Shown: in pieces, positions 1 through 64,000 of the stretch
Layout of the letters: each line of letters starts with the position of its first letter
Numbering within the stretch: position 1 is the stretch's first letter
NCBI RefSeq assembly: GCF_000975095.1
Contig: NZ_BBRD01000001.1
Span: forward strand, 1,445,467-1,509,466
Direction of reading: 5' to 3'
Source of the DNA: Demequina aestuarii
GTDB taxonomy: Bacteria; Actinomycetota; Actinomycetes; Actinomycetales; Demequinaceae
DNA length: 64,000 nt
The notes under the pieces: generated by a model
Databases searched by the model: none
What the model saw: the letters and a program-made list of their open reading frames with translations, nothing else
What the model was told of the DNA's origin: nothing
Position numbers and translations under genes: made by a program

Positions 1-32
1 CGGTGCTTGAGGAATCCGCGAGGATCAGCCAC
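1..32 (-). CDS. gltD: Glutamate synthase small subunit, 5' fragment
   Basis: Only the first ten codons lie in the window; the rest runs off its left edge. On the minus strand a GTG at 32-30 overlaps the gltB stop and reads [10 protein letters not shown], the characteristic N-terminus of GltD (usually M-A-D-P-R-G-F-L-K). GltD is the FAD and iron-sulfur subunit that passes electrons from NADPH to the large subunit. The stop/start overlap means translation is coupled to gltB. The fragment is short, but its position directly after gltB makes the call safe. Confidence 0.85.
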
Positions 33-3000
33 TGGTCACCTCCAAGAACTCTGCCCACGCACCGGGGGCGCGCAGGTCACCCCCGACCGATTCGAGCTCG
101 GCAAGGGCATCGCGCACTCGCGCGTACTGTGCGGGAAGCACCCGCGTGAACCGCCCGCGATACTCGTCCCAATGGGTCAGGATGTCGCGCGCACGCGGCG
201 ACTCCGTCAGGTCGAGGTGCCGCTGGATCAGCGTCCGGACGATGGTCTCATCCTCGGCGTCGAGTGCGCTCAACGTCAGCTCGCCGGAGGCGAGGGCCTG
301 CCGGTTCACCCGTTCACGCCGCAGGTCCAGCGCGTAGGCCGTACCGCCGGACATGCCTGCACCGAGGTTGCGGCCCGTGCGACCGAGGATCACCGCGGTA
401 CCGCCGGTCATGTACTCGAGAGCGTGGTCGCCCACTCCCGCCACGACGGCGGACGCGCCGGAGTTGCGGACCAGGAAGCGCTCGCCCACCTGGCCACGCA
501 GGAAGATCTCACCGCTGGTGGCGCCATAGCCGATCACGTTGCCCGCGATCACGTCCTTCGAATCGTCCATCATCGACTCGCGGTGGGGGCGCACGACGAC
601 GCGGCCGCCGGACAGTCCCTTGCCCACGTAGTCGTTCGCGTCGCCAAGGAGGCGAAGAGTGATGCCGCGCGGAAGGAAGGCTCCGAACGACTGGCCAGCC
701 GAGCCGGAGAACGTGATGTCGATCGTCTCGTCCGGAAGACCGGCGCCCCGGTATCGCTTGGTGACCTCGTGGCCGAGCATCGTGCCGACCGTGCGGTTGA
801 CATTGCGAATCGGAAGCTCGATCGACACCCGCTCGCCGCGCTCGAGAGCAGGAGCCGCCAGCTCGATGAGCGTGCGGTCCAGCGCCTCTTCCAGGCCGTG
901 GTCCTGAGTGGTCGCGCTCGTGATGGCGCGGCCGGGCTCAGGGCGGGCCAGCACCGGCGACAGGTCGAGACCCTTGGCCTTCCAGTGGTCGATGGCCTTG
1001 CGGGTGTCGAGCGCCTCGACGTGACCGACAGCTTCAGCGATCGTGCGGAAGCCGAGTGCCGCGAGGTGCTCGCGGACCTGCTGAGCGATGAACTCGAAGA
1101 ATGTCACCACGTACTCGGCCTTGCCCGAGAACCGCGACCGCAGCTCTGGGTTCTGCGTGGCCACGCCCACCGGGCACGTGTCGAGGTGACACACGCGCAT
1201 CATGATGCACCCCTCGACCACGAGCGGGGCGGTCGCGAAGCCGAACTCCTCCGCACCCAGCAGTGCGGCGACCACGACGTCGCGGCCGGTCTTCATCTGG
1301 CCGTCGACCTGGACCACGATGCGGTCGCGGAGGTCGTTCAGCACCAGAGTCTGCTGAGTGTCGGCCAGACCGATCTCCCACGGCGCACCGGCGTGCTTGA
1401 GGGAGTTCAACGGGCTGGCTCCCGTGCCGCCATCCTGGCCGGAGATGAGCACGACGTCGGACTTGCACTTGGCGACGCCCGCAGCGATGGTGCCGACGCC
1501 GACCTCCGACACCAGCTTGGTGTGGATGCGCGCCTGCGGGTTCGCGTTCTTGAGGTCGTGGATGAGCTGCTTGAGGTCTTCGATCGAATAGATGTCGTGG
1601 TGAGGAGGCGGGGAGATGAGCCCCACGCCGGGCGTCGAGTGCCGGGTGTCGGCGACCCAGGGGTACACCTTGGTGCCGGGCAGTTGGCCGCCCTCACCTG
1701 GCTTGGCTCCCTGTGCGAGCTTGATCTGGATGTCATCCGCGTTCACGAGGTACTCGCTGGTCACACCGAAGCGGCCCGAGGCGACCTGCTTGATCGCGCT
1801 TCGACGCTCGGGGTCGTAGAGCCGTTCGACTGCCTCGCCGCCCTCGCCGGTGTTCGACCGTCCCCCGAGACGGTTCATCGCGATCGCCAGAGTCTCGTGC
1901 GCCTCGGCCGAAATCGAGCCGTACGACATGGCGCCGGTGTTGAAGCGCTTGACGATGTCGCTCACGGGCTCCACCTCGTCGACGGAGATCGCAGGGCGGT
2001 CCGACGAGAACTCGAACAGCCCGCGCAGCGTCATCAGGCGCTTGGACTGATCGTCGACACGGTCCGTGTACTGGCGGAAGACGTCGTACTTGCGCGTCCG
2101 CGTCGAGTGCTGCAGCGCGAACACCGTGTGCGGGTCGAAGAGGTGCTCCTCGCCGTCGCGGCGCCACTGGTACTCGCCGCCGCTGTTCAGGCGCCGATGC
2201 GGCTGAATCTCGCCCGAGGCGGGGTACGCGTCGGCGTGGCGGAGGGCGACCTCCTGCGCGATGACGTCGATACCGGCGCCATCGATCTGGCTGGGAGTGC
2301 CGACGAAGTGACGGTTCACGAGCTCGCGCGACAGGCCCACTGCCTCGAAGACCTGCGCCCCGCGATACGACGCGATGGTCGAGATGCCCATCTTCGACAT
2401 GATCTTGAGGACACCCTTGCCGAGCGCCTTGATCAGGTTCGCCACTGCGACGTCAGACGCGGTGTCGCCCAGGTAGCCCCGACGGGCGAGGTCCTCGACC
2501 GTCTCCATGGCGAGGTAGGGGTTCACCGCGGCGCAGCCGTACCCGATGAGGAGCGCGACGTGGTGCACTTCGCGAACGTCGCCTGCCTCGACCACCAGCG
2601 AACAGCGGGTACGAGTGTGGTTGCGCACCAGGTGATGGTGCACGGCGGAGGTCAGCAGCAGCGACGGAATGGGGGCGAAGTCCTGATTCGAGTCGCGGTC
2701 GGAGAGCACGATGAACGACACGCCATCGGCGACCGCAGTGTCGACCTCATCGAAGATGTCCGCCAGGCGGCGCTCCAGGCCCTCGTGACCGTCCGCGACT
2801 CGGTACAGGCCGCGCACGCGGCGTGCCGAGAACACGCCCTCGAGACGAGGGTCGGCGTCGATGTGCAGGATCTTCGCGAGCTCGTCGTTGTCGATCACCG
2901 GGAACTCGAGCAGCACTTTCCGGGCGTGCTCCGGCGTCGCCTCGAGGAGGTTCGGCTCGGGACCGATGGCGCCGCCGATGGCGGTGACGATCTCTTCGCG

Positions 3001-4560
3001 AATCGAGTCCAGCGGCGGGTTGGTGACCTGCGCGAACATCTGGGTGAAGTAGTCGAAGAGCAGCCGCGGACGGTTCGAGAGCACGGCGATGGGCGTGTCG
3101 GAGCCCATGGCACCGATGGGCTCGAGGCCCTGCTGCGCCATCGGCGTCAGGAGGCGCTTCAGCTCCTCCTCGGTGTAGCCGAACGCGCGCTGGCGGCGCT
3201 TGACCGATGCACGGGAGTGGACCACGTGTTCGCGGTCGGGCACGTCAGCGAGGCGCACGGCGTTCTCGCGCACCCACGCCTGGTACGGGTGCTCGGCAGC
3301 GAGCTGCGACTTGATCTCTTCGTCCTCGATGATGCGGCCCGCCGCCGTGTCGACCAGCAGCATGCGGCCAGGCTGCAGGCGGCCCTTGCGCACCACCTTC
3401 GCGGGATCGATGTCGAGCAGTCCGGCCTCCGAGCCGGCGACGACCAGACCGTCGTCGGTCACCCAGAAGCGACCGGGACGCAGGCCGTTGCGGTCCAGCG
3501 TGGCGCCGATCAGGCTGCCGTCGGTGAAGTGCAGAGCGGCCGGGCCGTCCCACGCCTCCATCAGCGCGGAGTGGTACTCGTAGAAGGCCCGACGATCAGG
3601 GTCCATCTCATCGTTGTTCTGCCACGCCTCAGGCATCATCATCAGCACGGCGTGAGGCATGGAACGCCCCGAGAGGTGCAGCAGCTCGAGCACCTCGTCG
3701 AACGAGGCGGTGTCGGAGGAGGACGGGGTGCAGATCGGCTTCAGGTCAGACATGTCGCCCAGGAGCTCAGAGCTCATGGTGCCCTCGCGAGCCGTGATCC
3801 AATTGCGGTTGCCCTGGACGGTGTTGATCTCACCGTTGTGGGCGATCCCGCGAAGCGGCTGCGCCAGTGACCAGGACGGGAACGTGTTGGTGGAGAACCG
3901 CGAGTGGACCAGAGCGAGTTCGGAGGCGAACAGCTCGTGTGTCACGTCCGGGAAGACCTGCTCGAGCTGATAGGTGGTCAGCATGCCCTTGTACGTCAGG
4001 GTGCGGCTGGACAGGGATGCGAAGAACGGGCCGCCGGACTTCTCGGCCCTCTTCCTCACACGATAGACGCGGCGATCGAGCGCCACGCCCTCGAGGCCGT
4101 CCGCGGCCACGAACACCTGGCGGAAGACGGGCATGGCGGCACGGGCAGAGGGACCGAGCGGCTCGGGGTTGACCGGCACATCGCGCCATCCGAGCACGTG
4201 CAGGTGCTCGGCACGGGCCGCGTCCTCGAACGCCCGCACCTCGGCGCTCTCCTCCCCCGGCGTCAGGAAGGCGATGCCGACGGCGTACGAGCCCTCGTCC
4301 GGGAGCGCGAAGTCGACGACAGACCGCAGGAAGGCGTGCGGGATCTGCGTGAGCAGGCCAGCGCCGTCGCCCGTCTCGGTCTCGGCGCCCACAGCACCGC
4401 GGTGCTCGAGGTTCTTGAGGGCCGTCAGGCCCGCGTCGACGATATCCCGTCCGGGCGTGCCACGCAGCGTCGCCACGAAGGCGACACCGCACGCATCGTG
4501 CTCGTATGCGGGGTCGTAGAGCCCCGTAGCGGGCTGGTTGACGCGGGACATCGCGGCCAT
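25..4560 (-). CDS. gltB: Glutamate synthase (NADPH) large subunit
   Basis: The large GOGAT subunit transfers the glutamine amide to 2-oxoglutarate, giving two glutamates, and is the main ammonium assimilation route with glutamine synthetase. The protein is about 1511 residues, normal for the family. The N-terminal glutaminase nucleophile is Cys24 in the context [10 protein letters not shown], so a short propeptide should be removed. The [3Fe-4S] cluster cysteines sit near residue 1120 ([15 protein letters not shown]), followed by the C-terminal beta-helix with repeated G-x-x-G segments. I chose the ATG at 4560 because AAGGA lies 7 nt upstream; a longer GTG start at 4587 has no ribosome site. 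gltD follows with overlap, and lgt lies 119 bp upstream. Confidence 0.97.
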
Positions 4561-4644
4561 CACACCGTCCTTAGCCGTCGTCGGCACAGGCCGAAGACTT
4601 GATTGATTGCGGGACGCCGTCGGCCCGGGAACACACGGGTGAAC

Positions 4645-4672
4645 AGCCTACCGCGAACATGGTCAAGGTAAA
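4645..4672 (-). promoter_or_regulatory. Probable gltB promoter
   Basis: On the minus strand TTTACC (4672-4667) and TAGGCT (4650-4645) are 16 bp apart, in the gap between lgt and gltB. This resembles a housekeeping actinobacterial promoter and leaves a leader of roughly 80 nt before the gltB start. It is a pattern match only. Confidence 0.4.
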
Positions 4673-4679
4673 GAATCGT

Positions 4680-5678
4680 CTATGACTTCCCCTGGCTTGT
4701 GGCCGGGTCGTCGTGGTCCGACGGATCAGCCGGGTGGGCTGGCTCGTCGGCGTCGTCAAGCGTTGTGCTGGGTTCGGCGTCGTCTGCGACCACGGCCGAT
4801 GCGCTGGTGTCGCCTGCTGCGGCATGTGCCTGGGGAGCCGTGGCGAGGTGGTGGCGCGGGGTGCGCGCCACGCCATGCGGCGTGCGGCGCCCCAGAAGGA
4901 CGAACATCGCGATCGCGAGGGTGAGCACCGCGATCGACACCCACACGTTGATGCGCAGTCCGCCCACCGTGACGGCGGTGTCGATGCGCACCATCTCGAT
5001 CCATAGCCGGCCGCTCACGTAGACGATCACGTACAGCCAGAACACCCGTCCGCCACGCAGGTCGAAGCGACGGTCGAGCCACACGATCAGCACGGCGCCG
5101 GCGATGTTCCACACCATCTCGTACAGGAACGTGGGGTGGAAGGTCGCGAACTGCTCGTAGCCCTCGGGACGGAACGCCGCGTCGACCTCGAGCGCCCATG
5201 GGAGCGTCGTCGGGCCGCCGAACAGCTCCTGGTTGACGTAGTTGCCAGTCCGCCCGATCGCCTGCGCCAGCAGTACGGCCGGGGCTGCGGCATCGGCGAA
5301 GGCCGCGAAGGACACGCCGTGACGGCGCGCACCGATGTACGCGCCGAGCGCTCCGAGCGCGACCGCACCCCAGATTCCCAGGCCGCCGTTCCAGATCTCG
5401 AACGCCGCCCACGGGTCGCCGTTCTCGCCGAAGTACGGACCCGGAGTGGAGATCACGTGGTAGAGGCGACCGCCGACGATTCCGAACGGAATGGCCCACA
5501 GCCCGATCTCGCCCGCGATCTCTGGGTCGCCGCCTCGCTCCACCCACCGCCGGGTGGTGAACCACAGCGCGAAGAAGATGCCTGCCAGGAGGCAGAGTGC
5601 GTAGAGGTGGAGGGTGACCGGGCCGAGAGAGAAGCTCTGCCACTCCACGGGCGGCGCCGGGATGAACGTCGGGGTCAA
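4680..5678 (-). CDS. lgt: Prolipoprotein diacylglyceryl transferase
   Basis: Lgt attaches diacylglycerol from phosphatidylglycerol to the lipobox cysteine of prolipoproteins in the cytoplasmic membrane, the first step of lipoprotein maturation. The 332-residue protein has about seven membrane segments and the family signature GRTGNYVNQE at residues 142-151. A C-terminal tail of about 60 residues, rich in Asp, Pro and His, is hydrophilic and probably disordered. The start is TTG, overlapping the trpA stop (TTGA), with AGGAG 6 nt upstream, so translation is coupled. The trpA-lgt order is conserved in many Actinobacteria. At least one client is in this window, the FKBP-type lipoprotein at 16159-17082. 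Confidence 0.95.
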   Translation of the reverse strand: MTPTFIPAPPVEWQSFSLGPVTLHLYALCLLAGIFFALWFTTRRWVERGGDPEIAGEIGLWAIPFGIVGGRLYHVISTPGPYFGENGDPWAAFEIWNGGLGIWGAVALGALGAYIGARRHGVSFAAFADAAAPAVLLAQAIGRTGNYVNQELFGGPTTLPWALEVDAAFRPEGYEQFATFHPTFLYEMVWNIAGAVLIVWLDRRFDLRGGRVFWLYVIVYVSGRLWIEMVRIDTAVTVGGLRINVWVSIAVLTLAIAMFVLLGRRTPHGVARTPRHHLATAPQAHAAAGDTSASAVVADDAEPSTTLDDADEPAHPADPSDHDDPATSQGKS

Positions 5679-6475
5679 CGTGCGCTCCTGACGCCTTCGG
5701 CGAGCTCGGACACCTTGCGGCGCAGCGCCTCGATTCCCTCGTCGGGCGTCGCGGCCTCGGTGAGGCAGCGGACGAACGCGGTGCCGACGATCACGCCGTC
5801 TGCGAAGCGCGCGATCTGCGCGGCCTGCTCGCCGGTCGACACGCCCACTCCCACGCAGACGCGCGGGGCGCCGGCGGCGCGCGCCTCTGACACGACCCTC
5901 TCGGCGGCGTCTCCCACCGCTGCGCGTTCGCCGGTGACGCCCATGAGGGGCGTCGCATAGACGAAGCCACGAGACGCGGCGGCCGTGAGGTGCATCCGCT
6001 CACGCGTGGTCGACGGCGCGACGAGGAAGATGGTGTCCAGGTCGCGGGCGCGCGCGGCCGCAATCCACTCCTCGCCCACGTCCGGCGTGAGGTCGGGCGT
6101 GATGACTCCCGCGCCACCGGCCCCCACGAGATCCGCAGCGAAGCGCTCCAGGCCATACTGCAGCATGGGGTTGAAGTAGGACATCACGACGGGGACCGCG
6201 CCGGCATCGGCGATCGCGCGGACGGCGCGGAACCCATCGGTCAGCCGCACCCCACCTTCGAGGGCATGCGCCGCAGCGAGCTGGATCACCGGCCCGTCGA
6301 GCACGGGGTCCGAGTAGGGCGGGCCCACCTCGACGATGTCGACTCCGGCCTCGACCATCGCGACCATCGCCTTGATCGATGTGTCGACGTCCGGGTAGCC
6401 CACGGGGAGGTACCCGATCAGCGCGGCTCGGCCCTCGCCCCTGATCTCATCGAGGCGGTCGGCGAGGGCGCTCAC
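5675..6475 (-). CDS. trpA: Tryptophan synthase alpha subunit
   Basis: TrpA cleaves indole-3-glycerol phosphate to indole and glyceraldehyde 3-phosphate, and indole is channelled to TrpB. The 266-residue protein is a TIM barrel of normal size. The catalytic pair falls at the classical positions: Glu49 in [13 protein letters not shown] and Asp60 a little further on. The start is GTG at 6475, overlapping the trpB stop as GTGA. The open frame extends much further upstream, but that part is a shadow of trpB. Confidence 0.96.
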
Positions 6476-7680
6476 GCGTCCTCTCCTGGCAGCATCTCGA
6501 ACCACCGTGCCGCCTGTTCGACATCCTTGTCGCCACGACCCGAGAGGTTGACGAGCAGCGTCGCATCCGGGCCCAGCTCCTGGCCGAGCTTCATCGCGCC
6601 GTACAGGGCGTGGGCAGACTCGATGGCGGGCATGATCCCCTCGGTGCGGCTGAGCAGGCGGAAGGCCTCCATCGCCTGAGCATCGGTGACGGGCCAGTAC
6701 TCGGCACGCCCCAGGTCCGCCAGCCACGCGTGCTGCGGGCCCACGCCGGGGTAGTCGAGGCCGGCCGAGATCGAGTGGGACGGGTTGGTCTGACCGTCGT
6801 CGTCCTGAAGGATGTACGACTTCGAACCGTGGAGGACCCCGGGGCGACCGCCCGTGATGGTCGACGCGTGCCTGGTCGTCTCGACGCCGTCGCCTGCGGC
6901 CTCGCATCCGATCAGCCGCACGGCCTCGTCATCGAGGAACGCGTCGAACGCACCGATCGCGTTGGACCCGCCGCCCACGCACGCCAGCACCGCATCGGGA
7001 AGACCGCCGCGCTCGAGCATCTGCGCCCGCGCCTCGACGCCGATCACGCGCTGGAAGTCGCGCACCATCGCCGGGAACGGGTGCGGCCCAGCAGCCGTGC
7101 CGAACACATAGTTGGTGGTCTCGACGTTCGTCACCCAGTCGCGGAACGCCTCGTTGATCGCGTCGCGCAGCGTGCGGGTCCCGGTCGTGACCGGAACCAC
7201 CTCCGCTCCGAGCAGCCTCATGCGAGCGACGTTGAGCGCCTGGCGCTCGGTGTCCTCCTCGCCCATGTAGATCACGCACTCGAGATCCATGAGGGCGGCT
7301 GCGGTCGCAGTGGCGACCCCGTGCTGGCCCGCTCCGGTCTCCGCGATGATCCGCGACTTGCCGATGCGCTTGGTCAGCAGGGCCTGGCCCAGCACGTTGT
7401 TGATCTTGTGGGAGCCCGTGTGGTTGAGGTCCTCGCGCTTGAGCACGACGGTCGCTCCACCCGCGTGGCGCGCGAATCGCGGCACCTCGGTGATGATCGA
7501 CGGCCGTCCCGTATAGTCACGCGCAAGCCGCGCGAGCTCATCCGTGAACTGCGGGTCGATGCGCGCCTTCTCGTAGGCGTCCGTGAGCTCGTCGAGGGCC
7601 GCGGTGAGCGCCTCGGGGACGTACCTGCCGCCGAAGTCGCCGAAGAACGGCCCGGGAGCCGACTGCAGAGATGAGGTCAC
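6472..7680 (-). CDS. trpB: Tryptophan synthase beta subunit
   Basis: TrpB is the pyridoxal phosphate enzyme that condenses indole with serine to make tryptophan. At 402 residues it has the usual length. It begins with the family's [15 protein letters not shown] region and carries the PLP lysine in [10 protein letters not shown] (Lys92). The phosphate-binding GGGSNA loop appears in the C-terminal half. The GTG start at 7680 overlaps the trpC stop (GTGA), so trpC, trpB and trpA form a tightly coupled set. Confidence 0.97.
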
Positions 7681-8486
7681 GGACGCACCGCTCGCAGCGC
7701 GGGGTGTGCGCCGGCGGCGACCATCTCGGCCACGGCGGTACGCGGGTCCTTGTCCTTGACCAGCGCTTCCCCGACGAGCACCGCATCGGCGCCCATGCGG
7801 GCGTACTCGACGACGTCGTGGCCATCGCGGATTCCCGACTCGGCCACGCGCACGATCCCCTCGGGGATCGCAGGAGCGAGCCGCGCAAAGGTGTGGCGGT
7901 CGACCTCGAGCGTCTTGAGGTTGCGGGCGTTCACGCCGATCACCCGCGCTCCGGCGTCGACGGCCCTCGACAACTCCTCCTCGTCGTGCACCTCCACCAG
8001 CGCGCACATGCCGAGCGAGTGCACACGCTCCACGAGGCTCTCGAGCGCCATCTGGTCGAGCGCGGCGACGATCAGCAGGACGACGTCCGCGCCGTGGGCG
8101 CGCGCCTCCCACACCTGGTAAGGAGTGACGATGAAGTCCTTGCGGAGGATGGGGATGTCGACCTTCGCGCGCACCGCGTCGAGATCCGCGAGCGAACCTC
8201 CGAAGCGCCGCTGCTCCGTCAGCACGGAGATGACAGTCGCTCCCCCGGCCTCGTATTCGGTGGCAAGCGATGCGGGGTCTGCGATCGTGGCGAGGTCGCC
8301 CTTGGACGGGCTCGAGCGCTTGACCTCGGCGATCACCGACACCTCGTCAGAGGCGAGCATGGCTCGCGCGTCGATGGCGCAGGGCAGGCGCGACGCGCGT
8401 TCCTTCAACTGGTCCATGGAAGTTCCGGACTCTCGCTGCGCGAGGTCCTCCCTCACGCCTGCGACGATGCTCTCCAGCACGCTCAT
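7677..8486 (-). CDS. trpC: Indole-3-glycerol phosphate synthase
   Basis: TrpC closes the indole ring, converting carboxyphenylamino-deoxyribulose phosphate to indole-3-glycerol phosphate. The 269-residue TIM barrel shows the expected signatures: [11 protein letters not shown] near the N-terminus, LRKDFIV, and late GESG-like and phosphate-gripping segments ([16 protein letters not shown]). I chose the ATG at 8486 because a GGGGG ribosome site precedes it; a longer frame begins 42 nt upstream without one. It is the fifth gene after trpE. No trpD, trpG or trpF is present in the window, so those steps are encoded elsewhere. Confidence 0.96.
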
Positions 8487-8571
8487 TCGCTGCCCCCTTT
8501 CCGTCGCCCCCATGCTACCGCCGGGCACGACATCTGAGGACCGTCTGCCAGAAGTGAGAACGTGCCCGGGC

Positions 8572-9015
8572 TCAGGGCGCGAGATACGGCTCGAGCGAAG
8601 GGATGTTGCGCACCACCCAGAACACCAGCAGCACGGCGGGCAGGGAGATCGCGAGCCACATCGGAATCGCGGGTGGAGGCTGCCCCCGCCACGCAGTCCG
8701 CACCCATGCCAGCGCCAACGCGACTCCGAGCGGGACGATCAGCAGGACGACGACGGGGTTCAGGGCCAGCGCGGCGCCCACCTCTCCATGAGCGAGCTCG
8801 TGGACGGCACGCAGGCCGCCGCAGCCCGGGCACCAGTGGCCGGACGCGGACAGGAACACACAGGGCGGGAAGAACCCGGAGCGGTAGGGGTCGGCCATCG
8901 CGGTGTACGCGGTGGCGACGGCGAGGACGGCCAAGGCGCTCACGGGCGCCACGAGGCGACGAACGGGAGAGTCCGTCGCGGACGCGGCGAGCGCCTCGGC
9001 CGTCCTCGACTGCAC
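8572..9015 (-). CDS. DUF2752 membrane protein
   Basis: A 147-residue protein with about three membrane segments and the defining DUF2752 motif CPGCGGLR (residues 62-69), preceded by another cysteine at 52. The paired cysteines suggest metal binding or disulfide chemistry at the membrane, but the family's role is unknown. The GTG start immediately follows the stop codon of the preceding gene. It sits inside the trp operon between trpE and trpC, so it is probably co-transcribed with tryptophan genes. Family assignment is firm; function is not. Confidence 0.85.
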
Positions 9016-9348
9016 CTAGAACTCGGTGGTGGTGAACTCGTACGAGCCGGTCGCGATCAGGATTCCCCAGATCACGGCGCCGAGCACCGACAGCACGGTG
9101 CCGATGATTCCCAGGATGAAGCCGATCTGGCCCAGGTTGCCGTTGGTGGCGAGGCCCTCGGCCTGCGCCTGCTTCGACTTGTTGCCGACGATGATCGCCG
9201 GAATCGCCGTGAAGAAGCCACAGCACACCAGGCCGAGAATGCCGAGCACGAGCGAAATCGTGCCCAGGCTGTTCTTCGACTCATTGCCACCTGCACCGGG
9301 GAACGGCTGCGGTGCCGAGGGCGGAGGGGGCGGGGGAACGTCCGTCAT
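9016..9348 (-). CDS. DUF4190-type small membrane protein
   Basis: A 110-residue protein with a proline-rich N-terminus (a run of six prolines) and two hydrophobic hairpin segments rich in Gly, Leu and Ile, the pattern of the DUF4190 family. The loop NKSKQAQAEG between them is typical. A clear AAGGAG lies 6 nt before the ATG. It is adjacent to the DUF2752 gene with no spacing, pointing to co-translation. No biochemical role is known. The cytoplasmic proline-rich tail may be a protein-interaction region, which is inference. Confidence 0.8.
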   Translation of the reverse strand: MTDVPPPPPPSAPQPFPGAGGNESKNSLGTISLVLGILGLVCCGFFTAIPAIIVGNKSKQAQAEGLATNGNLGQIGFILGIIGTVLSVLGAVIWGILIATGSYEFTTTEF

Positions 9349-9390
9349 ATCTGTCTCCTTGTGGTTCAGCGCGGTCGAGGAAGACGACCG

Positions 9391-9627
9391 CTACTTCAGT
9401 GGCTGGCCGTGGCCGAGGGCGCGCAGCGAGGCGCCAGCGGCAAGGGCGACGACAGCGAGACCGATGCCCACCCAGACCACCGGCCACACCGGAAAGGCGA
9501 TGCCGATGGACGCGACGAGCGCCGCGATGATCAGTCCCACATTGGTCACCCAGCCTGCGGTGGTCTTGCCGTGGTTAGCGTGGGCCTCATCCGGGAGGTC
9601 TTCCGGGGCGATCTCGATGCTCGACAT
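9391..9627 (-). CDS. HGxxPAAW-family small membrane protein
   Basis: A 78-residue protein carrying HGKTTAGW at residues 19-26, followed by two membrane helices. This matches the small actinobacterial family found between trpE and trpC, whose members have an H-G-x-x-P-A-A-W motif; here the proline position is Thr. AAGGAG precedes the ATG. The conserved location after trpE suggests a link to tryptophan synthesis or to the trpE product, but nothing in the sequence shows which. Confidence 0.8.
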   Translation of the reverse strand: MSSIEIAPEDLPDEAHANHGKTTAGWVTNVGLIIAALVASIGIAFPVWPVVWVGIGLAVVALAAGASLRALGHGQPLK

Positions 9628-9656
9628 ACCTTCTCCTTGCCAGTCGTGGGGACAGT

Positions 9657-11204
9657 CTAGCCACGGCCCGCAGGGCCCAGGCGCGACGCGAGCGCAATGG
9701 CCCGCATCATCGCGGCGGCCTTGTCCTTGGTCTCTTGATCCTCGCGCGCCGGCACCGAGTCGGCGACGACTCCTGCACCCGCCTGGACATGCGCGACGCC
9801 GGATTCGATGAGCGCGGTGCGGATGGCGATAGCCATGTCCATATCGCCCGCGAAGTCGAAGTAGCCGACCGCACCGCCGTAGAAGGCGCGGCGCGCGGGC
9901 TCGATCTCGTCGATGAGCGCGATCGCGCGCGGCTTGGGCGCTCCCGACAGGGTGCCCGCGGGGAACGTCGCCGTGAACACGTCGACCGGACCGTAGGCGG
10001 CCTCCAGGTCGCCCTCCACCGTCGAGCAGATGTGCATGATGTGGGAATAGCGGTTGACCCGCATGAACTCCACCACCTCCACCGACGTGGGCTCACACAC
10101 CTTCACGAGGTCGTTGCGAGAGAGGTCGACGAGCATGACGTGCTCGGCGCGCTCCTTGGGGTCGGCGAGCAGGTCCTCCTCGAGCCGACGGTCCTCGTCC
10201 GCCGAGCCTCCGCGCGGACGCGAGCCCGCGATCGGGAACGTCGACACGCGGCCACGGTGCACGCTGACGAGCGACTCGGGGCTGGCCCCGACAACGGCGA
10301 ACTCGCGGCCGGCATCGTCCTGGAGCTGGAAGCAGTACATGTACGGACTGGGGTTCAGCGTGCGCAGTACGCGATAGACGTCCAGGGCCGATGCCTCGCA
10401 ATCGACGTCGAACCGCTGCGCGGGCACCATCTGGAACACCTCGCCGTCGCGGATCGCCTCCTTCGCGAACTCGACCATGCGCTCGTACTCCCCCGGGCCG
10501 CTGCGGTGCCGCACCCCGGGTTCGGACGCATCGTCCCGCAGGGCCGACACCTCGCCTACGGGCGCATCGACGAGCGCGCGCTGCATCGCGTCGAGGCGAG
10601 CGAGAGCGTCCGCATGAGCCTGCTCGATGCCGCTTGCCTGGGCATCGGCGTTCACGGCGTTGGCGATGAGCCACACGGACCCATCGTGGTGGTCGATCGC
10701 GGCGACGTCGGTCGCCAGCAGCAGGTGGGCGTCCGGGACATCGATGTCCTTGGGCGCCTTCTGCGGCAGCGTGGGCTCCCATTGCCGGACCACGTCCCAG
10801 CCGAGCACTCCCACGAGACCACCCGTCAGCGGCGGAAGGCCGGGGATCGCCTCGGACCGCAGCTCTCGCAGCGCCGCGCGGATGACGTCGAGCGGAGCCC
10901 CATCGGCAAGCCCCACAGGAACGTCTCCCGACCACCGACCCTCGTCACCGTCGACCGTGAGCGCCGCCCGGGAGTGGACGCCCACGAACGAATAGCGTCC
11001 GCGGGTGCCGTCGGGCTCGGCGGATTCGAGAATGAACGTGCCTGGGCGACCGGCGGCGAGCGCCCGGTACACGGCGACAGGGGTGAGCCCGTCGGCGAGC
11101 AGGCGCCGGACCACGGGCACCACGCGGTGCGTGCGCCCGAGCGCGATGAACTCGTCGAGAGCGGGCCACGTCTGTCCCCACTCGACCGTCACCGGCGCGT
11201 TCAC
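9657..11204 (-). CDS. trpE: Anthranilate synthase component I
   Basis: TrpE converts chorismate to anthranilate, the committed step of tryptophan synthesis, using ammonia supplied by a TrpG partner not encoded here. The 515-residue protein has the chorismate-binding core, including [18 protein letters not shown] and the late [13 protein letters not shown] motif. The N-terminal LLESAEPDG-type region corresponds to the tryptophan feedback site, here [16 protein letters not shown]. The GTG start at 11204 overlaps the hisI stop (GTGA). Any regulation by attenuation would have to lie ahead of hisI, since there is no leader between the two genes. Confidence 0.96.
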
Positions 11205-11560
11205 GGCGCCGCCCCACCGGAGACCGGCAGCTCGCCCCCGGCGTCGAAGCATCGAGCCGTGCCGGTGTGGCAGGCCGGGCCCTCCTGAGTGACAGTGACC
11301 AGGAGGGCATCGCCGTCGCAGTCCATCTCGACGCTGTGGACGATCTGGATGTGTCCCGAGGTGTCGCCCTTGCGCCACAGCTCGCCCCGTGAACGGCTCC
11401 AGTACACGGCGCGCCCGGTGGTGAGCGTGGCGTGGAGCGCCTCGTCATTCATCCAGGCCACCATCAGCACGTCACGGGTGGCGCGCTCCTGAACGACGGC
11501 GCACACCAGTCCATCGGCGGTGCGCTTGAGCCGCGAGGCGATGTCGGCATCGAGAGGCAT
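11201..11560 (-). CDS. hisI: Phosphoribosyl-AMP cyclohydrolase
   Basis: HisI opens the adenine ring of phosphoribosyl-AMP in histidine biosynthesis. The 119-residue protein has the metal-binding residues expected of the family, seen in [20 protein letters not shown] and CHTGTARCF. The HisE pyrophosphohydrolase domain is absent, as usual in Actinobacteria. I chose the ATG at 11560 because AAGGA lies 8 nt upstream; a longer frame adds 21 unlike residues. It is the first gene of the hisI-trpE-trpCBA run and is separated from hisF by an ABC exporter pair. Confidence 0.94.
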
Positions 11561-11699
11561 GCGCCCATCCTTCCAGACTGGGACGCGGGGACACGCCGGA
11601 CGACGCCGACCAGTGCTGCACACGGCTGCGACGGCCGTGGCTCAGGAGACGCCCGTGCAGTCACGGCGACGCCACCAGCAGCCAGCGTCACGCGTATGT

Positions 11700-11712
11700 G
11701 CACCAGTGGTGC
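11700..11712. promoter_or_regulatory. Short palindrome upstream of hisI
   Basis: GCACCA and TGGTGC flank a single central base, giving a 13-bp near-perfect palindrome in the 185-bp gap between the ABC exporter and hisI, about 140 bp ahead of the hisI start. It could be an operator. I see no clear promoter or attenuator elsewhere in this gap. Confidence 0.25.
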
Positions 11713-11745
11713 GCCAATGCAGGCCAGGCGGCCGATGCGCGGGGA

Positions 11746-13521
11746 TCAGTCGCGCGTCTGCGACACCCACGCCTCGTAGAGGCTGGCATAGATCCCGCCT
11801 GCGGCCACGAGCTCGCGGTGGGGTCCCACCTCGACGAGCTCTCCCTGCTCCATGACGGCGACCACGTCCGCGCGCTCAGCGGTTGAGAGTCGGTGCGCGA
11901 TCACGACCGCCGTGCGCCCCTGCATGAGCCCCTCGAGGGCGCGCGAGATGCGCACCTCGGTGGCGGGGTCGACCGCACTGGTCGCCTCGTCGAGGATGAG
12001 CAGGTCGGGGTCGCGCAGGTAGGCACGCGCGATCGACACGAGCTGCCGCTCCCCCGCGCTGAGCAGCTCTCCGCGGGGACCGACCGGCGTGTCCAGTCCG
12101 TGCGGAAGGGCAGCGACCCACGCGTCGAGCCCCAGCGATTCGAACGCAGCCAGCGCACGGTGCTCGAGGTCGTCCTCGCTGGCCCGCGGCAGCGCGTACG
12201 CCAGGTTCGAGCGCACCGTACCGTCGAAGAGGAAGCCCTCCTGCGGCACCACGGCGACCGATCGCCGCAACGACTGCATCGGCACCTCGCGCAGGTCCAC
12301 ACCGCCCACGCGCACCACGCCCTCCGTCGGGTCGAAGAACCGCGACATCAGACGGGCGAGCGACGTCTTTCCGGACCCGGTCTGGCCGACGAGTGCGATC
12401 CGTCGCCCTGCAGGGACAGCGAGGTCCACCCCCTTGAGCACCTCAGGGCCGTCCGAGTACGTCAGCCGAACGCCCTCGACGGACAGCTCTCCGTGGCCGT
12501 GCGGGATGGGCGTGCCATCGGCGCCCGGATCCGCGACGGTGACCTCCTGATCGACGAGCTCGAGCACGCGCTTCCACCCCACGACCGCGCGCTGCATCTC
12601 GGCGAGCATCTCGATGATCCACATGAGCGGTCCCGCGAACATGTAGACGAGGAAGGCGAAGGCCACCACGGTGCCGACGCTCAGGTCGCCGCGCACGGCC
12701 AGCACGGTGCCGCCGATGAGCGCCAGGCCGGTGGCGAGCGACTGCCCGATGACCGTCGACGAGAAGTTGGCGGAGGCGAGGATCGAGGCCTTGCGCTCGG
12801 CCGCGAGGATGTCGTCGATCTCGCCGTGCAGCTGATCACGCATCCGCTGCTGCACGCCGTACGAGCGGATGGTCGCCACGCCCACGATCTGTTCAGACGT
12901 GCGGCCCATGAGGTCTGCCATCTTGGAGCGCACGACCTGGAATGCTCGCCGCACCCGCGGTTGAATCCACAGCAGCGACCCCACCATCGGCAGGAAGGCC
13001 AGCAGCACCAGCAGCGACAGCTGCCAGGAGTACGCGAGCATCACCGCGAACACCACTGTCGACTCGAGCGCCGAGATGATCATGGCGGCGCCCGTCCACT
13101 GCATCAGGTCGCGCATCGTCTCGACGTCGCCGGTGACACGCGACACGTAGCGGCCGCGCTGCTCCTCGTTCTGAGTGAGCACCGACAGCTCGTGCACCTT
13201 GCCGAATGCACGGATCCGCAGCGTCGCGAGCCCTTTCTCCGCGGCCGTCACCATGCGTACACGCACCTGCCACGCGAGAATGGCGGCGATCACCAGCACT
13301 GCAGAGCCCGCCGCCGCGTACGACACCACGGTGTCGACGTCCACGCCCCCGTCGGCGAGCAGGCCCTCATCGGTCACGCGCTGCGTCAGGAACGGCACCG
13401 CCGCACGGCCCATCGCCGCGAACGTCGCCAGCACCAGGGTCACGGTGAGGCCGACACGGAACTCCGGGCTCACCTGGAGACCCCGCCTGAACATCTGCGT
13501 CACGCTCGAGTCTTCATTCAT
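11746..13521 (-). CDS. ABC exporter half-transporter, catalytic-site subunit
   Basis: A 591-residue fusion of a six-helix type IV exporter membrane domain and an ATPase domain. The ATPase has Walker A GQTGSGKTS, a proper catalytic glutamate in LLILDEATSAVD and the H-loop histidine in VIAHRLST. Its signature motif, however, is LLSAGERQ rather than LSGGQ. The upstream partner shows the opposite pattern, so the two should form a heterodimer in which this subunit supplies the Walker motifs of the active site. ATGA overlap couples it to the partner. The substrate is unknown; drug or lipid export is typical of the family. Confidence 0.93.
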   Translation of the reverse strand: MNEDSSVTQMFRRGLQVSPEFRVGLTVTLVLATFAAMGRAAVPFLTQRVTDEGLLADGGVDVDTVVSYAAAGSAVLVIAAILAWQVRVRMVTAAEKGLATLRIRAFGKVHELSVLTQNEEQRGRYVSRVTGDVETMRDLMQWTGAAMIISALESTVVFAVMLAYSWQLSLLVLLAFLPMVGSLLWIQPRVRRAFQVVRSKMADLMGRTSEQIVGVATIRSYGVQQRMRDQLHGEIDDILAAERKASILASANFSSTVIGQSLATGLALIGGTVLAVRGDLSVGTVVAFAFLVYMFAGPLMWIIEMLAEMQRAVVGWKRVLELVDQEVTVADPGADGTPIPHGHGELSVEGVRLTYSDGPEVLKGVDLAVPAGRRIALVGQTGSGKTSLARLMSRFFDPTEGVVRVGGVDLREVPMQSLRRSVAVVPQEGFLFDGTVRSNLAYALPRASEDDLEHRALAAFESLGLDAWVAALPHGLDTPVGPRGELLSAGERQLVSIARAYLRDPDLLILDEATSAVDPATEVRISRALEGLMQGRTAVVIAHRLSTAERADVVAVMEQGELVEVGPHRELVAAGGIYASLYEAWVSQTRD

Positions 13522-15392
13522 CCGACGTACCCCGCCTCTTCGTCCGCCTGGCGCTTCGAGTCCTCCTCGTAGGCCATCACGAGCTCGCGATACCCCGGGT
13601 CCCGAGCGATCAGCTCGAGGTGAGAGCCTGCGTCGACCACGCGACCCGCGTCGACGTGCACGACGTGGTCGGCGAGCAGGATCGAGGCGAGCCGGTACGC
13701 GATGATCAGCACGGTGGGTCCAGCACCATCGGCGCTGAGGCCGCGCAGGATCTCCTGCTCGACGCGCGGGTCCACCGCGGAGGTGGCGTCGTCGAGCACG
13801 AGCACCCGCGGATGGCGGACCAGCGCGCGGGCCAGCGCGAGTCGCTGCCGCTGGCCGCCCGAGAGATTCATCCCGCGCTCAGCGAGGCGCGCGTCGAGCC
13901 CGGCGTGCTCGCCGCCACCGAGCAGTTCGACCACGTCGATGACATTCGCGCGCCGCAGCGCGTCCCACACCTGATCGTCGGAGAAGGGCTCGCCGAGCGT
14001 GACGTTCTCCCGCACCGTGCCAGCGAACACGAAGGCCGTCTGCGGGGCCAGGGCGACGTGCTCCCCGAGGCCCGCGATGGTGCTGAGGTCCACGTCGTCG
14101 AGCGTCACCGTGCCCTCGATGGGGCGGGCGAGCCGGGACGCCGCGAGGGCCACCGTCGACTTCCCTGAACCGGTGGCCCCGACGAGCGCGGTCACCGTCC
14201 CGGGCGCCAGTTCGAGAGACACATCCCGCAGGATGACGGCGAGGTTGCCGTCGCCGTCGTCCGCGCCGATGTCCGCCGCGTCGAAGCGCATCGACCCTGC
14301 ACCCGACTTCGCGAGCGGAGAGTGGCCGGGGTCGTCGACTTCGGTGGCCGCCTGCGCGATCTCTCCCACGCGGCGGAACGCGACGAGAGCCTGCGGCATC
14401 TGGCCGAGCACCCATCCCAGACCGCGGATCGGCACGGCCATCAGCGTCACCAGGTAGATCGCGGAGACGACGTTGCCCACGGACACGGCGCCCGCGTCGG
14501 CCCGGATCGCGCCCACGATCATGAGCGCCACCGACCCGAGGGGGACGATGAGGTCCATCAGCGGCTCGAACCACGCGCTCGTGCGGCCCACCTTGATGTC
14601 CGCGTCCTGGAGCCCGCGTGCGGCTGCCGCGAAGCGCTCCGTCTCGCGCTCCTCCGCGCCGAGCGCCTTCACGACGGTGCCGCCCTCGAAGCTCTCGTGA
14701 GCGATGGTCGAGACGTCCGCGCGGAGCGTCTGTCCCAGGTCCCAGCGCGGGGTGATGACCTTCTCGTACGCGAGGTTGATCGCGAAGATCACCGGCACCA
14801 CCGCGAGCCCAGTCACGGCGAGCCACGGGTCCATGCGCCACATCGAGTATCCGGCGGCGAACATCATCACGAACGACCCCACCGTGAAGGCGAACGGATG
14901 CAGAGTGTTCGTCGCGCTCTCCGAGTCCGAGGACATGGCCGACAGCATGCGGCCGGAGGGGTTGGCGCGGTGCCAGCCGAGCGGCAGGCTCGCCAGCGCA
15001 TCGGCGACGACGCGGCGGTGGCGGGCGCCCACGCCTGCCACCGCGATGCCCTGCACGCCACGTCGCAGACCTACGAGCACCGCGTTGAGGATGCCGATGA
15101 CAAGGAAGACGGCGCCGGCGAGCCAGATCGCCGCGATGGGGTCCTGGGTGATCTCCCCCCACGGGCCGCCGATCGTCTCGCCCTCGACGCCGGGGATCAC
15201 CACGTCGTCGGTGATCTGGCCCAGCAGGGTGCCGAACGCGACCGTGAGCAGAGAGAACGCGGCGGCAGCGGAGATCGCGAACGCGAAGCGCTTGGGCTCG
15301 GTGCGCATGCCGTGGCGCAGCAGCTGCATCGCCTTGCGGTTGAACGTTCCTGACAGTCGATAGTCCGCCGCGTGACGGCCGGCGGCGGTCAC
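13518..15392 (-). CDS. ABC exporter half-transporter, degenerate-site subunit
   Basis: A 624-residue membrane plus ATPase half-transporter. Walker A is GATGSGKST and the signature is a canonical LSGGQRQR. The Walker B glutamate is replaced by Asp ([12 protein letters not shown]), and the H-loop histidine by Tyr (LIIAYRLAS). These are hallmark changes of the non-hydrolysing site in heterodimeric exporters of the TM287/288 and BmrCD type. The GTG start at 15392 overlaps the hisF stop (GTGA). The longer open frame upstream is a shadow of hisF. It is co-translated with hisF and with the 591-residue partner. Confidence 0.93.
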
Positions 15393-16159
15393 CGGACCTC
15401 GATCCCGGCGGCGCGCATCGCATCCTTCACGTCGGAGATCGCGAGCGTGCCGAAGTGGAACACGCTCGCGGCCAGCACCGCGTCGGCTCCTGCTCGCGCA
15501 GCCTCGACGAAGTGTTCGACCGTGCCGGCGCCACCCGAGGCGATCAACGGGATGGAGACGACCTCGCGCACCGCACGGATCATCTCCACGTCGAAGCCGG
15601 AGGTCGTGCCATCGGCGTCCATGGAGTTGAGCAGAATCTCGCCGGCCCCCAGGTCCGCACCACGCCGCGCCCACTCGACCGCATCGATGCCGGTGCCCCG
15701 ACGTCCGCCGTGAGTCGTGACCTCGTACCCCGACGGAGTCACGGTCTCGCCCTGGCAGCGGCGGGCGTCCACCGAGAGGACCAGCACCTGGCTTCCGAAC
15801 CGCGCCGCGATCTCGGACACGAGTTCGGGACGGGCGATCGCCGCGGTGTTGACGCCCACCTTGTCCGCGCCGGCGCGCAGCAGTCGGTCCACGTCGGCAG
15901 TCGAGCGGACTCCCCCGCCGACCGTGAGGGGGACGAACACCTCGTCGGCGGTGCGGCCGACGACGTCGAATGTCGTGTCGCGGTTCGCGGACGATGCGGT
16001 GACGTCGAGGAACGTGACCTCGTCCGCGCCTGCAGCTCCGTAGGCGCGCGCGAGCGCGACGGGGTCGCCAGCATCCCGCAGGTCCACGAATTTGACGCCC
16101 TTCACCACCCGGCCCGCGTCGACGTCGAGACACGGAATCACACGCACTGCTGTGCCCAC
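15389..16159 (-). CDS. hisF: Imidazole glycerol phosphate synthase cyclase subunit
   Basis: HisF joins ammonia from HisH to PRFAR, releasing imidazole glycerol phosphate and AICAR. The 256-residue protein is a half-barrel duplication, beginning [17 protein letters not shown] with the catalytic aspartate in LDVD. The second-half equivalents (LSVDARR) and the phosphate-binding GGAGT segment are also present. The GTG start at 16159 shares a base with the stop of the upstream lipoprotein gene; a GTG 12 nt further in is an alternative better spaced from the GGAGGAG ribosome site. HisH is not in the window. Confidence 0.95.
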
Positions 16160-17082
16160 TACTCCTCCGGGTTCCATACGTCGAGGATGTCCACGACGAT
16201 GATCATGCTGCCGCGCTCGGGGTAGCCGAGCGCCGGGGGTACCACCATGAGGACGCGCGACCCCGCCCGCTGGTCGAGCAGTCCCTGCTGGAAGCCGGGC
16301 ACCGCGGAGACCTCGTCCATCTGGACCAGCAGCGGCTCGCGCTCCGCGTCCCACGACGAGTCGAAGACATCGCCGGCCTGCCATTCCTCGTCCGAATCGT
16401 CCGGGCTGTCGTCGTGATGCACCATCGTGTAGTTGACGAGCACGTGCGAGGCCGACCGCACCTGCGTGCCGCCACCGTTGATCAGGGTCGCGACTTCGAG
16501 GTCAGGGCTCGCCTCGCGGTCCGGATCGATCTCGACCACGGGTTCGCCCTCGACGCCGAGCGTCACCTCCGGCATGCCCGCCACCGGCTGCTGGTCCTCA
16601 CCCTGGGCGTGCGTGGGCAGCACGTCCACGACGATCGCGACGGGCTCGTGCTCGTCCTCGCCCTGTCCGGGAGGGGACACGACCAGCACCCGTCCGCCGA
16701 CACGGACGGTCTGAAGTGCCTCGTAGATGCCTTCTCCGACGATCTCGGGGGCCATCAGGAACGACTCGGGCGACCCGTCGAACGTGTTCATCATCACGGT
16801 GCCGTCGACGAGCGATTCGCCATAGATGTCCAGCAGCAGCGGCTGACCCTCCTGGAGGGCCTCGCCGTCGCCTTCCCACAGCACTCGGGTCTGCTCTTCG
16901 GGATAGTCCAGACCGGGCTGGAACTCGATGTCAGGCGCGAGCGTCTCGGACTGCACGACCGTCACCTGCTCGATGTCGCCGGAGGCCGATGCGCTCGCCT
17001 CAGCCCCGTCGCCAGTCGCCGAGCATGCCGAGAGCACCAGCGCGAGGGCGCACGCCGCTCCGGTCACGGCTCTCGAGCGCAT
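16159..17082 (-). CDS. FKBP-type peptidyl-prolyl isomerase lipoprotein
   Basis: A 307-residue exported protein with an N-terminal Arg-containing signal peptide ending in the lipobox LSAC at residues 17-20, so the mature protein is lipid-anchored. It appears to hold two FKBP-like domains. The second is the better preserved, with [19 protein letters not shown] and a [11 protein letters not shown] loop; the first is degenerate. It would catalyse or assist proline isomerisation of exported proteins outside the membrane. It lies between pafA and hisF, a common position in Micrococcales. A lipid anchor requires Lgt, encoded at 4680-5678. Confidence 0.88.
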
Positions 17083-17115
17083 GGGAGGCCCCTTTCAGGA
17101 CGAGGTGGGAGAACG

Positions 17116-18525
17116 TCATTCTACCGGCGCGGAAGCGGTGTCGAGCGCCTCGAGCAGAACGTCCACGCGTTCGTCGGCGTTCCTGAATGGGTCCTTGAGC
17201 AGCACCGTGCTCCTCGCGCCGCCTGCGATCTTGAGGTGGACCCAGTCCACGGTGAAGTCCTGGCCTGCCGCGAGGGCCGCCGTCACGAACTGCCCGCGCA
17301 GATGCGCGCGGGTGGTGGCCGGCGCCACCGTCTTCGCGCGCTCGATCCGGCTCTCGTCCACCACCGTCGCCGCCAGACCATCGCGCACCAGGCGGGTGAA
17401 CAGCCCCGTGGACGGCGAGACGTCGTGGTAGGCGAGCTCGAGGCGCGCGAGCCGCGGGTCATCCCACGCGCACGCGAGGCGGTCGCGGTACCGCTCGAGC
17501 AGACGCAGCTTGATGGCCCAGTCGATCTCGGTGTCGATCAGGCCAGGCTCCTGGTCCCGCACTGCGCGGATGCCGCGCTCCCACAGGTCCAGAATCCGCG
17601 CGACCTCGTCGGTCCCGTCGATCACCGCTCCGACCTGGGAGCGGACGGCGTCGAGGTACTCCTGCTGGATCTGGACCGCGGTCAGGCGCCGGCCGTCCTC
17701 GAGCTCGACGGTCGCCGCGCCGGTCAGGTCGTGGGCGACGTCCCGGATGGCCTGCATCTCGTTGGCGAGAGTCAGGTCCGGCAGCCGGACGTGCGCCTCC
17801 ATGAGGCGCAGGATCAGGTCAGTGGCCCCCATCTTCAGCAGCGTCGTGGTCTCCGACATCGACGAGTCGCCCACGATGACGTGCATGCGGCGGTACAGCT
17901 CTGCGTTGGCGTGCGGCTCGTCGCGCGTGTTGATCATGGGTCGGGACCTGGTGGTCGCCGAACTCATGCCTTCCCACATGTGGTCGGCGCGCGGCGAGAA
18001 GCTGTACGCGGCTCCTCCCGGGGCGCGGGTGATGGAGCCCGCCCCGGTGACGATCTGGCGAGTGATCAGGAACGGCAGGAGGGCCGATGCGAACGCGCGG
18101 AAGTCCGCACGTCGCCTCACGAGGTAGTTCTCGTGGCAGCCGTACGAGTTGCCCGCCGAATCGGTGTTGTTCTTGTACAGGTGGATCGTGCCCTCGACGC
18201 CGGCATCGGCCAGCCGGCGCTCGCCTTCGGCGACGAGATCGTGCACGATCCGCTCGCCCGCCTTGTCGGAGGCGATCAGGTCCGTCAGCGAGTCGCACTC
18301 CGCGGTCGCATATTCGGGGTGGGCGCCCACGTCGATGTACAGGCGCGAGGCATTCGGCAGGAACACGTTCGACGAGCGCCCCCACTTCACGACCGAGTGG
18401 AACAGGTGCCCCGCCACTTCCTCGGGGGTGACGGCGCGCGCGTTCGGCGCATCCAGGTGCAGTCCGAACTCGGTCTCGAGTCCGAAGATGCGGCGCTCGG
18501 CAGGGACCTCCAGCGGTGGCGGCAC
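17116..18525 (-). CDS. pafA: Pup-protein ligase
   Basis: PafA phosphorylates the C-terminal glutamate of Pup and joins it to lysines of target proteins. The protein is about 469 residues with the glutamine-synthetase-like fold. Visible family motifs include GLETEFG at the N-terminus, the catalytic-base region LYIDVGAHPEYATAE, LYKNNTDSAGNSYGCHEN, the nucleotide site SSATTRSRP and INTRDEPHA. I chose the GTG at 18525; no better start lies between it and the pup stop, and the ribosome site is weak. Only 35 bp separate pup from pafA. The prcB and prcA proteasome genes usually found downstream of pup are missing. Confidence 0.95.
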   Translation of the reverse strand: MPPPLEVPAERRIFGLETEFGLHLDAPNARAVTPEEVAGHLFHSVVKWGRSSNVFLPNASRLYIDVGAHPEYATAECDSLTDLIASDKAGERIVHDLVAEGERRLADAGVEGTIHLYKNNTDSAGNSYGCHENYLVRRRADFRAFASALLPFLITRQIVTGAGSITRAPGGAAYSFSPRADHMWEGMSSATTRSRPMINTRDEPHANAELYRRMHVIVGDSSMSETTTLLKMGATDLILRLMEAHVRLPDLTLANEMQAIRDVAHDLTGAATVELEDGRRLTAVQIQQEYLDAVRSQVGAVIDGTDEVARILDLWERGIRAVRDQEPGLIDTEIDWAIKLRLLERYRDRLACAWDDPRLARLELAYHDVSPSTGLFTRLVRDGLAATVVDESRIERAKTVAPATTRAHLRGQFVTAALAAGQDFTVDWVHLKIAGGARSTVLLKDPFRNADERVDVLLEALDTASAPVE

Positions 18526-18560
18526 CTCGGCGGAGACGCCATCAGGGAACGCGCCCGCGG

Positions 18561-18746
18561 CTACTGCCCGCCCTTCTGGACGAACGAGCGCACGAACTGC
18601 TCCGCATTGGTCTGCAGCGAGCCGTCGATCTCGTCGAGGAGGCTGTCCACCGCATCGGTGCTCTCCGCCTTGGCGCCGGGAGGGCCGGGCTCGGGAGCGG
18701 GCGCGTCGTGGTCGAAGGAACTTCCTGAGGTCTGGTGCTGAGGCAT
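18561..18746 (-). CDS. pup: Prokaryotic ubiquitin-like protein Pup
   Basis: A 61-residue, acidic, mostly disordered protein. Its C-terminal half (DSLLDEIDGSLQTNAEQFV) is the helix-forming stretch recognised by the ARC coiled coil, PafA and Dop. It ends in GGQ, so Dop must deamidate the last residue to Glu before ligation. The N-terminal half is rich in Pro, Ser and Asp. AGGA precedes the ATG. It lies between dop and pafA, with 9 bp and 35 bp of spacing. Confidence 0.96.
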   Translation of the reverse strand: MPQHQTSGSSFDHDAPAPEPGPPGAKAESTDAVDSLLDEIDGSLQTNAEQFVRSFVQKGGQ

Positions 18747-18755
18747 CTGTCGATC

Positions 18756-20279
18756 CTATCCCTGTGAAAGCTCGTCGAGGAGGGGGTGAGTGGTGGCCAG
18801 CGGGTCGTCCAAGTGCAGCACTTCGAGCTTGCCGTGGGCGGTCTCGCGATCGAGCACCACCGATGCCCACCCTGCGGCGTCCACGAGCTGTGGGTAGGTG
18901 CCGACGAAGGCGCCTCGCACGGCGGCACGGGTCGACGACGGAGGCTGGCGCATGGCTCGTTCGACCTCCGCGTCGTCGCTCACGCGCGTGACGGCGCCCG
19001 CATCGGTCAGCCGAGACGCCCACCCGTCCCCGAGCCGACCCCACTGAAGGTCGAGCGCCGCCAGGCGCGGATCCGACCACGGCATCGGCGCCGCGAGCCC
19101 GTCATCGCCCCGTTCAGTGTGCTTGTCGCGGATGCGGCCCAGGAGCTGCAGCTTGGCGACCCACTCCACGTCGCGTGCGGCGTCGAACATGTCCCGTCCG
19201 AGCGCGTCCAGCACGCCCTCCCAGCGAGCGATCACCTGGGCGTCGTCAGCATCGGCGATGTAGTCGCGGCTGATCTCGAGCAGGGCGCGCTGGATCTCGA
19301 GCGCGGTGGCGCTCTCCCCTGAGGCGAGCGGCAGCGTGGCTGCCAGGGCCAGGTCGCGCGACACGGTGCGCACGGCGGCCACCGGCTCCGCCAGCACGAG
19401 CGCGTCGAGGCGCTCGTCATCGGCCTCGATCGCCGACAGCACCAGAGACGTCGCGCCGACCTTGAGGTAGACGGGTACGTCGAAGCAGTTCGCGTCCCCC
19501 ACGATCACGTGGAGGCGTCGCCACCGACGACGATCCGCATGCGGTTCGTCGCGGGTGTTGACGATGGGCCGGCGCAGTGTGGTCTCGAGACCGATCTCGG
19601 TCTCGATGTAGTCGGCCCGCTGCGAGATCTGGAATCCTGCCTGCTCGCCCCGCTGGCCGATGCCCACCCGGCCCGCACCGGTCACGACGGGACGGGTCAC
19701 GAGGTGGCTGGTGATCAGGCGCGCCAACCGGTCGAAGTCGACGTCGCGACGCACCAGGAAGTTCTCGTGGGTGCCGTAGCTCGCCCCCTTGCCGTCCACG
19801 TTGTTCTTGTACAGCGCGACGGTGGAGTCCTCCTCCTGTGCATAGCGCGCGGCGGCCGCGAGCGCGATCGCGTCTCCGGCGCGGTCCCACACGACGGCCT
19901 CACGGGCCGTCGCGACCTCCGGACCCGAGTACTCGGGATGCGCGTGGTCGACGTAGAAGCGCGATCCGTTGCCCAGCACCGCGTTCAGGTGGGCGGGGTC
20001 CTCCCACGAGCCACGGCGTCGCCGCAGGGAGATCAGGCCGTGCTGCGGGTTCCACTCGTGGGCGTCCGTCAGCATGTCCGCCCCCGCCGTCGCACGCTCG
20101 CGCCGGTGACCGCGCTGATCCTGCAGAGGATCCTCGCCGCCGTAGTCCCAGGGGGCGCTGCGGCCATCCGCCCACAGACGGCACGCGTTCACGAGCCGCG
20201 AGGACAGCAGGATCGGGTTCGCCTGGTCCCGCGCGGGATCGACGATGCCGTACTCGGTCTCGATGCCGACGACGCGCAT
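18756..20279 (-). CDS. dop: Pup deamidase/depupylase
   Basis: Dop converts the Pup C-terminal Gln to Glu and also removes Pup from substrates. It is a 507-residue homologue of PafA with the start MRVVGIETEYGI, the catalytic aspartate in FYVDHAHPEYSGPE, YKNNVDGKGASYGTHEN and VNTRDEPHA. The insertion after the first strand (around residues 40-75, including DYGGEDP) is the Dop-specific loop that PafA lacks. It starts 2 bp after the ARC stop, so the two are probably coupled. Both a ligase and a deamidase are intact, so the pupylation cycle looks functional despite the missing proteasome. Confidence 0.95.
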   Translation of the reverse strand: MRVVGIETEYGIVDPARDQANPILLSSRLVNACRLWADGRSAPWDYGGEDPLQDQRGHRRERATAGADMLTDAHEWNPQHGLISLRRRRGSWEDPAHLNAVLGNGSRFYVDHAHPEYSGPEVATAREAVVWDRAGDAIALAAAARYAQEEDSTVALYKNNVDGKGASYGTHENFLVRRDVDFDRLARLITSHLVTRPVVTGAGRVGIGQRGEQAGFQISQRADYIETEIGLETTLRRPIVNTRDEPHADRRRWRRLHVIVGDANCFDVPVYLKVGATSLVLSAIEADDERLDALVLAEPVAAVRTVSRDLALAATLPLASGESATALEIQRALLEISRDYIADADDAQVIARWEGVLDALGRDMFDAARDVEWVAKLQLLGRIRDKHTERGDDGLAAPMPWSDPRLAALDLQWGRLGDGWASRLTDAGAVTRVSDDAEVERAMRQPPSSTRAAVRGAFVGTYPQLVDAAGWASVVLDRETAHGKLEVLHLDDPLATTHPLLDELSQG

Positions 20280-20281
20280 GC

Positions 20282-21691
20282 CTACCCCTCGCGCAGCGAG
20301 CTGGACGCGACGGCCTTGGCCTCCGCGAGCTCCTGGTCGCATGCGGCGTCGACGTGCTGCGCGGAGATGCCGCGCTCGCCTCCCGCGATCACCGACTTGA
20401 TGGCTCGTGTCTTCGCGCGGTCGACCGCGTTGCGCACCAGCGCTCCAGACATGTACTTGGCGTTCGACGGGTCGGCGTAGAGCCGATCCACGCCGCGCTC
20501 GATGAGGTCCGCGATGGCCGCCGCCCGGTCGCCTCCGGCCGCCTCGAGGGCGGAGTCGGCGAGCGGCAGGTCGGCCGTGAGGTACTTCGAGAAGATGTCG
20601 CGCGCGGATGCCGCATCGGGCCGGCTGATCTCGATCTTGACGTCCAGGCGACCCGGACGGAGGATCGCGGGGTCGAGCATGTCCTCACGGTTCGAGGCGC
20701 CGATCACGATCACGTTGCCGAGCTGCTCGATGCCGTCCAGCTCCGTCAGCAGCTGCGGCACGATCGTGGTCTCCATGTCGGAGCTGACGCCGGAGCCCCG
20801 GGAGCGGAACAGCGCCTCCATCTCATCGAAGAACACGACCACAGGAGAGCCCTCGGACGCCTTCGCGCGTGCCCGCTCGAAGATGGTGCGGATGTATCGC
20901 TCGGTCTCGCCCACGTACTTGTTGAGCAGCTCGGGGCCCTTGACGGACAGGAAGTACGAGCGGTCCGCGCCCACCGCATCGGCAAGAGAGTGCGCGACGG
21001 CCTTCGCGATCAGCGTCTTGCCGCAGCCGGGCGGGCCGTACAGCAGGAGGCCTCGGGGCGGCGTCAGCGCGTGCTCGCGGTACAGGTCAGGGTGGCGCAG
21101 CGGCAGCTCGATCGCGTCCCGGATGCGCTCGATCTGCGCGCCCAGTCCACCAATCGACGCGTAGTCGACATCCGGCACCTCCTCGAGCAGGAGCGCCTCC
21201 ACGCCGGTGCGCTCGACGCGCTCGGTCGCGAACCCCGTCCGGGGGTCGATGATCACCGTGTCGCCCTCGTGCAGACGTTCGTACGCGTCGCCGCCGACCA
21301 GCACGACGATGCGCTCGTCCTCGCCGCGCGCCACGACCAGCACGCGCTCGTCGTCCAGGACCTCGCGCACGATGGCCCCCTGGCCAGAACGCTCGGGCTC
21401 GGCCACCCCCACCACCACGCTCATGGCGTTCAGGAGCACCTCGTCTCCCGAGGCGAGGTCGGGACCGACCTCGGGCAGCATCGCGACGCGCATCCTGCGC
21501 CCGTTGCTCACCACGTCGGCGAGCGCCCCCTCGCGCTTCACGAACGTCGCGAAAGTGTGGGGCGGCTGCTGCGCCTGGGCGAGCTTGTCGCGCATGTCGC
21601 CCAGCGATTCGCGGGCCGCCTCGAGGAGACGCTGCAGCTCGGTGTTGCGCGCCTGCAGCGCGGCCACCTTGTCCTGTCCGTCGACGACCAT
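20282..21691 (-). CDS. arc: Pup-dependent AAA ATPase ARC/Mpa
   Basis: A hexameric AAA ATPase that binds pupylated proteins through its coiled coil and unfolds them. The order is an N-terminal coiled coil (about residues 5-45), two OB-fold interdomains (about 50-165), then the AAA module with Walker A GPPGCGKTL, Walker B VVVFFDEMEAL and arginine finger region ASNREDMLDPAILRPGRLD. At 469 residues it is shorter than mycobacterial Mpa (about 609). The C-terminus is ASSSLREG and lacks the GQYL tail that docks Mpa onto the 20S proteasome. TGATG overlap couples it to trmI upstream. Confidence 0.95.
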   Translation of the reverse strand: MVVDGQDKVAALQARNTELQRLLEAARESLGDMRDKLAQAQQPPHTFATFVKREGALADVVSNGRRMRVAMLPEVGPDLASGDEVLLNAMSVVVGVAEPERSGQGAIVREVLDDERVLVVARGEDERIVVLVGGDAYERLHEGDTVIIDPRTGFATERVERTGVEALLLEEVPDVDYASIGGLGAQIERIRDAIELPLRHPDLYREHALTPPRGLLLYGPPGCGKTLIAKAVAHSLADAVGADRSYFLSVKGPELLNKYVGETERYIRTIFERARAKASEGSPVVVFFDEMEALFRSRGSGVSSDMETTIVPQLLTELDGIEQLGNVIVIGASNREDMLDPAILRPGRLDVKIEISRPDAASARDIFSKYLTADLPLADSALEAAGGDRAAAIADLIERGVDRLYADPSNAKYMSGALVRNAVDRAKTRAIKSVIAGGERGISAQHVDAACDQELAEAKAVASSSLREG

Positions 21692-22758
21692 CAGCGGCCT
21701 CCGTCCTCGGTGCCCGTGTCGGTGTCGACAGGTGCACCGGTCTCGATGTCATCGGTGGTGCCGGGCATCACGCCCATCTCCACGTCGCGGGTGCGCTCGG
21801 CATCCCTGCGCACGCGGCGCACCTTCTTATCACTCACGGACCGTTCGCCCAGATCCTCCGGCGTCCAGTCGGCGTCGGTGGGATACGCGCCCTTGGATGG
21901 GCGACGCGTGCGCACGGGTGCCGTCTGACCAGGTGCCAGGCGGCGCGCGGTGATGAGGAATCCCGTGTGGCCGATCATCCGGTGGTCCGGGCGCACCGCG
22001 AGTCCTTCGAGGTGCCAGGTGCGCACCATCGACTCCCACGCCTGCGGCTCGGTATAGCCGCCGTGGGACCGCAGCTCCTCGGCGACGCGCGACAGCTGAG
22101 TGGCCGTCGCGACGTAGGCGAGGAAGACGCCGCCGGGGGCGAGCGCCTCGGCCGCCGCCTCGAGGTTCTCCCACGGTGCGAGCATGTCGAGCACGATGCG
22201 ATCGACCGTGCCCGGTTCCGCCACGTCGCGCACGCGATCGGCGAAGTCGCCGATCTCCAGGCTCCAGGCGGGGTGCGGGCCGTGGAAGTGGCTCTCGACG
22301 TTGGCGCGGGCGATGTCCGCGAAGTCCTCGCGGCGCTCGATCGAGATCAGGCGGCCGTGGTCGCCGACCGCACGCAGCAGCGACATGGTGAGGGCGCCGG
22401 AGCCGACGCCCGCCTCGACCACGGTCGCACCGGGGTAGATGTCCGCCATCTGGATGATCTGGCCCGAGTCCTTGGGGTAGATCACGGCGGCACCGCGCGG
22501 CATGGACATCACGAAGTCGCTCAGCAATGGACGCAGCACCAGGTAGTCGTAGCCGGCCGTGTTGGTCACCACCACGCCCTCAGGACGGCCGATGATCTCG
22601 TCGTGCGTGAACTGGCCGCGGTGGGTGTGGAACGTCTTGCCCGCCTCCAGGACGATCGTGTGGTGGCGCCCTTTTGCGTCGGTGAGCTGGATTCTGTCGC
22701 CTGCGCGCAGGGGGCCGCGGCGCGCGTCGGCGCCGGCAGGAGGGGTGGGGGCAGTCAT
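21691..22758 (-). CDS. trmI: tRNA (adenine-58-N1)-methyltransferase TrmI
   Basis: TrmI makes m1A58 in the T loop of tRNAs, which stabilises their structure. The 355-residue protein starts with a small beta-rich domain (LRAGDRIQLTDAKGRHHTI), followed by a class I methyltransferase fold with SAM motif VVEAGVGSGALT and the later VLDMLAPWEN. The C-terminal 70 residues are charged, with runs of Arg and Thr/Asp, and look like a non-catalytic tail. The gene directly upstream of the ARC ATPase is usually trmI in Actinobacteria. A TAGACT hexamer 6 bp ahead of the ATG suggests a leaderless transcript beginning here. Confidence 0.93.
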   Translation of the reverse strand: MTAPTPPAGADARRGPLRAGDRIQLTDAKGRHHTIVLEAGKTFHTHRGQFTHDEIIGRPEGVVVTNTAGYDYLVLRPLLSDFVMSMPRGAAVIYPKDSGQIIQMADIYPGATVVEAGVGSGALTMSLLRAVGDHGRLISIERREDFADIARANVESHFHGPHPAWSLEIGDFADRVRDVAEPGTVDRIVLDMLAPWENLEAAAEALAPGGVFLAYVATATQLSRVAEELRSHGGYTEPQAWESMVRTWHLEGLAVRPDHRMIGHTGFLITARRLAPGQTAPVRTRRPSKGAYPTDADWTPEDLGERSVSDKKVRRVRRDAERTRDVEMGVMPGTTDDIETGAPVDTDTGTEDGGR

Positions 22759-22764
22759 GCCTCC

Positions 22765-22770
22765 AGTCTA
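22765..22770 (-). promoter_or_regulatory. Candidate -10 element for trmI
   Basis: TAGACT on the minus strand ends 6 nt before the trmI ATG, in the 19-bp gap after the protease gene. GGAGG sits almost against the start, too close for a normal ribosome site, so a leaderless transcript serving the Pup genes is plausible. Confidence 0.4.
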
Positions 22771-22777
22771 GGGCGCG

Positions 22778-23920
22778 CTACTGAAGCGCCTTCATGACGT
22801 CCTCGAGCCTCACGACTCCCACCACGCGGCCGGACACGGCGACGGTCCACACATCCGTTCTCCCCCACCATTCGCGCAGCGCGAGCTGAAGGTCCTCTCC
22901 TGTGAGGTCGGACGGCACCGCCGCGCCCCGCGGGAGCGGCATGGTGACGCTCTGCAGGCTCGCCGTCCCACGCTGCTCGGGCGGCACGGAGTCCGTCAGC
23001 GTCACCGGGAAGTGTCCCGCCGGAGCGCCGTCGGCGGAGACCACGACCACCTCTCGCGCTCCCCCCTGCTGCGCCTGCGCTCGGGCAGCCTCGACGGTGG
23101 TGTCGAAGCGGACCGCGATCGCGGGCACCATCACCGTGCCGGCGGACACCCCTTCGCGACGGCCCAGCGCCTGGGCCGCCCGCAGCGCGCTGGACGCGGC
23201 CGGCCAGAGGATCACGAACACCAGCGCCGCCCACATGATGTCGAAGAGCTCGGGCGTGCGGCCCTGGGTCAGCGGCAGCGCCAGCGCCACCAGGACGACG
23301 CCGATGGCGATGACCCGGCCCGCCCAGGCCGCGACCCTGACACCGCGGTACCGGTCCCCGGTGACGCCCCACACGATGGCCTCCAGCACACGCCCGCCGT
23401 CCATCGGGATGCCAGGCAGGGCGTTGAAGGCCGCGAGGGCCAGGTTCACGTAGACCAGGTACCGCACGATGCCTGAGGCCGTGAGATCGCCTTCCAGCAT
23501 CTCCACGAACGTGAAGTCGAGCGCGCCCGTGGCCAGCACGAGCGCGCCGATGCCGGCCAGGACCACGTTCGCGAGCGGGCCCGCGAGCGCGGTCACGCCG
23601 CTCACCGTGGGCGTCATGCCGCGGGCATCAAAGGTGGTGTGCCCTCCCCAGAGAGTCAGCACGACCTCGTGCACCTGTCGGTGGAACGCCCGGGCGGCGG
23701 CCGCGTGAGCGATCTCGTGCACGAGCACGGAAGCGAACAGCAGCACCGCGAGCACGAGCCCGACCGTGAACGAGCGACGGTCCAGAGCGCCCCCGCCATT
23801 CGTCGCGAACACGAAGGCGAGGATCGCGAGCATCACGAGCGTCGAGGGCTGCACGACGATGCGCCCGCCGAATGCGCGCCCCAAGGACAGGCCCCGGGTG
23901 GGGCGCTGGGCGTCAGTCAT
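22778..23920 (-). CDS. Site-2 protease, M50 family
   Basis: A 380-residue intramembrane zinc metalloprotease with about six membrane helices. The zinc site is HEIAH (around residue 69) plus the second motif NALPGIPMDGGR. The C-terminal about 120 residues are soluble and look like a CBS-domain pair (TVMVPAIAVRF and later VVGVVRLEDVMKAL). It cleaves membrane-bound substrates such as anti-sigma factors or signal-peptide remnants; the actual substrate is unknown. No anti-sigma gene lies nearby. The gene is divergent from the RecB-like nuclease and carries TACCGT 6 nt before its ATG. Confidence 0.9.
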   Translation of the reverse strand: MTDAQRPTRGLSLGRAFGGRIVVQPSTLVMLAILAFVFATNGGGALDRRSFTVGLVLAVLLFASVLVHEIAHAAAARAFHRQVHEVVLTLWGGHTTFDARGMTPTVSGVTALAGPLANVVLAGIGALVLATGALDFTFVEMLEGDLTASGIVRYLVYVNLALAAFNALPGIPMDGGRVLEAIVWGVTGDRYRGVRVAAWAGRVIAIGVVLVALALPLTQGRTPELFDIMWAALVFVILWPAASSALRAAQALGRREGVSAGTVMVPAIAVRFDTTVEAARAQAQQGGAREVVVVSADGAPAGHFPVTLTDSVPPEQRGTASLQSVTMPLPRGAAVPSDLTGEDLQLALREWWGRTDVWTVAVSGRVVGVVRLEDVMKALQ

Positions 23921-23926
23921 GGCTCA

Positions 23927-23932
23927 ACGGTA
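23927..23932 (-). promoter_or_regulatory. Candidate -10 element for the site-2 protease
   Basis: TACCGT on the minus strand, 6 nt ahead of the ATG with no ribosome site. It fits the leaderless pattern seen at other operon heads in this window. Confidence 0.4.
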
Positions 23933-24034
23933 GACGGTCGCGGCCGCAGAGATGCACCATTTCACGAACCGGTGCACGCGAGCAGCGGACGGGGCTCGCG
24001 GGACCGATGCGCGGCCCGTGTCCGCGCCCCCGCC

Positions 24035-24040
24035 TACCCT
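24035..24040 (+). promoter_or_regulatory. Candidate -10 element for the RecB-like nuclease
   Basis: TACCCT lies 7 nt ahead of the ATG at 24048 with no purine-rich ribosome site between. It faces away from the protease promoter across a 127-bp divergent gap. Confidence 0.4.
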
Positions 24041-24047
24041 GGTGGGC

Positions 24048-24884
24048 ATGGCTTCCGCCCCCGGCATCTCGCCCTCCCGCGCATCGGACTTCCGCCAGTG
24101 CCCGCTGATGTTCCGCCTGCGCGTCGTGGACCGCATCCCGGAGCCGCCGTCTCCCGCCGCGACGCTCGGCACTCTCGTGCACGCGGTGCTCGAGCACCTG
24201 TACGACCTCCCGGCTGCGGAGCGCACACCGACCGCAGCGACCGCCATGGTCGAGCCCGAGTGGCGTGCGATGCTCGACAAGGACCCGAGCCTCGCATTAC
24301 TCCACGAGGGCACCACCGCCGAACGGAGATGGCTCGACGACGCCCGCGTCCGCGTGGACCGGTACTTCACGCTCGAGAACCCTCAGCGCCTCGAGCCCGC
24401 AGCGCGCGAGGAGTACGTCGAGCTCCAGCTCGAGGACGGGCCGTCGCTGCGAGGCGTGATCGACCGCGTCGACGTCGCCCCTGACGGCTCCATCCGCATC
24501 GTCGATTACAAGTCCGGCAAGGCGCCGCGACCCCAGTATGGCCAGGCCGCGAAGTTCCAGATGAGGTTCTACGCGCTGCTGGTCGAGCGGCTGCGCGGAC
24601 GGCGGCCCGCGCTGCTGCAGCTGCTGTACCTGCGCGACGGCGGGACGGTGGTCATGCATCCCACCGCGCAGGATCTCGACCAGGTCGAGGTCGAGATCCG
24701 GGAGTTGTGGGACGACATCCTGCACGCGGCGCGGTCGGGGCACTTCAGGCCCTCGCCGTCCAAGCTGTGCGGATGGTGCAGCTTCCAGTCGCTGTGCCCG
24801 GAGTTCGGCGGGCAGACGCCACCGCTGGACGTCGCCAGCGTCGAGCGAGCCTTCGGCGTCACGGTCACCACGCGGAGCGACTGA
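24048..24884 (+). CDS. RecB-family PD-(D/E)XK exonuclease with iron-sulfur cysteines
   Basis: A 278-residue stand-alone nuclease related to the C-terminal domain of RecB and to Cas4-like proteins. The active site is seen in GTLVHAVLEHL, GVIDRVDVAPDGSIRIVDYKSGK (Asp, Asp, Glu/Lys cluster) and QMRFYALL. One cysteine near the N-terminus (FRQCPLMF) and three near the C-terminus (CGWCSFQSLC) make the four-Cys set that binds a 4Fe-4S cluster. It is equivalent to Rv2119 next to trmI in Mycobacterium. There are no CRISPR repeats nearby, so a general DNA-repair role is more likely. I chose the ATG at 24048; the longer upstream frame has no homology. Confidence 0.88.
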   Translation: MASAPGISPSRASDFRQCPLMFRLRVVDRIPEPPSPAATLGTLVHAVLEHLYDLPAAERTPTAATAMVEPEWRAMLDKDPSLALLHEGTTAERRWLDDARVRVDRYFTLENPQRLEPAAREEYVELQLEDGPSLRGVIDRVDVAPDGSIRIVDYKSGKAPRPQYGQAAKFQMRFYALLVERLRGRRPALLQLLYLRDGGTVVMHPTAQDLDQVEVEIRELWDDILHAARSGHFRPSPSKLCGWCSFQSLCPEFGGQTPPLDVASVERAFGVTVTTRSD

Positions 24885-24887
24885 CCT

Positions 24888-26465
24888 CTACGTCGAGGAC
24901 ACCGCAGCGCGCAGGAGCCGGGAGGTCTCCGCGAGCGCCTCCGCCGCGGCGTTCACCTCCAGCAGGCCATCCGTGGCGCTCTGGGAGGAGGCGCTCACCG
25001 CCTCGAGCGACACGGATATCTGCCGACTGCCATCGGCGACGACCTCGCTGTTCGTCGCCATCTCGGTCGTGGTGGCGGTCTGCTCCTCGACCGCGCTGGC
25101 GATGGTGGACTGGTGATCCGAGATCTGCTTGATGATCGCCCCGATCCGGGTGATCTCCTCCGACGCACGCTCCACGGTGGACTGGATGCCCTGCACGCGC
25201 TCCGAGATGCCCTCCGTCGCACGCGCGGTCTCCTGGGCGAGATCCTTCACCTCGCCCGCGACCACGGCGAAGCCGGCGCCTGCCTCTCCCGCCCGCGCAG
25301 CCTCGATGGTCGCATTCAGAGCGAGCAGGTTGGTCTGAGCGGCGATCTGCGTGATCACCTTCACGACCGAGCCGATCTCCTCGCTCGACGTCCCGAGTTC
25401 GACCACGGTCGCGGTCGTGGCCTCCGAGGCCTCCACCGCCTCGGCCGCCATGCGAGCGACGTCCTGGGCGTTCTCCGAGATCTCCCTGATGGAGCTGCCC
25501 ATCTGACCCGTCGCCGCAGCGATGGCCTCGATGCTCGCGCCCACGGAGCCAGCGGCGACGGACACCGAGTCGACTCGCTCGTGGGTGGCGCGCGCATCGC
25601 GCGTCATCGCCTCGGAGTTGGCGGCGAGCGAGGAGGCAGCCGTGTCGAGATCGTCGATGGCGGCGCGCACGTCCCGGGCCACCGCTGCGGAGCGATCCAG
25701 CGTCGCATTCAGCGCGACCGCGAGTCGCTCGAGTTCGGCGCCTCCCACGTTCTCGGGAAGCCTCGTCGCGACGTCCCCCGACTCGAGGACCTCCGACGCC
25801 GAATCCACACCGCGCACGATCGACCGTCCCACGAGCCAGGCCGCTCCTGCGACCAGGACCAGGACCGCCAGTCCCCACCAGACGAGTCGCCATGCCTCGG
25901 CGGCGGCGGCGGCCTCGAGGTCATCGACGTAGACGCCCGAGCCGAGCACCCAGCCCCACTCTGGGACTCCCGCCACGTACGAGATCTTCGGGGCAGGGTC
26001 ATCGGAGCCTGGCTTGGGCCAGTGGTACGCCACGTACCCGGCCCCCTCGGCCTGCACAGTCTCGACGAACTGCATGAAGATCGCGGTGCCGTCGGCATCG
26101 GTGATCCCGCTCAGGTCCGTGCCATCGAGATCCGGATTGATGGGGTGCACCACCATGACGGGGCGTTCGTCGTTGATCCAGAAGTAGCCGTCCTCCTGGT
26201 AGCGCAGCGAGCCGACCTGCTGCGCCGCACGCGCCTGCGCCGTCTCACGAGTGAGCTCCCCGGCCTGCTCCTGCGCGACATACCCCTCCACCACTCCGAG
26301 CGCCACTTCGACGATGTGCTGCATCGCGAGCTCGCGCTCCAGGGTCATGCGGTCCTTGACTGCCGTCGCACCCACCGCGATCAACGCAGCCACGCCCAGC
26401 GCGATCACACCCACGACGGCGAGGATTCGGGCTTGGATCGACACGCGGATGGACCGGTGCTTCAT
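24888..26465 (-). CDS. Methyl-accepting chemotaxis protein with Cache sensor
   Basis: A 525-residue chemoreceptor. The first membrane helix spans about residues 12-33. It is followed by an extracytoplasmic single-Cache domain with the characteristic [17 protein letters not shown] and [12 protein letters not shown] segments, a second helix near residue 190, a HAMP-like linker and the cytoplasmic signalling domain with hairpin region [20 protein letters not shown]. The Cache fold usually binds small organic acids. No other chemotaxis or flagellar gene is in the window. The ATG at 26465 is the start; the open frame upstream runs into the HAD gene. Confidence 0.93.
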
Positions 26466-26559
26466 GGTGGAGGTTCCCTCTCCGCTCACGGAATTCGTCG
26501 AGGGTCTCATCGGTCGCGCCACGGCACGTGTGAGCAGTGCGCGCGAACCCGTGGAAGGT

Positions 26560-27246
26560 CTAGAGCGCGTCGAGGGCGTCCCAGCGCTCGCCCGCCGCGA
26601 TGCGGCCCAGTGCCTCGACATCGAGACCTGCGAGCGTGGACAGGCGGGTCAGGCGGGGGTCGGCGCCCACGGGAACGAGTCTCTGCACGCCGATGGTCGC
26701 GGCCCCCGACGCGAGCGCCGAGCCGATGCCGGCCGGCGAGTCCTCGATTGCGACGCACGAGGCGGCGTCGACCCCCAGAAGACGGGCCGCTGTCAGGTAC
26801 GCCTCCGGGTCGGGCTTGCCGCGCGCGACCTGGTCCCCTGTGACGACGACCGCAAATGCCTCCGGAACCTGCGCCAGGAAGGCGTCGGCGAGCGTCGAGT
26901 ACGACATCGTCACGAGCGCGCACGGGATGCCCGCCGCCACGACTCTCTCCAGCAGCAGTCTCGCGTCTGCTTGCCACGGGACGTGGCTGCGAACGCGGTC
27001 CGCCACCGTCGCCACCATGGAGGCGATGATCTCGTCGACCTCGAGCGCGACCCCGCGCTCCTGCAGGATCTGACCGCTGTCCGACAGCGGTCGGCCCACC
27101 AATGACAGCCCGTCCTCGTGCGTCCATGTCACGCCGAATCGCTCAGCAAGGGCCGTCTCGGCGGCAATCCAGTAGGGCTCGGAATCGATCAGGGTGCCGT
27201 CCATGTCCCACAGGATCGCGGCGGGGGCGGTGGTGTGTGCATTCAC
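26560..27246 (-). CDS. HAD-family phosphatase
   Basis: A 228-residue haloacid dehalogenase-like hydrolase of the beta-phosphoglucomutase-like group. Motif I is [11 protein letters not shown] with the nucleophilic Asp, motif II is the Ser/Thr in ALVTMSYS, and the later motifs are KPDPEAYL and [11 protein letters not shown]. It removes or transfers phosphate on a small sugar phosphate or nucleotide; the substrate cannot be told. It has a GTG start with TAGACT 8 nt upstream, overlapping the promoter of the divergent PAC2 gene. The same neighbour pair is common in Actinobacteria. Confidence 0.88.
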
Positions 27247-27254
27247 GGGTCAGG

Positions 27255-27264
27255 AGTCTAGGCT
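27255..27264. promoter_or_regulatory. Overlapping divergent -10 elements (HAD / PAC2)
   Basis: On the minus strand TAGACT (27260-27255) serves the HAD gene, 8 nt from its GTG. On the plus strand TAGGCT (27259-27264) serves the PAC2 gene, 6 nt from its ATG. The two hexamers share the TA at 27259-27260, so polymerase cannot occupy both at once if both are real. Confidence 0.45.
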
Positions 27265-27270
27265 GGCGTG

Positions 27271-28137
27271 ATGGACATCGACGAGAACGACGCGGCGATC
27301 CCCGCGGACGAGACCGTCATGGTCGCCGCGTTCGAGGGCTGGAACGACGCTGGCTCGTCCGCCTCAGCTGCACTGGACCACGTCGCTCAGACCTGGGGCT
27401 CGACAGAGCACACGACGCTCGACCCTGAGGACTATCACGACTTCCAGGTGGCCAGACCGTCCATCGCGATCCTGCCGTCTGGTGATCGGGTGGTGTCGTG
27501 GCCCGGCACCATCGTGTCGACGACCCCCGGTCCGCCGCAGGCCGCCCGCGTGGTGCTCGCGCGCGGCATCGAGCCGTCGATGCGTTGGCGTCGGTTCTGC
27601 GCCGAGGTGCTCGACGCCGCTGAGGAACTGGGTGTCACGACGCTCGTCACCTGCGGGGCGCTGCTGCTCGACGTGCCTCACACCCGCCCGCTGCCCACCT
27701 TCGTGACGAGCGACGATGCCGTGGCTCGCGCTCAGTACGGCCTGGAAGCCTCCGACTACGAGGGCCCCACCGGGATCGTCGGAGTGCTGGGCCACGAGGC
27801 CCAGCTGCGCGGCATCACCGTGCTGAGCCTGTGGGTGGGCGTGCCGCACTACATCGCTCACCCGCCGAGCCCCAAGGCGACCGTCACGCTGCTCGGTCAG
27901 CTCGAGAGGCTGCTCGGGGCGCCCATCGACCTGGGCGAGCTCCCCGACGAGGCGGAGGCCTGGCAGCGCGGGGCCGACGAGTTGACGGAGGACGACGAAG
28001 AGATCGCCGCCCACGTCGAGCAGCTCGAGTCCCTCATGGACGAGACGAGTCTGCCGGAGGCCTCTGGAGACGCGATCGCCGAGGAGTTCGAGAAGTTCCT
28101 GCGCCGCCGCGACGGCGGCGGGCCGAAGACTCCGTGA
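27271..28137 (+). CDS. PAC2-family protein
   Basis: A 288-residue protein of the PAC2 (proteasome assembly chaperone-like) superfamily. The start region DETVMVAAFEGWNDAG is characteristic, and later blocks such as LVTCGALLLDVPHTRP, GPTGIVGVLGHEA and LWVGVPHYI are typical of the actinobacterial group. The tail is acidic. The function in bacteria is unresolved, and nothing ties it to a proteasome here, since none is encoded nearby. A GTG three bases upstream is an alternative start, but the ATG has the better spacing from TAGGCT. Confidence 0.88.
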   Translation: MDIDENDAAIPADETVMVAAFEGWNDAGSSASAALDHVAQTWGSTEHTTLDPEDYHDFQVARPSIAILPSGDRVVSWPGTIVSTTPGPPQAARVVLARGIEPSMRWRRFCAEVLDAAEELGVTTLVTCGALLLDVPHTRPLPTFVTSDDAVARAQYGLEASDYEGPTGIVGVLGHEAQLRGITVLSLWVGVPHYIAHPPSPKATVTLLGQLERLLGAPIDLGELPDEAEAWQRGADELTEDDEEIAAHVEQLESLMDETSLPEASGDAIAEEFEKFLRRRDGGGPKTP

Positions 28138-28149
28138 CCCGGTCGCGCG

Positions 28150-28947
28150 TCAGCCCTGCGCAGGAGCGCCGTTCCCCCACGCGGTGACACGGCTGACGGT
28201 CGCGGCCTTGGGATACGAACCTTGGGTCGGCCCGATCTCGAACAGGTCGATCATCAGGAAGAGCGGGTAGTCCGGCGCGTGGGGAATGCGGCGCACGACG
28301 AGCCCCTCGCAGCCGATCAGGGTCTCGCCGTCTCCCCAGATCACGGTCCACGTGTGCAGAACGCTCGCGTCGAGGGCCACCGCGACCTCCGCCATGTCGG
28401 TGACCAACGCGGGGTCGTCGTGGGCCTTGAGTCCAGACCGCACGGTCGTGACCTCGCCGATCGCGGCGGCGTCGATCTCGACCACGCAGATCTCACCCGA
28501 GTGCTCGGGCGAGAGGTGCTCCGTGCCCACCAGCCACACGGCGAGCATGCAGCCGTCCGCACGAGACGCGGCGACCGTGAGGTCGATGCGCCCTCGAGAC
28601 GGTGCGAAGAGCAGTTGCAGAGGCGTCTCCGTCCGCACGGCGAGACCGTCGCTCCGGTGACGATGCGTGCCGTGTGTGGATCCGACGGGGCCGGAGAACG
28701 TCCCCGTCTGGAGATTCGAGACACGCATCGGTGCATCCTCAGGTCGCCAGTCCAGTTGGTCGGCTTCTATCCGCAGTTCGAGACCCTCGGGGACGAGCCC
28801 GTAGCGAGTGGCGGACCGGTCCGGCGTGGTCCAGTGCGGAAGGTAGTGAGGCACCCACCTCGTGTCGCTCAGTCCGCGCGCGAAGTCGTCGGCGAAGTCG
28901 GGAGGTCGGCTCGGCAGAGGTGGCAGGTGCTCTGGTAGCGATGCCAT
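28150..28947 (-). CDS. GH16-like concanavalin-fold protein
   Basis: A 265-residue cytoplasmic-looking protein without a signal peptide. The composition and blocks (ADDFARGLSDTRWVPHYLP, LQLLFAPSRGRIDLTVAASR, HAPDYPLFLMIDLFEIG) suggest a beta-sandwich of the GH16/laminarinase type. The segment SGEICVVEIDA occupies the place of the GH16 catalytic E-[IL]-D-x-x-E motif, but with Cys in place of the central Asp. It may be a lectin-like or divergent enzyme. The start could also be the ATG at 28962; neither has a strong ribosome site. The family call is by pattern only. Confidence 0.65.
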   Translation of the reverse strand: MASLPEHLPPLPSRPPDFADDFARGLSDTRWVPHYLPHWTTPDRSATRYGLVPEGLELRIEADQLDWRPEDAPMRVSNLQTGTFSGPVGSTHGTHRHRSDGLAVRTETPLQLLFAPSRGRIDLTVAASRADGCMLAVWLVGTEHLSPEHSGEICVVEIDAAAIGEVTTVRSGLKAHDDPALVTDMAEVAVALDASVLHTWTVIWGDGETLIGCEGLVVRRIPHAPDYPLFLMIDLFEIGPTQGSYPKAATVSRVTAWGNGAPAQG

Positions 28948-29012
28948 AGGCGATTCTTGCATGGGCGCGCCGACGGGCGACCGGAGGACCTGATGCCGGC
29001 GCTGCGGTCTGA

Positions 29013-29876
29013 CTAGGACATCGCGGGGATCACGCCGGCCACGACCAGCACGACGATCCCGACCGCCAACGCGATGCGGTACCAGACGAACGGCCAGTAC
29101 GAACGCCTGGTGATGATCCTCAGGAACCACACGATCACGACATAGCCCACACCGAACGCCACGATCGCGGCGATCACGGTGTTGACGATTCCTGGCCCCC
29201 CGTCGGCCGTGATCTCCCCGGAGTTCGACAGCAGTTGGAAGAACCCCGACCCGAGGACTGCCGGGATGGCGAGCAGGAACGAATAGCGGGCCGCGGCCTC
29301 GCGGGTGAGCCCCAGCAGCAGGCCCATCGAGATGGTGCCGCCGGAACGTGAGACGCCCGGGACGAGCGCCATGGCCTGCGCGAGTCCCAGCAGGATCGCG
29401 TCCTTGCCTCGCACGTCGTCGAGCTCGCGCCGCTTGGCGCCGATCTTGTCGGCGAAGCCCAGCACCAGAGCGAAGATCGCGAGACCCGCAGCGGTGAGAT
29501 ATAGGTGGCGCAGTTGGTTCTCGATGTAGTCCTGGAAGAGCACGCCGAGCACCACGATCGGGATCGAGCCGAGGATGACCCACCAGCCCATGCGCGCGTC
29601 GGCATTGTGGGCGCCCAGCCGGGACGCGCGGTCGCGGCCGTGCTTGCCCGCGAGCGCGCGCATCCACGACGACACGATCCGGACGATGTCCTTCCAGAAG
29701 TACAGCAGGACCGCCGCCTCGGTGCCGATCTGGATGATCGCCGTGAACGCCGCACCGGGATCGCCACCGCTCGGCAGCAGCGGACCCACGACGCGGACGT
29801 GCGCACTCGAGGAGATCGGCAGGAACTCCGTGATTCCCTGCACCACTCCGAGCACGACGGCTTCCCACCAGTTCAT
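29013..29876 (-). CDS. uppP: Undecaprenyl-diphosphatase UppP
   Basis: UppP dephosphorylates undecaprenyl diphosphate on the outer face of the membrane, recycling the carrier for peptidoglycan and other glycans, and confers bacitracin tolerance. The 287-residue protein has about eight membrane helices and both family motifs: GITEFLPISSSAH near the N-terminus and PGVSRSGGT in the middle. The ATG at 29876 is preceded by TAGCCT at 7 nt and no ribosome site. The longer frame upstream is antisense to the aldo/keto reductase gene. Confidence 0.95.
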   Translation of the reverse strand: MNWWEAVVLGVVQGITEFLPISSSAHVRVVGPLLPSGGDPGAAFTAIIQIGTEAAVLLYFWKDIVRIVSSWMRALAGKHGRDRASRLGAHNADARMGWWVILGSIPIVVLGVLFQDYIENQLRHLYLTAAGLAIFALVLGFADKIGAKRRELDDVRGKDAILLGLAQAMALVPGVSRSGGTISMGLLLGLTREAAARYSFLLAIPAVLGSGFFQLLSNSGEITADGGPGIVNTVIAAIVAFGVGYVVIVWFLRIITRRSYWPFVWYRIALAVGIVVLVVAGVIPAMS

Positions 29877-29883
29877 GACGGCA

Positions 29884-29936
29884 AGGCTAGCGTCAGCGCG
29901 TCGCGCCTCCGGACTCGCCGTCCCGCCCGGTAGCGT
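29884..29936. promoter_or_regulatory. Divergent promoter region uppP / aldo-keto reductase
   Basis: On the minus strand TAGCCT (29889-29884) is 7 nt from the uppP ATG. On the plus strand TAGCGT (29931-29936) is 7 nt from the reductase ATG. Neither gene has a ribosome site, so both mRNAs may be leaderless. Confidence 0.4.
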
Positions 29937-29943
29937 CGCGTGC

Positions 29944-30903
29944 ATGCAGCGCAGACGGGTCGGCACGAGTGGATTGACGGTGTCCTCGCTCGCGCTCGGC
30001 ACCATGACGTGGAGCCGGGACACCGGTCCGGACGAGGCCGGCGCGCAGCTCGATGCCTTCCTCAGCGCCGGCGGGACGCTGCTCGACACGGCGGCCTCGT
30101 ACGCCGGCGGAGGCGCAGAGTCCCTCATCGGCACGATGCTGGGCGGAACCATCTCCCGGCGCGACGTGCAGATCTGCACCAAGGCGGGCATCCGGCGCAC
30201 CGCGGAGGGCGGGCTCATCGACGCGTCGCGCGACACCCTGCTCGACACTCTCGACGCGTCCTTGGAGCGCATGGGCACCGACCACGTCGATCTGTGGCTC
30301 GTGCACGCTTACGATCCCGTCGCCCCCGTCGAAGAGACGCTGCACGCACTGGAGATCGCAGTGAACTCCGGGCGCGCGCGCTACGTAGGCGTCTCGAACT
30401 ACCCCGGCTGGGCGACCGCACAGATCTCGGCGCTCGCCACTCGCCCCACCATCACGGCGACGCAGGTCGAGTACTCGCTGCTGCAGCGAGGCGTCGAGCG
30501 TGAGGTGCTGCCGGCCGCCGATGCGCTCGGCATGGGTGCGCTCGCGTGGTCTCCCCTGGGACGCGGGGTGCTGACGGGCAAGTACCGCGACGCCATCCCG
30601 GCGGACTCGAGGGCGGCATCGGAGCACCTGGCCGGTTTTGTGTCTCCCTACCTCGACGACCGGTCCGCGGGCATCGTCGACGCGCTCACGACGGCGGCGG
30701 AAGGGCTCGACGAGCCTCCGCTCGCGGTGGCGCTGGCGTGGGTGCTCGGGCGTCCCGGCATCAGCTCCGCGATCGTGGGAGCGCGCACTGCGGCACAGCT
30801 CTCGCCGTCGTTGACTGCCGCCGACCTTGATCTTCCGCCCGCGATCGCCGAGGCGCTCGACGAGATCTCTGCCCCCCACATCGGCTACCCCGAGCGCCGG
30901 TAG
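29944..30903 (+). CDS. Aldo/keto reductase
   Basis: A 319-residue NADP-dependent TIM-barrel oxidoreductase. The catalytic tetrad is recognisable: Asp in LLDTAASYAGGGAE with Tyr, Lys in ICTKAGI, and His in LWLVHAYDP. The cofactor-binding end is AWSPLGRGVLTGKYR and later IVGART. It reduces aldehydes or ketones; the substrate is unknown. The gene is divergent from uppP and convergent with the acidic protein gene downstream. Confidence 0.92.
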   Translation: MQRRRVGTSGLTVSSLALGTMTWSRDTGPDEAGAQLDAFLSAGGTLLDTAASYAGGGAESLIGTMLGGTISRRDVQICTKAGIRRTAEGGLIDASRDTLLDTLDASLERMGTDHVDLWLVHAYDPVAPVEETLHALEIAVNSGRARYVGVSNYPGWATAQISALATRPTITATQVEYSLLQRGVEREVLPAADALGMGALAWSPLGRGVLTGKYRDAIPADSRAASEHLAGFVSPYLDDRSAGIVDALTTAAEGLDEPPLAVALAWVLGRPGISSAIVGARTAAQLSPSLTAADLDLPPAIAEALDEISAPHIGYPERR

Positions 30904-30912
30904 CGCGATGAT

Positions 30913-30931
30913 GCGCCTGCGCCTCAGGCGC
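30913..30931. terminator. Weak hairpin between convergent genes
   Basis: GCGCCT (30913-30918) pairs with AGGCGC (30926-30931) around a 7-nt loop in the gap between the reductase and the acidic protein gene. No T-tract follows on either strand, so it is at best a weak terminator. Confidence 0.25.
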
Positions 30932-31323
30932 TATCGCAGATCGAACTCGTCGATGTCGTCGTCCATATCGTCGTCGTCCTCGACAGCGTGGGGATCGAGC
31001 GCTTCGTCGGCGTCCGGGTCATCGCCCGACGCCCCCGTGTCATCGTCACCCTGGTCGTCGTCCGGGTCGTCGTCATCATCGTCGACGTCGTCCTCGCCGT
31101 CATACTCGTCGCCCTCGGAGTCGTCGAGGACGAGAGGGAGCGTCTCCCCGTACTCGGAGTCGAGGATGTCCTCGTATCGCTCGAACTCCGTCGCGACGGC
31201 CTCGTACGCATCGTCCACGGCGGCGTCCGCATCGCCTCGCCGCATCGCGATCGCCTCGAGGTGCTCCTCAAGGGCGGCCATCAGTCGCCTCAGTGCTTCG
31301 GTCGCCTCTGCGCTCATGGTCAT
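30931..31323 (-). CDS. Acidic protein of unknown function
   Basis: A roughly 130-residue protein with two parts. The first about 65 residues form a probable helical domain (SAEATEALRRLMAALEEHLE and following). The second half is an extreme run of Asp and Glu broken by a few Gly and Pro, encoded by GAC/GAG repeats, and ends DEFDLR. Similar acidic-tailed proteins occur beside DUF5703 genes in Actinobacteria. I do not recognise a function; such tails often mimic nucleic acid or bind basic proteins. The start may be the ATG at 31323 or at 31317. It is divergent from the DUF5703 gene, with 36 bp between. Confidence 0.7.
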   Translation of the reverse strand: MTMSAEATEALRRLMAALEEHLEAIAMRRGDADAAVDDAYEAVATEFERYEDILDSEYGETLPLVLDDSEGDEYDGEDDVDDDDDDPDDDQGDDDTGASGDDPDADEALDPHAVEDDDDMDDDIDEFDLR

Positions 31324-31359
31324 GACGGTACTCGCGGATCGTATTGAATGGGAGAGATC

Positions 31360-31614
31360 ATGAAGGAAATCGCATCTGACGCCACCCATGTGGTCACCTC
31401 CACACGCGGCCGGCCTTCGAGCTCGAGCCGTCTCGAGTGGCGCGTGATCGAGATCCCGCGTGACGTCCCCCGCGCCGACACCCGCTCGCTGCTCACGGAG
31501 CAGGCGGAGTACGGGCGGTGGGAGCTGGCGCGCTCACAGATTCTCTACGGCGGCGCCCGACGGGTGTGGCTGCGGCGACGCGTCATGCGCGTCCAGCGCA
31601 CCGACGCCGCCTAA
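31360..31614 (+). CDS. DUF5703 family protein
   Basis: An 84-residue basic protein with the DUF5703 core LEWRVIEIPRDVPRADTR, LLTEQAEYGRWELAR and VWLRRRVMRVQRT. The family is confined to Actinobacteria and has no assigned role; its high Arg content is consistent with nucleic acid binding, which is inference. I chose the ATG at 31360 because GGGAGA lies just upstream; an in-frame ATG 12 nt earlier lacks a site. It is convergent with the M20 peptidase gene. Confidence 0.85.
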   Translation: MKEIASDATHVVTSTRGRPSSSSRLEWRVIEIPRDVPRADTRSLLTEQAEYGRWELARSQILYGGARRVWLRRRVMRVQRTDAA

Positions 31615-31648
31615 CGCCTCTGCTGTCCGGCGCCCACTGTCGCCGCCG

Positions 31649-32950
31649 TCAGCAGTCGCGCAGGAACCGCTCCAGCACGCGGGTGCCGAAGTGCAGGCTG
31701 TCGACCGGGATGCGCTCGTCGATGCCGTGGAAGAGCGACGGGAAGTCCAGGTCCGGCGGCAGCTGAAGCGGAGCGAATCCGTATCCGGTGATCCCCAGCG
31801 CGGCCAGGTGCTTGTTGTCCGTGCCACCCATCAGGGAGTACGGCAGCACGGGCGCGTCCGGGTCCTCGGCGCCAAGCGCGGCGATCATCTTGTCCACGAG
31901 CGCTCCTTCGAAGGGCACCTCGAGGCTCCGCTCGGTGATGTAGGGCTCGACCTTGACGTGGGTGCCCGCCAACTCCTCGATCTGCCGCAGCGCCTGCTCC
32001 TGCTGGCCGTGAAGGTAGCGGCTGTCCACGTACCCGACGGCAGTGTCGGGGATCACGTTCGCCTTGTAGCCGGCGTCGAGCATCGTCGGGTTCGAGGTGT
32101 TCCGCACGGACGCCTCGATCATGGGCGCCATCGCGCCCAGGCCCTCGACGAGCCGATTGATGCACTCGGGAGTGGGCTCGTACTCGATGCCCTCGAGTTC
32201 CGCCACTCCCTGGAGCAGTCTCTCGGCGGTGGGGGTGAGCTCGACTGGCCACTCGTAGGCGCCGATGCGCGAGAGCGCTCCGGCGAGGTGCGCGACCGCA
32301 TTGTCACGGTGCACCAGCGACCCGTGTCCCTGCTTGCCGTGGGAGATGAGCTTGAGCCACTGGATGCCCTTCTCCGCGGTCTGGATCAGGTACGCGCGCC
32401 TGCCATTGACGTAGGCGCTGAACCCGCCGACCTCGCTGATCGCCTCGGTGGCCCCGCGGAAGTCCTCGGGGTAGTGCTCCACCATCCATTTCGCGCCGCG
32501 TGCGCCGCCGTGCTCCTCGTCTGCGAAGAACGCGAGCACGATGTCGCGGGGCGGCTTGGCGCCGGCGCGGATCATGCTGGCGACCGAGGCGAGGATCATC
32601 GCGTCCATGTTCTTCATGTCGACCGCGCCGCGGCCATAGATCATGCCGTCGCGGATCTCGGCGGCGAACGGGTCCACCGACCAGTCCTCCGCAAAAGCCG
32701 GAACCACGTCGAGGTGACCGTGGACCACGAGCGCGTCACGGTCGGGATCGGAGCCCTCCCACAGGCAGGTGACGCTCGCACGACCCGGCTCGGACTCGCG
32801 AATCACGGGTTCCAGGCCCAGATCAGCGAGGAAGGCCGCGACGTACTCTGCGGCCACGATCTCCCCCGGGCCCGGCTCGTCGCCGTAGTTCGAGGTATCG
32901 ATGCGGATGAGATCGCGGCAGATCTGGACGACGTCGAGGGGTGAGGTCAT
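31649..32950 (-). CDS. M20 family metallopeptidase (DapE/ArgE-like)
   Basis: A 433-residue co-catalytic zinc hydrolase. Metal ligands are visible in VVHGHLDVVP, GRGAVDMKN and DEEHGGARGA, with the dimerisation-domain histidine region SHGKQGHGS between and the final His in LFHGIDERIP. It corresponds to the DapE2 type (Rv2141c-like) in Actinobacteria, and may act on dipeptides or N-acyl amino acids rather than succinyl-diaminopimelate. TAGCCT lies 6 nt before the ATG with no ribosome site, suggesting a leaderless mRNA. Confidence 0.92.
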   Translation of the reverse strand: MTSPLDVVQICRDLIRIDTSNYGDEPGPGEIVAAEYVAAFLADLGLEPVIRESEPGRASVTCLWEGSDPDRDALVVHGHLDVVPAFAEDWSVDPFAAEIRDGMIYGRGAVDMKNMDAMILASVASMIRAGAKPPRDIVLAFFADEEHGGARGAKWMVEHYPEDFRGATEAISEVGGFSAYVNGRRAYLIQTAEKGIQWLKLISHGKQGHGSLVHRDNAVAHLAGALSRIGAYEWPVELTPTAERLLQGVAELEGIEYEPTPECINRLVEGLGAMAPMIEASVRNTSNPTMLDAGYKANVIPDTAVGYVDSRYLHGQQEQALRQIEELAGTHVKVEPYITERSLEVPFEGALVDKMIAALGAEDPDAPVLPYSLMGGTDNKHLAALGITGYGFAPLQLPPDLDFPSLFHGIDERIPVDSLHFGTRVLERFLRDC

Positions 32951-32956
32951 GCCCTC

Positions 32957-32962
32957 AGGCTA
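32957..32962 (-). promoter_or_regulatory. Candidate -10 element for the M20 peptidase
   Basis: TAGCCT on the minus strand, 6 nt upstream of the ATG. The remaining 170 bp to the next gene show no other recognisable element. Confidence 0.4.
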
Positions 32963-33135
32963 TCGTCCGCATCGGCCGCCGGAACCGTGACGCCAAGCCT
33001 CGCGGAGGTTTGTGCTGTCCCCCAGGGGCCCGGACACGCCGCCGCCCGCGGCGCCATCCGGTCACAGGGGGGACGTGAGCGGGGCGCGCGCGGGCGGGGC
33101 GTGTCAGACGGAGAGGCTCGTACGCCTCTCGATCG

Positions 33136-33282
33136 TCATGTGAAGAGGCTGACGCCTCCGGGGCCGACGAGCAGGGCGACGACGATGAGCACGGCGCCCA
33201 TGACGAAGTCACGCTGGATCAAGCGGACGATGCCGATGATTCCAATGATCACTGCCGCGATCCACAGGATGGTATCCCACAT
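33136..33282 (-). CDS. GPGG-motif small membrane protein
   Basis: A 48-residue protein with two hydrophobic helices: WIAAVIIGIIGIVRLI, then MGAVLIVVALLVGPGG. A short basic turn separates them and the end is GPGGVSLFT. This is the pattern of small actinobacterial GPGG-motif membrane proteins of unknown role. An AAGGAGG ribosome site 8 nt upstream of the ATG at 33282 is among the strongest in the window and fixes the start; a longer open frame upstream is not supported. Such a good site on a tiny gene suggests abundant expression, possibly under stress. Confidence 0.8.
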   Translation of the reverse strand: MWDTILWIAAVIIGIIGIVRLIQRDFVMGAVLIVVALLVGPGGVSLFT

Positions 33283-33503
33283 GACGTGGCCTCCTTCTTT
33301 GATGATGCTTCTCGTGCTTCGGACGCCATCGACAACCAGGCATCTGCCCTGGACATTCCCGGTTCGTAATCGTTTCGTGATGGGCACAGCGGTGGGAACG
33401 GCGAGAATGCAGTCACATGCCACCATTCCCATAGTGGGGAATATTCACGATGGGGCGGGCGGGCCTGAACGCACCATGGCGTGAAGTGTCCAGAGAAAGA
33501 CGA

Positions 33504-33532
33504 AGGGCCGGAAGCAATAAGCTTCCGGCCCT
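33504..33532 (-). terminator. Rho-independent terminator of tRNA-Leu
   Basis: A perfect 12-bp stem (AGGGCCGGAAGC at 33504-33515 with its complement at 33521-33532) has a 5-nt loop. In minus-strand sense it follows the tRNA 3' end by a few bases and is followed by TCGTCTTTCTC, a T-rich stretch. Confidence 0.85.
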
Positions 33533-33537
33533 GATCG

Positions 33538-33621
33538 TGTCCGAGGGGGGACTTGAACCCCCACGCCCGTTAGGGCACTAGCACCTCAAGCTAGCGCGTC
33601 TGCCATTTCCGCCACCCGGAC
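33538..33621 (-). tRNA. tRNA-Leu (anticodon GAG)
   Basis: An 84-nt cloverleaf: acceptor GTCCGGG pairs with CTCGGAC, with discriminator A. The anticodon stem CTAGC/GCTAG holds the loop TTGAGGT, giving anticodon GAG, which reads CUC and CUU. A long variable arm (TGCCCTAACGGGCG) confirms the Leu class. The T arm is GGGGGTTCAAGTCCCCC. CCA is not encoded. The gene sits 113 bp from the displaced dnaE2 3' end, and tRNA genes are frequent neighbours of inserted DNA. Confidence 0.97.
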
Positions 33622-33663
33622 AGGGTGTCTGAAGTGCCTTATCGGCGCTTCAGCGCGACGGCA

Positions 33664-33669
33664 ATCGTA
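33664..33669 (-). promoter_or_regulatory. Possible tRNA-Leu -10 element
   Basis: TACGAT on the minus strand, 42 nt ahead of the mature tRNA 5' end. The -35 region is poor (CATTGG at 16 bp), so this is tentative. Confidence 0.35.
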
Positions 33670-33734
33670 GCATGGGCGGGAGGCCCCAATGCCACCATCG
33701 GCGCCCGCGACACCCGGTCCGGGCGCGGCTGTGC

Positions 33735-33851
33735 TCACTGGAAGTCCCTGCTCTTGGCGGGCACCTTCAGGGACAGGGGCGAGATGTGCTCCGCCACCAT
33801 GTTGGTGGCCCCGTCCGCCCGCTCGATGCGCCCACGGATCACCAGCGCCGC
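33735..33851 (-). pseudogene. Displaced dnaE2 3' end (38 codons plus stop)
   Basis: In minus-strand sense this 117-bp stretch encodes AALVIRGRIERADG... through KVPAKSRDFQ and a TGA stop. That matches the last 38 residues of the intact DnaE2 (36985-37101) except for the final residue (Gln for Arg). By hand count 107 of 117 bases agree, and almost all differences are silent. A 41-bp block (33793-33833 against 37043-37083) is identical. Similarity stops abruptly at 33851. It has no start and is not a gene by itself. It marks one edge of the inserted segment that ends at the real dnaE2. Confidence 0.9.
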
Positions 33852-33936
33852 CACACCCTGTCCGCGCAGACGGCGCGGTGACGATGCCCGCCTCTCCCTC
33901 GGCGGATCACCAACGCGAAGTACGCGGGAGCACCGG

Positions 33937-34368
33937 TCAACGATCGCGATGTCGCATGTGCCGACGGGCGATGATCACCGCGACAGAGATGATGGCCACC
34001 TCCACCACGACCAGAAGCAGAAGTTCGAAGGCCGCGACCTGGCCCCAGAACTCAGCACGCGTCGGCACCTCCACCCACACCGGCGGCTCAGGACCGCGCG
34101 GATAATATGACGGGTTGCGCACCATCGCCCAGATGATCGAGCCAACCAAAGCGGCCACGCGAAGGGAGACCGGCAATGCACGGCCCGGCCAAGGTCCGCC
34201 AGTCGATAGCAAGGCCGGCAGCAGCGCTACCGGCAATGCGGCAGTGTCAGCCAGCACCGGAACGCGCGCGACCGCGAGGACAAGCCACCCGACGCAGACG
34301 ACCACCTGCCATCGAAGGTAGGGTGCCCACCAGCCGTCATTCACCGGTGCGTCCCTCATGCCAATCAC
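33937..34368 (-). CDS. Small membrane protein, island paralogue 1
   Basis: A 143-residue protein with three to four hydrophobic segments (about 22-40, 45-55, 68-82 and a strong one at 112-136), and the block NPSYYPRGPEPPVWVEVPTR. The C-terminal helix region EFWGQVAAFELLLLVVVEVA is identical in the neighbouring gene, so the two are tandem paralogues. I do not recognise the family. The GTG at 34368 is favoured because AGGAGGGG lies 8 nt upstream, in the 33-bp gap after the paralogue's stop. It is the last gene of the island's three-gene run. Confidence 0.7.
   Translation of the reverse strand: MIGMRDAPVNDGWWAPYLRWQVVVCVGWLVLAVARVPVLADTAALPVALLPALLSTGGPWPGRALPVSLRVAALVGSIIWAMVRNPSYYPRGPEPPVWVEVPTRAEFWGQVAAFELLLLVVVEVAIISVAVIIARRHMRHRDR
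34025..34068. repeat. 44-bp identical block, copy 1
   Basis: These bases are identical to 34487-34530 in the neighbouring paralogue, 462 bp away in the same orientation. They lie inside longer stretches of high similarity. Identity at silent positions points to recent duplication or gene conversion. Confidence 0.9.
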
Positions 34369-34401
34369 CGAGCGCTCCCCTCCTCTCGTCGCCCACACCG
34401 A

Positions 34402-34839
34402 TCACTCGCGACGTCGCGCCTGTCGATCGGCGATGATCGCCGCGATCGAGAAGAAGGCGACCTCCACCACGACCAGCAGCAGGAGCTCGAAGGCCGCGAC
34501 CTGGCCCCAGAACTCAGCACGCGTCGGCACTTCGTCTCCCACTCGCGGCGCGGGACCGCGGGGATTGTAGTTCGGGTGGAGCGCCTGCGTCCAGAGGAGC
34601 GCGACGACGACGCATGCGACACGCGGGACTACCAGCACCGTGCTCCCCACTCTGGACCCGCGAAACGACAGCGCCAACGGCATCAGCGACGCTGGGACGA
34701 GGGCGGTGTCAGCAACCACCGGCACCTGCGCCGCAGCCAGGGCCAACCACACCACCCCGACAACGATCGACCAATGACGGTACGCAACCCACCAGGAGAT
34801 GTTCGTGCGTGGTCGCCGTGGTCCGCTCGGTGCGGTCAC
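34402..34839 (-). CDS. Small membrane protein, island paralogue 2
   Basis: A 145-residue membrane protein with the same layout as the next gene downstream: W-W-x-x-Y near residue 17, ADTA near 44, NPRGPAPRV near 92, then EVPTRAEFWGQVAAFELLLL and a charged RQARRRE tail. The N-terminal halves of the two proteins have diverged, while the C-terminal segment is conserved down to the DNA. The family is not recognised. The GTG start at 34839 follows the stop of the exported-protein gene by 25 bp and has only a weak ribosome site, so the exact start is unsure. Confidence 0.68.
   Translation of the reverse strand: MTAPSGPRRPRTNISWWVAYRHWSIVVGVVWLALAAAQVPVVADTALVPASLMPLALSFRGSRVGSTVLVVPRVACVVVALLWTQALHPNYNPRGPAPRVGDEVPTRAEFWGQVAAFELLLLVVVEVAFFSIAAIIADRQARRRE
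34487..34530. repeat. 44-bp identical block, copy 2
   Basis: Direct-repeat partner of 34025-34068, within the coding region of the second membrane paralogue. Confidence 0.9.
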
Positions 34840-34864
34840 CAGCGTCAGGTCCAGACTCGGGCAG

Positions 34865-36805
34865 TCATGGCAGCGTGGTCAGCGCCCAGCGCGCCTCAGG
34901 GTGACGGTGGGTCGGGTCGCCGTCGGAGGCCTGCACGCTGACAGCGTGGATCGAACGTTCTCCAAGCGTGCTGTCGTAGGTGTCACTCGTGCCAGTGCCC
35001 ACCGGTGTGTCGTCCAGGAACCACTGGTAGGTGACGGTCGCGCTCTCGGGGTCGGTGGCAGAGACGGTGAAGGTCTGGGAGTCACCCCCGGTGATCGTGA
35101 CATGGGCGCTGGCCGGAGATTGCGTGTCGATCGTGGCGACTTGGCTGGCCTCGCTGGACTCGATACGGGTATAGGCGGTCGAGATCATGCCGCGTGCGTC
35201 GGTGACACGGGTGCCCACGAGTTGATCCGTGGCCATCGCCGGAGTGAACGAGGTGGACGTGCCCGATTCGTCGTCGAACACACCGTCCAGATCCAGATCC
35301 CACGTCACAGTCAGGCCACCAGTGCCGCCAGAAGCCGACGCGGAGAGCGTCGATGCCGTGCCGGCGTTCAACGGCTGCGTGGGAGTCGCGACCGTGACCG
35401 ACGGCACCGAAACCGCCTGCACTGCACTGTTCATGGTGGCGACGCGCGCGGCCGCCTCGTCGGCGGCATCGGTGAACGCGGCCTGCAGGTCGTCGGCCGC
35501 ATCGATGACTCCGTCATACGCGTCCAGCAGCGAGACGTCGTCATCGGGCAACTCGATCGCCGCCAGATGGTCGGCCACCACCTGCGCGTCGGCACTGGCG
35601 TATCCGACGGATTCGTAGTCGGCGATCTCCTGGGCGGTGAAACCCGACGTCGCCACCCGGTCCTGAAGGTCCTCCAGCGCCGACACATCAACCGGTGTGG
35701 CCGCGTCGGGGAGGAGCGCGATCTCGTCCCGGACCTCTTCCAACAGGTCGACCAGTTCGTCCTGGTTCGTCACCAACTGAGAGGTGTACTGCTCGAGAGC
35801 GCTGGCATGGGCGACGGCCCAGCGCACATCATCGGCCTGCTGCGCGCCCAGATAGCGTTCGTGGGCGTGCATGATCGCCTCGACCAAGGCCGCCTGCTCA
35901 GCCGACAGGGTCGCGATGCGGCCTTGCCGAGCATGTTCGGCGCTGGAGTCCAACGGTGAGAACGGATACGACTCGTCCAAGCCGACCAAGGACAAGGATG
36001 CGGCGAAGTCATCGTTGATCACCGCCATGTCGAGCCCCACCGCCCGACCATATGCGGGGTCGGCCGGATCGTCGGCAAGGTTCTGATAGTGCTGGGCCTG
36101 AGTGCCCGCCAACGAGTCAATGATCCTCCCGCCGATGAATAGCACACCATCGTGGGCGCTCGTGGGCACTGTCAGGTCGAAAAGGGACGGTATGAACGTT
36201 CCGCCACCGACTCCTCCAGCGTATGCGAGCGGAAATCGCCAACCAGCCGCGCTCGCGTAGTTGTACGCGTCCACGCTCACGCCGACGCTGCTCGCGCCCG
36301 ACAAGAATATCGAGGAGCGGGCCAGCGTCTGCCAGCCTCCCACTTGGGCCTGCCCCTCGGCCTTGAGCGCGGCCGAGTCGAAGGTGTACCCGGCCAGATC
36401 GTCACCGATCACATCGAAGGCGTAGTCGGTGCCGTCCCCCAGCAGGATGTCGTGCGCTGGATCCCAGGTGCCGTTCAGGTCGTTGTCGATCAGGATGTCG
36501 TAGCGGCCGGCCTGGAGCGTTGGCAGCCACGCGTACTCGTCATAGAACGTCCCATACGACTGGAAACGGTTTGGTGAACCGGTGACGTCGATGGCGGCAT
36601 CGCCGTCTGACCACGTGGTGTTCGCGGTCACATAGATGTCGGCCGTCGGCACGATGTGACCTGGTGGGACATAGTCCAGATCACCACTCACGCACACGGG
36701 CTGATTGCGATAGAACGTCTCCTGCGGCCAGAAGCTGCAATCCGAGACGAACGCCGCAGCTGCGGCAGCGGGAGTCGACGCGGCCACAGCGACCATTGGC
36801 GCCAC
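34865..36805 (-). CDS. Large exported protein with PKD-like domains (signal peptide out of frame)
   Basis: The long frame encodes about 646 residues. It opens with a hydrophobic Ala-rich stretch ending in an AAAAAAF cleavage-like site, but has no basic n-region. An N-terminal beta-rich domain follows, with two cysteines and a DNDLNGTWD loop resembling a calcium-binding loop. Next come a central helical, Glu/Asp/Ala-rich region (about residues 290-450) likely to form coiled coils, and two C-terminal Ig/PKD-like domains (SASASGGTGGLTVTWDLDLD, then ATVTYQWFLDDTPVG). There is no sorting signal or membrane anchor. The missing signal-peptide start lies just upstream in another frame; the GTG at 36805 overlaps that frame's stop. 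Function unknown. Confidence 0.7.
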   Translation of the reverse strand: MAPMVAVAASTPAAAAAAFVSDCSFWPQETFYRNQPVCVSGDLDYVPPGHIVPTADIYVTANTTWSDGDAAIDVTGSPNRFQSYGTFYDEYAWLPTLQAGRYDILIDNDLNGTWDPAHDILLGDGTDYAFDVIGDDLAGYTFDSAALKAEGQAQVGGWQTLARSSIFLSGASSVGVSVDAYNYASAAGWRFPLAYAGGVGGGTFIPSLFDLTVPTSAHDGVLFIGGRIIDSLAGTQAQHYQNLADDPADPAYGRAVGLDMAVINDDFAASLSLVGLDESYPFSPLDSSAEHARQGRIATLSAEQAALVEAIMHAHERYLGAQQADDVRWAVAHASALEQYTSQLVTNQDELVDLLEEVRDEIALLPDAATPVDVSALEDLQDRVATSGFTAQEIADYESVGYASADAQVVADHLAAIELPDDDVSLLDAYDGVIDAADDLQAAFTDAADEAAARVATMNSAVQAVSVPSVTVATPTQPLNAGTASTLSASASGGTGGLTVTWDLDLDGVFDDESGTSTSFTPAMATDQLVGTRVTDARGMISTAYTRIESSEASQVATIDTQSPASAHVTITGGDSQTFTVSATDPESATVTYQWFLDDTPVGTGTSDTYDSTLGERSIHAVSVQASDGDPTHRHPEARWALTTLP

Positions 36806-36820
36806 TAACGCGCCACTAAC
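36799..36820. repeat. 11-bp tandem duplication causing a frameshift
   Basis: GCGCCACTAAC occurs twice in direct succession, at 36799-36809 and 36810-36820, and its first five bases begin a third time at 36821. Removing one unit puts the upstream reading frame (starting at 36870) in phase with the long exported-protein frame. The change is +11 bases, so the duplication breaks the gene. Confidence 0.9.
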
Positions 36821-36870
36821 GCGCCGATCGCGGCGACAACTCCCATACGACGACGATTCCGGTTCATCAT
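36805..36870 (-). other. Detached signal-peptide start (21 codons) of the exported protein
   Basis: From the ATG at 36870, with GGGGGG just upstream, the frame reads a basic n-region (MMNRNRRRMG) and a hydrophobic core (VVAAIGALVA), then Arg and TAG at 36807-36805. The TAG overlaps the GTG of the long frame (TAGTG). With one 11-bp repeat unit removed it would continue into APMVAVAASTPAAAAA and give a textbook signal peptide. As it stands it is a short peptide whose end could allow re-initiation at the GTG. Confidence 0.8.
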
Positions 36871-36984
36871 GATCCCCCCTGAATTTGGCCGACCGTCTCC
36901 CCTGACGGCCAACTCTTACCGTGGACGAGTTCTCGATGCGCTGTCAAGGCCATCCTCATCGACACACGTGGGTGCGACCTCCTG

Positions 36985-37101
36985 TTACCGGAAGTCGCGG
37001 CTCTTGGCGGGCACCTTCAGCGAGAGCGGGGAGATGTGCTCGGCCACCATGTTGGTGGCCCCGTCCGCCCGCTCGATGCGCCCGCGGATCACCAGCGCCG
37101 C
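36985..37101 (-). repeat. dnaE2 3' end, copy attached to the intact gene
   Basis: Direct-repeat partner of 33735-33851. The copies agree at 107 of 117 positions (hand count), with a perfect 41-bp core at 37043-37083. Together they bracket the 3.1-kb island. Confidence 0.88.
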
Positions 37102-40100
37102 AGACCGTCTCGCCACCGCCTGGAAGCGACGCCACACCCCCACCGAGCAGATCACGTTGAGGAAACCGGTCTCGTCCTCGAGCGAGATGAAGGTCACCCC
37201 CTTGGCCGTGCCGGGCCGCTGGCGATGGGTCACGACGCCTGCCACAGTCACGCGCCGCTCCGCCTCGTGAGCGAGCACCCCGGCCACGGTGAGGACCCCC
37301 TGCTGGTCGAGCCCGTCGCGCACGAACACCGTGGGATAGCTGTCGGTCGAGACCCCGGAGGCCCATACATCGGCCACGGCCTCCTCCACCGCACTCATGC
37401 CCGGCAGCATGGGCGCGGTGACGTCGGTCGAGAGATCCGGCAGCGTGTCGGGCCCCTCCCTCGACAGCGCGCCAGAGGCCCACAGCCCCTCGCGCCGCGT
37501 CACACCCAGGGACTCGAGCGCCCCCGCCGTCGCGAGCGCCTCCCACTGGGCCGTGGTGAGCCCCTTCTCGGGAGCCAGCCCTGACTCCCCCGTCACGCCG
37601 GAGGGCCGCACCCGTACGCGACGCGCCATGTCGGTGACGGAAGTGAACGGGCCGGCCGCTCGGGCATCGACGATCGCCTGCGCCGCATCCTCGCCGAGCC
37701 CGCGCACTGCCGCCAGCCCCATGCGCACTGCCAGGGTGCGGTCCACCCGCGTGAGGACCGCCATGTCTGCGCGTGCCTCGTCCGGGATCGCAAAAGGCTC
37801 GGCCAGCCGCTCGACCTTCGCGAGCGCGGCGGAGCGCGTCACGCACGGACGCAGCACCACCTGTCCGTGCCTGCGAGCATCGGCCGTGAGCGACTGGGGG
37901 CTGTAGAAGCCCATGGGCTGCGCCGCGAGCAGCCCCGCGTAGAAGGCGGCGGGCTTGTGAACCTTCAGCCAGCTCGAGGCGTACACGAGGTACGCGAACG
38001 AGAACGAGTGCGACTCCGGGAAGCCGAAGTCGGAGAACGCCTTGAGCTTGTCGAAGATCTGGTCGGCGACGTCTGCGGTGACGCCGCGCTCGTGGGCACC
38101 GACCATGAACCGCGCGCGCAGCGCCTCCATGCGCTCCGGCGATCGCTTGGACCCCATCGCGCGGCGCAGCTGGTCCGCGAGGGCCCCGTCGAAGCCGGCG
38201 CAGTCCATCGCCATCTGCATCAGCTGCTCCTGGAACAGCGGCACCCCGAGAGTCTTGCCCAGCGACTTCTCCAGCAGTGGGTGCAGGAAGGTCACCGGCT
38301 CGCGGCCCCGGGCACGGCTGATGTACGGGTGCACAGAGCCGCCCTGGATGGGCCCGGGGCGGATCAGGGCGACCTCGATCACGATGTCGTAGAAGCGGCG
38401 CGGGCGCAGACGGGGCAGGGTCGCCATCTGCGCGCGCGACTCGACCTGGAACACGCCCACCGTGTCCGCAGCGCACAGCAGGTCGTACACCGCCGGGTCC
38501 TCCTGCGGCAGCGAGTGCAGGCCGATGTCCTCCGACTCGGTGTCGCGCACGAACCCAAACGCGTACCGCAGCGCGGAGAGCATCCCCAGCCCCAGCAGGT
38601 CGAACTTCACCAGCCCCGCATCGGCGCAGTCGTCCTTGTCCCACTGCAGCACGGTGCGCCCGGGCATGCGGGCCCACTCGACGGGGCACACGTCGATGAC
38701 GGGCCGGTCACACAGCACCATGCCGCCCGGGTGGATGCCGAGGTGACGCGGCAGCCTCATGAACCGGTCCGCGAGGTCGAGTACCGGTTCCGGGATGTGG
38801 TCGAGATCGTGGGTGGGAGGCGGCTCGGGCCACATCGCATCCCGCTGCTTGGCGGCCCACTCCTCCATCTGCGCCTGCGGCACGCGCAGGGAGCCCCACC
38901 GGTCGATGCTCTTGGACCACGCGTCCTGCTGACCCACGTCGAAGCCCAGCGCCTTGGCGGCATCGCGCACCGCCGAGCGTGGCCGGTACTGGATGACGTT
39001 CGCGACCATCGCGGCATTGATGCGGCCGAACCGCTGGAAGACGTACTGGATCACCTCTTCTCGACGATCCGACTCGATGTCGACGTCGATGTCGGGCGGA
39101 CCGTCACGCTCGGGGGCGAGGAACCGCTCGAACAGCAGCCCGTGAGTGACGGCGTCGACCGCGGTGACGCCCAGGGCGAAGCACACCGCGGAGTTGGCGG
39201 CGGATCCCCGTCCCTGGCACAGGATGTCCTGGTCGCGGCAGAAGCTCACGATGTCGTGGACGATGAGGAAGTAGCCGGGGAAGTCGAGCGCTTCGATGAC
39301 GTTGAGCTCGTGCTCGATCTGCTTCCACGCTCCCGGCACACGCTCGGCGTGGGGGGAGCCGTAGCGGGCGTGGGCGCCGCGGCGCACCAGTTCACGCAGC
39401 CATGAGGCCTCGGTGTGCCCCTCCGGCACCGGGTACGGCGGCAGATTCGGTGCCACCAGGTTCAGGTCGAACGCACATTCGGCAGCGAGCCGCGCTGCCG
39501 TCGTCACGGCCTGCGGATGGCGCCGATGCCGGTGCAGCATCTCTGCGGCCGAGCGCAGGTGCCCTCCCCCGCCCCCGGGCAACCACCCGTCCATGTCATC
39601 GAGCGACGACCGGGCCCGCACCGCCGCCAGCGCCGCCGCGAGGTCCGCGTCTCGCGGCCTCGCATAGTGCGCATTCGAGGTCGCCACGAGCGGCAGCGAG
39701 GCGTCGAACGCGAGGTCCGCGAGTGCGGCGTTGCGCTCCGAGTCGAAGGGGTCGCCGGTGTCCGTGACCTCGACCGCCACGTTGTCGCGGCCGAACAGCG
39801 ACGTCAGCCGGTCGAGCTCGCGGCGTGCCGCGGCGAATCCTGCGGGGGTGACTCCGCCCGAGAGCGCGTTCGCCCCGGCGACGCCCACCCCGGACAGCGC
39901 ACGCCGCACGGTTCCCTTGCGGCAGCCGGTGAGAATCAAGAACTGCCCCGCACCCGTCTCCGCCAGGTCCTCCAGCGTGTAGCGCGCGAGCCCCTTCTCT
40001 CCGGTCGCGAGGTGGGCCATGCCGATGGCGTGCGACAGCCGCGAGTAGCCCTCCGGCCCGCGCGCCAAGGCGAGCAGGTGGCTGCCGCGGGGATCGGGAA

Positions 40101-40371
40101 CCCCCGTGGGCGGGTCCAGCACGGGAGGCCCGCCGGGGGTCTCGGGTGCCCCCATGTGCAGCTCCGCTCCGAACACGGTGGGCAGGTCGATCGCGCGCGC
40201 CGCGTTCGCGAACCTCACGGCGCCGTAGAGCCCGTCGTGGTCGGTGATGGCGAGCGCGCTGAGGCCCAGCCGCCCGGCCTCGGCGGCCATCTCCTCGGGG
40301 TGGCTCGCGCCGTCAAGGAAGCTGAAGGCGCTGTGCGCGTGCAGTTCGGCGTAGTCGACACCATTCGTCAT
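36985..40371 (-). CDS. dnaE2: Error-prone DNA polymerase DnaE2
   Basis: DnaE2 (ImuC) is the translesion C-family polymerase of the SOS mutasome. The 1128-residue protein starts with the PHP domain (ELHAHSAFSFLDGAS, ITDHDGLYG) and has the polymerase catalytic aspartates in PPDIDVDIESDRREE near residue 425. It continues with the finger and helix-hairpin-helix regions (LAAVRGLGEDAAQAIVDAR) and ends with an OB fold. It lacks the tau-binding extension of replicative DnaE1. It lies 9 bp after imuB. The last 38 codons are duplicated, with mostly silent differences, at 33735-33851, so the present 3' end may have been supplied by an inserted element. Confidence 0.96.
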   Translation of the reverse strand: MTNGVDYAELHAHSAFSFLDGASHPEEMAAEAGRLGLSALAITDHDGLYGAVRFANAARAIDLPTVFGAELHMGAPETPGGPPVLDPPTGVPDPRGSHLLALARGPEGYSRLSHAIGMAHLATGEKGLARYTLEDLAETGAGQFLILTGCRKGTVRRALSGVGVAGANALSGGVTPAGFAAARRELDRLTSLFGRDNVAVEVTDTGDPFDSERNAALADLAFDASLPLVATSNAHYARPRDADLAAALAAVRARSSLDDMDGWLPGGGGGHLRSAAEMLHRHRRHPQAVTTAARLAAECAFDLNLVAPNLPPYPVPEGHTEASWLRELVRRGAHARYGSPHAERVPGAWKQIEHELNVIEALDFPGYFLIVHDIVSFCRDQDILCQGRGSAANSAVCFALGVTAVDAVTHGLLFERFLAPERDGPPDIDVDIESDRREEVIQYVFQRFGRINAAMVANVIQYRPRSAVRDAAKALGFDVGQQDAWSKSIDRWGSLRVPQAQMEEWAAKQRDAMWPEPPPTHDLDHIPEPVLDLADRFMRLPRHLGIHPGGMVLCDRPVIDVCPVEWARMPGRTVLQWDKDDCADAGLVKFDLLGLGMLSALRYAFGFVRDTESEDIGLHSLPQEDPAVYDLLCAADTVGVFQVESRAQMATLPRLRPRRFYDIVIEVALIRPGPIQGGSVHPYISRARGREPVTFLHPLLEKSLGKTLGVPLFQEQLMQMAMDCAGFDGALADQLRRAMGSKRSPERMEALRARFMVGAHERGVTADVADQIFDKLKAFSDFGFPESHSFSFAYLVYASSWLKVHKPAAFYAGLLAAQPMGFYSPQSLTADARRHGQVVLRPCVTRSAALAKVERLAEPFAIPDEARADMAVLTRVDRTLAVRMGLAAVRGLGEDAAQAIVDARAAGPFTSVTDMARRVRVRPSGVTGESGLAPEKGLTTAQWEALATAGALESLGVTRREGLWASGALSREGPDTLPDLSTDVTAPMLPGMSAVEEAVADVWASGVSTDSYPTVFVRDGLDQQGVLTVAGVLAHEAERRVTVAGVVTHRQRPGTAKGVTFISLEDETGFLNVICSVGVWRRFQAVARRSAALVIRGRIERADGATNMVAEHISPLSLKVPAKSRDFR

Positions 40372-40380
40372 CGGGCACCG

Positions 40381-42153
40381 TCAGTCATAGACCGCCTCCA
40401 GCACCCACTCCCCGGCGGTGAAGGACGCGAGCACCGCCTGCCCGGGGCTCCCGTCGGGGCGTCGCAGCGCGATCTGCAGACACGCGCGGCGTGAAGCGTC
40501 CGGGGACCACCACCTCTCGGCCACCGGCCACGGGCCGGCCCACGCCTCGACAGGCTGCGCGAGTCCCCACGTCGGCCCGCCCTCGCCATGACCCACATGG
40601 CCGGAGGACGGGTGCCGACGGGCGGCCGCCGCGCGTTCGTCACGTGGATCCACCTGCAGGCGCACCCAGGTCGGAGGGGCGCTCATCGCGAGCCGGCGGT
40701 CGATCCGCACCGGTGCCCCGCCGGCATCCAGCACCTGCAGCGGCTCCGGCAACGGCAGCACGGTGGCGGGAGCGGGATCGGGGATGCGTCCCGGCCACGG
40801 ATGCTCGATGCGGCGGGCGGGCATCGCCTCCTGTCCCCACGGCAGCGAGAGCACCCGGTCCCGAGGCGATCTGCCGCCCTGCTCGCGCACGGCAAGCACG
40901 GCATCCGGCCCGAGCAGGGACTGCACCCGCTCCAGGGTCCGCTGCGCGCGCGAGTCCGCACCCGACACGCCTCCCCACAGATAGGCCTGCTCGCTGCCCA
41001 GCGGCACCACGTCCTCGGCCGTCAGCCCCAAAGAGGTCAGCGGCGCGGGCTCCGGTCCGGTGGAGGTGCCCGACAGCCACCCCTCGAGCTGCCACCGCAC
41101 CCGATCCGTCATGTGCCTGGAGAACGCGCCCGACCGCGACCCCACATCGGTGCGCCACACCCGCTCGAGCATGTCCCCCTGCTCGGTGGTGGCGGAGATC
41201 CGCACCCGGCCACATCGCACGCCAGCCTCGAGGAGGGCGGCGTCGAGCTGCTGAGCCACGTGACCGGCGACGAGGGCGAGCTGCTCGACGCGCTGCGCCG
41301 GCTCCTCGAAATCGTATCTCACCGCGATGTCCTCTTCGGAGCGACGCAGCACCGGCGGCCGCACGTCCTCCCCACGGCCGATGCGGTGGGCCCACCTCCC
41401 CACCGGGCCGAACCTGGCGAGCACGTCGCCCGCCGGCAGCGCCGTGAAGTCGGACAGCGACGTGAGGCCGAGCCTCACCAGCACCCCCACGAGGTCCTCG
41501 ACCTGCTCGCGCTGACGCCTTTCCATGGCGGCGAGTGGCAGCACCCCCACCGGGGCATCGGCCAAATAGTCTCGCGACGTGCCCGGCGGCACCAGCTCGG
41601 AGGCACGCGCGGCGAGGATCGCGGCGAGCAGCCCGTCGGCAGCACCCACGGCACACTCGCAGCCCGCGAGTTCCGCAACGGAGTTCACCAGGGCCTCCGC
41701 CAGCGACTCCTCGGAGCCGTGGAACCGGGCGGCGCCATCGGCGGGGATCATCAGCAGCCCCGGCCGCGAGATCTCCACGCCGGACACGACGTCCTCGGCC
41801 GCCGCCGCGACGGTCTCGAACACGCGCGAGTCCCGGCCCTCGTCGTGGGGCAGGATCACGAGATCGGGGCATGCCCGCTGGGCCAAGCGTTTGCGCATCC
41901 CGCGCCTCACCCCCGCAGTCCGTGCCGCAGCCGAGACCGCCATCATGCCCCGCCCGTGCAGCACCGCCGCAGGGGTGTCCGCACCGATGCCGGCGTCGGA
42001 CATCGCAGCGACCACCGGCCAATCCGGGACCCACAGCACCGCGCGCCGCACCGTCGCCACGGGCCCGGACCGTGCGGGCGAGACCGACCCCGCCCGCGCA
42101 TCGGCCCTCCGAGCACCGTCGCCGGCCGCACGTCGCGACACCATCTCGCTCAT
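40381..42153 (-). CDS. imuB: Mutasome protein ImuB (inactive Y-family polymerase)
   Basis: ImuB is a catalytically inactive Y-family polymerase homologue that bridges DnaE2 and the sliding clamp during SOS mutagenesis. The 590-residue protein has the Y-family palm and finger layout (VLWVPDWPVVAA, then GMRKRLAQRACPDLVILPHD) without the usual acidic catalytic triad. A helix-hairpin-helix region (LVRLGLTSLSDFTALPAGDV) and a long C-terminal tail follow. The segment RVLSLPWGQE may be the clamp-binding peptide. ATGA overlap with imuA fixes the start at 42153. Confidence 0.92.
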   Translation of the reverse strand: MSEMVSRRAAGDGARRADARAGSVSPARSGPVATVRRAVLWVPDWPVVAAMSDAGIGADTPAAVLHGRGMMAVSAAARTAGVRRGMRKRLAQRACPDLVILPHDEGRDSRVFETVAAAAEDVVSGVEISRPGLLMIPADGAARFHGSEESLAEALVNSVAELAGCECAVGAADGLLAAILAARASELVPPGTSRDYLADAPVGVLPLAAMERRQREQVEDLVGVLVRLGLTSLSDFTALPAGDVLARFGPVGRWAHRIGRGEDVRPPVLRRSEEDIAVRYDFEEPAQRVEQLALVAGHVAQQLDAALLEAGVRCGRVRISATTEQGDMLERVWRTDVGSRSGAFSRHMTDRVRWQLEGWLSGTSTGPEPAPLTSLGLTAEDVVPLGSEQAYLWGGVSGADSRAQRTLERVQSLLGPDAVLAVREQGGRSPRDRVLSLPWGQEAMPARRIEHPWPGRIPDPAPATVLPLPEPLQVLDAGGAPVRIDRRLAMSAPPTWVRLQVDPRDERAAAARRHPSSGHVGHGEGGPTWGLAQPVEAWAGPWPVAERWWSPDASRRACLQIALRRPDGSPGQAVLASFTAGEWVLEAVYD

Positions 42154-42869
42154 GCGACCTCCCCGTCGACATTCACGCGGTCCACGTCGATGCGTGCGCC
42201 AGTGCGTGCGAACCGCAGGCCAGGGGCGGCGTCCAAGGCGAGGCGCACGCGCCTCACGGCACCCTGTCGACGCCCGCCGACAGCGACGGTGAGATCGCGT
42301 TCGATGAGCCTCCCGTCGCCAGCGCCCAGCCCGTCCCATGAGGAGCGCTCGACCGTGAGCGTCACGTGCGCGCCCGGCCACTCACCCGCAGCGATGATCA
42401 CCCCGCCGCGCTCCTTGGCACGAGCGGCCAACCGGCGACGGTCTGCATCGGACAGCGCGAGCCGCTCACCAAGCAGCACCACATCCATCCCGTCCACGCA
42501 CGCGCCGACCGCCTGCGCCGCCTGCGCCCCCGGGTGAGGGATGAGGGCGAACCTCTCGAGCGCGATGCCCCGCCGGGCGGCCGCCACCACCCCCACCGTG
42601 GGCATGCCGATCGCCGCAGTCCAGGAGCCGGCAGCGGATGCCGCGGAGGCGAGAGCGAGCATGAGCGAGGTGGCGCCGGTGACGGAGACCACCTGGCCAC
42701 GCCCGAGCCCCTCCGGCAGCAACGGCGCGAGCTCCGGAGCAAGAGGCAGCACCGGACGGTCCGTCGCGGGGCGGGGTGCGCCGATGCGCGCCTCGACGCC
42801 CTTGAGCGCCGCACGCGCGCGGCTCAGCCGCCGCTGCTGCGAGGCATCCGGGTCCGTCTGGGTCGACAT
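42150..42869 (-). CDS. Mutasome accessory protein ImuA'
   Basis: A 239-residue RecA-fold protein of the ImuA' type, first gene of the imuA'-imuB-dnaE2 cassette. The usual Walker A lysine is not present (the loop reads VTGATSLML), so ATP binding is doubtful, as is common for actinobacterial ImuA'. It associates with ImuB and is needed for damage-induced mutagenesis. AGGAG lies 5 nt before the ATG. A LexA box stands 36 bp upstream. Confidence 0.88.
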   Translation of the reverse strand: MSTQTDPDASQQRRLSRARAALKGVEARIGAPRPATDRPVLPLAPELAPLLPEGLGRGQVVSVTGATSLMLALASAASAAGSWTAAIGMPTVGVVAAARRGIALERFALIPHPGAQAAQAVGACVDGMDVVLLGERLALSDADRRRLAARAKERGGVIIAAGEWPGAHVTLTVERSSWDGLGAGDGRLIERDLTVAVGGRRQGAVRRVRLALDAAPGLRFARTGARIDVDRVNVDGEVA

Positions 42870-42904
42870 GGCGCTCCTGCGATCACTGCGAGAAGTCCTC
42901 GCGT

Positions 42905-42920
42905 TCGAACATATGTTCGA
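42905..42920. promoter_or_regulatory. LexA box (SOS operator) of the mutasome operon
   Basis: TCGAACATATGTTCGA is a perfect 16-bp palindrome that fits the actinobacterial LexA consensus TCGAAC-N4-GTTCGA. It lies 36 bp ahead of the imuA' start. LexA bound here would block transcription of imuA', imuB and dnaE2 until DNA damage. Confidence 0.95.
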
Positions 42921-42925
42921 TTATC
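42920..42925 (-). promoter_or_regulatory. Probable imuA' -10 element
   Basis: GATAAT on the minus strand directly abuts the LexA box, so the transcription start would fall inside the operator. No convincing -35 element is visible. Confidence 0.5.
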
Positions 42926-42984
42926 GCATTGAACGCCGACATCGGCGCCGAGTCAATCCGAGCGCTGGACTCCCCGGGGACGGC

Positions 42985-43785
42985 TCACCGCTCGGGACGC
43001 AGCGCCCACAGCGCGACGGCCGATGCGGCAGCCACATTGAGCGAGTCCACTCCCCCGGCCATGGGAATGGTGAGCACCGCATCGGCCGCCTGCAGGGCCG
43101 CGCGGGACAGCCCGTCGCCCTCCGCCCCCATCACGATCGCAACCCGCACGTGCTCGTGCGCCGCGAACTCGTCCAGGCCCACCGCATCGTCCGCCAGCGC
43201 CAGCGCCGCCACGACGAAGCCCATGTCCCGCAGCTCCCCCAGTGCCCCCGGCCACTCGTCCGCCCTGGTCCACGGCACCTGGAAGACCGTTCCCATCGAC
43301 ACCTTGACGCTGCGGCGGTACAGCGGGTCCGCGCAGGTGGGGGCGACGACGATGGCGTCCGCGCCGATGCCGGCCGCCGAGCGGAAGATCGCCCCGACGT
43401 TCGTGTGGTCCACGATTCCCTCGAGCACGACGATGCGCCGCGCATCGCGGGCGATGTCCTCGAGCGAAGGAAGGACGGGCCGCTCCATCGCCGCCAGGGC
43501 GCCGCGATGCACCTGATAGCCGGTGACAGTCTCCATCACGGACTCAGGGGCGACGTGGACGGGGGCGTCGCTGCCCGCGACCTCGAGCGCCTGCCGGATT
43601 CCGTCCAGCCAGCGCTCGCTCGTGAGCACAGAACGCGGCCGATGCCCGGCGGCCAGAGCGCGCTCGATCACCTTGGCACCCTCGGCCATATACAGGCCGC
43701 GCTCGGGCTCGATGCGACGGCGCAGCGCCACGTCGGTGAGGCCGCGATAGTCGTCGAGGCGCGGGTCGGCGGGGTCCGTGATCAC
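42985..43785 (-). CDS. TrmH/SpoU family RNA methyltransferase
   Basis: A 266-residue SPOUT-class 2'-O-methyltransferase. It has an N-terminal L30e-like substrate-binding domain (GLYMAEGAKVIERAL) and the three SPOUT motifs: motif 1 around GIVDHTNVGAIFRSAAGIGAD, motif 2 around IVMGAEGDGLS, and motif 3 IPMAGGVDSLNVAAASAVALW. The knotted SAM site is intact. The target RNA (23S rRNA or tRNA) cannot be told. The GTG start is preceded by CACAAT at 6 nt, another likely leaderless message. The mutasome operon begins after it on the same strand with its own promoter. Confidence 0.92.
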   Translation of the reverse strand: MITDPADPRLDDYRGLTDVALRRRIEPERGLYMAEGAKVIERALAAGHRPRSVLTSERWLDGIRQALEVAGSDAPVHVAPESVMETVTGYQVHRGALAAMERPVLPSLEDIARDARRIVVLEGIVDHTNVGAIFRSAAGIGADAIVVAPTCADPLYRRSVKVSMGTVFQVPWTRADEWPGALGELRDMGFVVAALALADDAVGLDEFAAHEHVRVAIVMGAEGDGLSRAALQAADAVLTIPMAGGVDSLNVAAASAVALWALRPER

Positions 43786-43871
43786 GGACCCATTGTGTCC
43801 GACACTGGGCGCCCGCCAGGATCACGCGGAGCCGACCAGGCGACACTCAGCGCCCTCAGGGACGCTAAGGC

Positions 43872-43901
43872 GGGAAGTGGGGCGGGGAGGGGCGGGGCGG
43901 G
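43872..43901 (+). other. G-quadruplex-forming G tract
   Basis: Six runs of three or four G, at 43872-43874, 43879-43882, 43884-43887, 43889-43892, 43894-43897 and 43899-43901, are mostly separated by single bases on the plus strand. This satisfies intramolecular quadruplex rules with very short loops. It lies in the 166-bp gap between the stomatin gene and the methyltransferase gene, just beyond a strong hairpin. Confidence 0.75.
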
Positions 43902-43907
43902 CGTGCG

Positions 43908-43940
43908 AGAGCCCCGGAGCGCGCTGCGCTCCGGGGCTCT
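43908..43940 (-). terminator. Strong hairpin after the stomatin gene
   Basis: A perfect 15-bp stem (AGAGCCCCGGAGCGC at 43908-43922 with its complement at 43926-43940) has a 3-nt loop and starts 11 nt after the stomatin stop. In transcript sense it is followed by a C-rich rather than U-rich stretch, so termination may rely on the hairpin and the neighbouring G tract in the template strand. Confidence 0.7.
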
Positions 43941-43951
43941 GGCGGGTCAGG

Positions 43952-45028
43952 CTACTGCTGGCCCTTCTCGGCGTCCGGGTTGAACGGACGGCCCGACGTC
44001 GTGCCGGCCTCGGTGGCGTCGGACGTGGCGTCCAGCACCTCCTGCTTGGCCAGCCGCAGCGCCTCCGCCGGATCCACGAGCGCCGAGGTGATCTTGGACT
44101 TGCGGTCCTTGCCACGCTCGTGGTCGCGCGTGAGAGGCTCGGCGGCCTCTTCGGCACCGAAGGCCGCAGAGATCGACTTGAGTGCGCCGGTGAACTCGGT
44201 GGGCACGAACCACACCTTGTTCGACTCGTTCTTGGCGATCTCGGGGAGCATCTGCAGGTACTGGTAGGCGAGCAGCTTGGAGTCGGCGTCGCCCTCGTGG
44301 ATGGCATCGAACACCTGCAGGATGGCGCGGGCCTCACCCTCGGCCGTGAGAATCGCGGCCTGCGCGTCACCCTCGGCCTTCAGAATCGCGGACTGCTTCT
44401 GGCCCTCGGCCGTCAGAATCTGCGACTGCTTGACGCCCTCGGCGGTCAGGATCGCGGCGCGACGGTCACGCTCGGCGCGCATCTGCTTCTCCATCGAGTC
44501 CTTGACGGACACGGGCGGGTCGATGGCCTTGAGCTCGACGCGTCCCACACGGATGCCCCATTTGCCGGTCGCCTCGTCCAGCACGGTGCGCAGCTGGCCG
44601 TTGATCTGGTCGCGGCTGGTCAGCGTCTGCTCGAGGTCCATGGTGCCGATGACGTTACGGATGGTCGTCACGGTCAACTGCTGCATACCGACGATGTAGT
44701 TGGCGATCTCGTAGACCGCCGCGCGGGCGTCGGTCACCTGGAAGTAGATGACGGTGTCGATCTCGACGACGAGGTTGTCCGAGGTGATCACGGACTGCGG
44801 GGGGAAGGACACGACCTGCTCGCGCATGTCGACCTTCTGACGCACCTGGTCGACGAACGGTATGAGGAGGTGCATGCCCGCCTGCAGTGTGCGGGCGTAA
44901 CGGCCGAGCCGCTCCACCACGCGGGTCTCTGCCTGCGGCACGATCTGAATCGCGCGGGCGATCGCCGTGATGACGAATAGGACGAGGACGACCGCCGCGG
45001 CGGCGATCGCAATCTGGACTGGCTCCAT
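43952..45028 (-). CDS. SPFH/stomatin family protein
   Basis: A 358-residue membrane-anchored SPFH protein: an N-terminal helix (about residues 5-25), the SPFH domain (RLGRYARTLQAGMHLLIPF, ITSDNLVVEIDTVIYFQV, LDEATGKWGIRVGRVELK), then a long coiled coil. The coiled coil contains four consecutive 11-residue units of the type (S/A)(A/Q)ILTAEGxKQ at residues 191-234. Such proteins form ring-like cages in membrane microdomains. It follows an NfeD gene, the usual partner. AAGGGG lies 9 nt before the ATG. Confidence 0.92.
   Translation of the reverse strand: MEPVQIAIAAAAVVLVLFVITAIARAIQIVPQAETRVVERLGRYARTLQAGMHLLIPFVDQVRQKVDMREQVVSFPPQSVITSDNLVVEIDTVIYFQVTDARAAVYEIANYIVGMQQLTVTTIRNVIGTMDLEQTLTSRDQINGQLRTVLDEATGKWGIRVGRVELKAIDPPVSVKDSMEKQMRAERDRRAAILTAEGVKQSQILTAEGQKQSAILKAEGDAQAAILTAEGEARAILQVFDAIHEGDADSKLLAYQYLQMLPEIAKNESNKVWFVPTEFTGALKSISAAFGAEEAAEPLTRDHERGKDRKSKITSALVDPAEALRLAKQEVLDATSDATEAGTTSGRPFNPDAEKGQQ
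44327..44458 (-). repeat. Four 33-bp coding repeats in the stomatin gene
   Basis: The region encodes four 11-residue units: AAILTAEGVKQ, SQILTAEGQKQ, SAILKAEGDAQ and AAILTAEGEAR. The DNA units are clearly alike. An 11-residue period is the hendecad pattern of a right-handed coiled coil, so the copy number sets the length of the rod. Confidence 0.8.
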
Positions 45029-45030
45029 AA

Positions 45031-45468
45031 CTAGTTCCCCTTCTCGGGCGCGACGATGGCCGTCGCTCCCCTGATTTCGAGCACGACGACCTCGGCCCCC
45101 TCGGGGATCGCAGGCGCATCGTCCTGGGTACGCGCAGACCACACTTCTCCCGCAAGCTTGACGCGACCAGCGAACTCGGTGATCTCGTCCAGAGAGCGGG
45201 CTGCGGCACCCGCAAGGGCGGCCGCATTGGTCTCGATGACCGCGCCCTTGGCGCGGATCGACTTGAGCAGGTAGGGCCTGAGCGAGAACAGCAGCATGGC
45301 GGACACCGCGCACGCGATGATCACGCAGACCCACCACGGCAGGCCCAGCAGCGCCGCTGCGCCACCGGCGATCGCGCCGCCAGCGAGCATCGCAAAGGTC
45401 AGATCCAGCGTGAAGACTTCGACGATGCCCAGCACCATCGCTCCTACGAACCACCACAGAGAGTCCAC
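45031..45468 (-). CDS. NfeD family membrane protein
   Basis: A 145-residue short-form NfeD with an N-terminal membrane hairpin (FVGAMVLGIVEVF, then AAALLGLPWWVCVIIACAV) and a C-terminal OB-fold domain (GRVKLAGEVWSART, EVVVLEIRGATAIV). It partners SPFH proteins in membrane microdomain organisation. The GTG start follows a near-perfect AAAGGAGG ribosome site 6 nt upstream. It ends 2 bp before the stomatin start, so the two are co-translated. Confidence 0.92.
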   Translation of the reverse strand: MDSLWWFVGAMVLGIVEVFTLDLTFAMLAGGAIAGGAAALLGLPWWVCVIIACAVSAMLLFSLRPYLLKSIRAKGAVIETNAAALAGAAARSLDEITEFAGRVKLAGEVWSARTQDDAPAIPEGAEVVVLEIRGATAIVAPEKGN

Positions 45469-45582
45469 GGCTCACCTCCTTTTTCGAACCTAACAGGCAC
45501 GGTTGAAGGGAAGCATCGTCCTCACGGATGAAAACGCCCGGTCAGGCGTCCCCAGCGTGGCGGATCAGCCGCAGACCGGGGC

Positions 45583-46365
45583 TCAGCCTCGACGAGCGGT
45601 CCAGCGCCCCTCGTAGGCGTGGAGCCGCACCGGCATGCCGTACGCCTCGGTCAGGTTCACCGAGGTGAGGGTGTCGCGCAGGGACCCGCTGGCGACGACG
45701 GCTCCGTCACGCAGCAGCATCGCGTGCGTGAAGTTCGTGGGGATCTCTTCGACATGGTGCGTCACCATCACCATCGCTGGCGAACGGCGGTCTCCGGCGA
45801 GCTCGGACAGCGCCGCGAGCAGTTCTTCGCGACCCCCCAGGTCGAGACCCGCGGCCGGCTCGTCGAGCAGCAGCAGCTCCGGGTCGGTCATCAGCGCACG
45901 GCCGATCTGGACGCGCTTGCGCTCGCCCTCCGACAACGTCCAGAACTCGCGCTCGGCGAAGCCGCTCATCCCGAACGCCGCGAGCAGGGCATCGGCCCGG
46001 TCCTCGTCGATCGTGTCGTACTCCTCGCGCCAGCGTCCCGTGACCCCGTGCGCCGCTGTCATCACGACGTCGCGCACGGTCTCGTCATCAGGGATGCGGT
46101 CCGCGAGCGCGGCGCTCGACAGCCCCACGCGGGTCCGCAGGTCCTGCGTGTCCGCCTCGCCGAGCGTCTCCCCCAGCACCCGCACGGTGCCTTCGGTGGG
46201 ATGCATGCGAGCCGACGCGATGGTGACCAGCGAGGTCTTGCCCGCACCGTTCGGCCCCAGCACCACCCAGCGCTCGTCGGCATTCACGGTCCAGTCGATT
46301 CCCGACAGGATGGAATTGCCGTCGCGGCGCAGGCTCACACCTTCGAGAGTCAGCACCTCAGTCAT
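45583..46365 (-). CDS. ABC transporter ATP-binding protein
   Basis: A 260-residue stand-alone ATPase with Walker [10 protein letters not shown], signature [10 protein letters not shown], Walker [13 protein letters not shown] and H-loop [10 protein letters not shown]. The closest resemblance is to soluble YlmA-type ATPases whose membrane partner is unknown; no permease gene is adjacent. It lies just after glgA on the same strand; a TAGGCT that includes the glgA stop could give it an independent leaderless transcript. Confidence 0.85.
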
Positions 46366-46375
46366 GGCTCCGAGC

Positions 46376-47578
46376 CTATCCGAGGATGTCTTCGTACAGC
46401 GCCAGCGTGCGCTCCCCGATGGTCTCCCACGAGAAGTGCTCGGCGGCGCGTTCACGGCCGGCGGCGCCCATGCGGCGGGCACGCTCAGGGTCCGACACCA
46501 TGTCGGCGAGCGCTGCGGCCAGGTCGTCGATGAACGCTTCGGGGTCCGTCGGCGTGCCGGTGCCGTCAGCGACCTGGTCGATGGGCACGAGCGTGCCGGT
46601 CTCGCCCGGCACCACGACCTCGGGGATGCCGCCGGTCGCGGTGGCGACGACGGGCAGCCCCACGGCCATCGCCTCGAGGTTCACGATGCCCAGCGGCTCG
46701 TACACGCTGGGGCACGCGAAGGCGGTGCACGCGTCGAGCACCGCGACCAGCTGGGGGCGCGGCAGGTGCTCCTCGATCCAGATCACGCCATCGCGGCGTT
46801 CCTGGAGTTTCGACACGAGTCCCGAGACCTCAGCGGCGATGTCCTTCGTATCGGGCGCGCCTGCGCACAGCACGATCTGCACCTCGGACGGGAGCTTCTC
46901 GACCGCGCGCAGGAAGTGCGGCAAACCCTTCTGCCGCGTGATGCGCCCCACGAAGACCACGGCTGGTCGAGACGGGTCGAGCCCCCAGCGCGACACCACC
47001 TCTGCGGCCGCGGCGCGCTCCTCGTCGGTCGACGGCGCCGCCCACGCCTCCACATCGATGCCGTTGTGGATGACCTGGACCTTGCCGGGGTCGATGGTCG
47101 GGTAGGAGCGCAGGATGTCGTCGCGCATGCCGCCGGAGACGGCGATGACCGCATCGGCGCCCTCGTAGGCCGTCTGCTCGATCCACGACGACACCCGATA
47201 GCCACCGCCGAGCTGCTCGGCCTTCCACGGCCGCAGCGGCTCGAGGGAATGAGCGCTGAGGATGTGCGGGATGCCGTGCAGTCGCGCGGCGAGGTGGCCG
47301 GCCATGTTCGCGTACCAGGTGTGGGAGTGCACGAGGTCGGCGCCCTCGCAGTCCCTCGCCATCGGCAGGTTGTGCGCCAGGACATCGAGCGCGGCATCGC
47401 CCACGCCGCCGCCCAGCGCCTCGTATCCCGTGACGTGCGGTTCGTCACGTGGGCCGTCGAAGGCGCGGACCTCGACGTCGATGTGCTGGCCGAGGACGGC
47501 AGCCAGCTCAGTGACGTGCACTCCGGCGCCGCCGTAGATGTGGGGAGGGTATTCACGGGTGAGGATGTCGGCTCGCAT
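46376..47578 (-). CDS. glgA: Glycogen synthase, GT4 family
   Basis: A 400-residue retaining glycosyltransferase of the actinobacterial GlgA type, which extends alpha-1,4-glucan from ADP-glucose or makes maltose-1-phosphate (the GlgM activity of mycobacterial homologues). The N-terminal acceptor motif is [18 protein letters not shown]. The donor site is visible in [10 protein letters not shown] and the C-terminal E-x7-E region [16 protein letters not shown]. It is divergent from glgC, which makes its substrate, with 72 bp between. TACCGT is 6 nt before the ATG. Confidence 0.93.
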
Positions 47579-47584
47579 GACACC

Positions 47585-47644
47585 ACGGTAGTCCGGGTCT
47601 TCCCGCCGTGCCGCCCCACGCCCATCGGATGTGGCGCTTATGCT
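47585..47644. promoter_or_regulatory. Divergent glgA / glgC promoter region
   Basis: On the minus strand TACCGT (47590-47585) is 6 nt from the glgA ATG. On the plus strand TATGCT (47639-47644) is 6 nt from the glgC ATG. Neither gene has a ribosome site. The shared 72-bp gap would let one regulator control both. Confidence 0.5.
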
Positions 47645-47650
47645 GGTCGT

Positions 47651-48892
47651 ATGTCAGCGCCGAAAGTACTTGCCATCGTCCTCGCCGGGGGTGAGGGCAA
47701 GCGCCTGATGCCCCTCACCGCCGCTCGCGCCAAGCCTGCCGTCCCGTTCGGCGGCACCTATCGACTCGTCGACTTCGCCTTGTCCAACCTGGTGAACTCG
47801 CGCTATCTGCACATCGTCGTGCTCACCCAGTACAAGTCCCACTCCATGGATCGCCACATCGCCCGCACCTGGCGCATGTCACCGCTGCTCGGCAACTATG
47901 TGGCGCCCGTGCCCGCGCAGCAGCGCCGCGGGAAGCACTGGTACCTGGGCAGTGCCGACGCGATCTACCAGACCGTCAACATCATCGAGGATGAGCAGCC
48001 CGACATCGTCGTGGTGGTCGGAGCGGACCACGTGTACCGCATGGACTTCTCACAGATGGTCGATGCGCACATCGAGACCGGAGCGGACTTCTCCGTCGCC
48101 GGCATCCGCCAGCCGATCGAGATGGCCGACCAGTTCGGCGTCATCGACATCGACAAGGACAACCCGGGCATGATCAAGGCCTTCCTCGAGAAGCCCACCA
48201 ACCCGGAGGGCCTGCCGGACTCCCCCGGCGAGATCCTCGCGTCGATGGGCAACTACGTCGCGTCCGTCGGGCCCCTGCTCGAGGCCCTCAAGGCCGATGC
48301 AGAGAACGAGGACTCCAAGCACGACATGGGCGGCGACATCGTCCCGTACTTCGTGAACAAGGGCACGTGCGGCTTCTACGACTTCGTCCGCAACGACGTG
48401 CCGGGATCCACGGACCGCGATCGCGACTACTGGCGCGACGTGGGCACCATCGATTCGTACTACGACGCGCACCTCGACCTCATCGCGGTCGAGCCCATCT
48501 TCAACGTGTACAACCACGAGTGGCCGGTCCACCAGGGCCTCATCACCGAGCCTCCCGCGAAGTTCATCCATTCGGAGGAGGGCCGCCTTGGCCACGCCGC
48601 CGATTCGGTGGTGTCCCCCGGCGTCATCGTCTCGGGTGCCACGGTCACGGGCTCGGTGCTGTCTCCCGGCGTGCGCCTGCACTCGTGGTCGACCGTCTCC
48701 GACTCGATCCTGCTCGACCACGTCATCGTGAATCGTCATGCGCAGGTGCACCGCGCCATCGTCGACAAGAACGTGATCGTCGAGGAGGGCGCGCGCATCG
48801 GCATCGACCGCCAGGCGGACATCGAGCGCGGCTTCACCGTCACCGAGTCGGGCATCACCGTCGTGCCGAAGGGGACTGTGGTCAAGGGATGA
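47651..48892 (+). CDS. glgC: Glucose-1-phosphate adenylyltransferase
   Basis: GlgC makes ADP-glucose from ATP and glucose-1-phosphate, the controlling step of glycogen synthesis. The 413-residue protein has the nucleotide-binding start [17 protein letters not shown], the [20 protein letters not shown] block, the catalytic Asp region [13 protein letters not shown], the glucose-phosphate motif FLEKP and a C-terminal left-handed beta-helix ([16 protein letters not shown]). I chose the ATG at 47651. The open frame extends far upstream but is antisense to glgA there. Its stop overlaps the serB start (ATGA). Confidence 0.96.
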
Positions 48893-49521
48893 CCGGACGG
48901 CTCATCGTCCTGGATGTCGACTCCACGCTGATCACCGCCGAGGTCATCGAACTCATCGCCAGGCGCGCGGGAACCGAGGCCGAGGTGGCCGCTGTGACAG
49001 ATGCGGCCATGCGCGGAGAGATCGACTTCGCCGAGTCGCTGCGCCAACGTGTCGCGACCCTCGAAGGCGTCCCGGACTCGGTCTTCGCGGAGGTGCTCGA
49101 CGAGGTGCAGTTCACTCCTGGCGCCGAGAATCTGGTGGGAATCCTGCAGTCCGAGGGCTGGACAGCCGCGCTGGTCTCGGGCGGCTTCGCCGAGGTGGTC
49201 GAGCCGCTCGCCGCACGCTTGCGCATCGAACACTTCCGCGCGAACAGGCTCGAGACGGCCGATGCGCGCCTGACCGGCCGCACCGTGGGCCCGGTCATCG
49301 ACCGGGCGGCCAAGGCTCACGCCCTGCGTGAGTTCTGCGCCGAGCTGGGGATCTCTCCGGCCGATGCGGTGGCAGTAGGCGACGGCGCGAACGACCTCGA
49401 CATGATGGCTGCGGCGGGGCTGGGCATCGCCTTCAACGCCAAGCCGCTCGTCCAGAGCCAGGCGGACATCGCCGTCAACGCCCCGCGCCTCGACGCCGTC
49501 CTGGAGGTCATCGAGCGGTAG
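48889..49521 (+). CDS. serB: Phosphoserine phosphatase
   Basis: SerB makes serine from phosphoserine, the last step of the phosphorylated serine pathway. The 210-residue HAD enzyme has motif [11 protein letters not shown], the Ser of motif II in ALVSGGF, the Lys in RAAKAHAL and motif [19 protein letters not shown]. It lacks the N-terminal ACT domain of longer SerB proteins, so it is probably not feedback-regulated by that route. ATGA overlap couples it to glgC, an unusual metabolic pairing. Confidence 0.93.
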
Positions 49522-49556
49522 CTCGGCGCCGAGCAGCGTCGCACGTGAATGCGACG
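49521..49556. terminator. Two hairpins between convergent serB and sixA-like genes
   Basis: GCTCGGC/GCCGAGC forms a 14-bp palindrome at 49521-49534. CGTCGCA (49537-49543) pairs with TGCGACG (49550-49556) around a 6-nt loop. Neither is followed by a T-tract. Their place between convergent genes suggests a bidirectional stop. Confidence 0.45.
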
Positions 49557-49570
49557 AGGGCCGGCTGTGG

Positions 49571-50077
49571 TCAGACATCCCGGCCGGACAGCACCACGGT
49601 CATGCGGGCCTGACGCGAACCGAGGTCTGCCCACGATCCGTCGAACTCGAGAACGGCGGCGGTGCCGGTGGGCAGGCCGTGCGCGACGCGCTTGAGCGCG
49701 GTGGTGTCGGAACCCACGCCCGCGAAGAACGCCGCCGCGGCCGAGGAGGTGGGCTCGTGGCCCACGAGGATCACCGTGTCGACGTCCTCGATGCCGTTCA
49801 CGATCTCCACCAGACCCTCGACATCCGTCTCATACAGGCCGTCGACCGAGCGGCTCTCGCAGGCCGGGAGGGACGAGGACATCAGCTTCCAGGTCTGCTG
49901 AGTGCGCGTGGCGGGAGACACCAGCGCGAGCGAGGGCTTCAACCCCGCTGCAGCGATCTCCTCGCCGAGCTTCATGGACGCCTTGCGGCCGATGAGGGCA
50001 AGAGTGCGATCCATGTCCTGCAGTCCAGGAGCGGGTGCCTCAGCCTTGGCGTGACGAGCGATGATCAGAGTGGGCAT
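49571..50077 (-). CDS. SixA-like histidine phosphatase
   Basis: A 168-residue member of the histidine phosphatase branch that includes SixA. The catalytic RHA motif is in LIIARHAKAEAP, and the second histidine is in VILVGHEPTSS. SixA acts on phosphohistidine in His-phosphotransfer domains; other members hydrolyse small phosphates, so the substrate is open. It follows fabI by 4 bp on the same strand. Confidence 0.88.
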   Translation of the reverse strand: MPTLIIARHAKAEAPAPGLQDMDRTLALIGRKASMKLGEEIAAAGLKPSLALVSPATRTQQTWKLMSSSLPACESRSVDGLYETDVEGLVEIVNGIEDVDTVILVGHEPTSSAAAAFFAGVGSDTTALKRVAHGLPTGTAAVLEFDGSWADLGSRQARMTVVLSGRDV

Positions 50078-50081
50078 GTCT

Positions 50082-50849
50082 CTACTGTCCCATCGCGTGG
50101 ACGCCGCCGTCGACGTGGATCATCTCGCCGGTGGTCGCGGGGAACCAGTCGCTGAGCAGCGCAGTGACTGCTCGGGCGGTGGGCGCGGTCGCCTCGGAGT
50201 CCCAGCCGAGCGGGGCACGCTCCGCCCACACGCTCTCCATCTGGTCGAAGCCGGGGATGTGACGGGCGGCGGTGGTCTTGATGGGACCCGCGGAGACCAG
50301 GTTGCAGCGGATCCCCTGGGGGCCGAGGTCGCGTGCCAGGTATCGGCTGACGGCCTCGAAGGACGCCTTGGCGACGCCCATCCAGTCATAGACGGGCCAC
50401 GCGAAGCGGCCGTCGAACGTCAGCCCCACGATCGCGCCACCCTGAGTCATCAGCGGCAGCGCGGCCTGCGCGAGGGCCTTGAGGGAGTAGGCGGAGATGT
50501 GCATCGCCGTGGCGACGTCCTCCCACTCGCCGGACATGAAGTTGCCCCCCATGACGGACTGCGGTGCGAAGCCGATCGAGTGCACCACTCCGTCGAGGTG
50601 CAGCACGTGCTCGCGCACCTGGTCCGCGAGCGCTGCGAGGTGGTCCGGGTTGGTGACGTCGAGTTCGACCACCGGCGCGGCCACCGGCAGGCGGCGTCCC
50701 ATCGCCTGCGTGATCTTGAGCGTGCGTCCCATGCCGGTCAGGACCACAGTGGCGCCTTGGTCCTGGCACAGCCGTGCCACCTCGAACGCGATCGACCCCT
50801 CCGTGAGGACGCCCGTCACCAGAATGTTCTTGCCATCAAGCATGCCCAT
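50082..50849 (-). CDS. fabI: Enoyl-[acyl-carrier-protein] reductase (InhA-type FabI)
   Basis: FabI reduces trans-2-enoyl-ACP with NADH, the last step of each type II fatty-acid elongation cycle, and is the InhA homologue. The 255-residue short-chain-dehydrogenase-like protein starts MGMLDGKNILVTGVLTEGSI and has the SIGFAPQS and catalytic Tyr-x6-Lys segments in VYDWMGVAK, then SAGPIKTTAA. I chose the ATG at 50849 because GAGGAGG sits about 10 nt upstream; the ATG at 50858 would be too close to it. fabG lies 1.5 kb upstream, separated by an oppositely oriented permease gene. Confidence 0.95.
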   Translation of the reverse strand: MGMLDGKNILVTGVLTEGSIAFEVARLCQDQGATVVLTGMGRTLKITQAMGRRLPVAAPVVELDVTNPDHLAALADQVREHVLHLDGVVHSIGFAPQSVMGGNFMSGEWEDVATAMHISAYSLKALAQAALPLMTQGGAIVGLTFDGRFAWPVYDWMGVAKASFEAVSRYLARDLGPQGIRCNLVSAGPIKTTAARHIPGFDQMESVWAERAPLGWDSEATAPTARAVTALLSDWFPATTGEMIHVDGGVHAMGQ

Positions 50850-50993
50850 GTATGTCATTCCTCCTCGCCCGAAGCCTAGCGGCTGCGCACCGGCGCGGGT
50901 GTCATGGGGCCACGGTCCCACGCCGGTGCGGTGCGAGTCGCTAGATTGTGCGCGGGCCGCACACTGGCGTGGCACGTCACCGGAGGAGAACCG

Positions 50994-52328
50994 ATGAGCA
51001 TGATGTCCTGGACCCTGCATCGCGACGGCAAGTCCATCGCCCCCGACGGCGCCGTGCGCCCGCGCGAGCGCCTGACATGGCCTCGCACCATCGGCATCGG
51101 CGCTCAGCACGTGCTTGCGATGTTCGGCTCGACATTCATCGTGCCCGTGCTCACCGGCTTCCCTCCCACCGCGACGATCTTCTTCTCCGCGGTGGGCACC
51201 GTGATCTTTCTGCTGATCACCGGCAACAGGCTCCCCTCTTACGTGGGCTCCAGCTTCGCGTTCATCGCCCCCATCACCGCGGCGATGGGGGCCGGCGGCA
51301 TGGGTGTCGCGCTCGGGGGCCTCGTCATGACGGGGCTTCTCCTCGCCCTCGTCGGCGTGATCGTGCACGTCTCGGGAACCCGCTGGATCGAGCTCACCAT
51401 GCCCCCGGTGGTCACGGGCGCGATCGTGATGCTCATCGGACTCAACCTTGCGCCTGCCGCATGGGGGATGGTGCAGGCATCCCTCGGCACCGCGCTCGTG
51501 TCCGGGGCCGCCGTGGTGCTCATCACCGTGCTGTTCCGGGGCATCCTCGGCCGGCTGTCCATCCTGCTCGGTACAGCGGTGGGCTGCGTCGTCGCCGCGC
51601 TGCGGGGCGAGTACGACCTGACGGGCGTGTCCCAGGCGTCGTGGGTGGGGCTGCCCGACTTCCATGCACCCGAGTTCGACCTATCGGTGCTTGCGATGTT
51701 CGTTCCGGTGCTGTTCGTGCTGATCGCCGAGAACATCGGCCACGTGAAGTCGGTCGCCGCCATGACGGGCGACGACCTCGACCCCATCACCGGGCGAGCG
51801 CTGCTTGCGGATGGCGTGGCCACCACGGTCGCGGGACTCGGCGGCGGTTCGGGAACGACGACGTACGCCGAGAACATCGGCGTCATGGCGGCGACCCGGG
51901 TGTACTCGACCGCCGCGTACTGGTTCGCGGCGCTGTTCGCGCTGCTGCTGAGCCTGTCCCCCAAGTTCGGAGCGCTCATCGCCGCGACGCCGCCCGGGGT
52001 GCTGGGCGGCCTCGCGACGGTGCTCTTCGGCATGATCGCGGTACTCGGCGCGCGCATCTGGGCACAGGGATCCGTCGACTTCGGCAACCCCGTGAACCTG
52101 ATGCCCGCGGGGATCGCGCTCGTCATCGGCGCGGCGGACTACACCTGGACCGCGGGAGACATGACGTTCGGCGGCATCGTGCTGGGTACGGCGGCTGCCC
52201 TGGTGACCTATCACCTCATGGCGGCCGTCACCCGGTGGCGCGGCGCCGACCAGGCGGTCGCGTCACCCGCGTACGTCGCGGGCGACCTCGGGGCGGAGGA
52301 CGCCGCGTCGGCGGAGCAGAGCCGCTAG
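50994..52328 (+). CDS. NCS2-family uracil/xanthine permease
   Basis: A 444-residue membrane protein with about 12-14 helices, of the nucleobase-cation symporter 2 family. The uracil branch is suggested by the substrate-site segments AFIAPITAAMGAGG and LIAENIGHVKSVAAMTG, and by GLGGGSGTTTYAENIGVMAATRV. It imports uracil with protons. GGAGGAG lies 7 nt before the ATG. The gene is transcribed against both fabI and fabG, which flank it. Confidence 0.92.
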   Translation: MSMMSWTLHRDGKSIAPDGAVRPRERLTWPRTIGIGAQHVLAMFGSTFIVPVLTGFPPTATIFFSAVGTVIFLLITGNRLPSYVGSSFAFIAPITAAMGAGGMGVALGGLVMTGLLLALVGVIVHVSGTRWIELTMPPVVTGAIVMLIGLNLAPAAWGMVQASLGTALVSGAAVVLITVLFRGILGRLSILLGTAVGCVVAALRGEYDLTGVSQASWVGLPDFHAPEFDLSVLAMFVPVLFVLIAENIGHVKSVAAMTGDDLDPITGRALLADGVATTVAGLGGGSGTTTYAENIGVMAATRVYSTAAYWFAALFALLLSLSPKFGALIAATPPGVLGGLATVLFGMIAVLGARIWAQGSVDFGNPVNLMPAGIALVIGAADYTWTAGDMTFGGIVLGTAAALVTYHLMAAVTRWRGADQAVASPAYVAGDLGAEDAASAEQSR

Positions 52329-52345
52329 CGCGCGACTCGGGTGCG

Positions 52346-53050
52346 TCAGTGCCCCATGCCCAGACCGCCGTCGACCGGGATCACGGCACCGGAGACGTAG
52401 CCCGCGGCGTCTGATGCAAGGTACAGCGCAGCCGCCGCGACGTCATCGGTGCTGCCGAACCGCTTGGCGGGGATGTTCGCCTCGTACTGGGTGACGAGCT
52501 CCTCGCCCAGGTCGTCCGTCATGTCGGTCGTGATGAATCCGGGCGCGATCACGTTCGCAGTGATGCCGCGTGCGCCCACCTCACGGGTGATCGACCGCGC
52601 CATGCCCACGAGCGCCGCCTTCGATGCGGAGTAATTGACCTGCCCGGGATTGCCCAAGAGGCCCACGACAGAGCCGACCAGCACGATGCGCCCGAATCGC
52701 TGGCGCACCATGGACTGGGTCGCGCGCCGCACGCACCGGAACGTGCCCGTGAGGTTCACGTCCATCACCGTCTCGAAGTCCTCGTCCGACATGCGCATGA
52801 GGAGCCCGTCACGAGTGATGCCGGCATTGGCGACGAGCACCTCCACGCGGCCGTGACGCTCCTCGAGCGCATCGAACGCCGCATTGACGGCATCGGTGTC
52901 GGTGATGTCGGCGAGGGCACCGTCAACGCCCGCAGGCAGCTCGCCGCTGCGATGGATCGAGCTCACCGTGTACCCGGCGGAGACGAAGGATTCGGCGATC
53001 GCGCGGCCGATGCCGCGGTTCGCCCCGGTGACGAGGACGTGTCGAGTCAT
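52346..53050 (-). CDS. fabG: 3-oxoacyl-[acyl-carrier-protein] reductase
   Basis: FabG reduces 3-ketoacyl-ACP with NADPH. The 234-residue protein has the NADP loop VTGANRGIGRAIA, NAGITRDGLL, the catalytic Ser-Tyr-Lys set (VLVGSVVGLLGNPGQVNYSASKAA) and the PGFITTDMT segment. It resembles mycobacterial FabG1/MabA, which is paired with InhA. I chose the ATG at 53050 because TACCGT lies 7 nt upstream; the GTG at 53059 would fall inside that element. It is divergent from the SURF1 gene. Confidence 0.93.
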   Translation of the reverse strand: MTRHVLVTGANRGIGRAIAESFVSAGYTVSSIHRSGELPAGVDGALADITDTDAVNAAFDALEERHGRVEVLVANAGITRDGLLMRMSDEDFETVMDVNLTGTFRCVRRATQSMVRQRFGRIVLVGSVVGLLGNPGQVNYSASKAALVGMARSITREVGARGITANVIAPGFITTDMTDDLGEELVTQYEANIPAKRFGSTDDVAAAALYLASDAAGYVSGAVIPVDGGLGMGH

Positions 53051-53057
53051 GGGCGAC

Positions 53058-53118
53058 ACGGTAGCGCGAATGGCCGCGACGGAGACGCACCCAGGCGCGT
53101 GCCGGGTCCGACTAGCAT
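53058..53118. promoter_or_regulatory. Divergent fabG / SURF1 promoter region
   Basis: On the minus strand TACCGT (53063-53058) is 7 nt from the fabG ATG. On the plus strand TAGCAT (53113-53118) is 6 nt from the SURF1 GTG. Both genes lack ribosome sites. Confidence 0.45.
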
Positions 53119-53124
53119 CGTGGG

Positions 53125-54018
53125 GTGCCCTCCGCCCGCCACCCCAGCGTGATGCGCATCGTCCTCACGATGGCGATCGCGCTGTCCGTCTCGGCCGTCG
53201 CCGTGATGCTCGGCTTCTGGCAGTACGGGCGTCACGTCGTGAGGGCCGATGCGGTCGCGGACTTCGAGGCGGCCGCGCACCTCGATCCTGTTGAGGTGGG
53301 CGACGTGGTGACCGACGGCTCGACGGTTCTCCCTGAGGGCGCCGAATGGCGGACGGTCAGCGCCACCGGCACGTTCGACCCGGACTCGCTGACAGTACTG
53401 CGCACGCGTCCCGTGGACGGCACTCCCGCGTGGCAGTACCTGGCGTGGCTCGACACGGACGACGGCCGATCGTTCCTCGTCGACCTGGGCTGGATCCGCC
53501 AGCCGGGCCCCGCCGAGGACCCCGCGGCGCCGGACCTGGACACGCACGCATCGGTCACCATCACGGCGGTGGTGCGCGAGTGGGAACCCGATGACGGCAA
53601 GGGCGCGGGCGACAGCATCACGCGCATCACTCCCGCACAGCTGCCCGAGCCCGACGGCGATCCGATCCCGGGATACGGGATGCTGCGCGAGATCTGCGGC
53701 GTCGACGGCTGCGCGGAGACTCCGGTGGGCGCCCCTGTGCCCCTGCCGGAGCTGTCCGTGGGGCCTCACCTGTCCTACGCATGGCAGTGGTGGCTGTTCG
53801 CGGCGATGGCCCCCGCCGGTGGCGTGGTGCTGCTTCGCAGGGATCGTCAACTGGCGGACGGACGGGCTGCGGCCGTGCCGCCCCCGCGGGGCGGCGACTC
53901 TGCGCAGCCGCCTGGGCGGACCGACACGAGGATGCCGCCTGAGCCCGCTCGCGCATCGGCCGGACCGCGGAAGCGCCGCAGACGCCCCTCCGACGAGGAG
54001 ATCGAGGACGCGCTGTAG
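53125..54018 (+). CDS. SURF1 family protein
   Basis: A 297-residue membrane protein with one helix near the N-terminus (IVLTMAIALSVSAVAVMLGFWQ, about residues 12-33) and one near 230 (YAWQWWLFAAMAPAG), the SURF1 layout. Family blocks include GFWQYGRH, TGTFDPDSLTVLRTRPVDG and FLVDLGWI. SURF1 helps insert heme during cytochrome c oxidase assembly. The last about 60 residues are a Pro/Arg-rich cytoplasmic tail. The start is GTG at 53125; an ATG nine codons later is possible but lies right at the helix. Confidence 0.88.
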   Translation: MPSARHPSVMRIVLTMAIALSVSAVAVMLGFWQYGRHVVRADAVADFEAAAHLDPVEVGDVVTDGSTVLPEGAEWRTVSATGTFDPDSLTVLRTRPVDGTPAWQYLAWLDTDDGRSFLVDLGWIRQPGPAEDPAAPDLDTHASVTITAVVREWEPDDGKGAGDSITRITPAQLPEPDGDPIPGYGMLREICGVDGCAETPVGAPVPLPELSVGPHLSYAWQWWLFAAMAPAGGVVLLRRDRQLADGRAAAVPPPRGGDSAQPPGRTDTRMPPEPARASAGPRKRRRRPSDEEIEDAL

Positions 54019-54028
54019 AGCGCGCCGA

Positions 54029-55627
54029 TCACGCGAGCGCGATGAGGTCCCGGTACGCGTCGTTCCACAGATCCTCATCGGCGTCGGGCAGCAGCAGCAC
54101 GCGCTCGGGCTCGAGCGCCTCCGCGGCTCCCTCGTCGTGCGTGACAAGCACCACCGCGCCTTCGTAGGAGTTGAGTGCGTGCAGGATCTCGGCTCGAGAC
54201 GCCGGGTCCAAGTTGTTGGTGGGCTCGTCGAGCAGCAGCACGTTCGCCTGGCTTACGACCAGCGTCGCGAGCGCCAGACGGGTCTTCTCGCCGCCGGACA
54301 GCACGCGCGCGGGCTTATCCGCATCGTCCCCGCTGAACAGGAACGATCCGAGCACCTTGCGCACCTCGGTCTCACCCAGGTCGGGCGCGGCATGGGCCAT
54401 GTTCTCCCCGACGGTCGCGTCCATGTCGAGCATGTCGTGCTCCTGGGCGTAGTACCCGAGCTTGAGTCCGTGACCTGCCTCGATGTAGCCGGTGTCGGGA
54501 GTCTCGACACCGCTGAGCAGGCGCAGGAGCGTGGTCTTGCCTGCGCCGTTGAGCCCGAGCACCACCACCTTGGATCCACGGTCGATCGCGAGCTCGACGT
54601 CGGTGAAGACCTCGAGCGAGCCGTAGTACTTGGACAGCTCGTACGCGCGCAGCGGCGTCTTGCCGCACGGCGCGGGCGTGGGGAAGCGCAGCGAGGCGAC
54701 CTTGTCGCTCTGGCGCGTGGTCTCCGTCTCCGCGAGCAGCCGTTCGGCGCGCTTGGCCATGTTCTGCGCGGCCACGGCCTTGGACGCCTTGGCGCGCATC
54801 TTGTCGGCCTGCGCGAGCAGCTCTCCGGCCTTCTTCTCTGCGTTGCGGCGCTCGCGGTGACGGCGCTTCTCATCGTCCTCGCGCTGCTGAAGGTAGAGGT
54901 CCCACCCCATCGCGTACTGGTCCATGACTCCCCGGTTCGCATCCAGGTGGAAGACCTTGTTCACCGTCGCGCGCACCAGCGTCACGTCGTGGGAGATCAC
55001 GATCAATCCGCCCGCGTACTGGACCAGGAAGTCGCGCAGCCACGCGATCGAGTCCGCATCCAGGTGGTTCGTCGGCTCGTCGAGCAGCAGCGTCTCGGCC
55101 CCGGAGAACAGCACGCGCGCCAGCTCGACGCGGCGACGCTGGCCTCCCGACAGCACCCCGACCTCCTGGGCGAGGATCCGCTCATCCAGCCCCAGGTTGG
55201 CAGCGATGCGTGACGCCTCGGCCTCAGCGGCATAGCCACCCGCGGCACGGAACCGCTCCTCGAGCTTGGGGTACCGGTCCATCGCCTTGTCACGCACCGC
55301 GTCGTCCTCGCTGGCCATCGCCTGCTCGGCCTCGCGCATCTTGGAGGCGAGCCCTGCCAGGTCGCGCGCCGCGAGAATGCGATCCATGGCGAGCTGCTCG
55401 AGGTCACCGGTGCGCGGGTCCTGCGGCAGGTATCCCAGGAGTCCCTTGGTGACGACCTTGCCAGAGGAGGGAAGGCCCTCCCCGGCGAGGATCTTGGTGA
55501 GCGTGGTCTTCCCCGCTCCGTTGCGGCCCACCAGGCCGATGCGGTCGCCGGCGTTCACGTGGAACGACGTGGGGTGCAGCAGCACCCTGGCGCCGATGCG
55601 CATCTCGAGTTCCTGGGCGGCAATCAA
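54029..55627 (-). CDS. ABC-F family ATPase
   Basis: A 532-residue soluble protein with two ABC ATPase domains and no membrane part. Walker A motifs are GRNGAGKTT and GLNGAGKTT, signatures LSGGQRRRVELAR and LSGGEKTRLALA, and Walker B LLLDEPTNHLD and LLLDEPTNNLD. The charged linker between the domains (EKRRHRERRNAEKKAGE region) is the P-site tRNA interaction motif. ABC-F proteins act on the ribosome in translation factor or antibiotic-protection roles. The TTG start at 55627 is supported by AAGGA 7 nt upstream. Confidence 0.92.
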   Translation of the reverse strand: MIAAQELEMRIGARVLLHPTSFHVNAGDRIGLVGRNGAGKTTLTKILAGEGLPSSGKVVTKGLLGYLPQDPRTGDLEQLAMDRILAARDLAGLASKMREAEQAMASEDDAVRDKAMDRYPKLEERFRAAGGYAAEAEASRIAANLGLDERILAQEVGVLSGGQRRRVELARVLFSGAETLLLDEPTNHLDADSIAWLRDFLVQYAGGLIVISHDVTLVRATVNKVFHLDANRGVMDQYAMGWDLYLQQREDDEKRRHRERRNAEKKAGELLAQADKMRAKASKAVAAQNMAKRAERLLAETETTRQSDKVASLRFPTPAPCGKTPLRAYELSKYYGSLEVFTDVELAIDRGSKVVVLGLNGAGKTTLLRLLSGVETPDTGYIEAGHGLKLGYYAQEHDMLDMDATVGENMAHAAPDLGETEVRKVLGSFLFSGDDADKPARVLSGGEKTRLALATLVVSQANVLLLDEPTNNLDPASRAEILHALNSYEGAVVLVTHDEGAAEALEPERVLLLPDADEDLWNDAYRDLIALA

Positions 55628-55758
55628 CGAATGTCCTTCCGGGGTGTCACGCGAATGTTGTGGGGTCTCCACAGAGAATCTGCACACGGCGGGATACCGA
55701 TGTCCCCCGCCAGTAGCGTGTGCGCTTGGAAACCATTGTCCCAGAGGAGGGGAACCTC

Positions 55759-56415
55759 ATGCACCGCCACCTGAACGGGCCCACCGTCGCCCTCGTCGCC
55801 GTCTTCGCGGCGTTCATCGCGGCCTCGACCGCCGTGCCCGAGGTCACTCTCGCGTTCGGCGTGCCGCTGTCGCTGCAGACGTTCGCCGTGGTGCTCGCCG
55901 CGCTGGCGCTTGGCCCGTGGCGCGCCGCGGCCGCGATGGCGCTGTACCTCGTGGTGGGGACCGCCGGCGCACCCATCTTCGCCAACTTCCGCGGCGGCCC
56001 CAGCGTGTTCGCGGGCCCCACGGGTGGATACCTGGTGGGAATGCTGGCCGCCACCGTCATCGTGGGCGCGCTGGTGGCGTGGCGCCGCCGTCGCGGCCCT
56101 CTCACGTTCCTCTCACTGCTCGGACCCGGCCTCGTGTCGATACCGGTCATCTACGCCATCGGCGTCCCGTGGCTCGCGGCGCGCACCGGACTGCCCGTTC
56201 TGCCCCCCGCGGGCTGCGACAACCTCTGGACCGTGTCCGAGCAGTGCGCGAATGCGCTGACGGTGGGCGTGGTGCCGTTCCTGCCCGGGGACCTCGTCAA
56301 GGTGGCTCTCGCGGCGCTCGCCGCAGCCGTCATCCACCGCGCCTACCCCCAACTGATGCCAGCGCCCGCGCTCCAGGGCAAGGCGGTGAAGCGCGAAACC
56401 GCCGCGACCGCTTAG
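55759..56415 (+). CDS. bioY: Biotin transporter substrate-binding subunit BioY
   Basis: BioY is the S component of an energy-coupling-factor transporter that binds biotin. The 218-residue protein has six membrane helices and the family blocks TLAFGVPLSLQTFAVVLAAL, RAAAAMALYLVVGTAGAPIF and FAGPTGGYLVGM, followed by the C-terminal PFLPGDLVKVALAA. GAGGAGGGG precedes the ATG. bioM and bioN follow directly, so a complete dedicated biotin transporter is encoded. No biotin synthesis gene is in the window. Confidence 0.95.
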   Translation: MHRHLNGPTVALVAVFAAFIAASTAVPEVTLAFGVPLSLQTFAVVLAALALGPWRAAAAMALYLVVGTAGAPIFANFRGGPSVFAGPTGGYLVGMLAATVIVGALVAWRRRRGPLTFLSLLGPGLVSIPVIYAIGVPWLAARTGLPVLPPAGCDNLWTVSEQCANALTVGVVPFLPGDLVKVALAALAAAVIHRAYPQLMPAPALQGKAVKRETAATA

Positions 56416-56424
56416 CCTTGACGC

Positions 56425-57129
56425 ATGATCGAATTCAAGGACGCGGCTGTGGTCGCGCCCGATTCCGGCGTGCCGATCCTGGAACCGACCAGCCTCACGC
56501 TCACTGAACGTCACATCTCCATCGTCGGCGCCAACGGCGGCGGCAAGTCGACGCTGGTGCGACTCATCAACGGGCTGGTGTTGCCGTCGGAGGGCTCCGT
56601 CGAGGTCGAAGGGCTCGACGTGGCCAAACATGGGCCACGCGTGCGCCGCATGGTCGGGTTCCTGTTCACCGACCCGTCCGCGCAGCTCATCATGCCCACG
56701 GCGATCGAGGACGTGATGCTGTCGTTGCGGCGCACCATCAAGAACAAGCATGAGCGCACCGCCGCTGCCCTCGCTGCTCTCGAGGAGTTCGGCCTGGGCG
56801 ACCGCGCCGACGTCTCCGTGAGCGCGCTGTCAGGAGGCCAGCGTCAGCTGCTGGCGATGGCGGGGGTGCTGGCGGTGACGCCGCGCGTGCTCGTGGCCGA
56901 TGAGCCGACGACCCTGCTCGACCTGCGGTGGCGCGCGCACATCGGCTCGCTGCTGCGTTCGCTCCCGGTCCAGCTCATCGAGGTGACGCACGACCTCGAC
57001 TCCGCAGCCAGGGCCGAGCGCACTCTCGTGATCGACGAAGGGTCCGTCGCGTTCGACGGCTCCCCCGTCGAGGCCGTCGCCTACTACCGGGACCTCATGT
57101 TCGGTCGTGTGCGGAGGGACTCCGCGTGA
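56425..57129 (+). CDS. bioM: Biotin ECF transporter ATPase BioM
   Basis: The ATPase subunit that powers BioY and BioN. The 234-residue protein has Walker A GANGGGKST, a Q-loop near FTDPSAQLIMPT, signature LSGGQRQLL, Walker B VLVADEPTTLLD and H-loop VTHDLDSA. It lies 9 bp after bioY, and its stop overlaps the bioN start (GTGA). The bioY stop region reads TAGCCT, 6 nt before this ATG, so an internal leaderless promoter is possible. Confidence 0.93.
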   Translation: MIEFKDAAVVAPDSGVPILEPTSLTLTERHISIVGANGGGKSTLVRLINGLVLPSEGSVEVEGLDVAKHGPRVRRMVGFLFTDPSAQLIMPTAIEDVMLSLRRTIKNKHERTAAALAALEEFGLGDRADVSVSALSGGQRQLLAMAGVLAVTPRVLVADEPTTLLDLRWRAHIGSLLRSLPVQLIEVTHDLDSAARAERTLVIDEGSVAFDGSPVEAVAYYRDLMFGRVRRDSA

Positions 57130-57935
57130 TCTCGATGCTCGGCCTCTATCGGCCGCGCCGCACGCCTCTGCACTCCGCACCGGCGTGGTTCAAGGTGCTG
57201 ATGCTCGTGACCCTCGCGATCGTGACCGTCGCCATCGGCGACCCCGTCACGTCCGTGGGCATCATGTGCGCGTGCCTGCTGCTGCTGATCAGCACTGAGC
57301 CGCCGCCGCGAGCGACCCTGCTCGCGCTGCTGGGCACGGCCATCGTCGCTGCGCTGAGCTCTGGCCTTCACCTGTGGCGCGGAGACTACGCGCGGGCGAT
57401 CGACATCTCCGCCGACCTCATCGGCATCGTCGCGCTGGCGCTGGCGGTCACGTGTTCGACATCGATGGAGGCCATGCTCGACTTCGTATCGTGGGCGGCA
57501 CGACCCATCCGGTTCCTGCTGCCCCCGGAGACGCTCGGCCTGATGTTCGCACTCATGCTGCGCGCGCTGCCCGAGGTGGCGCGGATGTACCTCGAATCGC
57601 GTCAGGCGGCGCGAGCACGAGGGCTGGACCGCTCGATCCGCGCGATCGTGTTCCCCACGACGACCCGGACGGTGGGCTTCTCCCTGCAGCTGGGGCAGGC
57701 GCTCCATGCGCGAGGCATCGCCGAGGAAGCGCGCGAGAAGCGTCAGTCACGCGCTGCGAAGGCAGCCGAAGCGCGCGTCCTGAAGAGGGCCAAGAAGCTT
57801 GCCAAGGACGACCCGGCGGCGGCCGCGCGTGGAGGCGCACCCGCATCGGCCGGGGAGCCGATGTCGCGCGAGGACGCCTTCGACCTGCTGTCCGCCGCCC
57901 CGCCGGGTGACGCCCCGCAGAGCGACCGCGCCTAG
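57126..57935 (+). CDS. bioN: Biotin ECF transporter transmembrane subunit BioN
   Basis: The T component that couples ATP hydrolysis to BioY toppling. It has about five membrane helices and the two coupling-helix Ala-Arg-Gly motifs, in AARARGLDRS and LHARGIAEEA. At 269 residues it is about 60 longer than usual: after the second motif there is a highly charged Lys/Arg/Ala-rich tail (KAAEARVLKRAKKLAK and onward) ending in a short acidic part. The GTG start overlaps the bioM stop. Confidence 0.92.
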   Translation: MISMLGLYRPRRTPLHSAPAWFKVLMLVTLAIVTVAIGDPVTSVGIMCACLLLLISTEPPPRATLLALLGTAIVAALSSGLHLWRGDYARAIDISADLIGIVALALAVTCSTSMEAMLDFVSWAARPIRFLLPPETLGLMFALMLRALPEVARMYLESRQAARARGLDRSIRAIVFPTTTRTVGFSLQLGQALHARGIAEEAREKRQSRAAKAAEARVLKRAKKLAKDDPAAAARGGAPASAGEPMSREDAFDLLSAAPPGDAPQSDRA

Positions 57936-57969
57936 CCCTCTTGCCGAACGCGTCTTCACTGGAGCGACC

Positions 57970-58593
57970 ATGACTACGACACCATTCGACGCCGTCCCCT
58001 TCGAGCTCACGCCGTCGCCGGGCTCCACGTGGACCGTGGGCGCGAGCGGCCACGAGATCAAGGTCGACGCTCTCCCCCACTCGGACATCTTCGTCGACCC
58101 CGCCGGCGCAGGCGTCTCGAACGCGGCCACCCTCATGAACGCCGTCACGCTACTCGGAGCCCCACCCGAGGGTGACTTCCGGCTCAGCGCACGGGTCACT
58201 GTCGACTTCCGCTCGACCTTCGACGCCGGCACGTTGATGCTGTGGTGGAGCGAGCAGTATTGGGCGAAGCTGTGCTTCGAGTACTCGCCAGACGGCGACG
58301 CCATGGTGGTGTCCGTCGTCAACCGCCTGGTGGCAGACGACGCGAACTCGTTCGCCGTCGACGGCGACCAGGTATGGCTGCGGGTGTCACGGGTCGGCGA
58401 CGTCTTCGCATATCACGCGTCCACCGACGGCGCCACGTGGTCGTTCGTCAGGGTGTTCGTCGTTGACGCAGCGGGCCTCTCACCGCGGGTCGGCTTCGAA
58501 GCCCAGTCCCCCACGGGCGAAGGCTGCCGCGTCACGTTCGACGAGGTCGCCTTCGACACCGTGAGCCTCACGGACCTGCGTGACGGCTCGTAG
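57970..58593 (+). CDS. DUF1349 concanavalin-like protein
   Basis: A 207-residue beta-sandwich protein of the DUF1349 (YesU-like) family. The typical blocks are HSDIFVDPAG, FRLSARVTVDFRSTFDAGTL and WSEQYWAKLCFEYSPDG, then a closing ATWSFVRVF. Such proteins probably bind carbohydrate; there is no signal peptide and no enzyme motif I can name. It follows bioN by 34 bp with GGAG before the ATG and may be co-transcribed. Confidence 0.85.
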   Translation: MTTTPFDAVPFELTPSPGSTWTVGASGHEIKVDALPHSDIFVDPAGAGVSNAATLMNAVTLLGAPPEGDFRLSARVTVDFRSTFDAGTLMLWWSEQYWAKLCFEYSPDGDAMVVSVVNRLVADDANSFAVDGDQVWLRVSRVGDVFAYHASTDGATWSFVRVFVVDAAGLSPRVGFEAQSPTGEGCRVTFDEVAFDTVSLTDLRDGS

Positions 58594-58622
58594 GGGACGC
58601 GTCTGGCGCGGCCGCCTCGAAG

Positions 58623-58949
58623 TCAGACGTTGAAGCCGAGCGCCCGCAGCTGATCGCGGCCGTCGTCGGTGATCTTGTCGGGGCCCCACGGCGGCATCCA
58701 CACCCAGTTGATGCGGAAGCCGTCGACGATGCCCTCCAGCGCCTGGCCGGTCTGATCCTCGAGCACGTCCGTCAGCGGGCAGGCCGCCGAGGTGAGCGTC
58801 ATGTCGATGACGGCGTGCTGGTTCTCGTCGAGCGAGACGCCGTAGACGAGGCCCAGATCGACGACGTTGATGCCCAGCTCGGGATCGATCACGTCGCGCA
58901 TGGCCTCTTCGACGTCCGCCGCGTTCGCAGGGGTCTTGGTCTCGGTCAT
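58623..58949 (-). CDS. sufT: Iron-sulfur cluster assembly factor SufT (DUF59)
   Basis: A 108-residue MIP18/DUF59 protein. The core IDPELGINVVDLGLVYGV and the conserved cysteine in TLTSAACPLTD are clear, with a WVWMPPWGPDKITDDGR tail typical of the actinobacterial group (Rv1466-like). It helps mature iron-sulfur proteins. It is the last gene of the Suf operon, and its ATG overlaps the sufU stop (ATGA). Confidence 0.92.
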   Translation of the reverse strand: MTETKTPANAADVEEAMRDVIDPELGINVVDLGLVYGVSLDENQHAVIDMTLTSAACPLTDVLEDQTGQALEGIVDGFRINWVWMPPWGPDKITDDGRDQLRALGFNV

Positions 58950-59425
58950 GATTCGTCCTTTCGTGCCTGGATCACAGCGTCCTTGAACGCCATCCACCCC
59001 AGCATGGCGCACTTGATGCGCGCCGGGTATTTGCCCACCCCGACGAACGCTGTCGCGTCGCCGAGAAGGTCTTCTTTGTCGTCGTCCAGGGGTTCACCTT
59101 TGGACTGCATCAGCTCACGGAAGGCATCCATGGTGCGGTCGGCCTCGGCCAGGCGCTCGCCCTCAACGAGCTCGTGCAGCACCGACACGGACGCCTGAGA
59201 GATCGAACATCCCTGGCCCTCCCACGACAACGAGGAGATGCGGTCGCCGTCGAGGCCCACCCGCAGGCGGATCTCGTCGCCACACGTGGTGTTGACCTGG
59301 TGGGACTCCCCCGACGCCGGCAGGTCGAGGTCCACGAGGCCGCGGCCGTGAGGTAGCCGCGCGTGGTCCATGATGACCTGCTGGTACATCTGCTCCAGTC
59401 CACTGGAGCCGCTCGTGCTGCTCAT
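58946..59425 (-). CDS. sufU: SufU sulfurtransferase-type scaffold
   Basis: SufU accepts persulfide sulfur from SufS using a zinc-bound cysteine exchange. The 159-residue protein has the three conserved cysteines in NTTCGDEI, GQGCSIS and RIKCAMLGW, and the Asp beside the first. It lies directly after sufS with ATGA overlap, the normal Gram-positive order. Confidence 0.94.
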   Translation of the reverse strand: MSSTSGSSGLEQMYQQVIMDHARLPHGRGLVDLDLPASGESHQVNTTCGDEIRLRVGLDGDRISSLSWEGQGCSISQASVSVLHELVEGERLAEADRTMDAFRELMQSKGEPLDDDKEDLLGDATAFVGVGKYPARIKCAMLGWMAFKDAVIQARKDES

Positions 59426-60696
59426 GCTCTCACTCCAAAGAATGCGGGGACGGTGGCGAGCGCCTCGACGAAGGCGCGAGCGTCGTCCGGGGTCGTGTAC
59501 ACGTGGGCGCTGGCGCGGGTCGAGCCAGTGAGTCCGAACCGGCGGTGCAAGGGCTGACCGCAGTGGTGCCCCACGCGCACCGCCACGCCCGCATCGTCGA
59601 GCACCTGGCCCACGTCGTGCGTGTGCACGCCGTCGACCGCCACCGCCGCGATCGCGATGACGTCTCGTGAGTCGGCGTCGCCGACCGGGCCGAGCAGGCG
59701 CACGCCAGGAATCTCGGCGACGCCGCCGCGCAGGATCGTGGCGATCTCGCGCTCATGAGCTTCGACCCGGTCCATGCCGATCTCCATCAGGTACCGGGCC
59801 GCCGCCCCCATGCCGATCGCCTGGGCGACGGGCTGTGTGCCCGCCTCGAAGCGCATCGGCGCCTCGAGCCACGAGGTCTCCTCCATGGTGACGGTCTTGA
59901 CCGCTCCGCCGCCGAAGATGCTGGGCGGCAGCGCGTCGAGAAGCTCCTTGCGGCCATACAGCGCGCCGATGCCGGTGGGGCCGAGCATCTTGTGCGCGCT
60001 CAGCGCCATGAAGTCCACGTCGAGAGCGGCCACGTCCACGGGCAGGTGAGGCACTGACTGGCACCCGTCGAGCACGGTGAGGGCACCGACCGCCTTGGCG
60101 CGTGCCACCAGGGCGGCGACGGGCGAGATCAGTCCGGTGATGTTCGAGACGTGGGTGAACGCGAGCACCTTGGTGCGCTCGTTCACGTGGCTCTCAAGAG
60201 AGTCGAGGACCATCCGGCCGTCGTCGTCGACCGGGATCCATCGCAGGGTCGCGCCCGTGCGGGTCGCGAGCGCCTGCCACGGCACCAGGTTGGCGTGGTG
60301 CTCGGTCTCGGTGACGCAGATCTCGTCGCCGGGGCCGATGCGGAAGCGCTCGGCCTCGGCTCCGCCGATGCCGGCGGACGCGTTGCCGATCCCGCTGGCG
60401 ACCAGGTTGAGGGCGGCCGTGGCGTTCTCGGCCCACACGATCTCGTCCTGGGACGCGCCCACCAGGGTCGCGACATCGGCGCGCGCTCCCTCGAACAGCG
60501 CAGTCGCCTCTTCCGCGAGCAGGTGCGCGCCGCGCTGCACGGCCGCATTGTGGAGCTCATAGAACTCCCGCTCCGCGTCCAGCACCACGCGTGGCTTCTG
60601 CGACGTCGCCCCCGAATCCAGGTACACGAGCGGCTTCCCGTTCCTGACCGTGCGGGCCAGGAGCGGGAAGTCGTCGCGCAGATCGGGGAGCAGCAT
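59422..60696 (-). CDS. sufS: Cysteine desulfurase SufS
   Basis: SufS takes sulfur from cysteine for cluster assembly. The 424-residue PLP enzyme has the N-terminal LVYLDSGATSQKP, the histidine region TETEHHANLVPW, the PLP lysine in LSAHKMLGPTG and the active-site Cys in VRVGHHCGQPLHRRFG. It is type II (short active-site loop). It begins 8 bp after sufC. Confidence 0.95.
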   Translation of the reverse strand: MLLPDLRDDFPLLARTVRNGKPLVYLDSGATSQKPRVVLDAEREFYELHNAAVQRGAHLLAEEATALFEGARADVATLVGASQDEIVWAENATAALNLVASGIGNASAGIGGAEAERFRIGPGDEICVTETEHHANLVPWQALATRTGATLRWIPVDDDGRMVLDSLESHVNERTKVLAFTHVSNITGLISPVAALVARAKAVGALTVLDGCQSVPHLPVDVAALDVDFMALSAHKMLGPTGIGALYGRKELLDALPPSIFGGGAVKTVTMEETSWLEAPMRFEAGTQPVAQAIGMGAAARYLMEIGMDRVEAHEREIATILRGGVAEIPGVRLLGPVGDADSRDVIAIAAVAVDGVHTHDVGQVLDDAGVAVRVGHHCGQPLHRRFGLTGSTRASAHVYTTPDDARAFVEALATVPAFFGVRA

Positions 60697-60704
60697 CGGG
60701 ATCC

Positions 60705-61460
60705 TTACGCGCTCGCCAGGAACCGGTCGTAGCCCTCGGCCTCGAGCTGCTCGGCGAGCTCGGGGCCACCCTCCTCGGCGATGCGTCCGTCCACGAACAC
60801 GTGCACGAAGTCAGGCTTGATGTAACGGAGGATCCGCGTGTAGTGCGTGATCATCATGACGCCCAGGCCCGTGGTCTCCTTGACGCGGTTCACGCCTTCG
60901 GACACGATCCGCAGCGCATCCACGTCGAGGCCGGAGTCCGTCTCGTCGAGGATCGCGATCTTGGGCTGCAGGAGCTCCATCTGCAGGATCTCGTGGCGCT
61001 TCTTCTCGCCACCGGAGAAGCCCTCGTTGACGTTGCGCTCGGCGAACGCGGGGTCCATCCGGAGCTGCTCCATCGAGGCCTTCATGTCCTTCACCCAGTG
61101 GCGCAGCTTGGGGGCCTCACCGTCGAGCGCGGTCTTCGCGGTGCGCAGGAAGTTCGACACGGAGACGCCGGGGACCTCGACCGGGTACTGCATCGCGAGG
61201 AACAGACCCGCCTTGGCGCGCTCGTCGACGCTCATGTCGAGCACGTCCTCGCCGTCGAGCAGGACCTCGCCCTCGGTGATCTGGTACTTGGGGTGTCCGG
61301 CGACCGAGTAGGCCAGCGTGGACTTGCCCGAGCCGTTGGGGCCCATGATCGCGTGGGTCTCACCGGACTTGATGGTGAGGTCCACGCCCTTCAGGATCTC
61401 CTTGGTGCCCTCGGGCGTGTCCACGCTCACGTGGAGGTTCTTGATTTCCAGGGTGCTCAT
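60705..61460 (-). CDS. sufC: Fe-S cluster assembly ATPase SufC
   Basis: SufC is the ABC-type ATPase that drives conformational change in the SufBCD scaffold. The 251-residue protein has Walker A GPNGSGKST, the SufC-specific MQYPVEVPGVS, signature FSGGEKKRHEILQM and Walker B IAILDETDSGLD. I chose the ATG at 61460 because GGAG lies 6 nt upstream; a longer frame adds four residues. Confidence 0.95.
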   Translation of the reverse strand: MSTLEIKNLHVSVDTPEGTKEILKGVDLTIKSGETHAIMGPNGSGKSTLAYSVAGHPKYQITEGEVLLDGEDVLDMSVDERAKAGLFLAMQYPVEVPGVSVSNFLRTAKTALDGEAPKLRHWVKDMKASMEQLRMDPAFAERNVNEGFSGGEKKRHEILQMELLQPKIAILDETDSGLDVDALRIVSEGVNRVKETTGLGVMMITHYTRILRYIKPDFVHVFVDGRIAEEGGPELAEQLEAEGYDRFLASA

Positions 61461-61476
61461 GTGATGCTCCAAACTC

Positions 61477-61818
61477 TTAAGAAGTCAGTGGGTTGTCGAC
61501 GTCGACGAGCACGCGCTCGCCGTCGATGCGGACGGGGTAGGTGGCGACGGGGTCGATCGCGGGCAGCTCGTCGGGGACGCCGGTGCGCACATCGAAGCGG
61601 CTCCCGTGCGCCCAGCACTCGAGGTGGCAGCCGTCGACGTCGCCCTCGCCGAGCGGGACCTCGCCGTGCGTGCACATGCCGCCGATGGCGTAGAAGTCGC
61701 CGTCATCGGTTCGGACGATCGCGACCGGCGTGTCGGTGCCGTCCGCCAGCGTGAGGTCGGTCTGCATCGCGGTGCCCGGCTCCAGGGCCGTCGCGTCGCA
61801 CGCGAACTGCTCAGCCAT
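61477..61818 (-). CDS. Rieske-type ferredoxin of the Suf operon
   Basis: A 113-residue Rieske [2Fe-2S] protein with both ligand boxes: CTHGEVPLGEG and CHLECWAHGSRFD, giving Cys-x-His and Cys-x2-His. It resembles the small non-heme ferredoxins placed between sufD and sufC in Actinobacteria. It probably supplies electrons for cluster assembly; this is inference from position. Its ATG overlaps the sufD stop by 8 bp. Confidence 0.92.
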   Translation of the reverse strand: MAEQFACDATALEPGTAMQTDLTLADGTDTPVAIVRTDDGDFYAIGGMCTHGEVPLGEGDVDGCHLECWAHGSRFDVRTGVPDELPAIDPVATYPVRIDGERVLVDVDNPLTS

Positions 61819-63016
61819 GGGCGTCCTCGGACAGTTCCTCGTTGACGTGCTCCAGCTCGAGCTCGATCGCATCCATGAGGCCCTGCTCGACCTCGGGCAC
61901 GCCGATCTCCTGGACCAGGTCCGCGAAGAAGCCGCGGACGACGAGCTTGCGCGCGAGGTCCTCGGAGATGCCGCGCGAGCGCAGGTAGAACATCTGCTCG
62001 TCGTCGAACCGGCCGGTCGCGGACGCGTGGCCCGCTCCCTCGATCTCTCCGGTCTCGATCTCCAGGTTCGGCACCGAGTCGGCGCGAGCGCCGTCGGAGA
62101 GCACCAGGTTGCGGTTGAGTTCGTACGTGTCGGTGCCCTCGGCCTCCTTGCGGATCAGCACGTCGCCGATCCACACGGTGCGGGCCGTGGCCCCCGCGAG
62201 CGCTCCCTTGTAGGTGACGCGCGAGGTGCAGCGCGGCACCGCGTGGTCCACGAACAGCTGGTGCTCCTGGTGCTGACCGGCGTCGGCGAAGTACAGGCCG
62301 AACAGGTCGACCCTGGCGCCTTCGCCGGCGAAGGCGACGGACGTGTTGAGACGGACCACCTTGCCGCCCAGCGTGACGACGGAGCCGCGCAGGCGCGAGT
62401 CGCGGCCCAGGCGGGCGACGACCTCTCCCGCGTGCACCGCATCGGCGTCCCACATCTGGAGCAGGACGAGCTTGAGGCCAGCGTTCGCACCGAGGTCCAC
62501 CGAGACGAACTCGGAGTACGTCGCGGAGCCCTTGCGCTCGATGACGACCGCAGCCTCAGAGTTCGTGCCTGCCTCGACCAGGAGGTGGCCGCGTGCGTCG
62601 GCGCCGTTTCCGGTCACCGTGATGGTGATGGGCTCGTCGACGATGGTGCCCGGCGCGATCGCCAGCACCTTCGCTCCGCCGGAGTGAGCGGCGGCGACGG
62701 CCGATGCGCGGTCGCCCGGGGCGCGGACGGAGCGCTCACGCGCGCTCGCCACGTCCAGGTCGGTCAGCGTGACGCCCTCGGGGAGGTCGGGGACGCTCCA
62801 GTCGAGGGTGCCCCCCGCTTCGACGTCCGCGAGGACGGGCGCGAGGTCGCGGACGGCAGAGAACCGCCAGTCCTCCTCGCGCCCGGTCGGCATCGCGAAC
62901 GCATCCACGTCGAACGACGTGGGGCGGTCGGCGCGCGACGCGTCGGGGGTGGGAGCGGCCAGGCCGTGCGAGTGCGCGGCGTCGGACGTGGCTCGGGTGT
63001 GATCAGTGACGGTCAA
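61811..63016 (-). CDS. sufD: Fe-S cluster assembly protein SufD
   Basis: SufD pairs with SufB in the scaffold. The 401-residue protein shows the right-handed beta-helix core and the C-terminal SufD/SufB signature ([19 protein letters not shown], then [19 protein letters not shown]). The first about 40 residues are variable. The TTG start overlaps the sufB stop (TTGA), so expression depends on sufB translation. Confidence 0.94.
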
Positions 63017-64000
63017 CCGACGGATCCTTCCATCTGCAGTTCGATGAGGCGGTTCAATTCGAGCGCGTACTCCATGGGCAGCTCGCGCGCGATGGGCTCG
63101 ACGAACCCGCGCACGATCATGGCCATGGCCTCGGTCTCGGTCATGCCTCGGGACATCAGGTAGAACAGCTGGTCCTCGGACACCTTCGAGACGGAGGCCT
63201 CGTGGCCCATGCTGACGTCGTCCTCACGCACGTCCACATACGGGTAGGTGTCGGACCGGCTGATCTGGTCGACGAGCAGCGCGTCGCACAGCACGTTGGA
63301 CTTGGAGCCCTTGGCGCCCTCAAGCACCTGCACGAGACCGCGGTAGCTCGTGCGGCCGCCGCCGCGCGCGACCGACTTGGAGACGATCGAACTCGACGTC
63401 TTCGGCGCGGCGTGCACCATCTTGGCGCCAGCGTCCTGGTGCTGGCCCTCGCCTGCGAACGCGATCGACAGCGTCTCGCCTCGAGCGTGCTCGCCGAGCA
63501 GCCAGATAGCCGGGTACTTCATGGTGACCTTCGAGCCGATGTTGCCGTCGACCCACTCCATGGTGGCGCCCTCGGCGGCCGTGGCGCGCTTGGTGACGAG
63601 GTTGTACACGTTGTTCGACCAGTTCTGGATGGTCGTGTAGCGCACGCGGGCGTTCTTCTTCACGATGATCTCGACCACGGCCGAGTGCAGCGAGTCCGAT
63701 GTGTAGATCGGCGCGGTGCAGCCCTCGACGTAGTGCACGTACGAGCCCTCGTCCGCGATGATCAGCGTGCGCTCGAACTGGCCCATGTTCTCCGTGTTGA
63801 TGCGGAAGTAGGCCTGCAGCGGGATGTCGACGTGCACGCCCGGGGGGACGTAGACGAACGAGCCACCCGACCACACAGCCGTGTTGAGCGCGGCGAACTT
63901 GTTGTCGCCGGCCGGGATCACCGTGCCGAAGTACTGCTCGAACAGTTCCGGGTGCTCCTTGAGCGCAGTGTCGGTGTCCATGAAGATGACGCCCTGCTCC
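63013..64000 (-). CDS. sufB: Fe-S cluster assembly protein SufB, 3' part
   Basis: The C-terminal about 329 residues of SufB; the 5' end lies beyond the right edge of the window. The visible part opens [20 protein letters not shown] and includes [19 protein letters not shown], the Cys-containing [15 protein letters not shown] and the closing [16 protein letters not shown], all SufB hallmarks. It heads the sufB-sufD-Rieske-sufC-sufS-sufU-sufT order seen here. Any regulator such as SufR would lie outside the window. Confidence 0.96.

What the first reader, a model, noticed from the sequence alone, without database searches (positions are those of the whole stretch)
33735..37101. A 3.1-kb island bracketed by two copies of the dnaE2 3' end, next to tRNA-Leu
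The last 117 bp of dnaE2 occur twice in direct orientation, at 33735-33851 and 36985-37101. They match at 107 of 117 positions by hand count and share a perfect 41-bp block. The differences are almost all silent, so the copies diverged as working gene ends; this is not a fresh duplication. That is what an element leaves when it inserts into the 3' end of a gene and brings a replacement end. No integrase is visible between the copies, so it is either a remnant, mobilised in trans, or formed by homologous exchange.
Basis: partly seen in the sequence, partly recalled or inferred. Interest (0 to 1): 0.72.

Follow-up and report, generated by a model that had tools for sequence, protein, structure and literature searches.

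The report
Foreign islet spliced behind dnaE2
An actinobacterium has picked up about 3.1 kb of foreign DNA at the end of a DNA-repair polymerase gene; the new DNA brought its own copy of the gene's last codons, so the gene stays intact while its old end was pushed downstream, most likely by ordinary homologous recombination rather than by a mobile-element enzyme.

Summary
The genus is Demequina. In the closest relative held (G015) dnaE2 ends 114 bp before the same tRNA-Leu with one copy, so the empty site is known almost to the base; 1 of 44 genus genomes (this one) has a second copy. The downstream copy, its spacer and the tRNA are the native sequence; 33852-36984 (3133 bp) plus part of the upstream copy is foreign. 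The cargo, a frameshifted secreted protein and two related small membrane proteins, is otherwise absent from the genus apart from weak partial matches. No integrase was found. Where the copies differ, G015 agrees with the upstream copy at 5' sites and the downstream copy at 3' sites (9 of 10), as one reciprocal crossover inside the repeat would leave. Best reading: a donor fragment 'dnaE2 end + downstream genes' circularised and entered by a single homologous crossover. Integrase loss and one-sided illegitimate recombination remain possible. Extra dnaE2 ends beside toxin-antitoxin genes exist in two genomes of another family, but partly look like local duplications. Real, well resolved, moderately interesting.

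The parts
36985..40371 (-). dnaE2 (error-prone DNA polymerase III alpha), open over 1128 codons; its last part is inferred to be of donor origin
   Evidence: ORF; Pfam PHP, DNA_pol3_alpha, finger, HHH, OB domains
36985..37101 (-). upstream (proximal) copy of the dnaE2 3' end, in the working gene; inferred native for tail nt 1-81 and donor for the last 15 or so nt incl. TAA
37000..37020 (-). 21-bp identical interval in which the parentage of the copies switches (inferred crossover interval; counterpart 33750-33770)
   Evidence: site pattern PPPPDPDDDD against G015
36871..36984 (-). sequence just behind the donor-type stop codon; does not align with the native dnaE2-tRNA spacer
34865..36870 (-). 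cargo gene 1: secreted protein with Ig/PKD-like C-terminal part (matches below Pfam cut-offs); reading frame broken in the signal peptide (ORF as listed 34865-36805 from a GTG)
   Evidence: 46% identical nearly full-length relative in G201
36804..36825 (-). 11-bp tandem duplication that shifts the frame of cargo gene 1; translation from the ATG stops after 20 codons
34402..34839 (-). cargo gene 2: 145-aa membrane protein
   Evidence: no family match
33937..34398 (-). cargo gene 3: 153-aa membrane protein, paralog of gene 2 (54% identical)
33852..33936 (.). junction segment between cargo and the displaced gene end; apparent similarity to dnaE2 upstream sequence is chance
   Evidence: 317 of 1278 control windows reach the local-alignment score
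33735..33851 (-). downstream (distal) copy of the dnaE2 3' end: the native end, displaced; its 5' part inferred donor
33622..33734 (-). native spacer between dnaE2 end and tRNA-Leu, homologous to G015
33537..33621 (-). tRNA-Leu(GAG), native neighbour, not interrupted

Best explanation
A DNA fragment from an unsampled close Demequina relative, spanning the last 117 bp of its dnaE2 and about 3.1 kb of what lay behind it (a secreted protein and two small membrane proteins), entered the cell, became circular by joining of its two ends, and inserted by one reciprocal homologous crossover between its 117-bp dnaE2 end and the resident dnaE2 end. The resident gene kept its own body and took the donor's last codons and stop; the cargo followed; the resident's own last codons, spacer and tRNA-Leu were pushed 3.25 kb downstream as a displaced tail. 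Shown: empty site, direction of displacement, cargo foreign to the sampled genus, silent divergence, no recognisable integrase. Inferred: donor, circular intermediate, single crossover (about 15-36 bp before the gene's end), RecA.
For: Empty site in G015: dnaE2 stop 114 bp from the same tRNA-Leu; the window aligns to G015 as 28235-33852 and 36987-43884 with a 116-bp overlap in G015, i.e. only the island and one repeat are extra there. 16 of 43 relatives have the tRNA within 230 bp of dnaE2. 1 of 44 genus genomes has a second dnaE2 end. Cargo: the large protein matches 3 of 44 genus genomes, own included, the other two only by weak partial matches; the membrane proteins 1 of 44. Copies differ by 8 silent: 1 non-silent codons, so they evolved as working ends in separate genomes. 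At the 10 differing sites G015 agrees with the upstream copy at 5' sites and the downstream copy at 3' sites (PPPPDPDDDD; 2 of 252 arrangements as extreme, 2 of 126 without the linked site). No integrase in 24 of 24 ORFs. GC3 of cargo 0.74-0.80 against 0.84-0.91 in six neighbouring ORFs. Precedent: circularisation by ligation followed by recA-dependent single crossing-over of linear DNA in E. coli (PMC3240628, abstract and Discussion read).
Against: The switch test rests on one near relative and ten sites, one of which (77) goes against it; of 43 relatives only two (G015, G020) show a switch-like pattern, the others agreeing mostly with the upstream copy also at sites 102, 104 and 112. Each copy as a whole matches G015 equally well (106/117 each). 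The switch falls in a 21-bp identical stretch, short for homologous recombination, not in the 41-bp block. No genome with the cargo natively behind dnaE2 was found (0 of 43 relatives in the 3.2-12.3 kb held behind dnaE2; none at full strength anywhere in their genomes). The circular intermediate leaves no separate trace.
Confidence: 0.5

Rival explanations
1. An integrative element used the dnaE2 3' end as attachment site (as e14 uses icd), brought a replacement end, and has since lost its integrase or was moved by one in trans.
For: Anatomy is that of a gene-end island: restored gene, displaced fragment, empty site; e14/icd precedent with a 163-bp displaced icd end (PMC6379469, passages).
Against: No integrase in 24 of 24 ORFs of 60 aa or more; no relative of the large cargo protein found in plasmids, phages or viral contigs; no dnaE2 end found in viral contigs; in phage records one match over the whole 60-aa end (47%) and one weak partial match; in plasmids six records, the match lying under genes annotated as error-prone polymerase. 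In other genomes the extra ends begin at different distances (126, 217, 237, 298 bp), not at one core. 81 bp of dnaE2 homology upstream of the inferred crossover is not needed by an integrase. Whether the host encodes integrases elsewhere was not searched.
Confidence: 0.2
2. Homology-facilitated illegitimate recombination: a linear donor fragment was anchored by homology in dnaE2 and its other end joined by chance inside the resident dnaE2 117 bp before its end, leaving the whole native end downstream.
For: Produces the same layout without any enzyme of the element; proposed for displaced 3' regions in Vibrio T6SS and Rhs loci (PMC5361080, passages).
Against: Predicts the downstream copy to be native throughout, but G015 sides with the upstream copy at 5 of the 6 differing sites in the 5' part. 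Reported as much rarer than ligation plus single crossover in E. coli (PMC3240628), although that paper expects it mainly in competent species.
Confidence: 0.2
3. The arrangement formed in another species and this strain received the whole block dnaE2 end - cargo - tail by two ordinary crossovers in the flanks.
For: Would also give foreign sequence between native flanks; gene content in this interval varies within the genus.
Against: Both switches would have to fall in the same 21-bp interval of the two copies, since any wider separation would leave a longer identical stretch there (inference).
Confidence: 0.07
4. Local duplication of the gene end in this lineage followed by drift.
For: Some extra dnaE2 ends in other genomes look like this (G161 tail B 1 silent: 4 non-silent codons, tail A 8: 14; G621 4: 4).
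Against: Here 8 silent: 1 non-silent, and 8.5% divergence about equal to the dnaE2 difference from the sister species G015; cargo is absent from the relatives.
Confidence: 0.03

Closest known systems
Prophage/element e14 in icd of E. coli (gene-end integration with restored 3' end)
   Same: Insertion at a protein gene's 3' end, element supplies a variant end, old end displaced (163 bp there, 117 bp here) (PMC6379469, passages)
   Different: e14 is a 15-kb prophage with site-specific integration; here 3.1 kb, three cargo genes, no recognisable integrase
Islander-type genomic islands (restored target plus displaced fragment mark the ends)
   Same: Same two-ended signature (PMC4383910, abstract)
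   Different: Islander treats tRNA/tmRNA genes and requires an integrase; here the neighbouring tRNA-Leu is untouched and no integrase was found
Single-crossover (Campbell-type) insertion of circularised linear DNA
   Same: Direct repeat of the homologous segment flanking the insert, one parentage switch, no dedicated enzyme (PMC3240628, abstract and Discussion)
   Different: Seen there in an E. coli conjugation assay; here inferred from a natural locus
Homology-facilitated illegitimate recombination / displaced 3' regions of Rhs and T6SS effector arrays
   Same: New DNA anchored in a conserved gene pushes the old 3' end downstream (PMC5361080, passages)
   Different: There the new 3' end changes protein function; here dnaE2's end is merely restored
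Minimal mobile element (variable cassettes between conserved genes; content recalled, only a search listing seen)
   Same: The dnaE2-tRNA-Leu interval holds no gene, a 739-aa pump-like gene plus a 259-aa gene, or this islet in different Demequina
   Different: No duplicated gene end is part of that concept as I recall it

Membership tests
Integrase-dependent genomic island in a gene 3' end | empty site in relatives | tested here: met
   one dnaE2 end in 43 of 43 relatives; tRNA-Leu within 230 bp of dnaE2 in 16 of 43, G015 among them
Integrase-dependent genomic island in a gene 3' end | restored target gene plus displaced fragment | tested here: met
Integrase-dependent genomic island in a gene 3' end | integrase gene in the element | tested here: not met
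   24 of 24 ORFs of 60 aa or more overlapping the island scanned with Pfam; the 3 cargo ORFs also with NCBIfam, PHROGs and PADLOC
Integrase-dependent genomic island in a gene 3' end | fixed attachment core shared by independent insertions | tested here: inconclusive
   extra ends in G174, G161, G621 start at 126, 217/298, 237 bp before the gene end; too few and not all clearly insertions
Single-crossover insertion of a circularised fragment | insert flanked by direct repeats of a segment homologous to the target | tested here: met
Single-crossover insertion of a circularised fragment | one reciprocal switch of parentage inside the repeat | tested here: inconclusive
   9 of 10 sites fit against G015; 2 of 252 arrangements as extreme; but it rests on one near relative, and 2 of 43 relatives show a switch-like pattern
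Single-crossover insertion of a circularised fragment | donor lineage with the cargo directly behind dnaE2 | tested here: inconclusive
   none in 43 relatives; donor may be unsampled
Single-crossover insertion of a circularised fragment | RecA dependence | not testable with these tools
   needs an experiment
Homology-facilitated illegitimate recombination | one homologous and one illegitimate boundary, displaced end fully native | tested here: inconclusive
   abrupt boundary at 33851/33852 fits; 5' sites of the displaced copy disagree with G015
Minimal mobile element | different gene content between the same conserved flanks in different strains | tested here: met
   between species of the genus:
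Minimal mobile element | exchange by homologous recombination in both flanking genes | tested here: inconclusive
   only one switch point seen

The most novel reading that the evidence does not exclude
The 3' end of dnaE2 is a recurrent, integrase-free docking site in Actinomycetes: small cargo modules (AbiE or HTH-PIN toxin-antitoxin pairs, or this secreted/membrane set) travel as circles that carry a dnaE2 end and enter and leave by the host's homologous recombination, leaving strings of displaced ends.
Probability: 0.12. Interest if true: 0.7.

Novelty: new member of a known kind. Interest (0 to 1): 0.4.

Why it matters
It is a natural, closely resolved case in which foreign genes entered at a gene end without visible mobile-element machinery and without breaking the gene, with a parentage switch that may still be readable. 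If the similar dnaE2 ends beside toxin-antitoxin genes in another family reflect the same process, island finders that demand an integrase would miss a route of gene acquisition, and a scan for displaced ends of protein genes would reveal it.

Tried and rejected
A homology of the junction segment 33852-33936 to dnaE2 upstream of the repeat looked strong against shuffles (0 of 500 reach it by an anchored score), but by a plain local-alignment score 317 of 1278 ordinary windows do as well: taken as chance. Relatives of the large cargo protein in plasmids, phages and viral contigs: none found; the dnaE2 end in viral contigs: none found. Structure prediction of cargo gene 1 from its single sequence failed (mean pLDDT 36) and was not searched. 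No PDB match for a two-sequence profile. Rfam shows only the tRNA in 32900-40500. In one search two GC3 rows (a uppP-like and an imuB-like gene) were out of frame and were dropped; one search repeats the count in frame.

Genomes with more than one dnaE2-end match, checked and not counted as cases: G054 (second end at a contig edge, 83% and continuing past the stop: probably a second strain), G278, G549, G567 (two long frames each), G518 (141 bp, 100%, at two contig edges: assembly overlap; its third match, in a 621-codon frame, not followed), seven genomes of f19 (second match in a 1175-codon frame, probably DnaE1, not verified), G535 and G671 (second match in 677- and 1202-codon frames, not verified), G477 (further copies in broken frames beside a long one), G538 (35.8% partial match, unclear). 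Single-match genomes with short frames: G664, G556, G678 (only a C-terminal part or fragments of dnaE2), G690 and G471 (one match each). A third match of G621 in a 251-codon frame was not followed.

Limits: genome searches scored only part of the first-look candidates (3 per genome; 14; 6), so their counts are lower bounds. The order and class samples share genomes. The order and class searches used only the C-terminal end of DnaE2, so internal fragments would not have been seen.
Full report
What is there. On the minus strand dnaE2 (40371-36985) is followed by a broken secreted-protein gene (34865-36870), two paralogous membrane-protein genes (34402-34839, 33937-34398), a second copy of the last 117 bp of dnaE2 (33735-33851), a 113-bp spacer and tRNA-Leu(GAG) (33537-33621). 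The copies agree at 107 of 117 positions; 8 differing codons are silent (stop pair included), 1 is not. In 440 kb of the same chromosome the only other local direct repeats at the thresholds used are two pairs of paralogous genes; there is none in 534 kb fetched from 43 relatives, mostly behind dnaE2.

Which copy is native. The named relatives of the gene at 81% or more are Demequina or Demequinaceae (22 of the 24 loci; the other two are distant). Among 44 genus genomes, own included, all have the dnaE2 end and only this one has two. In G015, the closest relative held (903 of 1000 bases before the repeat), dnaE2 ends 114 bp before the same tRNA-Leu. The window aligns to it as 28235-33852 and 36987-43884 with a 116-bp overlap in G015: here everything but the island and one repeat is collinear. 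The downstream copy continues into the native spacer and its last 21 bases equal G015's, so it is the displaced native end; the upstream copy ends with a different last codon and stop and is followed by unrelated sequence. tRNA-Leu lies within 230 bp of dnaE2 in 16 of 43 relatives, 377-6074 bp away in 26, and was not reached before the contig end in 1. In distant species the interval holds other genes, among them a 739-aa protein that I take for a pyrophosphatase pump (recalled) and a 259-aa protein.

The cargo. The large protein matches 3 of 44 genus genomes, own included; the other two matches are weak and partial. In an even sample of 396 genomes of the order 17 had some match, own and those two included, mostly partial and most often in family f20 (8 genomes); only 3 candidates per genome were scored. 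The best, in G201, is 46% identical over nearly the whole length and is followed by a small membrane-protein gene that resembles cargo genes 2 and 3 only weakly (25%). The membrane proteins have relatives in 1 of 44 genus genomes (the own) and 2 weak ones among 395 others. GC3 is 0.74-0.80 against 0.84-0.91 in six neighbouring ORFs. Cargo gene 1 carries an 11-bp tandem duplication in the signal-peptide region, so translation from its ATG would stop after 20 codons; a downstream GTG lacks the charged start of the signal. It may be dead or switchable. Its Pfam matches (Ig, PKD, BiPBP_C) lie below the curated cut-offs, an NCBIfam match far below, a phage tail family matches at 7e-5, probably through an Ig-like domain (inference); PADLOC gives nothing. 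The two membrane proteins match no family.

How it got there. The silent pattern and the 8.5% divergence, like that between sister species, say that the two ends evolved in separate genomes as working gene ends. At the ten differing positions G015 agrees with the upstream copy at 17, 59, 71, 74, 80 and with the downstream copy at 77, 102, 104, 112, 115. Apart from site 77 this is one switch, between 80 and 102; 2 of 252 arrangements are as extreme, 2 of 126 when the linked site 104 is dropped. One switch is what a single reciprocal crossover between a circle carrying a donor dnaE2 end and the resident end leaves. A simple origin for the circle is a linear donor fragment, cut 117 bp before the end of the donor's dnaE2 and about 3.1 kb beyond it, joined end to end; the abrupt border at 33851/33852 would be that join. 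Circularisation by ligation with recA-dependent single crossing-over is a documented fate of linear DNA in E. coli (PMC3240628, abstract and Discussion). The model needs no integrase, and none of the 24 ORFs of 60 aa or more overlapping the island matches one. A DNA search with the island matched 11 of 44 genomes, own included, the other 10 only by short internal stretches, none at its ends (6 candidates per genome scored). Against the model: only 2 of 43 relatives (G015, G020) show a switch-like pattern, and most relatives agree with the upstream copy also at 102, 104 and 112, so the test hangs on G015 being the right guide; the two copies as wholes are equally close to G015 (106 of 117 each); the switch lies in 21 identical bases only; and no donor with this gene order was found.

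Is it a recurrent site? In the order sample 245 of 396 genomes had a dnaE2-end match and 5 had more than one: the own, G054, G161, G174, G278. G174: the dnaE2 end is followed by AbiEi and AbiEii genes, then a 160-bp second end 97% identical, then directly a third, diverged one, read by eye; its dnaE2 runs off the contig, so only about 200 codons are seen. G161: two extra ends (298 and 217 bp) flank an HTH gene and a PIN-like gene (below the Pfam cut-off) on one contig, while a dnaE2 open over 792 codons to the contig start is on another. G054 and G278 are not such cases. In the class sample 182 of 394 matched and 16, own included, had more than one match (14 candidates per genome scored); the 15 others plus 5 single-match genomes were rechecked, and one, G621, has a clear extra end, at another locus. 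These extra ends differ in length, and non-silent changes are as common as silent ones or more so in G161 (tail B 4 against 1, tail A 14 against 8) and G621 (4 against 4), which suggests local duplication and drift rather than import; G174 (1 against 2) has too few. So recurrence is a lead, not a result; a control with other genes was not run.

Literature. Restored-gene-plus-displaced-fragment islands are well known (Islander, abstract; e14 in icd, passages), as are displaced 3' regions attributed to one-sided illegitimate recombination (passages of PMC5361080). Searches bearing on dnaE2 as an integration site showed 20 of 233, 12 of 367 and 6 of 6 papers; by title and start of abstract none appeared to describe it. 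Of these only PMC7466150 was opened for this, and its passages concern an imuABC cassette inside an ICE.

Verdict. The most likely route is homologous recombination of a circularised fragment rather than an integrating element. It is a clean new example of known processes.

Noticed in passing
window 36804-36825: 11-bp tandem duplication breaks the frame of the island's secreted-protein gene inside the signal peptide; could be decay or a slipped-strand switch.
   Followed up: partly
window 24863-26645: A second stretch absent from G015: a methyl-accepting chemotaxis protein gene with a Cache domain (24888-26513, minus strand) between collinear flanks.
   Followed up: partly
L164 (G174 contig C70) about 10100-12764: dnaE2 end, AbiEi-AbiEii pair, near-identical 160-bp dnaE2 end, and directly behind it a third, diverged dnaE2 end; a second AbiE-like pair lies further on.
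   Followed up: partly
L138 (G161 contig C22) 4679-6387: Two extra dnaE2 ends flank HTH and PIN-like genes on the opposite strand.
   Followed up: partly
L231 (G621 contig C27) 9161-9405: A 245-bp copy of the dnaE2 end, 96% identical, at a locus other than dnaE2.
   Followed up: partly
window 33937-34839: The two membrane-protein genes are tandem paralogs (54% identical), so the islet has itself undergone a duplication.
   Followed up: no
L064, L067, L090 behind dnaE2: In distant Demequina the dnaE2-tRNA-Leu interval holds a 739-aa pump-like protein and a 259-aa protein.
   Followed up: no
L234, L235, L236 (G664, G556, G678): dnaE2 reduced to a C-terminal part or fragments in three genomes of family f36.
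   Followed up: no
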